Positions 1-29,625 of a stretch of 29,625 nt of DNA are shown here, in pieces (within the stretch, counting starts at the first letter, position 1; the number at the start of each line of letters is the position of its first letter). A program made the translations under genes and the position numbers. The notes under the pieces are model-generated. The model was not told the DNA's origin. It saw only the letters and a list, made by a program, of their open reading frames with translations, and ran no database searches. Origin of the DNA: a virus; the IMG/VR virus record IMGVR_UViG_3300004463_000648, positions 1 through 29,625 of that record. One strand, 5' to 3'.

Positions 1-16
1 CCCAGACGGAGCCCCC

Positions 17-205
17 ATGGAAACCACCACCCTGATCCCGCTCGAGCAGCTGCGCCCCAGTCCCACCAACCCTCGGCGCACGTACGTCGACGAGACCCTG
101 GCCGAGCTGTGCGGGCCCGACCGGGCCAACGCAATGCTCAAGGCCTTGCCCAGCATCACCAGCAATGCCTGTGCGGCCCAGGAAGCACAGGAGACGAGGC
201 ACTGA
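17..205 (+). pseudogene. ParB-like N-terminal fragment, probably internally deleted
   Basis: This is a 62-residue ORF. Residues 6-31 (IPLEQLRPSPTNPRRTYVDE and the following TLAEL) match the start of the ParB/RepB/Spo0J nuclease-like domain, where a PSPTNPR motif opens the fold. The similarity stops abruptly after LAEL, and about 30 unrelated residues ending AQEAQETRH complete the ORF. An intact ParB-like phage protein is normally several hundred residues long and continues with a GxxQP-type motif, which is missing. The start at 17 has a GGAG about 5 nt upstream, so translation is plausible. It lies just before, and is codirectional with, the next gene. I read it as an in-frame internal deletion of a phage ParB-like gene; a short functional peptide is possible but less likely. 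Confidence 0.5.
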
Positions 206-207
206 CC

Positions 208-657
208 ATGCGCAAGCGCTGCCACCGCCGCCCCATCGTGCCCGTGCCGCCGCGCGGCCTGCGGCCCAAGCTGGCCAGCGACCAGGTCCGCGACCTGGCG
301 ATGTGCCACAACATCAACCTCGACGCGATCGCGCGCGGCACGGCCGACGAGGCCACGCTGTGGCAGTGGGTAGGCGGCGTGTTCACCTGGAGCCGCGTGG
401 CGGATCTGCTCGAGGCTGGCCAGCCCGAGATGCAGGTCCAGCTGCAGCTCGCCGGCGCCGTGCTCGAGCGCTACGGCCGCACCGGCCGGGTCGGGTTCAC
501 GGGCAGCGAGTATCAGCAGGCCAAGGTCGGTGTGACGGTGATGGACCAGCTCGCCGAGCTGGTCGACCGTCCCACCGCGATCGCGGCGGCAGAGTGGTCG
601 GAGGCGAAGTTGGCCAAGCTGGTGAACCAGCACGTGCGTGAGGCTGAACCATGCTGA
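208..657 (+). CDS. Hypothetical phage protein (149 aa)
   Basis: I do not recognise this protein. The start at 208 (MRKRCHRRPIVPV) is preferred over an in-frame upstream start at 109 because it follows an AGGAGACGAGG ribosome-binding stretch and does not overlap the preceding ORF. The first 25 residues are basic and proline-rich. The remainder looks like a mainly helical soluble protein with a repeated LAELV/KLAKLV hydrophobic pattern near the C-terminus. It has no signal peptide or membrane segment. Its stop overlaps the next start by 7 bp, which suggests translational coupling with the DUF1643 gene. Its place among early or lysogeny-side genes suggests an accessory role, but no function can be assigned from sequence. 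Confidence 0.7.
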   Translation: MRKRCHRRPIVPVPPRGLRPKLASDQVRDLAMCHNINLDAIARGTADEATLWQWVGGVFTWSRVADLLEAGQPEMQVQLQLAGAVLERYGRTGRVGFTGSEYQQAKVGVTVMDQLAELVDRPTAIAAAEWSEAKLAKLVNQHVREAEPC

Positions 658-1202
658 ACGGAATGCAACGCGCCGCCTGGCTGTCGACATGCGGCACCTA
701 CCGCTGGACGCTGACACGCACCTGGGACGACCGGCCAGTGCTGCTGGTCGTGATGTTCAACCCGTCGACCGCCGACGCCGCGATCGACGACCCGACGATC
801 ACGCTGCTGTGCAACATCGCTGCGCACAACGGCTACGGCGGCATCGTCGTCGTCAACCTCATTCCGCTGCGCAGCTCGAAGCCAAAGCCCGCGATTGAAA
901 TGACGCGCTGGGATGTGACGCGCGAGTGGAGCGACCGCGATCGGCTGCAGGAGAACCTCGGCGTCATCGCCAAGGCGGCCGCGCGCGCCGGCGCGGTCCT
1001 GCTCGCCTGGGGTGCCCTGGGCGATCGGTGCAGCGACTGGACCGAGACGGTGCTCGAGGAGGTCGAGGCCAACCTGCCCGGCGGTGCCCAGGTGCTGTGC
1101 CTTGGCAAGACGAAGGCGGGATACCCGCTGCACCCACTTGCGCGCGGAAAGCTGAAGGTGCCGAAGGATGCGAAGCTGCTTCCGTGGAAGGACGCTGCCT
1201 GA
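651..1202 (+). CDS. DUF1643 domain-containing protein
   Basis: This 183-residue protein shows the DUF1643 signature: an N-terminal YRWTLTRTWDD segment, then MFNPSTADAAIDDPTI (about residues 39-54), then a VVNLIPLR strand. The middle holds a predicted helical region with VLLAWGALG, and the C-terminus reads GYPLHPLARGKLKVPKDAKL. The family is common in phages and plasmids and its biochemical role is unknown; the conserved NPSTAD and DDPT motifs suggest an enzymatic or ligand-binding site. The length is usual for the family. ATG 651 is taken as the start, with 663 as an in-frame alternative. The stop TGA forms TGATG with the first copy of a 20-bp direct repeat (1199-1218), a relic of coupling to the excisionase gene now 425 bp downstream. 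Confidence 0.85.
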   Translation: MLNGMQRAAWLSTCGTYRWTLTRTWDDRPVLLVVMFNPSTADAAIDDPTITLLCNIAAHNGYGGIVVVNLIPLRSSKPKPAIEMTRWDVTREWSDRDRLQENLGVIAKAAARAGAVLLAWGALGDRCSDWTETVLEEVEANLPGGAQVLCLGKTKAGYPLHPLARGKLKVPKDAKLLPWKDAA

Positions 1203-1218
1203 TGCTCACCGCCGCCAC
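1199..1218 (+). repeat. 20-bp direct repeat, left copy, bounding a one-gene insertion
   Basis: CTGATGCTCACCGCCGCCAC occurs here and again, identically, at 1624-1643. Both copies contain a TGATG stop/start overlap followed by codons for MLTAAT. The downstream copy is the real start of the excisionase-like gene. The upstream copy reads only a short way before running into the reverse complement of the membrane-protein gene. The repeats enclose 405 bp. Confidence 0.85.
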
Positions 1219-1236
1219 CGTCGCCAAGCAACTCGG

Positions 1237-1500
1237 CTACATCGACAACCACAAACCGAAGGCGCCCACGATGCCGGCAACGATGAGCCCACCGAGAACC
1301 TGCACCCACAACTGCTTCCAGAACGGAAGTGCCTTCGGCGCAGGAGCAGGCGGCGTTGCGTCGACCTCGTTGCCGACAAGCGCCGCCCGCTGTGTCTTGC
1401 CGAGGTCCATACCAGGGCGCCCGCCCGTGATGAATTTGTTCCCGATCATGGTCAGATCCGAGCCACGGGCCTTGAAGACCGGTTCTTCCTTGTCCTTCAT
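1237..1500 (-). CDS. Small single-pass membrane protein (moron)
   Basis: This 87-residue protein is encoded opposite to its neighbours. Residues 1-45 are soluble and polar, with a GNKFITGGRPGMDLG core. A proline-rich linker (about 47-57) leads to one C-terminal transmembrane helix at about 65-85 (VLGGLIVAGIVGAFGLWL), so the protein is probably tail-anchored with its N-terminus in the cytoplasm. The start at 1500 is chosen because GGAGG lies about 8-10 nt upstream; an upstream in-frame start at 1584 would read through the regulatory gap. Opposite orientation, its own upstream region and flanking direct repeats fit a lysogenic-conversion moron, possibly a superinfection-exclusion protein, but that role is inferred. 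The DNA is less GC-rich than its surroundings: I count 34 of 60 G+C in 1441-1500 against 46 of 60 in integrase bases 2281-2340. Confidence 0.7.
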   Translation of the reverse strand: MKDKEEPVFKARGSDLTMIGNKFITGGRPGMDLGKTQRAALVGNEVDATPPAPAPKALPFWKQLWVQVLGGLIVAGIVGAFGLWLSM

Positions 1501-1626
1501 AGCTAGCCGCCTCCGCGCAGCAAAGCCGCGCCACAAGCGCGGGCTGAGCACCACTTTAATGCTCACGCCTCCTGCCAAGGACACGGCCGATAGCCGTGAT
1601 CTGAGGCCTCAGAAGGGACCGCGCTG
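1501..1626. promoter_or_regulatory. Divergent intergenic region with hairpin and palindrome, candidate operator
   Basis: This 126-bp gap separates the divergent starts of the membrane-protein gene (left) and the excisionase-like gene (right). It contains an inverted repeat CACGGC-CGATA-GCCGTG at 1582-1598 and a perfect 12-bp palindrome CTGAGGCCTCAG at 1601-1612. These are followed by AGAAGGGA, the likely ribosome-binding site for the gene at 1627. The palindrome is well placed as a repressor-binding site controlling xis-int, the moron or both. I could not identify a convincing -35/-10 pair, so promoter positions are not called. Confidence 0.45.
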
Positions 1627-1643
1627 ATGCTCACCGCCGCCAC
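1624..1643 (+). repeat. 20-bp direct repeat, right copy
   Basis: Identical to 1199-1218. This copy contains the ATG of the excisionase-like gene (1627). Removing 1199-1623 would rejoin the DUF1643 stop codon to this start as a TGATG overlap, like the other tight junctions in this gene cluster. Confidence 0.85.
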
Positions 1644-1854
1644 AGACGAGCGCCAGGCCGTCCAGGTTGCCCCGGCCCGCTTCGTTACCATCCCCCTCGC
1701 CGCGTCGATCACCGGCCTGACGGCCTCGGCAATCAGGACCAAGATCGCCCGCGGCGTCTGGGTCGAGGGCCGCGAGTACGTCCGCGCGCCCGACGGCCAC
1801 GTGATGGTCGACATGCGGGGGTATGAACGATGGGTCGCACCGGCAGCGGCGTAG
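1627..1854 (+). CDS. Excisionase-like small DNA-binding protein
   Basis: This 75-residue protein sits immediately before the integrase and overlaps it by 25 bp. Residues 21-57 (RFVTIPLAASITGLTAS, then AIRTKIARGVWVEG) read as a winged helix-turn-helix of the kind found in recombination directionality factors. The following REYVRAPDGHVMVDMRGYERWV resembles the beta-wing and C-terminal strand of proteins commonly paired with Arm-DUF3596 integrases. Such proteins bend the att DNA and bias the integrase towards excision. Length and position are typical. The ATG is preceded by AGAAGGGA. The identification rests on pattern and context; a small transcriptional regulator is the main alternative. Confidence 0.75.
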   Translation: MLTAATDERQAVQVAPARFVTIPLAASITGLTASAIRTKIARGVWVEGREYVRAPDGHVMVDMRGYERWVAPAAA

Positions 1855-3005
1855 AGATCCGCGACAAGTCCATCCGGCTGTCGTTCACCTTCGAAGGCAA
1901 GGTCCGGCGCGAGACGATCCGCACCGAAGGCGAGCCGATCGCGCCAACGCCGGCCAACGTCAAGTACGCCCACCGGCTCGCCGCGGAGATCCGCGACAAG
2001 CTGCGCCACGGCACCTTCGTCTATGCCGACTACTTCCCGGCCAGCCCCTTTGCGACGACAGGGCACGGCACCACTGTCGCCGACCAGCTTGACACCTGGC
2101 TTGGCCTGCAGCTCAAGGAAGCGTCCACGCTCAAGGGCTACCGCGTCGCCGTGCGCTGGTGGCAGGCGCGCATCGGCGCCGTCGCGCTCAAGGCGCTGAA
2201 GCACAGCCAGATCCTCACCGCGCTGGCCACCGAGCCCGCCTGGAGCGGCAAGACCCGGAACAACAAGGTCAGCGTGCTCCGCCAGGCGCTGCAGCTGGCC
2301 ATCCGCGACGGCGCGCTGGCCGCCAACCCCTGCGATGGCATCGAGGCCGCACCGCACCAGCGTCAGCAGCCAGATCCCTTCAGCCTCGAGGAGGCCGAGG
2401 CCATCCTGGTCGACCTGCGATCGCACTACGACGCACAGGTTGCCAACTACTTCGAGCTGAAGTTCTTCACCGGCATGCGCACCAGCGAGAGCCTGGCGCT
2501 GAAGTGGGACTCGATCGACTGGCGCCGCGGCCACATGGTCGTCAGCGAGGCCATCGTGCTAGGCGAGCACAAGGTGAACACGAAGACCAACGACGCGCGC
2601 GCCGTGCAGCTCAACAGCCGCGCACTGGGAGCCCTGAAGGCGCAGAAGCCGCACACCTTCATGGACCGCAGCAAAGGCGGCTGGGTGTTCCTGGACCCGG
2701 CCACCGGCGAGCGCTGGGCGGACGACGAGCCCCCTCGCGAGATGTACTGGCGCCCAGCGCTCAAGCGCCTGGGCATCCGCTACCGCAGCCCCTACCAGAC
2801 CCGCCACAGCTACGCCACGATCATGCTGATGTCCGGCGTGACGCCGGCCTACGCAGCGCGCCAGCTCGGGCACTCCGTCGAGCAGTTCCTGCGCACCTAC
2901 TCGAAGTGGATCGACGGCGGCCAGAACGCGGTCGAGATGGGGAAGGTCGAGGGATTGCTCGGCGGGAATATCTCCCCGGAATCTCCCCAGGCCTCTCGAA
3001 AATAG
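1830..3005 (+). CDS. int: Tyrosine recombinase/integrase with N-terminal Arm domain
   Basis: This 391-residue integrase catalyses phage integration and excision at attP/attB. Residues 8-34 (VEIRDKSIRLSFTFEGK, then RRETI) are the arm-site-binding domain (DUF3596 type). About 80-170 form the SAM-like core-binding domain. The catalytic domain shows Arg217 in FFTGMRTSESLALKW, a candidate Lys252 in NTKTNDARAV, Arg325 in PYQTRHSYATIML, His348 in RQLGHS and the nucleophile Tyr357 in LRTYSKWI. The usual first His of the HxxR box is Tyr322, a substitution I associate with this subfamily. The length is normal and the frame is intact. It overlaps the excisionase gene and points towards an attP-like region 25 bp past its stop, the standard arrangement for a tRNA-targeting phage. 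Confidence 0.95.
   Translation: MGRTGSGVEIRDKSIRLSFTFEGKVRRETIRTEGEPIAPTPANVKYAHRLAAEIRDKLRHGTFVYADYFPASPFATTGHGTTVADQLDTWLGLQLKEASTLKGYRVAVRWWQARIGAVALKALKHSQILTALATEPAWSGKTRNNKVSVLRQALQLAIRDGALAANPCDGIEAAPHQRQQPDPFSLEEAEAILVDLRSHYDAQVANYFELKFFTGMRTSESLALKWDSIDWRRGHMVVSEAIVLGEHKVNTKTNDARAVQLNSRALGALKAQKPHTFMDRSKGGWVFLDPATGERWADDEPPREMYWRPALKRLGIRYRSPYQTRHSYATIMLMSGVTPAYAARQLGHSVEQFLRTYSKWIDGGQNAVEMGKVEGLLGGNISPESPQASRK
2970..2991 (+). repeat. Tandem ATCTCCCC-type repeat, candidate left integrase arm site
   Basis: The end of int carries two near-identical units, ATCTCCCCGGA and ATCTCCCCAGG, in tandem. A related pair (GATTCTTCCCCG twice) lies on the other side of the tRNA-derived core at 3135-3158. 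Short direct repeats flanking an att core are typical arm-type binding sites for lambda-class integrases. The assignment is inferred from spacing and similarity alone. Confidence 0.4.
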
Positions 3006-3030
3006 GTCGATTTTCTCTATGAAAACTGGG

Positions 3031-3055
3031 TGGCCTGCCCGGAGGGACTCGAACC
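3031..3055 (-). other. attP: attP core: 3' end of a tRNA gene (T-loop to CCA)
   Basis: Read on the minus strand, these 25 nt are GGTTCGAGTCCCTCCGGGCA followed by GGCCA. They contain a TPsiC loop (TTCGAGT), the 3' T-stem strand CCCTC, a 7-nt acceptor strand CGGGCAG, discriminator G and CCA. The 5' T-stem strand (GAGGG expected directly before TTC) and all the rest of the tRNA are missing, so this is not a functional tRNA gene. It lies 25 bp past the integrase stop. Phage integrases commonly use exactly this tRNA segment as the crossover core, restoring the host tRNA on integration. Phage sequence continues on both sides, which indicates attP and not attL or attR. The isotype cannot be read from this fragment. 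Confidence 0.7.
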
Positions 3056-3134
3056 GCCCTCAAGGCAAACCACAGCACAACACCGCATCATTTTTCATGG
3101 GCGGGCGCTGTGCTTGAGATAGCCCCATTGTGCT

Positions 3135-3158
3135 GATTCTTCCCCGGATTCTTCCCCG
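3135..3158 (+). repeat. Tandem GATTCTTCCCCG x2, candidate right integrase arm site
   Basis: Two perfect 12-bp copies occur head to tail at 3135-3146 and 3147-3158, about 80 bp to the right of the tRNA-like core. They resemble the ATCTCCCC units at 2970-2991 on the opposite side. The interval 3056-3134 between core and repeats holds no recognisable gene and is comparatively AT-rich around CATCATTTTTCATGG, which would suit DNA bending. Confidence 0.45.
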
Positions 3159-3182
3159 GGAACCAGGCGCTACGATGCCGCG

Positions 3183-3458
3183 ATGGGCAACCCCAAAGGC
3201 GTCACCACCGGCCCGCCGAGCTCGATCGACTCCGGCAACGGCATCTTCGCGCAGGTCCCTGGCGAGTGCATCTCCGCCGGCGCGCAGACGCTGCCACCGC
3301 CCGCCACGATGCCGCGCCAGACCGCAACCGTGGTGACCGACGGCGGCCACGTGGGCCGGGTGTTGATCACCTACGTCAGTGAGGAGCTTCGGTACCGACG
3401 CGATCGCCGCTGGGTCTGGCTGGCCAGGCGCGTGGACCCGGCGCCGCCGGCGACCTGA
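3183..3458 (+). CDS. Hypothetical small protein (91 aa)
   Basis: I do not recognise this protein with certainty. The C-terminal half reads VVTDGGHVGRVLITYVSEE, then LRYRRDRRWVWLARRVDP. This looks like a beta-strand-rich, basic and aromatic domain and has the flavour of short phage proteins, whereas the N-terminal 50 residues are low in regular structure. No strong ribosome-binding site precedes ATG 3183; an ATG at 3175 is out of frame. It is the last + strand gene and converges on the sigma-like gene, with stops 30 bp apart. Overlapping minus-strand ORFs here have shadow-like composition, so the + strand reading is preferred, with moderate confidence. Confidence 0.5.
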   Translation: MGNPKGVTTGPPSSIDSGNGIFAQVPGECISAGAQTLPPPATMPRQTATVVTDGGHVGRVLITYVSEELRYRRDRRWVWLARRVDPAPPAT

Positions 3459-3469
3459 AGCTCAGAATG

Positions 3470-3485
3470 GACCGCGGTCGCGGTC
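3470..3485. terminator. Candidate bidirectional terminator between convergent genes
   Basis: GACCGCGGTCGCGGTC forms an inverted repeat with GACCGC and GCGGTC arms and a GGTC loop, in the 30-bp gap between two converging stop codons. No T-tract follows on either strand, so it would be a weak intrinsic terminator at best. Position is the main argument. Confidence 0.35.
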
Positions 3486-3488
3486 TGG

Positions 3489-3989
3489 TCACAGCCGCGC
3501 TTCGATCCACTCGCGCAGATCCGCCGCCTCCTGGCACACCCGCGACCGCGTGACGCCCCACTCGGCCGCCAGCTCGGGCCCGGTCATGCCCTGAACGAAG
3601 GACTCGACCAGCCGCTGCTGCCGCGCCGGCAGCGCCGCGATGCGCTCGATCAGCCGCTTGACCGCGAGCAGGCTGGCCGCGTCGCAGGGCTGCGCCTGGT
3701 CGTCGCTGGCCAGCTCGACCTGGCCGCGCTCGGCTTCCTCCTGCGCACTGCCCTGCCGGCCCCGCATCAAGCGCAGGCCGTCGACGGCGCCGCGGCGGAT
3801 CACCACCGTGGCCCACTTCAGCCGGTGCAGATCCTCGGCCGGCGCCTGGCCGGCCGCGCGCCAGAGTGCGATGCGCGCGTGCTGCCGGAGGTCCAGCTCG
3901 AGGTACTGGGCGCCGGCCTCGAAGGCGAAGCGCGCGACCTGGTGCCGGACGATCGGCTCAGCCTCGACCAGCAGCGCGTCTGCGTTCAC
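3489..3989 (-). CDS. Phage sigma-70-family factor, probable late-transcription regulator
   Basis: This 166-residue protein has the layout of a minimal sigma factor. Residues about 8-70 resemble region 2, with a region 2.1-like YLELDLRQHARIALWRA followed by LKWATVVIRRGAVDGLR, which parallels the FliA segment ending IRGAMLDELR. Residues about 115-163 resemble region 4: LPARQQRLVESFVQGMTGPE, then LAAEWGVTRSRVCQEAADL, a helix-turn-helix that would contact a -35 element. Region 3 is missing or very short, as in ECF-like factors. It would redirect host RNA polymerase to phage promoters, most likely the late promoter. The start is GTG, 3 nt after the preceding stop. It is the last gene of the late block, downstream of lysis. 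Family assignment is by pattern; the promoter target is inferred. Confidence 0.7.
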   Translation of the reverse strand: MNADALLVEAEPIVRHQVARFAFEAGAQYLELDLRQHARIALWRAAGQAPAEDLHRLKWATVVIRRGAVDGLRLMRGRQGSAQEEAERGQVELASDDQAQPCDAASLLAVKRLIERIAALPARQQRLVESFVQGMTGPELAAEWGVTRSRVCQEAADLREWIEARL

Positions 3990-3992
3990 CGA

Positions 3993-4229
3993 TCAAGTCG
4001 CCAGTCGGTTCGGCGTGGGCTGCGGCGTGTAGTCCGGCAGGTCCTGCGGCTTGCCGTCGACGGCGATGCAGCGGCTGTGCACGCCGCGCGCGCCCTGCGA
4101 TTTGAAGTGCCGTTCGCCCTCGGCGCGCGAGGCCTCACACGTCACTTCGGTCGGCGCCATGCCGCCGACGCTGATGTGGAAGCTGCCGTTCAGGTGCCAG
4201 TACATGATGATGACGAGGAAGGTGCTCAT
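3993..4229 (-). CDS. Hypothetical small protein (78 aa)
   Basis: I do not recognise this protein. Its ATG overlaps the Rz1 stop as ATGA, so translation is probably coupled to the spanin genes; an internal Met at residue 24 (MAPTEVTCEASRAEGERHF) is an alternative start. The first 20 residues (MSTFLVIIMYWHLNGSFHIS) are hydrophobic and may be a membrane or signal segment. The C-terminal half is polar and ends PDYTPQPTPNRLAT. Its position between Rz1 and the sigma-like gene suggests an accessory lysis or regulatory role, but no motif supports a specific function. Confidence 0.6.
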   Translation of the reverse strand: MSTFLVIIMYWHLNGSFHISVGGMAPTEVTCEASRAEGERHFKSQGARGVHSRCIAVDGKPQDLPDYTPQPTPNRLAT

Positions 4230-4468
4230 TTCGACCTCAAGGCGTTGGCCAGCTCACGCTGTCGGTTGCGACAGTCCTGCCCCCATTCGAGGGCCAGGAC
4301 GTATGCGACGGTCAGGTCGCCGTTGGTGCCCAGCGCCGGCAGCGCGAAGGGCGGGCACGGCTCAGTCAGGCTCGCCGGCACCTGTGTCGGCGGCAGCGGC
4401 TTCGGTGGCGCCGCGCACGCGCTCAGGAACAGGAGCGCGGCTCCACACAGCATCGGCATCGTTCGCAC
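4226..4468 (-). CDS. Rz1: Rz1-like outer-membrane spanin lipoprotein
   Basis: This is the outer-membrane half of the two-component spanin, which fuses inner and outer membranes at the end of lysis. I choose the GTG at 4468 (80 residues) because a full AAGGAGGT sits at 4474-4481, 5 nt upstream; the ATG at 4459 lies too far from it. The signal sequence VRTMPMLCGAALLFLSAC ends in a lipobox LSAC, so Cys18 would be lipidated. A proline-rich stretch (APPKPLPPTQVP) follows, characteristic of Rz1. At 80 residues it is slightly longer than lambda Rz1 and has a C-terminal extension (VAYVLALEWGQDCRNRQREL). The gene begins inside Rz in another frame and overlaps it by 107 bp, the classical partly nested arrangement. 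Confidence 0.85.
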   Translation of the reverse strand: MRTMPMLCGAALLFLSACAAPPKPLPPTQVPASLTEPCPPFALPALGTNGDLTVAYVLALEWGQDCRNRQRELANALRSK

Positions 4469-4724
4469 GGCGCACCTCCTTGTGGCGGGCGATGGACTTG
4501 ACGGTGGCCTGCGATCGCAGGCGCTCGTAGTGCTCGCCGGCCATGTGGGCGCGGCGGTTGGCTTCTTCGATGCGCTGCTCCAGGCGGGTGCGTTCCTCCC
4601 TGCCCTTGGCCTGGCCGGCATCGAGCCCGGCCAGGTAGCCCTTGCCCGCGCAGGCGGCCAGCACCACGGCCACGACGGCCGCCCAGGCCCATGGCGGCAC
4701 CAGTGCGAGAGCAGCGCGCCACAC
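4362..4724 (-). CDS. Rz: Rz-like inner-membrane spanin
   Basis: This 120-residue protein begins with one membrane helix (about residues 4-28, ALALVPPWAWAAVVAVVLAA). A periplasmic coiled-coil-prone segment follows, rich in Arg, Glu and Ala (GREERTRLEQRIEEANRRAH), and then a flexible C-terminal tail. This is the topology of an i-spanin, which pairs across the periplasm with Rz1. It is somewhat shorter than lambda Rz. The start is GTG, placed directly after the stop of the upstream gene, with GAGG inside that gene's end as likely ribosome-binding site. The overlapping out-of-frame Rz1 lipoprotein makes the assignment solid despite low expected sequence conservation. Confidence 0.85.
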   Translation of the reverse strand: MWRAALALVPPWAWAAVVAVVLAACAGKGYLAGLDAGQAKGREERTRLEQRIEEANRRAHMAGEHYERLRSQATVKSIARHKEVRRANDADAVWSRAPVPERVRGATEAAAADTGAGEPD

Positions 4725-4725
4725 G

Positions 4726-4974
4726 TCAGGCCTCGGCCGGCATGAAGTCGACGTAGAACTTCTGGCCGGGCTCGAACTTGCCGTGCAGCGCCGGGTTGGT
4801 GATGTGGATCTCGAAGCTGGCCGACGGCGACCACTTGGCGAAGGTGTTGTCCTCGTCGGTGCCGTCCTCGGGATAGGCGCCGCTCTTGGCGACCGCGTGC
4901 ATCCGCAGCTTCTCGCTGCCGTTGAATCGCTCGACGCTGGCGACTTGCAGCTTGGCGCGCATGGTGGTGCTCAT
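4726..4974 (-). CDS. Conserved-looking hypothetical phage protein (82 aa)
   Basis: I do not recognise a named family. The protein is soluble and likely beta-rich, with strands KLQVASVERFN, KLRMHAVAK, SFEIHITNPALHGKFEPGQK and FYVDFMPAEA, and a polar loop (YPEDGTDEDNTFAKWS) in the middle. It has no signal peptide and no cysteines. The good reading frame, the 4-bp ATGA overlap with the preceding gene and the 1-nt gap to Rz show it is a real member of the lysis-region operon. The compact beta-fold, of a size typical of OB or small head/tail accessory proteins, does not point to a specific role. Confidence 0.75.
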   Translation of the reverse strand: MSTTMRAKLQVASVERFNGSEKLRMHAVAKSGAYPEDGTDEDNTFAKWSPSASFEIHITNPALHGKFEPGQKFYVDFMPAEA

Positions 4975-5171
4975 GGGTGGTCCTTTCGGGTGGGTGCGGC
5001 GTGGATCGCCGCGGGTTGAGAAACCTTCGGCGCACGCATCTGCGCCCTCACGGCCACGATCGCGCGGTCCAGCGTCGCGGCCGCCGCAACGTCGCCGCGC
5101 GCGCGGTGGCGCGATCGCAGGCCGAGCAGCACCGCCACGGCCTGCTCTGCGGTGGTGATCGGCCGGCCCAT
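4971..5171 (-). CDS. Hypothetical small protein (66 aa)
   Basis: The start at 5171 (MGRPITTAEQAVAVLLGLRS) overlaps the DUF5675 stop as TGATG, and the stop overlaps the next gene as ATGA, so it is held between two coupled genes. The first 48 residues form a predicted helical hairpin of Ala, Leu and Arg (LLGLRSRHRARGDVAAAATL, then DRAIVAVRAQMR), followed by a short disordered tail. I do not recognise it and assign no function. Confidence 0.65.
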   Translation of the reverse strand: MGRPITTAEQAVAVLLGLRSRHRARGDVAAAATLDRAIVAVRAQMRAPKVSQPAAIHAAPTRKDHP

Positions 5172-5572
5172 CAGCGCACCTCGATCGTGATGGACCGCGC
5201 GCGCGCCTTGGCCTCTCGCAACTTCGCGAACAGCGCGGCGTAGGCCTTGCGGCTGCGGCCGATCGACCTGGCCAGCCGGTCCAGGCCCACCAGGATGCAG
5301 CCCTCGGTATCGGCCTGGGTGTTGCCGGCGTGGATGCGGATGCCCTCGAACATCGGCACGGCCAGCAGCAGCGGCATGGGCTGCTGGAAGCGCGTCGACC
5401 AGGTGATGTCCACGCGGTAGGTGCCGGCCGGGATGGCCGTGGCGCCCTTGACCTTGACGCCGGGCGCGCGCACCGTGTCCTCGAGCGTCCAGCACTCCCA
5501 TTCGCCGTCGATCGTCAGGCTGCCGATCGTGACGTCCGGGTCCAGCTGCAGGCGCTCGAGGAGCAGCTTCAT
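5171..5572 (-). CDS. DUF5675 family protein, candidate cell-wall enzyme
   Basis: This 133-residue protein matches DUF5675. The N-terminal TIGSLTIDGEWECWTLEDTV is followed by KVKGATAIPAGTYRV (about 41-53), then VPMFEGIRIHAGNTQADTEG with GCILVG (72-96). The order IPAGTY, then GIRIHAGN, then TEGCILVG resembles the YkuD L,D-transpeptidase pattern of HG followed by SxGCIR. His81 and Cys92 are the matching candidate catalytic residues. The family has no established activity that I know of. It sits in the lysis region, which otherwise lacks a recognisable endolysin, so a role on peptidoglycan is an attractive hypothesis. There is no signal peptide, so export would depend on the holin. Confidence 0.85.
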   Translation of the reverse strand: MKLLLERLQLDPDVTIGSLTIDGEWECWTLEDTVRAPGVKVKGATAIPAGTYRVDITWSTRFQQPMPLLLAVPMFEGIRIHAGNTQADTEGCILVGLDRLARSIGRSRKAYAALFAKLREAKARARSITIEVR

Positions 5573-6168
5573 TGCACCCTCCTGCACACCGCCACCTGGA
5601 CACGGTCCTGGCCGGTCATGAACGGGCAGTACGTGGCCGAGCCGGACCTGAGTCGCGTCGCCGGGTCCTGGCAGTAGCACTCCAGACCCACCCGCGCATC
5701 GCCGGCGCGTGTGCCGAGCACCGGGCCGGTGGTGCCGCTGGCCAGCCAGTAGCTCGGCCGCGTGACGTAGCTGCCATTGGGTGCGACCTCCCAGATCCGC
5801 TCGAGCGGCGCATTGGCCGCGGCCCAGGCGCGCGCCGGAGCCACCAGCGCGGCCAGCGACGGATCGTTGAGAGGCGTCGTCGCGTTGAGCCTCCACAGCT
5901 CTCGGTACAACTGCCGGTCGGTCATGCCGGCAGCCGAGGCCGGCGTCGGCCACTGGATGCGGTAGTCGCGGCGCTTCGCGGTGATGACCGGCGTGACGCT
6001 GTAGGCGTCGCTGCAGAAGTGGACCGACCAGGTGCCGTCGGCCGTGTCCTGCGTGTGGCTGTACGTGCCCGTGCCGATCGGCGCCGGCTCGCAGGCCTGC
6101 GCCTCGGCACGCGGCGCGAACAGCGAGAGAGCGAAGGCGAGCAGCGCCCACCCGATGAACTTGATCAT
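5569..6168 (-). CDS. Secreted protein with signal peptide, unknown function
   Basis: This 199-residue protein starts with a clear Sec signal peptide (MIKFIGWALLAFALSLFAPR, then AEAQA), with probable cleavage after AEA or AQA near residue 23-25. The mature part holds about seven cysteines (CEPAP, HFCSDA, LECYCQD, TYCPF, VAVCRR), suggesting disulfides in the periplasm. I do not recognise the domain; WSVHFCSDAYSVTPVITAKR and the VGLECYCQDP segment are distinctive. ATG 6168 has AAAGGA about 7 nt upstream. It lies between the holin candidates and DUF5675. It could take part in lysis, in superinfection control at the envelope, or in the virion; no motif decides. Confidence 0.75.
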   Translation of the reverse strand: MIKFIGWALLAFALSLFAPRAEAQACEPAPIGTGTYSHTQDTADGTWSVHFCSDAYSVTPVITAKRRDYRIQWPTPASAAGMTDRQLYRELWRLNATTPLNDPSLAALVAPARAWAAANAPLERIWEVAPNGSYVTRPSYWLASGTTGPVLGTRAGDARVGLECYCQDPATRLRSGSATYCPFMTGQDRVQVAVCRRVQ

Positions 6169-6527
6169 CACGAGTCCTTTCCGCGGGCGATGAAGCCGCT
6201 CCAGTGGTTGTGTGGCAGGTCGTCGAAGTCGCCCGGCCCAGTGCGTGTGTGCAGCGGCGGGCCTTGCTTCCAGCCGCTGCTGTTGGCCGCCATCACGACC
6301 AGGTAGCCCAGCGCGAGCGAGATGGAGCCCCAGCGGCCCCAGGCATCCGGCAGCCACATCGGCAGCGTGGCCACGGCCACCGCGTCGGTGAGCAGCAGCG
6401 CGTAGGCAGCGCGGATGCCGGGGCGCGTGGTGTCCTGGCTCATCTTGTTGATGCGGCACAGGCACGCCCAGGCGAGCGCCAGGCAAACCGCCACGTGCGC
6501 GAGCTGCAGCAGCAGGTCAGTTCTCAT
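6168..6527 (-). CDS. Membrane protein, holin or antiholin candidate
   Basis: This 119-residue protein has three predicted membrane helices, at about 5-25 (LLLQLAHVAVCLALAWACLC), 38-60 (IRAAYALLLTDAVAVATLPMWL) and 67-83 (GSISLALGYLVVMAANS). A soluble C-terminal tail follows (KQGPPLHTRTGPGDFDDLPH and on). Size, topology and position directly after another small membrane protein fit a class I holin or an antiholin partner. The gene overlaps its upstream neighbour by 11 bp and its downstream one by 1 bp. Holins are too diverse in sequence for this to be more than a topology-and-context call. Confidence 0.6.
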   Translation of the reverse strand: MRTDLLLQLAHVAVCLALAWACLCRINKMSQDTTRPGIRAAYALLLTDAVAVATLPMWLPDAWGRWGSISLALGYLVVMAANSSGWKQGPPLHTRTGPGDFDDLPHNHWSGFIARGKDS

Positions 6528-6900
6528 CGGCGTCCCCCAGCCGGCGGCCGAGCAGGCGGCGCGCCTTGGTCATGAGCCACTCGGGCTCGAGCGCACCGAC
6601 CACCGCGGCCACCGGGCCGAGCAGCCAGTGCAGCGGCAGCGCCGGGATCCAGCCCGAGAGCACCTCGGCGGCCGGCACGGTGACCATCAGCGCCAGCAGG
6701 ACCATCCCGGCGATGTAGAGCGTCGAGCCGAAGCGCGATGTCGGCGGCCGGCGGCTCGCACCCCAGGCCGCGCCGAGCGTGGCGCCGACCAGGATGACGA
6801 TCTGCGGCGCCAGGACAGCGGCCACCGATGGACTGAAGATCGCTGTGGCCAGCAGCACGAGCACGCTGACCAGGTCGAGTTGTGGTGGCGTCGGGTTCAT
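6517..6900 (-). CDS. Putative holin
   Basis: This 127-residue membrane protein has three or four hydrophobic stretches at about 10-30, 32-48, 59-83 and 87-104. It ends in a basic, then acidic, C-terminal tail (KARRLLGRRLGDADEN) of the kind that stays in the cytoplasm and regulates holins. It is the first small membrane protein after the tail genes and begins the lysis segment, the usual place for a holin. The holin would form the lesion that releases or activates the muralytic enzyme. Which of this protein and the one at 6168-6527 is the holin proper cannot be told from sequence. Confidence 0.6.
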   Translation of the reverse strand: MNPTPPQLDLVSVLVLLATAIFSPSVAAVLAPQIVILVGATLGAAWGASRRPPTSRFGSTLYIAGMVLLALMVTVPAAEVLSGWIPALPLHWLLGPVAAVVGALEPEWLMTKARRLLGRRLGDADEN

Positions 6901-6902
6901 GG

Positions 6903-7751
6903 TCAGAGCGTCGGTGGCATGGTCTTGTAGGGGTGCCCGCTCGGCAGCGCGCTCGTCAGCGCCCAGCGGTGCGCGAAGTAGCCGAAGATCCTGTCGATGT
7001 CGCCCGTGCTTGGCAGCAAAGCCGATTGCATGTACTCGGCCACGTCGATGTCGGCGGCTTGCGTCGCATCATTCGCCGCGCCCATGTTGAAAGACAGGCT
7101 CGCCTGCGTATTCGAGGTGAGCCCGCTGGATGTGAGCGCAAGGTTCTGCGCGTCCTGCGCGCCGTTGACATAGAGCGTGCCGCCACCGTTGGCCCAGTCC
7201 ATCGTGGCGACGACGATCTGCCAAGCGGTCGATCCGCCGGTTGACGCGCCGAGCACGCCGGCTGAATCCGCATCGAGGCGGCGCACGACCATGCTCGGTC
7301 GGTCGGCATTCGCCGGGCTGCTGGCAAGCAGGGAGAACCGGCTTCCGCCGGTGCCGGTGTAATTGATGCCGACGAACTTGTTTGCGCCGCCATCCGTCGC
7401 GGCCTTCTTGTAGACAACGGCGATGAAGCCGACGTCTGCATTCCTGAAGTGATCCCGTGCGCCTGTCGTCGTTGAGGCCAGGCGGTCATTTGACCCATCG
7501 AAAAGAATAGTGCGTCGACTGTTCAGGCCAGCAGCTTGTCGTGCGGGCCGGCTTCCGGACGTTGACTGCGCGATATTGAAGGTGGCCGTGCCGTTGCTTC
7601 CCCAGTCCGAAACTTCGTCGCCGGTCGGAATGGTGATCGTGCTGTCGTCGTTGTACCAAAACGATGGCGTCGCACTGAGGTTCTCAGGCGTCCACAGCAC
7701 GCCGGACCCCGAGCGCCCGAACTGCCCGGCCTGGAAGGGGAACGGAATCAT
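6903..7751 (-). CDS. LamG/concanavalin-like tail appendage protein
   Basis: This 282-residue protein has a short N-terminal anchoring segment (MIPFPFQAGQFGRSGSG) followed by a jelly-roll domain. FDGSNDRLAS, ADVGFIAVVYKK, WQIVVATMDWANGG, GTLYVNGAQDAQN and IGYFAHRW-like (IFGYFAHRWAL) segments match the strands of laminin-G/concanavalin-like domains. The C-terminal YFAHRWALTSALPSGHPYKT motif is common in phage tail proteins that carry such a domain. A carbohydrate-binding role at the tail tip is likely. The DNA is less GC-rich than most of the late block (36 of 60 G+C in 7441-7500), consistent with exchange of receptor-binding modules. Confidence 0.7.
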   Translation of the reverse strand: MIPFPFQAGQFGRSGSGVLWTPENLSATPSFWYNDDSTITIPTGDEVSDWGSNGTATFNIAQSTSGSRPARQAAGLNSRRTILFDGSNDRLASTTTGARDHFRNADVGFIAVVYKKAATDGGANKFVGINYTGTGGSRFSLLASSPANADRPSMVVRRLDADSAGVLGASTGGSTAWQIVVATMDWANGGGTLYVNGAQDAQNLALTSSGLTSNTQASLSFNMGAANDATQAADIDVAEYMQSALLPSTGDIDRIFGYFAHRWALTSALPSGHPYKTMPPTL

Positions 7752-9037
7752 GCGTCGGTGTCCGCGTTGGTGGTCACGTAGAGCGTGATCCCGTGCAGGC
7801 GAGCATCGAGCGCCAGCGTGTCGCCGCCGTCGCCGGTGACGCGCGAGAGCCTGAAGAACACCATGTCCTCGGCGGCCGGACTGCCGGCGACGGTGATCGC
7901 CGCCGACTCGGGCGAGGTGTAGAGGTCGTTCGTCGTGCCGCCGGTGTCGCTGGAGGTCTGCGCCGTGCCATAGGCCGCGGCGATGGCATCGTCATTGCCT
8001 ACCGCAACGGCCTGCAGGTCCCACACCACGCCGAAGTTCACGGTGGTCGCGGCGTGCGACCAGTGCGCGACGAAGGTCACCGTGCCCTCGTTCCATTTCT
8101 TCGGCATGACGATGCCGAACTGCGCGTACTCCTGCGTCGTCTGGTCGAAGTTCAGCGTGCGGATGTCCGGCTGGTTGGCCGCGCTGGCGATGGCGGTCAG
8201 TGCTTCGCAGCCACCGCTGACGCTCGGCGCCATGGAGCCGGCCGCGATGTAGATCGCATGGCGGCCCTGGGTCGATCCGCCGCTCCCGGGCGCGCCCTCG
8301 TCATCGAAGTCGAAGTAGCACAGCGCGCCGTCCTGGATGTCGCCGCTTGTCTTTTCCAGCAGCGCGACGGTGAGCTTCCAGTAGCCGGTGCCGTCGACCG
8401 GCGTGGCGGTGTAGGCCCAGCGCTGCCAGCGCGCCGCGTCGGTGGCCTGCTGGATGTGCAGCGTGCCCGCCTCCAGTTCGGCCATGCTCGCGTCCACGTT
8501 CACCGCATCGGCCGTGGCCTCGTCGATGTAGAGCACCGTCGCGCTGCCCTGGGTGGCGTTGTTCCACTTGAACAGGCCCGCGCCGGGGTCGCTGTCGGCC
8601 GTGCTGCCGGTGTCGGCGGTGAAGGTCAGGCCGCGCATCTCGGTGCCGGAGCCGGCCGCGGCAGCCGAGCCATGCACGCCGGCCGGCCCCGAGTAGTGCG
8701 GCTCGACTGCGGTCACCACGCCGCCGGCCGTCGTGATCTTGTAGACGCGGGCGTAGTTGGTCGTGTCGTCCCAGTTGGTCGAGCTCGTGCTGACGCTGAT
8801 GACGCCGGTGGACCGCAGCACGACGACGTAGTTGTCCGCCGCGTCCGCGAGCGTGAGCGTGCCCTCTGCAACGCTGAAGGGCCCCCAGCGGTCGCCCCAG
8901 TAGGCCCAGGTCAGCCCGGTGGTGGCGGCGTGGCGCTTGAGGTAGGTGGCGAAGGCGTTGAGCGTGTCGAAGGCCTCGTTCGCGCGCGTCGGGTTGCCGG
9001 TGGCCGGCGTCTCGGAGAGTTGGGTCGGGAAGGTCAT
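7748..9037 (-). CDS. Minor tail/receptor-end protein
   Basis: This 429-residue protein follows the J-like gene with an ATGA overlap. The N-terminal part (RANEAFDTLNAFATYLKRHA, then TGLTWAYWGDRWGPFSVAEG) resembles the attachment segment of phage proteins that bind the tail tip. The rest is beta-rich, with NYVVVLRSTGVISVSTSSTN and a later TVTFVAHWSHAATTVNFGVV segment of jelly-roll character, and it lacks collagen or coiled-coil repeats. It could be a tail fibre or a central-tip accessory protein; which one is unresolved. No catalytic motif for a depolymerase is visible. Placement between the J-like protein and the LamG protein suggests that the three form the host-contact end. Confidence 0.65.
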   Translation of the reverse strand: MTFPTQLSETPATGNPTRANEAFDTLNAFATYLKRHAATTGLTWAYWGDRWGPFSVAEGTLTLADAADNYVVVLRSTGVISVSTSSTNWDDTTNYARVYKITTAGGVVTAVEPHYSGPAGVHGSAAAAGSGTEMRGLTFTADTGSTADSDPGAGLFKWNNATQGSATVLYIDEATADAVNVDASMAELEAGTLHIQQATDAARWQRWAYTATPVDGTGYWKLTVALLEKTSGDIQDGALCYFDFDDEGAPGSGGSTQGRHAIYIAAGSMAPSVSGGCEALTAIASAANQPDIRTLNFDQTTQEYAQFGIVMPKKWNEGTVTFVAHWSHAATTVNFGVVWDLQAVAVGNDDAIAAAYGTAQTSSDTGGTTNDLYTSPESAAITVAGSPAAEDMVFFRLSRVTGDGGDTLALDARLHGITLYVTTNADTDA

Positions 9038-12000
9038 AGGGTGATCTCGGCCTCGTGGCCGGCTCCGACGGTTGCTGAAATCTGCGCGACGCGCACGGTG
9101 TAGCCAGTGAGAGAGGCGATCACGTCGTACAGGCGCGTCGTCCCGAGCGAGCTGTTCACTGCGGCGGCAAGGGCAAGCTGACCCCCGGTGGCGCCGACGA
9201 GCGTGCCGTAGGCAGGCGCGGCGATCTCGCGGTCTACCGCGCCCGTCGTGCCATCGAGCCAGCGCAGGGTGGTGCCGCCAAACTCGTAGACGACGTTGCT
9301 GCCGTCGATGAATGGCTGCGACGAGATGCCGTCGGTGTAAGACTCGAGCACCGTGCCGTCGCTCGGGTCCAGCACCACCATGCCGGTGTTGGTCCAGACG
9401 AACAGAAGGCTTCCGGCGTACAGAAGGTCATAGGCGGAAGTGCCGGCCAGGTCGGCGGTCCAGGACACGGTCGGCAGCGCCGTCGGGTCGAAGCCCTGCA
9501 CCTCATCGGCGGCGCTGATGGCGTAGAACAGGCCGCCTCCTGCAGCCATGGCGCCGCCGAAGCTGATGCCGCCCCGGTCCGGCGCGTCGTAGCTGTTGAT
9601 GACGGCCAGCGTGGTGGCGTTGTGCTGGGTCAGGGTGCCGCTCGCGCGCCCGTAGCTCCAGATGTAGGTGCCGTCCCAGTACAGATCCGAGAGCTGGTCA
9701 TACGGCGCGGGTGACCAGGTGGCTGCGATGGCGCTCGGCGCCGACAGGTCGATGCGGCGGAGGTAGGTCTGGTCCGTCACCCCCGAAGGCGTCACGTCGG
9801 TTGCCGCGACGTAGGCCGTGGTCCCGACGTAGACCACCGCATCGACGCGGCCGTTGCACAAGCTCGGCGAGAGGTAGGTGCCGGCATCGGTCGACACGTT
9901 GCGCCCGATCAGGCGCCGGTCGTGGTAGGTCGTGCCCCAGTTCCAGATGCCGTAGAGCACGCCGCTGATGAGCGACGGAATCAGCATGGCCTGGCTGACC
10001 TCGCTGTCCTGCACGGCCTGCCCGAACGGCAGTCGCGGCTCGTCCACCGTCGTGATGCTCACCAGTGCGTCGAGCTCGTCGTACAGCTCCACCCGGTAGC
10101 TCTCGCTCGCCTCGCCGAGCGGCGGCTCGCCGACGACGGGTGCGCTCAGGCGCGTGCGGCGGTCCCAGGTGATCTCTCCGTCGCCGGCGCGGATGTCCAC
10201 CACGGCGCGCGGCACCAGGCACTCGCTGTTGCAGGTGAAGGACTGCCCGGCCACGCTGGCGACGCTGCGGCGGTCCGGCACGGCCTTGAAGTAGCGCAGC
10301 ACGCCGATCTCGGCCGCGAGCTGGGTGACGCGCAGCAGGCCGCTGTCGGCAGCGAGCACGAAGCTGTCGCCCTCGGCGTGGCTGTCGATGGCGAACTCGG
10401 TGCCCTGCAGGCCGCGCATCAGGCCACTGAGCAGGTAGGCCCTCGTCCCGACGAGCGTCGCGTTGCGGTAGCGGATCAGCTCCCAGCGGCCATGCGCGCC
10501 GACGAGCGCGACGTTGATGCTCGCGTCCGCGTACATCGCCGCGTGCGTGCTGCTGGACAGCGCGGCGCTGCCGCTCTCCAGCGTCACGGTGACGGTGTTG
10601 ACCTCGTCCCACGTCCAGCCGCCGGCCCAGGCGCCGAGCTCTGTGCAGGCGCCTGTGGTGGCGCTGCGCGTGACCGTGCCGATGGCGGTGTAGGTCACGT
10701 CGTCCGCGCTGCCGTAGAGCGTGACGCCCTCGTTCCCCGGGATCGTGATGGCCGCGTAGAAGCCGGGGCCATCATCGGCGTCGCGCAGCAGCGGCCCGTC
10801 GACCAGCAGCAGCGTCGCGGTGCCGACGGGCGCGACAGTGATCGCCTCCTCGTAGTCGGTCTCGGTGTCCAGCTCGTCGACCAGGGCGCTGATGTCGTTG
10901 AGCTCCCACTCGCACTGCTTCACGCCGTCGGCATAGCTCAGGCGCTTGATGCGCAGGTTGTAGGCGTTGCCGTCGATGTCGGTCACCGCGTAGGCGTCGC
11001 CGGGCTCTGCCGCTGCGTAGGCGTCGCTGATGCCGAAGCTGGCGGTCTTGGCAGCAGAACGCTGCATCACGGTGGCGCTGAAGGCGCGGCCGCGCGCCTC
11101 GGCAGGCGTCAGAACCACGTTGGTCTGCACGCGGCGAATGTCCGGGCCGTCCGTGGTCAGGCGGTCGCCGGACTGGAAATCGACATCGTGGTCCTGAGCG
11201 ATGTTGGGGTAGCCCAGACCCACGACGGCAGGGCTCTCGTCGTTGTTGCCGATCTTGAGCCCGGTGAAGGGCTCGCCGGGCGCACCGACACCCGAGCCCG
11301 TGTCGTTGAACGCGATGGAGCCGACCGTGGCCGCCGCGCGCCGCACGAAGCGCAGGGGAGCGCCGGGTACGAGGTCGAAGTGGTAGATGTCGCCAAGGTC
11401 GGCGATCGCCTGCGCGGCAGGGCCGATGGCCGTGAATCCGGTGACTTCCACGCCGACCAGGTCGCTGGAGTCCCAGTCGCTCGGGTCCAGCCCGGGCACA
11501 CGCGCGAGCTCGGCGTCTACGATGTCGGCCAGGTCCACGGTGGCCGGCGTCGCGTTGTCGATGTAGACGTTGTTGGTGCCCCAGATGTCGGCCGTCGGGT
11601 AGTCAACGTCGAGCCGGCGGTAGTTGCCGGCGCCGTCGGTCACGAGGCCGAACGCCGGGTCATCGGACTCGACAAAGCTCTCGTCGGGCGTGATCGACTC
11701 CCAGACCGTACCGCCGGTCAGTCCGTAGAATCCGTAATAGACCTCGCCGAAGTGGTCGCCGGTGAAGCTCACCGTGATCGGCGTGTGACCGATCGGCGTG
11801 TTGAACTGGACGGCTACCGTCTTTGTGACCTCGCCGTCCGCCCAGTTCAGCGTCTGGCTCCAGGTGCCGACGCCGCCGACCGTGACGGTGACGGTGTAGC
11901 TTTCGACGGGGAACGATGTGATGCGGTCGAACCTCCAGTACACCAGCCAGGCCGAGCCGGTGGCCGTGGCAGAGATGGTGTCGTCCAGGTACCAGCCCGA

Positions 12001-12720
12001 ACTGCTCCCGCCTGCGAAGCTGCCCCCACCGTTGAACGCCCGCACGATGTCGTGGCTGGCCAGCGCCGTGGGCACAGAAATGACCGTGCCCGCCGTGATG
12101 ACCTCGACCTCGATGAACGGGACCTGCTTAGTGCTGCCGCACTGGAAGTTCTCGAAGCCGATGCTCGCCACGCCGCGGTAGGCCGGCGCGTCGGCGGCGC
12201 CGACGGCATCCTCGTAGACGGCCCATGGGGTCTGCGCGCCCGTGCCCGGCAAAAACTCGAAGTCGTCCCATTGGGGCGTCGCCTCGCTGGCCGCGATCGA
12301 CTCCGCATCGCTGGCCGACAGCGCGGTGTAGTAGAGCTTGTTGTTGACCCAGATGCGCGTGACGGCAACCACGTTGGCGCCGTCGGCGATCCAGCCGAGC
12401 AGGTCCAGGCTGTAGGTGTAGCTGCTGGGGCCTTCCGGCGGTCCTTTGCCGCCCTGCTCGATCTCGGTGGCGCGGAAGGCGCTCGACCAGACCGGATGGA
12501 ACGTGCGGCGCACGCGGCCGTACACACGCGGGATCTGCGCACCGAGGGTGAGCTGCGGGCGCTTCAGGTCGCCCGGCCCGGGCCCGCTGGGCTTGGAGCC
12601 GAAGAGGCCCGCCGCCACGGCGCCAGCGGCGTAGCCGTACTGGGCACCCTGCAAGGCGCCGCCAGGCCCGCCTACGATGAAGCCGACCACCCCTCCGGCG
12701 ACCGCGCCGACTATTTGCAT
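9034..12720 (-). CDS. J-like tail tip attachment protein with propeller-like C-terminal region
   Basis: This is the largest product (1228 residues). The N-terminus has a glycine-rich hydrophobic segment (GAVAGGVVGFIVGGPGGALQ), then PQLTLGAQIPRVYGRVRRTF, the typical opening of GTA-g15/lambda-J-like central tail tip proteins. The middle (about residues 380-640) fits the Phage-tail_3 hub region (RVPGLDPSDWDSSDLVGVEV; DAYAAAEPGDAYAVTDIDG). The end, GYTVRVAQISATVGAGHEAE, is the usual C-terminal strand of this family. Between about residues 912 and 1204 lies an atypical block of repeated strands such as DLYWDGTYIWSYGRASGTL and LLYAGSLLFVWTNTGMVVLD, resembling a PQQ/YncE-type beta-propeller. The protein closes the tail tube and contacts the receptor. 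It overlaps NlpC by 10 bp. Confidence 0.9.
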   Translation of the reverse strand: MQIVGAVAGGVVGFIVGGPGGALQGAQYGYAAGAVAAGLFGSKPSGPGPGDLKRPQLTLGAQIPRVYGRVRRTFHPVWSSAFRATEIEQGGKGPPEGPSSYTYSLDLLGWIADGANVVAVTRIWVNNKLYYTALSASDAESIAASEATPQWDDFEFLPGTGAQTPWAVYEDAVGAADAPAYRGVASIGFENFQCGSTKQVPFIEVEVITAGTVISVPTALASHDIVRAFNGGGSFAGGSSSGWYLDDTISATATGSAWLVYWRFDRITSFPVESYTVTVTVGGVGTWSQTLNWADGEVTKTVAVQFNTPIGHTPITVSFTGDHFGEVYYGFYGLTGGTVWESITPDESFVESDDPAFGLVTDGAGNYRRLDVDYPTADIWGTNNVYIDNATPATVDLADIVDAELARVPGLDPSDWDSSDLVGVEVTGFTAIGPAAQAIADLGDIYHFDLVPGAPLRFVRRAAATVGSIAFNDTGSGVGAPGEPFTGLKIGNNDESPAVVGLGYPNIAQDHDVDFQSGDRLTTDGPDIRRVQTNVVLTPAEARGRAFSATVMQRSAAKTASFGISDAYAAAEPGDAYAVTDIDGNAYNLRIKRLSYADGVKQCEWELNDISALVDELDTETDYEEAITVAPVGTATLLLVDGPLLRDADDGPGFYAAITIPGNEGVTLYGSADDVTYTAIGTVTRSATTGACTELGAWAGGWTWDEVNTVTVTLESGSAALSSSTHAAMYADASINVALVGAHGRWELIRYRNATLVGTRAYLLSGLMRGLQGTEFAIDSHAEGDSFVLAADSGLLRVTQLAAEIGVLRYFKAVPDRRSVASVAGQSFTCNSECLVPRAVVDIRAGDGEITWDRRTRLSAPVVGEPPLGEASESYRVELYDELDALVSITTVDEPRLPFGQAVQDSEVSQAMLIPSLISGVLYGIWNWGTTYHDRRLIGRNVSTDAGTYLSPSLCNGRVDAVVYVGTTAYVAATDVTPSGVTDQTYLRRIDLSAPSAIAATWSPAPYDQLSDLYWDGTYIWSYGRASGTLTQHNATTLAVINSYDAPDRGGISFGGAMAAGGGLFYAISAADEVQGFDPTALPTVSWTADLAGTSAYDLLYAGSLLFVWTNTGMVVLDPSDGTVLESYTDGISSQPFIDGSNVVYEFGGTTLRWLDGTTGAVDREIAAPAYGTLVGATGGQLALAAAVNSSLGTTRLYDVIASLTGYTVRVAQISATVGAGHEAEITL

Positions 12721-13169
12721 GCGACCCCCGGCACCCGATAGGCCGCTACGAACTGCAGGAAGCGCCCGCCGAACACGAGCCGCGTCACCCGCGTTTGCTT
12801 CGAGCGGTAGCCCTCGGCCTGCATCCAGTACATGCGGCCCGGCGTGCCGTCGACCAGCATGCCAAGGTGCTGCGGCAGACCGGACTCCCGGAACGCGCTG
12901 AGGATCGCGTCACCGGGCAGCGCATCAGCCAGCGAAGGCAGGCGCGTCAGGTGCTCGTCGCACAGCCGCTGCAGCGTGTGGCCGTCCGGCGTGCGCGGGT
13001 AGCCCTGCACGTCGAAGCTGCGTGGCTTGGTGCCGCATTCCCAGGCGCCGACGATCATCCACGCCGGGCAGTCCATGCCCACCCCGGGCAGCCGGCCCTG
13101 GTGCACGAATGGCGTGCCAACGTAGGCGAGGCAGGCCCGCACCCAGTCATCGCGCAAGACTTCAGACAT
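12711..13169 (-). CDS. NlpC/P60 family tail tip peptidase
   Basis: This 152-residue protein corresponds to GTA g14/lambda K-type tail assembly proteins. An NlpC/P60 cysteine peptidase core is visible: Cys34 in GMDCPAWMIVGAWECG, the LPGDAIL turn (84-90), and His101 in LPQHLGMLVDG. The third polar residue may be Gln117 in WMQAEG. The protein would cleave host peptidoglycan cross-links during DNA entry, or process a tail tip component. I use ATG 13169, which overlaps the DUF2163 stop by 8 bp; a longer reading from 13316 is low-complexity and would overlap that gene by 155 bp. Order DUF2460-DUF2163-NlpC-J is conserved in GTA-like tails. Confidence 0.9.
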   Translation of the reverse strand: MSEVLRDDWVRACLAYVGTPFVHQGRLPGVGMDCPAWMIVGAWECGTKPRSFDVQGYPRTPDGHTLQRLCDEHLTRLPSLADALPGDAILSAFRESGLPQHLGMLVDGTPGRMYWMQAEGYRSKQTRVTRLVFGGRFLQFVAAYRVPGVACK

Positions 13170-14010
13170 CGCTGCCCGCCAGTCGGCTCGAGCTCGGGGC
13201 GTGCCGCGCGCCGAGGAAGTTGATGATGTTGGAGAACTTGGTCTCGCAGTCCAGGTTGGCGCGCTGGCGGCAACCGGCGGTGATGCTGGCCGTCTGGCCG
13301 ATGACGACGGACTCAACGATGCGGTCGCCCTCGGCCAGCGTGATGACGCCGCCCGCGGTCTGCCCGCTCACCAGCAGCGGCATGCCGGCATAGAGCCCGT
13401 CGTCGAAGGTGATGTGCCCGCCGACGCACCAGCCCGCCGGCTGACCGAGGCCGGTGACGGTGAACACCAGCCGCGAGGCCACGGCGGAGACCGTGACCGC
13501 GTAGGTGTAGCTGCCCGCCACGTCCACCTGGCAGAGCGCGTCGCCCAGGCGGTGCACGCAGGTCTTGCCGGTGGTGAGCGTGTAGTCCTGGCGCAGCAGC
13601 TGCCGCAGGTCGCGCAGCTCCAGCTCGAAGCCGCCGAGCACCCGCCGCACGTCGGCGACACGGTAGGTCGGCCAGGGGATGAAGCCGTCGGTCGGATCGG
13701 CCCAGTTGTACTGGTTGAACTCCACCCGGCAGCCGTGCCAGCGGCCTGCAAGAAAGTCGGCGTGCTCGAGGTCGGTGTCGGTCAGGACGACGAGCTGCAG
13801 CGTGTCGACGTCGTAGCCGAGGGTGCAGGTGATACTGGTCAGCTCGAAGCCCGGCGCCGCAAGGTAAGGCTCGCCGTCGAGCGTGACATTGCGCGTGCCG
13901 CTGACGAAGCGAAACACCTGCCCGTCCGTCCGGGTGAACTTGACCGCCCAGGCCAGCGACGTGCACCCGGTGGCGATGTGCTCGTCCATCGACGATCCGA
14001 GCATCTTCAT
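13162..14010 (-). CDS. DUF2163/BR0599 family tail hub protein
   Basis: This 282-residue protein matches DUF2163 with its C-terminal BR0599 domain. The N-terminus reads HIATGCTSLAWAVKFTRTDG, the usual beta-hairpin opening for this family, followed by LDGEPYLAAPGFELTSI. The C-terminal part contains CVHRLGDALCQVD and TITAGC-like (SITAGCRQRANLDC) cysteine motifs, with the ending FSNIINFLGARH. In the Rhodobacter gene transfer agent the counterpart (g13) is a hub protein joining the distal tail ring to the tip. A metal or Fe-S-type ligand set from the paired cysteines is possible and not shown here. It overlaps both neighbours by 4-8 bp. Confidence 0.9.
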   Translation of the reverse strand: MKMLGSSMDEHIATGCTSLAWAVKFTRTDGQVFRFVSGTRNVTLDGEPYLAAPGFELTSITCTLGYDVDTLQLVVLTDTDLEHADFLAGRWHGCRVEFNQYNWADPTDGFIPWPTYRVADVRRVLGGFELELRDLRQLLRQDYTLTTGKTCVHRLGDALCQVDVAGSYTYAVTVSAVASRLVFTVTGLGQPAGWCVGGHITFDDGLYAGMPLLVSGQTAGGVITLAEGDRIVESVVIGQTASITAGCRQRANLDCETKFSNIINFLGARHAPSSSRLAGSDV

Positions 14011-14654
14011 GCGCGGACCTCGCGCACCAGGATGGAGGACGCGGTGACCAGGTGCTCACCCAGGGCGCCGGGCTGGCGGTTGACGATCTCGGCCGACAGC
14101 CGGTCGACGTCGTAGCGGCAGTGCAGCTTGAAGGTGCCGGTCCAGGCGTAGGTGTCGCCGCCGGCGTGGCCGGTGATCGCCACCGCTCCGGTGGCGTAGT
14201 CCACCGTTGCGCCCGTTCCGGTGATGTTGCTGGTGCTGCCGGAGCGGGTGCGCAGCACGGCCACCGGCGTGTCCGGCAGGACCACGCGCCGGTCGTAGGC
14301 GGCCGCGCCGCTGCCGTAGCGCTTGTGCAGGTAGAACGTGCCGTCGGCGGCCACCACGGCGCCGGCGGCGCTGAGCAACCTGCCGTTGGCGGCCGTGGCC
14401 TGGAAGTCCAGGTAGTTCTTGAACGGGAAGGTGTTGACCCGGCCGCGGACGCTGTTGAAGTGGTCGAGCACGAGCTGGAAGTCGCCGACGGTGCGCACGG
14501 CCATGGCGAGCTCGAAGTCGTGCAGGCTGTCCTGCCACGCCTGGTTGCGCTGCTCCGCGCCACCCCAGGACGGCGTGACGGTGGAGCGCCACTCGACCGT
14601 GGAGCGGGCGCCCAGCGCGATGCACTCCGGGAACGGGATGTTGACGAAGCTCAT
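14007..14654 (-). CDS. DUF2460 distal tail protein
   Basis: This 215-residue protein matches DUF2460: MSFVNIPFPECIALGARSTV at the start, SWGGAEQRNQAWQDSLHDFE in the characteristic early segment, FNSVRGRVNTFPFKNYLDFQ in the centre, and a galectin-like C-terminal part ending YDVDRLSAEIVNRQPG. It is the counterpart of GTA g12, a Dit-like ring that links the tail tube to the hub. The length is standard. Start and stop overlap the neighbours by 4 bp each, showing translational coupling in the tail operon. Confidence 0.9.
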   Translation of the reverse strand: MSFVNIPFPECIALGARSTVEWRSTVTPSWGGAEQRNQAWQDSLHDFELAMAVRTVGDFQLVLDHFNSVRGRVNTFPFKNYLDFQATAANGRLLSAAGAVVAADGTFYLHKRYGSGAAAYDRRVVLPDTPVAVLRTRSGSTSNITGTGATVDYATGAVAITGHAGGDTYAWTGTFKLHCRYDVDRLSAEIVNRQPGALGEHLVTASSILVREVRA

Positions 14655-16792
14655 GCCGTCCCCCGGGTCACGGCGGTGCCGACGGCGCGCTGCACATCGG
14701 CCGCGATCTGCTCGCGCGTGCGCCGGTCGACCGCGCCGCTGACGGCCACGGTGATCGGCGCGTTGACGCTGACCTGGCGGCCCATCGCGGCGGTCTGCGC
14801 GGCCGGCAGCACGGTGCCGGCAGTGCGCGGGACGAACATCTCCGGCCCCTGCTCGCCCACTAGGTAGGGGCGACCGCCGATCACATCGCCGCCGCCCGCG
14901 CGCCCGCCGCCGAAGAATGACGACGCGAACGAGCCGAGCGTCTGCAACAGGCCACCGCCGCCGCTGCCGTAGGTGCCGCCGCCAGCATTCGCGCCGCCGA
15001 GAACATCCTTGAAGTTCTTGAGGATGCTGCCGAAGATGCCGTCGCCCTCGCCGCCCTTGAGCAGGTCGCCGAACAGCGCCTTTGCGATGTCGGCCGCCAG
15101 TGCCTCGGCAACCATGCGGTTGATCATGTCGACGAAGCCGTCGCCGATGTTCTTGAAGTTGCCGGACATCAGGTCGTAGAGCCCCTGGCCGAGTTGGTCC
15201 TGCGCGTTCTCGGCAAAGCGCTTCGAGAAGGTGTCGACCGTATCGGCCGTCTTGCCCGCTGCAGCGGTGGTACGGTCATAGGCGTCCTGGGCGTTGAACA
15301 CCGCGCGGCTGTAGGTGTCCCAGTCGATCGCACCCTTCTGCAGCAGGTCGTTCAGCCGCGCCTGCTCGGCCCCCAGCCGCTCGAGCGGCGTGCGCGTGGC
15401 CTCGTAGACCGCCACGCCAGCGCTGCGCAGCGCCTCCTGCGACTGCGCCAGGTCGCGCAGTTGCTGGTCCTCGGCCTTGAGCTGGTCGGTCAGCCGGCGC
15501 GCGGCGTCGATCTGCTCAGCCACGCCGACGAGTGCCGCCTGCTGCGCGGCGCTGACCTTACCCAGCCGGCCGGCCTGGATGTCGGCCAGCACCTGCTCGG
15601 TGACGGTGAGGTCCTGCGTGCGCTCGAGCTGCTTCTGCAGCGACTCGAGGTAGCGCTCGGCCTCCGACACCCGGGGGGCACTGGCGCCGCGCGCCCCGCC
15701 GGTACCCGCTGGCGGCGGCGGCGCCGGCGGATTGAAGACGATCGGCGGCTTCGACAGCCCGAGGCGGCGCGATTCGGCCTCGCTCTGGTCGTCGGGGCTG
15801 AACTTGGGCTGGACGTTCAGGCCCAGGATGCGGCGCTCGAAGGCATCGAGCTCGGCGCGCGCGCGGGCGGCGTCTTCCTTGACGGCGGCGCTGATCGCGT
15901 TGAAGCCCTTGATGTCCAGCCGCGCCAGCGCGGCGATCTGCGCGGCGATCGCACCGATCTCGCGGCCGACGCCGACGAACACGAAGGCCACGTTGGCAGC
16001 CACCACGGCGAGCGTTTCGAACACAGTGCGCAGCACTGCACCGGCTGCGTTCAGCAGCGTGGTGCCGACCTCGGTGTCGCGCACGTAGTCCAGGAATGCC
16101 TGGAAGCTCGGGATCAGCTCGGCCGCCACCACCTTGGCGGTGGTCGAGAGCTCGCTGCGCATCGTGGCCAGCGTCTTGCTGAACTCGTCTGCCGCGGCGA
16201 TCTGGTCGTCGGTCAGCGTGACATTGCGGCCCTGGGACTCGGCGAGGTCGTTGAGGAACGGGATCAGCTCCGCACCAGCCTTGCCGAAGAGCTGCACCGC
16301 CACGGCCGTCTTGCCCGCACCGTCTTCGAACTCGCCGAGCGCGCGCGCAACGCGGTCGAGCTGCTCCACGGGCGACAGACGCTTGAACTCGTCCAGCGGG
16401 ATGTTGATGGCCGCCAGCGCCTTGGCCACGCCGGCCGATTCGTCGTCCGCCTTCGCCAGCGCTGCGGTCAGCCGCACCGAGGCCGAGGCCACGGTGTCGA
16501 GCGCGGTGCCGCTCTGGTCAGCCGCGAGCTGCAGGCTGGCCACCGCCGAGGCGGCGTCGCCGATCTTCTCGGCGATGTCCTGGTACTGCCCGATGCTCTG
16601 CGCGAACTGGTCGACGATCGCGATCGAGCCGCCGATGGCCGCCGCGATCGCGCCCACGCCAGCGGCGATGCGAGAGCCGGCGTCGACCACGTTCTTCTCG
16701 AACTGCCGCAGTCGCTTCTCGGCGCGACCGGTGTCCGTCTCGAACGAGCCGGTGCGCATGAGCAGGTCGATGATGATCGATCCAGCCGCCAT
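14651..16792 (-). CDS. Tail tape measure protein
   Basis: This 713-residue protein carries the usual marks of a tape measure: an amphipathic helical N-terminus (DLLMRTGSFETDTGRAEKRL), long Ala-rich coiled-coil segments, and a hydrophobic membrane-inserting region near residues 255-300 (VFETLAVVAANVAFVFVGVG). The GKTAVAVQLFGKAGAELIPF block is found in many lambda-like tape measures. A low-complexity Pro/Gly linker follows near residue 350, then a Gly-rich segment and the C-terminal ISVAV-type (APITVAVSGAVDRRTREQIA) motif. At about 0.15 nm per residue it would imply a tail of roughly 100 nm. The start follows the T-chaperone stop as TAATG. Confidence 0.9.
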   Translation of the reverse strand: MAAGSIIIDLLMRTGSFETDTGRAEKRLRQFEKNVVDAGSRIAAGVGAIAAAIGGSIAIVDQFAQSIGQYQDIAEKIGDAASAVASLQLAADQSGTALDTVASASVRLTAALAKADDESAGVAKALAAINIPLDEFKRLSPVEQLDRVARALGEFEDGAGKTAVAVQLFGKAGAELIPFLNDLAESQGRNVTLTDDQIAAADEFSKTLATMRSELSTTAKVVAAELIPSFQAFLDYVRDTEVGTTLLNAAGAVLRTVFETLAVVAANVAFVFVGVGREIGAIAAQIAALARLDIKGFNAISAAVKEDAARARAELDAFERRILGLNVQPKFSPDDQSEAESRRLGLSKPPIVFNPPAPPPPAGTGGARGASAPRVSEAERYLESLQKQLERTQDLTVTEQVLADIQAGRLGKVSAAQQAALVGVAEQIDAARRLTDQLKAEDQQLRDLAQSQEALRSAGVAVYEATRTPLERLGAEQARLNDLLQKGAIDWDTYSRAVFNAQDAYDRTTAAAGKTADTVDTFSKRFAENAQDQLGQGLYDLMSGNFKNIGDGFVDMINRMVAEALAADIAKALFGDLLKGGEGDGIFGSILKNFKDVLGGANAGGGTYGSGGGGLLQTLGSFASSFFGGGRAGGGDVIGGRPYLVGEQGPEMFVPRTAGTVLPAAQTAAMGRQVSVNAPITVAVSGAVDRRTREQIAADVQRAVGTAVTRGTA

Positions 16793-17420
16793 TACGCTTT
16801 CCTCGGAGGTGGTTTGATGCCGAAGGCCTTGAAGCTGTTGAGCTCGGCCTGGGAGTAGCCCTGCGGTACCGGCTCGGGGGCGAGCCAGTCCAGCTTGTCT
16901 TTCACGTTGCCGCCCATCGACGCACCCACCAGCGCAGCAGGCCGGTGATAGCGGTGCAGGTCATCGAAGGGGAAGTGCCGGTAGAACTGGACCCACTGCA
17001 GGAACTCCTGCTGCGTCATCACGCTCTGCCACTCGGCCACCGTGCGGCCGCCGAGCGCGAGGGCGAGGACGTGCCAGAACCATTCCTCGCCCCTGGCCGC
17101 TAGCCGTTTCCCGCGGCGTCGCCCATGCCGTTGACGGCCAGCAGCGCCTCGCTGATCGCCTTCTCGGCCGCCGGCTTGAGGCGCAGCGCTTCCTTGAGGG
17201 TGATCGCGGGCTTGCCCTCCGGCGTGCACAGGCTGGCAGCGATGAGTCTGGCCATCGCGCCGGCCTGCACATCCTCGTCCTTCGACTGCGTGGCCGAGAA
17301 GAAGCGCCGGAACTCGGCAGCGGCGAGCTGCTTGAAGTGCAGCTCGTGCTCGCTGCCGTCGGGCAGCTTCACCTGACGGGCGACGACGGCGTCGCTGATG
17401 AAGAGCGCCTGGTTCAGCAT
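16792..17420 (-). CDS. Tail assembly chaperone GT fusion, made by -1 frameshift
   Basis: The second reading frame here encodes a segment typical of lambda T-like tail assembly proteins: GEEWFWHVLALALGGRTVAE, then QSVMTQQEFLQWVQFYRHFP. It has no convincing start of its own; upstream of the slip site its frame reads low-complexity Arg/Ala. Slipping back one base at GGGAAAC (17106-17112) joins AAGN of the upstream protein to RLAARGEEW, giving a fusion of about 208 residues. The fusion would bind the tape measure with its T domain while its G domain recruits major tail protein. The coordinates cover both frames; the reading frame changes at 17106. The stop overlaps the tape measure start. Confidence 0.85.
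17100..17420 (-). CDS. Tail assembly chaperone G
   Basis: This 106-residue protein starts MLNQALFISDAVVARQVKLP and continues with DGSEHELHFKQLAAAEFRRF. This is a typical beginning of phage tail chaperones, in which an F-R-R-F segment follows two short strands. The second half is helical (LKEALRLKPAAEKAISEALL). It is the shorter, more abundant product of the frameshift pair and would coat the tape measure before the tail tube polymerises. Its stop lies two codons after the slippery heptamer. It begins 2 bp after the major tail protein stop. Confidence 0.85.
   Translation of the reverse strand: MLNQALFISDAVVARQVKLPDGSEHELHFKQLAAAEFRRFFSATQSKDEDVQAGAMARLIAASLCTPEGKPAITLKEALRLKPAAEKAISEALLAVNGMGDAAGNG
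17106..17112 (-). promoter_or_regulatory. -1 ribosomal frameshift site G_GGA_AAC
   Basis: On the minus strand the G-chaperone frame reads GCG GGA AAC GGC TAG. The heptamer GGGAAAC fits the X_XXY_YYZ rule with the correct codon phase and differs only in the last base from the lambda G/GT site GGGAAAG. After slippage the next codon is CGG, which enters the open T frame and bypasses the TAG. Confidence 0.85.
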
Positions 17421-17422
17421 GT

Positions 17423-17914
17423 TCAGGCCGGCGTGAAGGCGTTGAACACGACCGAGCCGCTGCGCTGGATCAGCATCGTGCCGCGCACCAGGTCGTTGGT
17501 CGCGGCGTCGATCGTGACGTCGGCGATGTAGCCCTCGAACTCGAACGAGCTGCGATCGGTGGGGGCGATGAAGGTGTCGTCGGTGTCCAGCGTCGGGTCC
17601 GTTTCGGACTCGCTGAGGCACTCGATCCACTTCAGCACCGTGCCGGCGTCCTTGAGCTGGAACAACACCTGGTGGCTGCCATCGCGCGGCACCAGGTTGA
17701 ACGGCACGGTGACGGTGCCCGGGTTGCCGAGGCCGGCCTTGAAGGTCTTGTCGCCCACGGTGTCCAGGCAGCTGTCCTCGATCTGGTCCTTGGCGCCGCC
17801 CAGGCCGGTGATGCCGGTCGGGCATGCCATCTTCACGATCTCCGGGACGGAGCTGCTGAGCGTGTCCACGAAGAACAGCTCGGTGCCTTGGGAAACGACG
17901 GTTCCGATGGTCAT
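17423..17914 (-). CDS. Major tail tube protein
   Basis: This 163-residue protein is probably the tail tube subunit. MTIGTVVSQGTELFFVD is a common start of lambda-like and GTA-like tube proteins. KTFKAGLGNPGTVTVPFNLV and SHQVLFQLKDAGTVLKWIEC fit the two-sheet tube fold, and FEFEGYIADVTIDAATNDLV near the end is typical of the family. It stands between the tail completion genes and the chaperone pair. A clear hairpin-and-T terminator lies just upstream of it (17936-17957), so it may have its own promoter or rely on readthrough. Confidence 0.9.
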   Translation of the reverse strand: MTIGTVVSQGTELFFVDTLSSSVPEIVKMACPTGITGLGGAKDQIEDSCLDTVGDKTFKAGLGNPGTVTVPFNLVPRDGSHQVLFQLKDAGTVLKWIECLSESETDPTLDTDDTFIAPTDRSSFEFEGYIADVTIDAATNDLVRGTMLIQRSGSVVFNAFTPA

Positions 17915-17935
17915 GGTGTGCCCCTTTCAGGCAAG

Positions 17936-17957
17936 AAAAAGCCCGCGTTCAGCGGGC
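17936..17957 (-). terminator. Rho-independent terminator-like hairpin upstream of major tail gene
   Basis: On the minus strand, GCCCGC-TGAAC-GCGGGC is followed directly by TTTTTCTT. The 6-bp GC stem, 5-nt loop and T-tract meet the usual criteria for an intrinsic terminator. It lies between the DUF3168 gene and the major tail gene, inside what is otherwise one continuous operon, so it probably attenuates transcription or protects RNA ends. Confidence 0.75.
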
Positions 17958-17981
17958 CCGGTTGGTGATTCGGTGGTGGCG

Positions 17982-18374
17982 TCAGGCGCTGCTGACGATC
18001 TCGGTGCGGTCGTTGAACCAGTCGAACTGCAGCGCGATGCGGTAGAGCTTGGTCTCGGGCTCGCGCAAGTCGATCGGCATCCCGGTCATGTGCGCGTAGG
18101 GCTCGATCGCGTCGCGCGCCGCCTCGGCCAGCGCGTCGACGCCGGCACGCGTCTGGTGATAGCAGTCGATCTGCACCGCCATGCGGTCGGTGCTGGGCAG
18201 GCCGCTGAGATGGTTCTCCGGCGCGGCGCCGACGATGGCCCAGACGATGTAGGGTCGCGCCGTGTCCTGCGGCGCTTCGCCGTTGGGCCAGATCCGCGGC
18301 GGGTTGGTGCCGACGATGTTCTTGACCGCTTCGGATTCCTTCAGCGCGCGAAAGACCGGCGGCTTGAGGCTCAC
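17982..18374 (-). CDS. DUF3168 tail terminator/completion protein
   Basis: This 130-residue protein matches DUF3168. The N-terminal helix (PPVFRALKESEAVKNIVGTN) leads to RIWPNGEAPQDTARPYIVW, the typical PxxxxxPYIVW signature, followed by a strand QIDCYHQT and a helix RAGVDALAEAARDAIEPY. It corresponds to lambda gpU/HK97-type tail terminators that cap the tail tube. The start is GTG, overlapping the previous stop as GTGA. It is the last gene before the terminator-like hairpin. Confidence 0.9.
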   Translation of the reverse strand: MSLKPPVFRALKESEAVKNIVGTNPPRIWPNGEAPQDTARPYIVWAIVGAAPENHLSGLPSTDRMAVQIDCYHQTRAGVDALAEAARDAIEPYAHMTGMPIDLREPETKLYRIALQFDWFNDRTEIVSSA

Positions 18375-18865
18375 GACAGGCCGCCCTTCTTCCCGAGCTT
18401 GCGAACGATGCGGTCGATCGACTTCAGCAGCTCGGTCTCCGTCGTCGCGATGGCCTGGCGCGCGGTGGCACTGAAAGCCGGCCGCAGCCAGGGCTCGGCG
18501 GGCTGCTGGCTGCTGCCGTACTCGAGCAGCTGCGCGGTCTTCAGCGTCGTGACCTGCGCGCCCTTGCGGCCGTAGGACTTGCGGCGCACGCGCACCAGGT
18601 AGCGCTCGCCCTTGCCGTCGGCCGGCTCCTTGCCGCGGGTGACGACCAGGTTCTTCAGCAGCAGGCCGGTGGACTGCGCCTGCTCCTGGTCGGCGGCGTT
18701 GCTCACCGACTGCTGCAGGTTGGCCTGCGCCTGCTTGAGGATCACCACGGCGCCCTTGCGCAGCGCGGCGCGCACCGGACCGCCGCGCTTGCTGACCACT
18801 TCGGGCGGCAGCCGCTTCAGCAGGGCCAGCACGCCGTCGAGGCCTTCAAGACGGACGGTGGTCAC
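18371..18865 (-). CDS. HK97 gp10-like head-tail joining protein
   Basis: This 164-residue protein matches the HK97-gp10_like family. The N-terminal helical start (LEGLDGVLALLKRLPPEV) is followed by RAALRKGAVVILKQAQANLQ, the beta-rich middle part TRGKEPADGKGERYLVRVRR, and the C-terminal LLEYGSSQQPAEPWLRPAF motif, which is diagnostic for the family. Such proteins help complete the neck or tail end. The GTG start overlaps the previous gene by 4 bp. Confidence 0.9.
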   Translation of the reverse strand: MTTVRLEGLDGVLALLKRLPPEVVSKRGGPVRAALRKGAVVILKQAQANLQQSVSNAADQEQAQSTGLLLKNLVVTRGKEPADGKGERYLVRVRRKSYGRKGAQVTTLKTAQLLEYGSSQQPAEPWLRPAFSATARQAIATTETELLKSIDRIVRKLGKKGGLS

Positions 18866-19131
18866 AGCGGCATCCTCTGATCACGCTCGGCGCCGGCCGG
18901 ATGCCCATCCAGCGTGAGTGCAGGCGCCTGGAAACCTTCGTCGGGCTCGGTGGCGAAGTACTCGCACTTCACGGTCACGATCTCGCCAACGGCGAAGCGC
19001 ACCTCGAACGAGCGCACGGTCTCAGGAACCTGCAGCGCATCGCGCAGAAGCTCCTGCAGCTGTTTTCCAAGGCCGTGGTCAGTCGTCAGCATCTTCATTT
19101 GCGGCTCATTCACTTCAGGCTCCAATCTCAT
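18862..19131 (-). CDS. Hypothetical phage protein (89 aa)
   Basis: I do not recognise this protein. It consists of a helical N-terminal half (GLGKQLQELLRDALQVPETV), a central beta-strand segment (RSFEVRFAVGEIVTVKCEYF) and a short polar tail. ATG 19131 overlaps the glycosyltransferase stop by 4 bp; Met12 is a possible later start. It lies between the glycosyl/methyl-transferase insert and the gp10-like gene, so it may belong to either the neck proteins or the insert. Confidence 0.7.
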   Translation of the reverse strand: MRLEPEVNEPQMKMLTTDHGLGKQLQELLRDALQVPETVRSFEVRFAVGEIVTVKCEYFATEPDEGFQAPALTLDGHPAGAERDQRMPL

Positions 19132-19826
19132 GCGTGCGCGTCCTGCAACTCGAGATACCGATCGGCGTCCGGTCCGACCCACTCGCGCAGCAACCGCCCG
19201 CCGTGGTCCGGCGTGCCGGTGAACGACTGCCGGTGCCCCGCGCCGATGCCGCCGCGCCCCGGCAGGCCCTTGATGCCGACCACGCGGTGCCCGCCGATGA
19301 GCCGGCCGCCGCCCGCGCGCCACAGGTGGATGTCGATGAACTTCAGGTGCGCCGTGCACATGGCGCGCAGCCGCTTGAGCGCCTGGCCGCGCACCGCCGT
19401 GCTGCACAGGCTGGCGTGGCTGCCGTTGACGAGCTGCCGGCCAACGCCACGCGCGAGGTTGTAGTAACGCGCATGGCCCTCGCCCACCAGCTCGGCCGTC
19501 TGCAGCGCCTCATGCACGGTGGCCAGCCAGTCGGGCGCGTACCAGTCGTCGTCCTCGATCACGGCCACCGACTCGGCGTCGCCGATGACGGCCAGGCCGG
19601 CCAGGAGGTTGCGGGCCTGCGTGTTTTCGCCGGAGCGCCAGTACGGCCGCGGGCGCACGACGCATAGCTCCCAGCCCGGCCGCGCGAAGGACAGCGGCTG
19701 CGCCTGCTCGCCGTCGTCGACGATGACCCAGCGCACCGGCCCGTCGAACGTCTGTCGTGCCATCCACTGTTCGCACAGGCCCCAGGCCTGCGGTCGGCAG
19801 CCGGTCGCGGTAAGCAGGGTCAGCAC
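19128..19826 (-). CDS. GT-A-like glycosyltransferase
   Basis: This 232-residue protein starts at a GTG (19826) with GGGAGG just upstream, overlapping the previous gene by 7 bp. VLTLLTATGCRPQAWGLCEQ at the N-terminus and VRWVIVDDGE (31-40) match a Rossmann-like GT-A nucleotide-sugar-binding start. VAVIEDDDWYAPDWL (87-101) carries the DxD metal and sugar-phosphate motif of family 2-like glycosyltransferases. GQALKRLR and VVGIKGLPGRGGIGAGH follow in the acceptor half. It would transfer a sugar from a nucleotide donor to an unknown acceptor. It has no membrane helix. Its setting among structural genes points to modification of a virion protein or of phage DNA, which is inference. Confidence 0.75.
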   Translation of the reverse strand: MLTLLTATGCRPQAWGLCEQWMARQTFDGPVRWVIVDDGEQAQPLSFARPGWELCVVRPRPYWRSGENTQARNLLAGLAVIGDAESVAVIEDDDWYAPDWLATVHEALQTAELVGEGHARYYNLARGVGRQLVNGSHASLCSTAVRGQALKRLRAMCTAHLKFIDIHLWRAGGGRLIGGHRVVGIKGLPGRGGIGAGHRQSFTGTPDHGGRLLREWVGPDADRYLELQDAHA

Positions 19827-20431
19827 AGCACCTCCCGAAGCGGTTTCAGCGCGAAGCACCTGAGGGTGGTTTCGCGCGAGCAGTTGATGACCTCGACGCC
19901 GAGGCGCTTGAAATCCAGCGCTGCACGCGCGAAGTGCCCACGCCACAAGCTCCAGTTCGCCGGCCGGCGCACACCCTCGGGGTGATCACCATGCCAGTGC
20001 CCGCCGCTCTGGTCGAAGCCCAGCATCACGATGCGCGCCGCTCCGAACTGGAACGCCAGCCCGAGCGCGCAGAAGCCGCTGTTGCCGCCCCAGCCGATGA
20101 CGCCGGGGCGCGCGCTGATGCCGGCCACTTTCTTGTCGTAGGGGCAGCGGTGCATTCCCTCGGGCGCATAGTCCGCGTCGCCGGTCCAGAACTCGCCCCT
20201 GCACTTCGCGCGCATCGCATCGATCTCTTCGCGCCACCACGGCGGGTCGCTGCTGTAGTGCACGTCGGCCCAGGGCGCCAGGCGCCAGGTCGAGTTGACG
20301 GTGATGACCCGAGCCTGGCCGCGGCACCAGTCCGCGTCCTCCTGCGTCATGCTCGGGCCGCTGGCCAGCACGGCGACGGTCTCGCCGGCCCAGCGGCGCC
20401 AATCAGGGAACACGGGCGACCGCGAAGACAT
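19820..20431 (-). CDS. MptE/DUF115-like protein, paralogue A
   Basis: This 203-residue protein has a Rossmann-like start, GETVAVLASGPSMTQEDADW, with the GxGPS-type loop at 22-29. VITVNSTWRLAPWADVHYSS (42-61), a WW pair, GGNSGFCALGLA (115-126), MLGFD (136-140), HWHGDHP (145-151) and VINCSR (181-186) follow. These motifs recur in paralogue B (20942-21580). The GPS loop with vN..R recalls DUF115/MptE-type proteins and the GT29/GT42 sialyltransferase fold, but the reaction is not established. The three His residues of HWHGDH could be catalytic or bind metal. No membrane segment is present. Confidence 0.7.
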   Translation of the reverse strand: MSSRSPVFPDWRRWAGETVAVLASGPSMTQEDADWCRGQARVITVNSTWRLAPWADVHYSSDPPWWREEIDAMRAKCRGEFWTGDADYAPEGMHRCPYDKKVAGISARPGVIGWGGNSGFCALGLAFQFGAARIVMLGFDQSGGHWHGDHPEGVRRPANWSLWRGHFARAALDFKRLGVEVINCSRETTLRCFALKPLREVLC

Positions 20432-20960
20432 GGATGGGCACGCGCTTCTTGAAGACCTGCGTGTCGTGGTTGCGCAGCTCGAGCACGGTGTCGCCGGCGT
20501 ACTCGGTCTGGATGTCGATGAAGCCGGCGTCCTCGAGCAGGCCGCGAAGGCCGCTGTCGGTGTAGCGGTAGTAGTCGTCCGGGTAGCCGTGGATGTGGAA
20601 GCAGGTCAGCGTGGTGACGACGATGGAACCGCCGGGGCGGATCACGCGGCGCAGCTCCGGCAGCGCCAGCCAGGGCCGGCGCACATGCTCGAGCACCTCG
20701 CTGCAGAGCACGGAAGAGAAGCGGCCTTCCCACTCGGCCGGCAGGGCGTGGATGTCGGCCACCTGGTCGACGCCCAGCCCCGGCTGCATGTCGACGCCCA
20801 ACCAGGCACCGCGCGCGAGGTCGTTGTTCACCAGCCACCAGGCCGCCGGGTTGTGGCGGCGACTGCCGACCTCGAGCACGTCGTCGCCCAGCGCGTCGGC
20901 ATGTCGCTCGATCCAGTGGCGCACGCGGCCGCGCACGGTGTTCAACGGGGCGCGAGGCAT
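20403..20960 (-). CDS. Class I SAM-dependent methyltransferase
   Basis: This 185-residue protein has a standard SAM-binding order: motif I DDVLEVGSRRHNPAAW (26-41), acidic Asp57 after strand 2 (WLGVDMQPG), DQVADIHALP, motif IV-like SSVLCSEVLEHVRRPWLALP (82-101) and motif V-VI RPGGSIVVTTLTCFHIHGYP (108-127). It has the look of a methyltransferase acting on a small molecule or a glycan, of the type found in polysaccharide gene clusters, and lacks the DPPY/NPPY or PC motifs of DNA methylases. ATG 20960 overlaps paralogue B's end by 19 bp, and its own end overlaps paralogue A by 29 bp. A sugar O-methyltransferase is the best guess. Confidence 0.8.
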   Translation of the reverse strand: MPRAPLNTVRGRVRHWIERHADALGDDVLEVGSRRHNPAAWWLVNNDLARGAWLGVDMQPGLGVDQVADIHALPAEWEGRFSSVLCSEVLEHVRRPWLALPELRRVIRPGGSIVVTTLTCFHIHGYPDDYYRYTDSGLRGLLEDAGFIDIQTEYAGDTVLELRNHDTQVFKKRVPIHVFAVARVP

Positions 20961-21580
20961 GATTCCAGATCCATCCGGGTGAACATGGTCAGCGCGGTCG
21001 CCCGGCTGCAGTTGATGACTTCGGCCTTCCGGCTCACCGCCCGCTGTAGCGCGGCGAACTTGGCAGGCCACCGCCCCACCGTGACGGCGTTGCCAAGCCC
21101 CGGCGGGTGGTCGCCATGCCAGTGCGTGCGGTCGCCGGTGTGCTGGCAGTCGTAGCCGAGCATCAGCACCCGCTGGGCCCCGCAGGCCACGGCGAGCGAC
21201 ACACAGGCCGCGCCGCTGTTGCCGTGGGCGTTGAATTGGTGCGGCTGCAGCCGGCGCACGCCGTAGTTCACCGGCACCGGCGAGGATGTGAAGCGCTCGC
21301 CGTCGAAGCCTCGGCGCGCCTCGTCAACATGGTGGTCCCACCACTTCTTGTCCATCGCGAACAAGGCGTCGGCCCAGGGCGCGATGCGGAAGCTGGTGTT
21401 CGCCACGAACACGGCGCGGCGCTGGGCAGACTCGCGCCATTGCCGGACGAGCTGCACGTCCTGCTCGGTCAGGCTCGGGCCGCTGGCCAGGCACACCACC
21501 TCGCCGCCCGCAACCAGGCCGCGCAGGTCATCCAGCTTGGCGACTGGCTTCTTCGGCACCACGGCGCGCTTAGCCAGCAT
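20942..21580 (-). CDS. MptE/DUF115-like protein, paralogue B
   Basis: This 212-residue protein (ATG 21580; a longer in-frame reading from 21619 is possible) repeats the motifs of paralogue A in the same order: GGEVVCLASGPSLTEQD (25-41), ANTSFRIAPWADALF (60-74), KKWWDHH, HGNSGAACVSLA (119-130), VLMLGYDCQ, HWHGDHP (153-159) and EVINCSRATALTMF (187-200). A central insert (PVNYGVRRLQPHQFNAH) differs from A. The two copies flank the methyltransferase gene, so they arose by duplication and now probably act on different substrates. It overlaps the head-closure gene by 11 bp. The reaction is unknown; a sugar or nucleotidyl transferase is suspected from the GPS loop. Confidence 0.7.
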   Translation of the reverse strand: MLAKRAVVPKKPVAKLDDLRGLVAGGEVVCLASGPSLTEQDVQLVRQWRESAQRRAVFVANTSFRIAPWADALFAMDKKWWDHHVDEARRGFDGERFTSSPVPVNYGVRRLQPHQFNAHGNSGAACVSLAVACGAQRVLMLGYDCQHTGDRTHWHGDHPPGLGNAVTVGRWPAKFAALQRAVSRKAEVINCSRATALTMFTRMDLESCLAPR

Positions 21581-21920
21581 TGGTGCCGCTCGAGCACAAG
21601 AGGGTGATGCCGCGGACACGGGAATGCGGGTCCGGAATCACCGCCTCGATGTTGTAGATCTCGCTGCCGTGGACCACCCGCATGCGCGGCAGAACGCCGG
21701 CGCGCCAGCGCATGCGGATGCGGCTGCTGACCTTGCTGTTGACCGCCGCTGCAGCGATGAGCTCTCGCCCGGAGAGCGCCTCGATCACCACGCGCTGCCG
21801 CCGGCCGCCGAAGGCGTCCGTCCAGCCCTCTTCTCCGGACAACACCTCCCGTCCATCGCTGTCGAGCGTGGTCTCGAAGTCCTGGAACAGCACCAGGTGG
21901 CGCAGCTTGCCGGAGCGCAT
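21570..21920 (-). CDS. Head closure protein (SPP1 gp16-like)
   Basis: This 116-residue protein matches the phage head-tail joining/closure family. [20 protein letters not shown] is the usual opening (short helix-free N-terminus, RH.v.iq motif). GWTDAFGGRRQRVVIEALSG carries the W..g..W/V-a.vepl.grE-type segment with GREL, and SRIRMRWRAGVLPRMRVVHG matches the tikyr.gi...mrv.y.g segment. IYNIEAVIPD then precedes the closing beta strand. It stops leakage of packaged DNA and connects to the tail. It directly precedes the glycosyl/methyl-transferase insert. Confidence 0.9.
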   Translation of the reverse strand: MRSGKLRHLVLFQDFETTLDSDGREVLSGEEGWTDAFGGRRQRVVIEALSGRELIAAAAVNSKVSSRIRMRWRAGVLPRMRVVHGSEIYNIEAVIPDPHSRVRGITLLCSSGTNAG

Positions 21921-22576
21921 CAGGCCATCCCCAGGCGGTAGCGGTAGGACCGCAGCAGGGTCTCGACGCCGAATGGGATCTCGGCGAGGCTCTTCTCGAC
22001 CGTCGCCTCGCGGTTCTCGTACAGGTGCCCCAGCAGCAGCAGGATGGCGGCGCGCAGCTGCTTGGGCAGTGTCTCGCCGGCGTCGTCGCTGCTGGCCTCA
22101 GGCCCCAGGTAGCCGACCTCAAGGCGCACGCGCACCGCGTTCGGGATGGCTTCCAGCGCAGGCCAGGTGCGGCCGCTGCCGTTGAGCACCAGGCGCGCGG
22201 GGAAGGCGTAGTCGTCGAGCGTGAGGTTCAGGTCGGCGTCGCTGCTGCTCGATGAGGAGGTCTCGCCCTGATGCGTGTAGACCAGGTCCACGAGCTCGAT
22301 CGCCGGGTAGGCCGCCAGCTCGAGCGGCTCGCCATCCTCCGGAAAGGTGTCGAAGGCCTGCTCGACCTGCCGGCGTGCGATGGTGCAACCGGTGAAGGAC
22401 TCCGCATGCTCGCGGGCAGCGCCCAGCAGCGCGAGGACCAGTTCGTCGTCCGGGTGAGTCTCGACGTCGTCGCTGTCGACGTCGGGCACCAGGTTCAAGT
22501 GCGCGCGGCACTCGGCCAGCGTGATGGGCTCGACCGGCTCGGTCAGGTCCTTCAGGCGCTTGGGGTTGTAGCTCAT
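21920..22576 (-). CDS. Head-tail connector (HK97 gp6-like)
   Basis: This 218-residue protein carries the gp6-like connector features. [19 protein letters not shown] near the N-terminus is the typical P-v-tl-eaK-hLr motif, followed by [20 protein letters not shown] with a [17 protein letters not shown] strand. [17 protein letters not shown] near the C-terminus is the standard helix that packs on the portal. A run of six serines ([11 protein letters not shown], about residue 105-115) is an unusual flexible loop. The protein forms the ring between portal and head closure. It overlaps both neighbours by 1-4 bp. Confidence 0.9.
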
Positions 22577-23673
22577 GGCTCGCCCTTGCCGTCGCGGCCG
22601 CGCTTGACGGCGAGCTTCCAGTCCGCCGGCTTGTCACCGGGCGAGGCGCTGGTGTCGCGCTGCGCGATCCACAGCGAGCCGCCGTAGGTGACGGTGTCGT
22701 GCTGCGCGTACTTGCGGCTGAGCTCGAACACGCCGCGGTAGAGCGGGATCGGCAGCTGGGCCTTGAACTCGTGCCGGCGGCCGGCGCGCTCGAACACCAG
22801 GGTCATGCCACGTTCGCCGTCGTACTCGAAGCCCATGTCTTCGAAACCGTGTCCATCCGCGCCATCACGACCGTCCTTGCCGTCCTCGCCGCGCTCGCCT
22901 GGGCGGCCAGGAGCGCCCGGCAGTCCATCGCGGCCCGCCGGCACTAGGGTGGCGGCGCGGGCGATCAGGGTCGGCATCACGCGCTCGACTTCGGCCGCCA
23001 CGTCCTTGGCGACCATGTCGGCCAGCAGCTTGCTGACGGCCTGCTCGACCATGTCGGCCGTGCAGGGCGCGCCAGGGTCGCCCTTCTCGCCGCGGGGGCC
23101 GGCTTCCCCTACGCGGCCATCGGGGCCATCGCGGCCGGCGGCGCCTGGCGGGCCCGCGGTCAAGGGCACGGTGGCAACGCTCTTGTCCGTGAGCACCAGG
23201 TCGAAGGACTTGCCGTCGGCGGCGATCTCGACGCGTTCGATGCCGACGCCGTCCTTCCCGTCGCGCCCGTTCTGGCCAGCCGGCCCAGGCGCGCCGGGTT
23301 CTCCGCGCTCACCGGGGCGGCCATCTTGGCCAGCAGTGCCCGGGTCACCCTTCTCGCCGACAGGACCAGGCGGACCCGGCTCGCCATCCCGGCCGGCCGG
23401 GCCGGGGTCGCCCTTCTCGCCGCGGGGGCCGGGCAATCCCGGCTCACCGTCACGGCCAGCCGGACCGGTATCGCCCTTTTCGCCACGGGGGCCGGGACTG
23501 CCCTCTTCGCCACGGGGCCCCCGATCGCCGGCGGCCCCATCTTGTCCTGCCTCACCCTTCTCGCCGCGCTCGGGCTGCCGCTGCTGGAGGGCTACCAGCT
23601 GCTCCTTGAGCGGAGAAATGGCGCGCGCGATGTACTCGTGCAGTTCGTCGACAAAGCGCTTGACGTCAAGCAT
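22573..23673 (-). CDS. Collagen-like (Gly-X-Y) virion protein
   Basis: This 366-residue protein begins with a coiled-coil-prone segment ([20 protein letters not shown], then [13 protein letters not shown]). Three Gly-X-Y blocks follow at about 37-143, 174-203 and 247-276, rich in GEKGD, GEPG and GPRG triplets, separated by short globular segments. The C-terminal domain ([20 protein letters not shown], then [17 protein letters not shown]) resembles small carbohydrate-binding or beta-propeller-like attachment modules found in phage proteins. It probably trimerises as a collagen-like fibre on the head or neck; its position between portal and connector genes suggests a head decoration. Exact DNA repeats (for example 23075-23102 and 23405-23432) show how the array can expand or shrink. 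Confidence 0.9.
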
Positions 23674-25045
23674 GGGTCAGGCTCTCCGGCGACTTGCGCC
23701 ACAAGTGGTGAAGCGCCTTGTCGGTCTCGTCCTGCTCCAGGACAGGCGACACCGGTGGGGGCGGCGGCTTGGCGAAGGGGTCAGCGCGATCGCGTGCGTC
23801 CAGCGCCGACAGGCTGTAGTTCTGTTGCTGCAGATAGGGCGTGTTGCCGCCGGTGACGGGCGCCAGGTTGAAGCGCGCGCGCCCTTCGTTCGGCGACATG
23901 AAGCCCGCGCCGATCGCGTCCGCCGTGGCCTTGACCTTGGTCGCGGTATCCATCCGCAGCAGGTCATCGAGGTCGAACTCGGTGCGGTACTTGGCCGCGT
24001 CGATGCGAAGCCCCTCGTCGAGCAGCGCCTCGATCGCCTCGATGTGCCCCTGCAGGCAATCGGTGTAGTAGATCTGGTTCAGGACTTCCGCGTTCTGGTA
24101 GGTCGGCACCGGACCGACGCCGACCTTGTAGGCCGGCACGTGGAAGGCGCTGCACACCATCTCCGCGCTCATCTTTAGCTGGGCGATCAGGTCGGCGTCG
24201 ACCGCGTTGACGGCGAGCGCCTCGTACTTGAGCCCATCGCCGAGCACGGCGACACGGCCCGCGTTTTCGCCGGTGTAGTTCTTCTCCCAGTGCTTCTTGA
24301 GGCGCTCGGCCGTGTCGTCCGCGATCTTGGCGGGCGCGGTAAGCAAGCCGCCGGGCTGGGCGCCGTTGGCAAAGAACTTGGCCGACGTGTTCTGGATGTT
24401 CAGACCCTGCTGCGCGGCCAGACCGCACGCGAAGATGGGCGACACGCCCACCAGCGGGTGGAACAGACAGGCCATGCGGTCGTGGATGATCTCGCTGGCC
24501 GGCACGGTGGCCGACTCATGCAGCACCAGCGACAGCACGTCGGTCTTGAGTTCGTAGAACACATCGCCGTTGGTCGCGATCAGGGGTCGCACGAGGTTCG
24601 GATCCAGCACGTACAGGTGCTTGACCACGCCGCGCTGGTCGCGCTCCTTCAGGATGTAGGCGTTGCCGTGGGTGAGCTTGGACAGCACCCACTGCTCGAT
24701 GAACTGCTGGCGGGTCTGGTAGTGGTTGGGCTTGCGCAACACCGCGGTGTACGCCGCGACCTGCACCTCTTGCCAGATGGCGCCGGTGCGCTCCATCAGC
24801 CGCAGGCCGAGCTTGCCAAGGTCGGCCGCGATCAGCGTGATGCAGCCATACAGCGCCGCGAAGGCAAGCACGTTCTCGGCCTTCACCTCGACGTCCCGCT
24901 GCCACGCGCCGGCGAAAGACTCGAAGATCGTGAACCACCCGCGGTCGCCGCGCGCCGGCGCGGACAGCATGGCCGCCTTCTCGGCGCGCTTGACGCTCAA
25001 GCCGAAGCGCCCCCCGCGGCTGATCTGAAGGCCGAGCAGGCGCAT
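23666..25045 (-). CDS. HK97-family portal protein
   Basis: This 459-residue protein matches HK97-type portals. [20 protein letters not shown] is the typical early helix, and [20 protein letters not shown] with [20 protein letters not shown] the usual following block. Then come [33 protein letters not shown], and [20 protein letters not shown] with [20 protein letters not shown]. The C-terminal tail is proline-rich and disordered. The portal forms the dodecameric ring for DNA entry. The start at 25045 overlaps the previous stop as TGATG; a longer ORF extending to 25435 is a frame artefact. Placement after, not before, the capsid gene is unusual. Confidence 0.95.
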
Positions 25046-25320
25046 CAGGCGTCGCTCTGCTCGTCGGAGGGCTCGGAATCGCGCTCGGCGGACGGCGTCT
25101 CGGAGAGCTCGAGCAACTGGGGCGCCTCGGCCACCATGTCGCGGCGCTTGTACTGGCGCTTGGGCTTCTCGAGCCTTTCCTCGGCCGGCGGCGGCGGCGG
25201 CGCTGCGGGGGCCGCCTGGGCGACCATCGTGACCAGGCGGGCCTTGACGAGAGCGCTCGCCGCGCGAGGCGCGATGCGGGTGATGCGGCCGCTCTTGAGC
25301 TTGACGGAGACCTTGGCCAT
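25045..25320 (-). CDS. Small hypothetical head-region protein (91 aa)
   Basis: The start at 25320 (MAKVSVKLKSGRITRIAPRA) is chosen because AAAGGA lies about 6-7 nt upstream; an in-frame ATG at 25335 lacks such a site. A short basic N-terminal domain is followed by a poly-Pro linker (APAAPPPPPAEE) and an acidic, disordered tail rich in Ser, Glu and Asp. I do not recognise a family. Its position between capsid and portal genes, and its size and charge, fit a small accessory head protein. Confidence 0.7.
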   Translation of the reverse strand: MAKVSVKLKSGRITRIAPRAASALVKARLVTMVAQAAPAAPPPPPAEERLEKPKRQYKRRDMVAEAPQLLELSETPSAERDSEPSDEQSDA

Positions 25321-25339
25321 CGTTCGTCCTTTCAATGAA

Positions 25340-25364
25340 GAGGGGCCGCACGCGGCGGCCCCTC
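25340..25364 (-). terminator. Strong hairpin downstream of the capsid gene
   Basis: GAGGGGCCGC and GCGGCCCCTC form a perfect 10-bp stem with a 5-nt loop, 18 bp after the capsid stop. On the minus strand it is followed by TTCATTGAAAGG, so the T-tract is weak. It may act as a partial terminator or as an mRNA 3' stabiliser that raises capsid mRNA over downstream genes. Confidence 0.65.
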
Positions 25365-25382
25365 GGTCGGCTCAGGTAAGCG

Positions 25383-27305
25383 TCAGGCGCTGGACACCGT
25401 GCCGTACTCGGCGGCGCCGATGTAGGCCACCGCACCGGTACGCCGCTTGGCGTAGTTGATGCGGCGAACCACCTTGAACGCGGTCGACTCGGCCTGGAAC
25501 ATGGAGGTCATGTAGGCAGAGGCAGCCACCGGCGTGTCGGTCGCGCCGGTCGGGGCGTTGTCCTGCTCGATCATGGCCTCGCGGCTCATCGAGACCTGGA
25601 TGCCGGTGTCGCCGATCTTCCAGATGTCGCTCGGCTTCAGCAGGATCAGGTCACCGGCGCCGACGTTGTCGCCCGTCACCACCATGTCGCCTTCGAGCAT
25701 GCCGCCCTGTGCGGTGAGGCCCGGGAACTCCACCTGGCCGAAGGCATTGCGCATCAGGCTGATCGCCTTGGCCAGGCTCGGCGTGGTGACCCAGGCCAGG
25801 CCGCTGGCGTTCTTGGCGGCGATGAAGGTGTCGTACAGCACCTTGATGTCGTAGCGCAGCGCATCGGCGTCGGTGCCGGCCGAGCCGGTGATCGCGACGC
25901 CGTTGAGGATGCCCGCCGGAGACACACCATTGCTGGCGGCAGTGGTCGACAGGAAGGTGCTGTCCACGCGCTGCGCGCTGGCTTCGGCCAGGCCGTCGCG
26001 CACCAGCATCTCGGCCGACGGATCGCTGTCGAGCAGCAGCTCGTTGCTGATGACGGCCAGCGCGGCCACCTTCAGGGGCGTGAGCTCGACGCTGGAGAAG
26101 TCCATCGCCGAAGCCGGGATCGGCTTGGACTCACCGACCCAGTAGCCCGTGGCCGCACCGTCCTGGCCCTTGATGTGCACGCGCGCCGGCACCGAGCGCA
26201 GCGGCAGGCGGTCGAACACCGTTCGCGAGTACAGGTACTCGATGAAGTCGCCGTTGAAGCGCGCGTCGCTCTGGGCGAGCTCGTGGCCCCATTCGCTGCC
26301 ACCGGTGCCGCCGCCGGCGACGGCGGCCTTGATGAACTCCACCAGCTTCGGGTGCGTCTGGCCCCAGCGCTTCTGCGCGATGGCGACCGGCGAAACGTCC
26401 AGCAGCCGGCCGCAGGCCTTGGCGATGATGATGCGGGTGAAGTTCTCGCCCTTGAACTTCTCGTCCGGGTCCTGGCGCTTCACGAAGAAGGCGGGCCCGC
26501 GGCTGCCGGCGGCGCCCTCGAAGCTGCGCTGTTGGCTCACCGGCTGCGCGGTGCCAGCGGTCAAGGCCTCGGCCTGCTTCAGGCGGATCTCGTCGCCGAG
26601 CGCCTCGACGTCGGCCAGCAGCTGGTCGAACTCGGTACGCTCGTCCTGCGTCATCGCGCGCTTCTCGGTGGAGGCGGCGTCCTTGATCTCGTTGAGGCGG
26701 GCGGTCTTGACGCCCAGCGCTTCACGCAGCTCGGCGAGCTGCTCGTGGATGGTTTTCACGGTGTGACCCTTTCCGGTCTTGGTTGCGGAACCCGAGACGC
26801 CGGGCAGTTGAGTGCCCAGGCCAGACGCGGCGCTGCGGGCGGCAAAGGACTTGACGGCCACGATCGTGGCCTCCTGGTTCGCTGGGATGGTCACGGCCGA
26901 AAGCTCCAGCCACTCCCACTTGAGGTATCGCCGACCCCAGCGCGACCCCTCGATGTCCGAAGATTCGAGCGGGTTGAACCCGATCGACAAGCCTCGCACC
27001 AGGTTGCTCTTGATGTACTGCCAGGCCAGCGTCAGCCGCTCCTTCAGCGGGCCGGTGTCCGGCACGTCGGCGATCTCGCCTTCGATCTCGATGCCGCTGT
27101 CGCTGACCTTGGCGGTGCGCACCCATCCGATCGGGTCGCGCTGGTCGTGCTGCCACAGCAGCGGGATCGGCAGCTTGAACTGCGCGCCGCGCGACTCCAC
27201 CACGTCGTCCATCCGATCGGTTGCGACAGTGGTCGCGATGCCGCGAAAGGTGCGGCTCTGCTGGTCGACCTGCTTGATCGTCAGCGTTGCATAGGCTCGG
27301 TCCAT
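25383..27305 (-). CDS. Fused prohead protease and major capsid protein (HK97 fold)
   Basis: This 640-residue fusion combines two normally separate proteins. Residues 1-160 are an S78/U35-type prohead protease: LLWQHDQRDPIGWV (His53), VRGLSIGFNPLE (Ser107) and EWLELSAVTIPANQEAT, the C-terminal signature, with Glu132/134 as candidate third residue. Residues about 183-260 are a coiled-coil delta domain (VKTIHEQLAELREALGVKTA) that acts as internal scaffold. The rest is the HK97 capsid fold: GKA-type core (WVGESKPIPASAMDFSSVEL, then TPLKVAALAVISNELLLDSD), E-loop and A-domain segments, ending TAFKVVRRINYAKRRTGAVA. The protease would cut the delta domain out during maturation. A GTG at 26757-26759 (codon 183) has AAAGGG upstream and could start a separate capsid protein. 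Confidence 0.95.
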   Translation of the reverse strand: MDRAYATLTIKQVDQQSRTFRGIATTVATDRMDDVVESRGAQFKLPIPLLWQHDQRDPIGWVRTAKVSDSGIEIEGEIADVPDTGPLKERLTLAWQYIKSNLVRGLSIGFNPLESSDIEGSRWGRRYLKWEWLELSAVTIPANQEATIVAVKSFAARSAASGLGTQLPGVSGSATKTGKGHTVKTIHEQLAELREALGVKTARLNEIKDAASTEKRAMTQDERTEFDQLLADVEALGDEIRLKQAEALTAGTAQPVSQQRSFEGAAGSRGPAFFVKRQDPDEKFKGENFTRIIIAKACGRLLDVSPVAIAQKRWGQTHPKLVEFIKAAVAGGGTGGSEWGHELAQSDARFNGDFIEYLYSRTVFDRLPLRSVPARVHIKGQDGAATGYWVGESKPIPASAMDFSSVELTPLKVAALAVISNELLLDSDPSAEMLVRDGLAEASAQRVDSTFLSTTAASNGVSPAGILNGVAITGSAGTDADALRYDIKVLYDTFIAAKNASGLAWVTTPSLAKAISLMRNAFGQVEFPGLTAQGGMLEGDMVVTGDNVGAGDLILLKPSDIWKIGDTGIQVSMSREAMIEQDNAPTGATDTPVAASAYMTSMFQAESTAFKVVRRINYAKRRTGAVAYIGAAEYGTVSSA

Positions 27306-27309
27306 CGAT

Positions 27310-29013
27310 TCACCCCACGAAGAACATCTGAAACTCGGGCGCCTCGGCCTGGACCGACATCGCGCGGCCGATGGCCATGAGCATTGCGACCGGCCCGTCG
27401 ATCTTGTTTTCCGGCCGGCTCTTGGTCGGATGCTTCAGGCCGCTGAACTTGGACACGCTCACCTCGACGTTGCTCATCATCCAGGTGAAGACCGGGTTGC
27501 CGTCGAAGCGCAGCTTGTTCTCGAGCACCAGGTTCTCGACATGGATCAGCGGCTGCGTGAAGAACATCGGCGCCTGCCGGATCTCGACCAGCGGCAGCCC
27601 TTCGCCGACCAGCTTGGTGGCGAAGTAGCGGCTGAGCGCTGGGTCAAACGGGATCTCCTGCACGTCGAACATCTGGCAGTACTTGCGCAGGTCGTCGGCG
27701 ATCACGTCGAAGTCGGTCGCGTTGCCGTCGGTCTCCACCACGTGACCGGCGCGCGCCCAGCCCTGCAGGTGCGCGTTGCCGCTCTCCTCGATCGCGGCCT
27801 CGTTCAGGTACAGCCGCGGAAAGACGTGCACCACGTCGTCGCGGAGGAACACCAGCGCCAGGGCTGCGAAGTCGCGCTTCTCGGCCAGGTCCATGCCGAT
27901 CCAGCAGCGCTCGCCGGCGAAGTCCTCTAGCTTCTGACCCGGGGCGGCGCACTTCTCCCAGGCCACCATGTCCATCCAGGCCGAGTCGGCGTTGACCCAC
28001 ACGTTCAGGTGCTTGGTCAGGAAGTTGCCCACCGCACTCGGCTGGGCCAGCGCCTTGCGGCAGGCGGCCTCGAGGTGCTCGCGCCGCACGCTCACGTCGA
28101 GGTTCGGGTTGGCCTTGCGCCACACGGCCTGGTCGTGCCAGGCGTCACCGTCGTCGATCGTGTAGATGATCCCGAACCACGTCGGGTCGGCGACCACGCC
28201 TTCCAGGACCTTGATCGTGTAGTCCCGCAGCTCGTAGCAGATGCCGGCGCGGTTGCTGCCGGCGGTGGTGATGGCGCTGATGAGCGACTGGCTGCGGGCG
28301 CCGTCAGCCGAGTCGATCACGTCCCAGACCGCGCGCGTCTTGTGCGCATGCACCTCGTCGACGACGCAGCCGTGGATGTTCAGCCCGTCCAGCGTGCTGC
28401 CCTCGGCGTTCAGCGGCTTGAAGCTGCTGGCCATGCCGGGCAGCGTGATGTCGTGCTTGCCGACCTCGACGCCGAAGCGAGCCAGGAACTCCGGCTCCCG
28501 CAGCGCCATGTTCCGGGCCACGTCGAACACTTCGCGCGCCTGGTCGCCGGTGGTCGCCGCGCTGTAGCAGTGGGCGCCGGGTTCGCCGTCGGCCGCCACC
28601 AGGTAGAGCTCGCGGGCGGCGGCTCGGGTGCTCTTCGCGTTCTTGCGGGCGATCTCCTCGTAGCTGCGGCGGAAGCGGCGCAGCCCGGTGTCGCGGTGCT
28701 TCCAGCCGAAGAGCTGGAACTCGATGAAGATCTGCCAGTCCTCGAGCTTCAGCTTGTTGTAGCCGACCACGCCGTCGACGTAGACCGGCTTCGCCCACTC
28801 GCCCTTGATGTGCGGCAGCAGCTCGATGAAGCGGCATGCGCGCGATCCCGCGGTGCGATCCAGCACGTACGGGAACTCGTCCGTGCCGGCGCGCGCCAGG
28901 TCCTGCAGGAAGCGCCGGCAGGCAAGGCGCTCGAAGCGGCCCGCGACCTCCGCCCCGGACACGACGCGCTCGGCATACGCGTGCAGCCGGTCGAAGTAGG
29001 TCGGTGTCGTCAC
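27310..29013 (-). CDS. terL: Terminase large subunit
   Basis: This 567-residue protein matches phage terminase family 1. The N-terminal ATPase has an adenine-binding and Walker A region around SYEEIARKNAKST (117-129, with Lys127 as candidate P-loop Lys), a Walker B motif NIHGCVVDE (212-220, Asp219-Glu220) and a coupling motif SAITTAGSNRAGICYELRDY (246-265). The C-terminal nuclease shows Asp375 in CWIGMDLAEKRDFAAL and Asp539 in NKIDGPVAMLMAIGRA, the usual RNase H-like metal ligands. It packages DNA into the prohead and cuts the concatemer. The GTG start overlaps the small terminase stop as GTGA. A much longer in-frame ORF upstream is an artefact of the GC-rich frame. Confidence 0.95.
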   Translation of the reverse strand: MTTPTYFDRLHAYAERVVSGAEVAGRFERLACRRFLQDLARAGTDEFPYVLDRTAGSRACRFIELLPHIKGEWAKPVYVDGVVGYNKLKLEDWQIFIEFQLFGWKHRDTGLRRFRRSYEEIARKNAKSTRAAARELYLVAADGEPGAHCYSAATTGDQAREVFDVARNMALREPEFLARFGVEVGKHDITLPGMASSFKPLNAEGSTLDGLNIHGCVVDEVHAHKTRAVWDVIDSADGARSQSLISAITTAGSNRAGICYELRDYTIKVLEGVVADPTWFGIIYTIDDGDAWHDQAVWRKANPNLDVSVRREHLEAACRKALAQPSAVGNFLTKHLNVWVNADSAWMDMVAWEKCAAPGQKLEDFAGERCWIGMDLAEKRDFAALALVFLRDDVVHVFPRLYLNEAAIEESGNAHLQGWARAGHVVETDGNATDFDVIADDLRKYCQMFDVQEIPFDPALSRYFATKLVGEGLPLVEIRQAPMFFTQPLIHVENLVLENKLRFDGNPVFTWMMSNVEVSVSKFSGLKHPTKSRPENKIDGPVAMLMAIGRAMSVQAEAPEFQMFFVG

Positions 29014-29567
29014 GAGAAGTCGGCGAAACCTCGCGGCTCGTCGGCAGGACGCTGTGCAGGCGCCTGGATGTCCCCGGGCACGAGCTCGAGGCTCATCTGG
29101 GCGCGCAGCGCCGTCGTCACGCGAGCGCGGGCGTCGGGCCGCAGGCCGAAGCTCTCGAGCAGGCGATGCAGCTTGGCCTGCTCCTTGTTCAGCACCTGGT
29201 ACAGCGCCGACTGCACCAGCAGGCCGTTCGGCGTGCGGTCCATCAGCGCGTCGGCCGGATCCTTCTTCTCGGAGATCAGCTGCGCCTGCCGGCCGGCGAT
29301 CGAGCGTTCGATCTGCTCCAGCCGACCCGCGGTCTGGCACAGCATCGCGAAGCCTTCCTGGTCGATCTTGCTCAGCAGGTTGTAGCGGAGCAGCTCAGGC
29401 GCCAGGCGCTTCCACACCTTGGTCGCCTCGCGGCCCAGCCAGCGCGGCCGGTTCGGCTCGCCCACCTCCGGCCTGAAGGTCTCGTTGAGGTTCAGCGGAC
29501 GATGGCCGCGGTTCCCCTCGAGGACCTTCAGTTCATGCGGCTTCGCTGCTGGCCCACGCTGTCCCAC
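29010..29567 (-). CDS. terS: Terminase small subunit, P27 family
   Basis: This 185-residue protein matches P27-type (Terminase_4) small terminases. MGQRGPAAKPHELKVLEGNR is the usual opening (RGPkPkPtalKlLeGNpGkR), followed by NRPRWLGREATKVWKRLAPE, then a helical oligomerisation region and DRTPNGLLVQSALYQVLNKE near the C-terminus (typical PNG...P.l.i.n.a). Its role is to recognise the packaging site and present DNA to the large subunit. The start is a GTG with a GGGGGT stretch just upstream. It is the first gene of the late block inside the window. Confidence 0.95.
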   Translation of the reverse strand: MGQRGPAAKPHELKVLEGNRGHRPLNLNETFRPEVGEPNRPRWLGREATKVWKRLAPELLRYNLLSKIDQEGFAMLCQTAGRLEQIERSIAGRQAQLISEKKDPADALMDRTPNGLLVQSALYQVLNKEQAKLHRLLESFGLRPDARARVTTALRAQMSLELVPGDIQAPAQRPADEPRGFADFS

Positions 29568-29625
29568 GTCACCCCCATAGTTGATACCCCCCCACCCTCA
29601 AAACCTGCGCGCGCAAAAAAAGGAC
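29568..29625. promoter_or_regulatory. G-run and GC-alternating region before terS
   Basis: These 58 bp to the window end hold no gene. On the minus strand they carry a T7 run, an 8-bp GCGCGCGC tract (29607-29614), and G-runs of 3, 7 and 5 (29595-29597, 29587-29593, 29572-29576) close to the terS start. Packaging sites (cos or pac) and late promoters usually lie in this position, but I see no defined promoter and cannot place a cos site. The G-runs could form a G-quadruplex. Confidence 0.3.

Follow-up and report, generated by a model that had tools for sequence, protein, structure and literature searches.

Related enzymes and phage cassettes

Among the closest described systems, the GT42 sialyltransferases CstI and CstII work on lipooligosaccharide. 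The flagellin glycosyltransferase Maf (Maf_flag10/DUF115, PF01973) attaches O-linked glycans to Ser/Thr in a filament protein that self-assembles, and the C. botulinum Maf in E. coli accepts CMP-Kdo as well as CMP-Neu5Ac (PMC11339370). The phage proteins described herein, designated ST, are presumed to share with Maf the transfer of a CMP-activated ulosonate to a self-assembling protein. In phages, versions of the present cassette occur in P1 (PmgO/PmgP-Ppp-PmgQ), D3 (Orf7-Orf12-Orf13) and PAJU2 (gp10-12), where ST homologues (50% identity in D3, 36% in PAJU2 and 31% in P1) come with other sugar enzymes and, in D3 and PAJU2, with a methyltransferase; these genes are annotated as generic or hypothetical. 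P1 still forms plaques without pmgO, pmgP and pmgQ (PMC10695390), and because these genes are dispensable, the phenotype does not indicate a target. Mycobacteriophages also encode glycosyltransferases, for which a capsid protein has been proposed as the target (PMC11256854). However, their enzymes belong to other families and their hosts are actinobacterial. We know of no GT42/Maf-like constant member in mycobacteriophage glycosylation, and no published account of the cassette was found in the open-licence literature.

The window, i.e. the whole stretch of viral DNA analysed (29,625 nucleotides), carries four cassette genes within a virion operon. The genes are as follows, in the order of transcription:

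27310..29340, minus strand: terminase large subunit, homologous to the annotated large terminases of D3 and PAJU2
25383..27305, minus strand: prohead protease-major capsid fusion (PF04586, 1.8e-10; PF05065, 4.3e-21)
23666..25435, minus strand: portal protein, homologous to the PAJU2 and D3 portals
22573..23673, minus strand: collagen-like structural protein (PF01391, 8e-28) with 36 Gly-X-Y repeats
21920..22576, minus strand: head-tail adaptor Ad1, a gp6-like connector (PF05135, 1.9e-11)
21570..21920, minus strand: head closure protein Hc1 (PF05521, 1.4e-18; phrog_25), upstream flank
20942..21580, minus strand: ST1, ATG start; predicted GT42/Maf/MptE-fold glycosyltransferase-like protein of PHROG 4603, homologue of D3 Orf7 and P1 PmgO
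20403..20960, minus strand: MT, class I SAM-dependent methyltransferase
19820..20431, minus strand: ST2, second PHROG 4603 paralogue, from a distinct clade whose members have GT2 partners
19128..19826, minus strand: GT, GTG start; GT2-type GT-A glycosyltransferase with an EDDD metal/nucleotide-sugar motif
18862..19131, minus strand: small ORF between GT and the gp10-like gene, outside the cassette
18371..18865, minus strand: HK97 gp10-like/neck-tail completion protein (phrog_5, 9.5e-13), downstream flank
17982..18374, minus strand: tail terminator (PF11367, 5e-18; phrog_78)

An earlier note on this DNA described two paralogues around a SAM methyltransferase, followed by a glycosyltransferase; all four reading frames are present on the minus strand in the order ST1-MT-ST2-GT. 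They overlap by 11 bp (head closure/ST1), 19 bp (ST1/MT), 29 bp (MT/ST2) and 7 bp (ST2/GT). The frame of ST1 is already open from a GTG at 21619, and the start codons of MT and GT were chosen by alignment to relatives. The flanks named in the note also stand, with head closure before the block and the gp10-like and PF11367 genes after it, except that the small ORF at 18862-19131 intervenes between GT and gp10; similar small ORFs precede gp10 in two other loci (L285 and L309). No membrane segments were predicted in the cassette proteins. The cassette genes are under purifying selection (median dN/dS 0.07-0.13), and since intact homologues recur in the same order in many independent phages under this selection, a chance arrangement is excluded.

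Family and fold of the cassette enzymes

Both ST1 (2e-51) and ST2 (5e-43) matched the profile of phrog_4603, and with 36% identity over 198 aa (E 5e-32) they are, at the sequence level, true paralogues. Because Pfam alone was weak, with ST below its cut-off and the window GT at 0.013, larger alignments and structures were built. The AlphaFold2 model of ST1 (pLDDT 92, pTM 0.85) was closest to the Maf flagellin glycosyltransferase (Z 16.1 over 181 residues, 3.3 A), followed by MptE (MptE/HPPK; Z 13.8), CstI (Z 13.2) and CstII (Z 12.3), and matches below the sialyltransferases were at Z of about 7 or less, except SteA (12.0). A profile search of the PDB with 74 ST sequences found CstII at E 8e-4 to 1.8e-3, although a search from 15 sequences had given only sub-threshold matches. 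The fold comparison is the structural check called for in the earlier note, and together with the CstII profile match it bears out the guess made there that the paralogues are sialyltransferase- or MptE-like. Thus, on the predicted structure, ST1 and ST2 can firmly be placed in the GT42/Maf/MptE fold superfamily, ST2 by its homology to ST1 and PHROG 4603 rather than by a model of its own.

Membership in the superfamily does not make ST1 a Maf proper, which has three domains and scores above the PF01973 cut-off. The fold shared with Maf is that of its central catalytic domain; Maf carries additional N- and C-terminal domains, whereas the phage ST proteins are single-domain (about 165-225 aa; ST1 about 212 aa), share 14% identity with Maf and are encoded in head-tail operons. 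CstI and CstII are alike in fold and profile, but they are 14% identical to ST1, and a long segment of CstII is absent from the phage protein. The motifs LASGPS, APWAD, GNSG, HWHGDHP and VINCSR, listed in the earlier note, are present, several of them nearly invariant among 74 homologues. The SGPS, N, NSG, GxD and HWH..H positions are kept across this diverse set, with H165 and H170 of HWHGDHP nearly invariant. The best profile alignment to Maf (5mu5), a weak one at E 0.03, pairs the leading His of HWHGDHP with a Maf His, and the alignment to CstII stops short of the CstII catalytic His.

Two other readings of the ST proteins were weighed against these data. ST1 and ST2 might be MptE-like pyrophosphokinases or other nucleotide enzymes that make a small molecule, as the MptE/HPPK score is tied with that of CstI, and MptE-like is the sole Pfam family matched by ST1, below its cut-off (PF01973; 24.1 bits, cut-off 34.6), and matched at E<1e-3 by 23 of the 74 family members. 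Nevertheless, this reading is unlikely: Maf scores highest, the family profile finds CstII and no MptE at E<=1, ST is paired near-universally with another glycosyltransferase, and some larger cassettes encode a GT29-like protein. It is less likely still that the ST proteins are structural or injected virion components that have lost catalysis. PAJU2 ORF010, an ST homologue, was labelled a "structural protein" by its depositors, beside capsid and tail proteins and with no stated basis for the label; however, the conserved positions of the 74 homologues and the persistent linkage of ST genes to other sugar enzymes argue for catalysis.

Sequence evidence firmly identifies MT as a class I SAM methyltransferase (Methyltransf_11, 1e-7, 32.9 bits, cut-off 21.2). 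The DxD-bearing, GT-A-like call for GT in the earlier note is confirmed, and GT is firmly a GT2-type GT-A glycosyltransferase: PF00535 was matched by 23 of 57 family members (best 3e-12), the AlphaFold2 model (pLDDT 96.5) resembled WrtF (Z 16.8), TarS (Z 16.5) and SpsA (Z 15.8), and the EDDD motif is conserved in the 57 homologues, with D38 and E91/D93/D94 invariant. Searches with tblastn found no named phage for the window GT and only five weak matches for MT.

Distribution and exchange of the cassette

The co-occurrence raised in the earlier note was observed, and the genes travel as a unit: ST and GT (GT2) relatives adjoin MT relatives in 39/40 distinct viral records selected by MT. ST was present in 33 of 39 records selected by GT, and a second glycosyltransferase in 46 of 48 viral records selected by ST, a set dominated by D3-like prophages. 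The order ST-MT-ST-GT recurs in L120, L121 and L125/L190, and in split form in L119. The block had also been described as interrupting the head-tail run, and the operon is indeed continuous in cassette-free relatives; the gap between Hc1 and gp10 is 8-38 bp in many loci without a cassette and 1.4-5.8 kb where one fills this slot. Filled and unfilled sites thus lie between the same two neighbours, which marks a swappable accessory cassette. In a sample drawn by way of the adjacent gp10 gene, 38 of 47 carried a cassette.

ST stays constant, and the partner varies among GT2, GT8, GT9 and GT-B types; in P1, D3 and PAJU2 the partners differ from those of the window (the GT8-like PmgQ; phrog_6804, with a weak GT9 match). 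At least 24 changes of partner type are counted along the ST tree, a quickly built one with many unresolved forks and no comparison with shuffled labels, and ST2 groups in its own clade. Larger cassettes gain GT29-like, further GT-like and MT genes. The GT29-like protein had no match in the PDB by phmmer, and a homologue of it matched PF00777 at 2.9e-4, slightly under the cut-off. Several extra ORFs of the largest cassettes, GT-B-like by eye, had no Pfam match, and an ATP-grasp-like partner seen by eye (L003, L005, L007) was not confirmed in profile searches. The enzyme set would fit an LPS target too, as GT9, GT8, GT42 and Kdo transferases are usual soluble LPS-core enzymes.

Proposed function, donor and target

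Herein, we propose, with a probability of about 0.52, that a virion protein receives a small methylated glycan from these enzymes, ST1 and ST2 adding a CMP-activated ulosonic acid; the donor, the acceptor, the order of reactions and the benefit to the phage are what we infer. Judging from the operon position, the cassette would be expressed late, as cytoplasmic enzymes. ST1 and ST2 would each most likely transfer Kdo or, in hosts that produce one, a nonulosonic acid; GT would add a further sugar from an NDP-sugar donor, and MT would O-methylate the product. The acceptor would most likely be Ser/Thr of a virion protein from the same operon, and a connector, tail or minor head protein is a better candidate than the major capsid or collagen-like protein. 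Cassettes would be exchanged among phages with ST kept and partner glycosyltransferases swapped, as expected if the chemistry of the virion surface is under diversifying selection.

A CMP-Kdo-synthetase-type gene was found in 18/18 lysogen genomes and NeuB in 4/18, and no CMP-sugar synthetase was found among 15 phage records. Kdo is thus apparently, from gene content, the sole CMP-activated ulosonic acid at hand in all 18 lysogens. The specific version, in which virion proteins are O-glycosylated with Kdo from the host CMP-Kdo pool and capped by interchangeable sugars and methyls, with P1 pmgO/pmgP/pmgQ and D3 orf7/12/13 as members, is doubtful, and to our knowledge protein Kdo-ylation has no precedent as a natural viral modification.

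The earlier note had offered the collagen-like protein and the capsid as targets, and neither fares well. Collagen repeats occur in only 7/199 cassette-bearing records, and those of the window are nearly without Ser/Thr; in the gp10-selected sample, repeats were found in 6/58 with the cassette versus 2/22 without. The D3 virion cryo-EM paper, with a vertex map at 2.7 A, does not mention glycans (PMC12749128), so the major capsid is unsupported in D3. The D3 capsid and collagen-like proteins are therefore not likely to be general targets.

In the main rival reading, the cassette acts late in infection on the LPS core or another surface glycan of the host; the receptor would be masked and progeny kept off the dying cell, debris and infected neighbours. 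This is possible, with clearly less weight than a virion target. The partners found (GT9, GT8, GT2, GT-B) include classical soluble LPS-core types, to which Kdo transferases also belong, CstI and CstII act on lipooligosaccharide, all 26 bacterial genome records carrying ST are Pseudomonadota, the named phage hosts encountered are Gram-negative, and P1 and D3 adsorb to LPS. However, nearly every siphophage record whose flanks are long enough has the cassette in the head/connector operon. Siphophage cassettes shift between two joints, at MCP and at Hc1/gp10, yet remain within the capsid-connector-tail transcription unit. Known serotype-conversion genes usually have promoters of their own and are active in the lysogen. 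Moreover, an O-antigen receptor would still be there after the addition of one or two core sugars.

That the enzymes glycosylate phage DNA, the lesser option of the earlier note, is highly improbable, although glycosylated phage DNA is known and late gene products can act on packaged DNA. A thymidylate synthase/dCMP hydroxymethylase family gene, as needed for hydroxymethyl bases, was found in 0/15 cassette-bearing phage records, restriction enzymes cut P1 and D3 DNA ordinarily, and the substrates of the nearest folds are glycans, flagellin or pterin, none of these folds being known to act on DNA.

Thus, a testable function is offered for long-studied phage genes, P1 PmgO/PmgP/PmgQ and D3 Orf7/Orf12/Orf13, and a modular cassette is described from phages of many Pseudomonadota. 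If the target is the virion, the particles would bear host-derived or unusual sugars, with consequences for stability, adsorption, immune recognition and phage therapy, and the enzymes would offer compact, one-domain tools with which to glycosylate proteins. Should LPS be the target, the cassette would represent a new late route of superinfection exclusion.

A four-gene block in the head-tail operon

The window is the IMG/VR record of a temperate siphophage with an integrase at 1830-3005. On the minus strand, the genes for terminase, a protease-capsid fusion, portal, a collagen-like protein, head-tail adaptor and head closure are followed by a four-gene block, a small ORF, a gp10-like gene and the tail terminator, and then by the major tail protein, tape measure and tail tip. 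The block between head closure and gp10-like, described in the earlier note as a glycosyl/methyltransferase cassette, was confirmed, and the observation could be widened.

20942-21580, minus strand: ST1, sialyltransferase-like, first gene
20403-20960, minus strand: MT, class I SAM methyltransferase, second gene
19820-20431, minus strand: ST2, paralogue of ST1, third gene
19128-19826, minus strand: GT, GT2-type glycosyltransferase, fourth gene

Overlaps of 11 bp (head closure/ST1), 19 bp (ST1/MT), 29 bp (MT/ST2) and 7 bp (ST2/GT) were observed. The small ORF before gp10-like (18862-19131) has a C-terminus, LDGxxxxERDQxxPL, that is also found in small ORFs preceding gp10 in loci L285 and L309. 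The C-terminal domain of the collagen-like protein (22573-23673) also occurs in PAJU2 gp07 and matches PHROGs 1289 and 2271, named 'portal protein', probably a mislabel. Accessory genes encode a DUF1643 protein near the integrase (651-1202) and, past the tail genes, a DUF5675 protein on the minus strand (5171-6151).

The enzyme classes proposed for the block are supported. First, ST1 and ST2 (36% identity, E 5e-32) match PHROG 4603 ('alpha-2,3-sialyltransferase') at 2e-51 and 5e-43, and the ST family profile (74 members) reached Campylobacter CstII at 8e-4; their sole Pfam match was MptE-like, under the cut-off. The AlphaFold2 model of ST1 (pLDDT 92) resembled Maf (Z 16.1), MptE/HPPK (13.8), CstI (13.2), CstII (12.3) and human ST8SiaIII (9.0) in the PDB, a predicted fold that by itself cannot separate transferase from kinase. 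Second, the GT model (pLDDT 96.5) has a GT-A fold closest to WrtF, TarS and SpsA, and PF00535 was matched by 23 of 57 GT relatives. Third, MT carries a Methyltransf_11 domain, over the cut-off. No membrane segment is predicted in the block enzymes, and the purifying selection on them is comparable to that on the structural genes.

Co-occurrence and the insertion slot

Viral contigs were scanned with ST, MT and GT each on its own and bacterial genomes with ST, yielding 199 distinct records; the bacterial scan gave 26 loci, all in Pseudomonadota (26/26). Among records with sufficient flanks, those selected by MT contained ST in 39/40 and GT2 in 39/40, and those selected by GT contained ST in 33/39. 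ST-selected viral records held a second glycosyltransferase in 46/48 and at least two structural genes in 48/48, figures that are less independent because many of these records are near-identical D3-like prophages; a recognised partner was present in 13/19 ST-selected bacterial records. The order ST-MT-ST-GT recurs in L120, L121 and L125/L190, and L119 has a split arrangement, with MT-ST-GT following head closure and a further ST following the capsid gene.

When the gp10-like protein was used as query, ignoring the cassette, 47 loci with at least 5 kb upstream were obtained, of which 38 carried cassette genes and 9 carried none. Head closure and gp10 are often separated by 8-38 bp in the cassette-free loci (L330, L284, L290, L333 and others) and by 1.4-5.8 kb where the cassette occupies this slot. 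In other loci the cassette has a different position, after the capsid gene and before the adaptor.

Known phages and partner swapping

Identity to ST1 is 50% for D3 Orf7, 36% for PAJU2 gp10 and 31% for P1 PmgO. PmgP, which adjoins PmgO, also falls in the ST superfamily; thus P1, like the window, has paired ST-like genes and, after them, a glycosyltransferase, in P1 of GT8 type (PmgQ).

P1 NC_005856 (L010), 8498-9124: PmgP, second sialyltransferase-superfamily protein
P1 NC_005856 (L010), 9795-10496: PmgQ, GT8/glycogenin-like

PmgP and PmgQ bear only generic annotation labels, and P7 names its copies hdmB/hdmC, for head morphogenesis. P1 pmgO, pmgP, ppp and pmgQ are not needed for plaque formation by CRISPRi (PMC10695390). 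The PAJU2 homologue ORF010 (AP009624, L342, 6492-7061) is labelled 'structural protein', as are the capsid and major tail protein, and may have been detected in virions. No word with the string 'glyc' occurs in the paper on cryo-EM of the D3 capsid (PMC12749128). The annotated orf6.5/orf7 boundary of D3 (L012, 5691-6409) looks wrong; ST homology starts at about 5831-5864, within orf6.5 and in the ST frame, as also in Psp6.

Partners have been swapped around ST, within the limits of a quick ST tree (136 rows) that requires at least 24 changes of partner type (GT2, GT8, GT9, GT-B) and 8 slot changes, and in which the window's ST2 clusters with other second STs. Partner glycosyltransferases were identified by profile matches, at 7e-5 for the PmgQ family against glycogenin/GT8 and weakly, at 0.043, for phrog_6804 against GT9 heptosyltransferase. 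ST occurs with MT and GT9 in Caulobacter phage RB23, and with GT-D, a second MptE-like protein and GT2 in virus S20. Some larger cassettes hold GT9-like, GT29-like and additional MT genes, and others several GT-like genes, MT and GT8. Six-gene cassettes between head closure and gp10 (L271, L278, L280, L273) comprise ST, MT, a GT8-like protein and several GT-like proteins for which Pfam gave no match. Other ST cassettes (L003:4302-5204, L005:809-1711, L007:6834-7718) pair a GT8-like enzyme with a protein resembling ATP-grasp enzymes on visual inspection, a reading that profile searches did not confirm. No description of an ST-centred swappable cassette shared by D3, P1 and numerous uncultured phages was apparent in the open literature searched; phage-encoded virion glycosylation as an idea is already known.

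Donor and target

Maf enzymes O-glycosylate flagellin Ser/Thr with nonulosonic acids, and the C. botulinum Maf also takes CMP-Kdo in E. coli (PMC11339370). A CMP-sugar synthetase was sought in 15 phage records and found in none (0/15), so that a CMP-sugar donor would have to be host-supplied. Among 18 ST-family-bearing bacterial genomes (completeness not given), the nonulosonic synthase NeuB was present in 4/18 and a CMP-Kdo-synthetase-type gene in 18/18. Should ST be a CMP-ulosonate transferase, the sole donor apparently open to all would be Kdo.

The earlier note placed a methylated glycan on a virion protein or, less likely, on DNA, and a DNA target is likewise disfavoured here. The main rival is LPS, whose core synthesis uses the same enzyme families as the cassette; a virion acceptor is favoured because the cassette sits in a virion-assembly unit. 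We infer a mechanism in which ST, if a CMP-ulosonate transferase, would draw on a host CMP-sugar, GT would extend the glycan and MT would methylate it.
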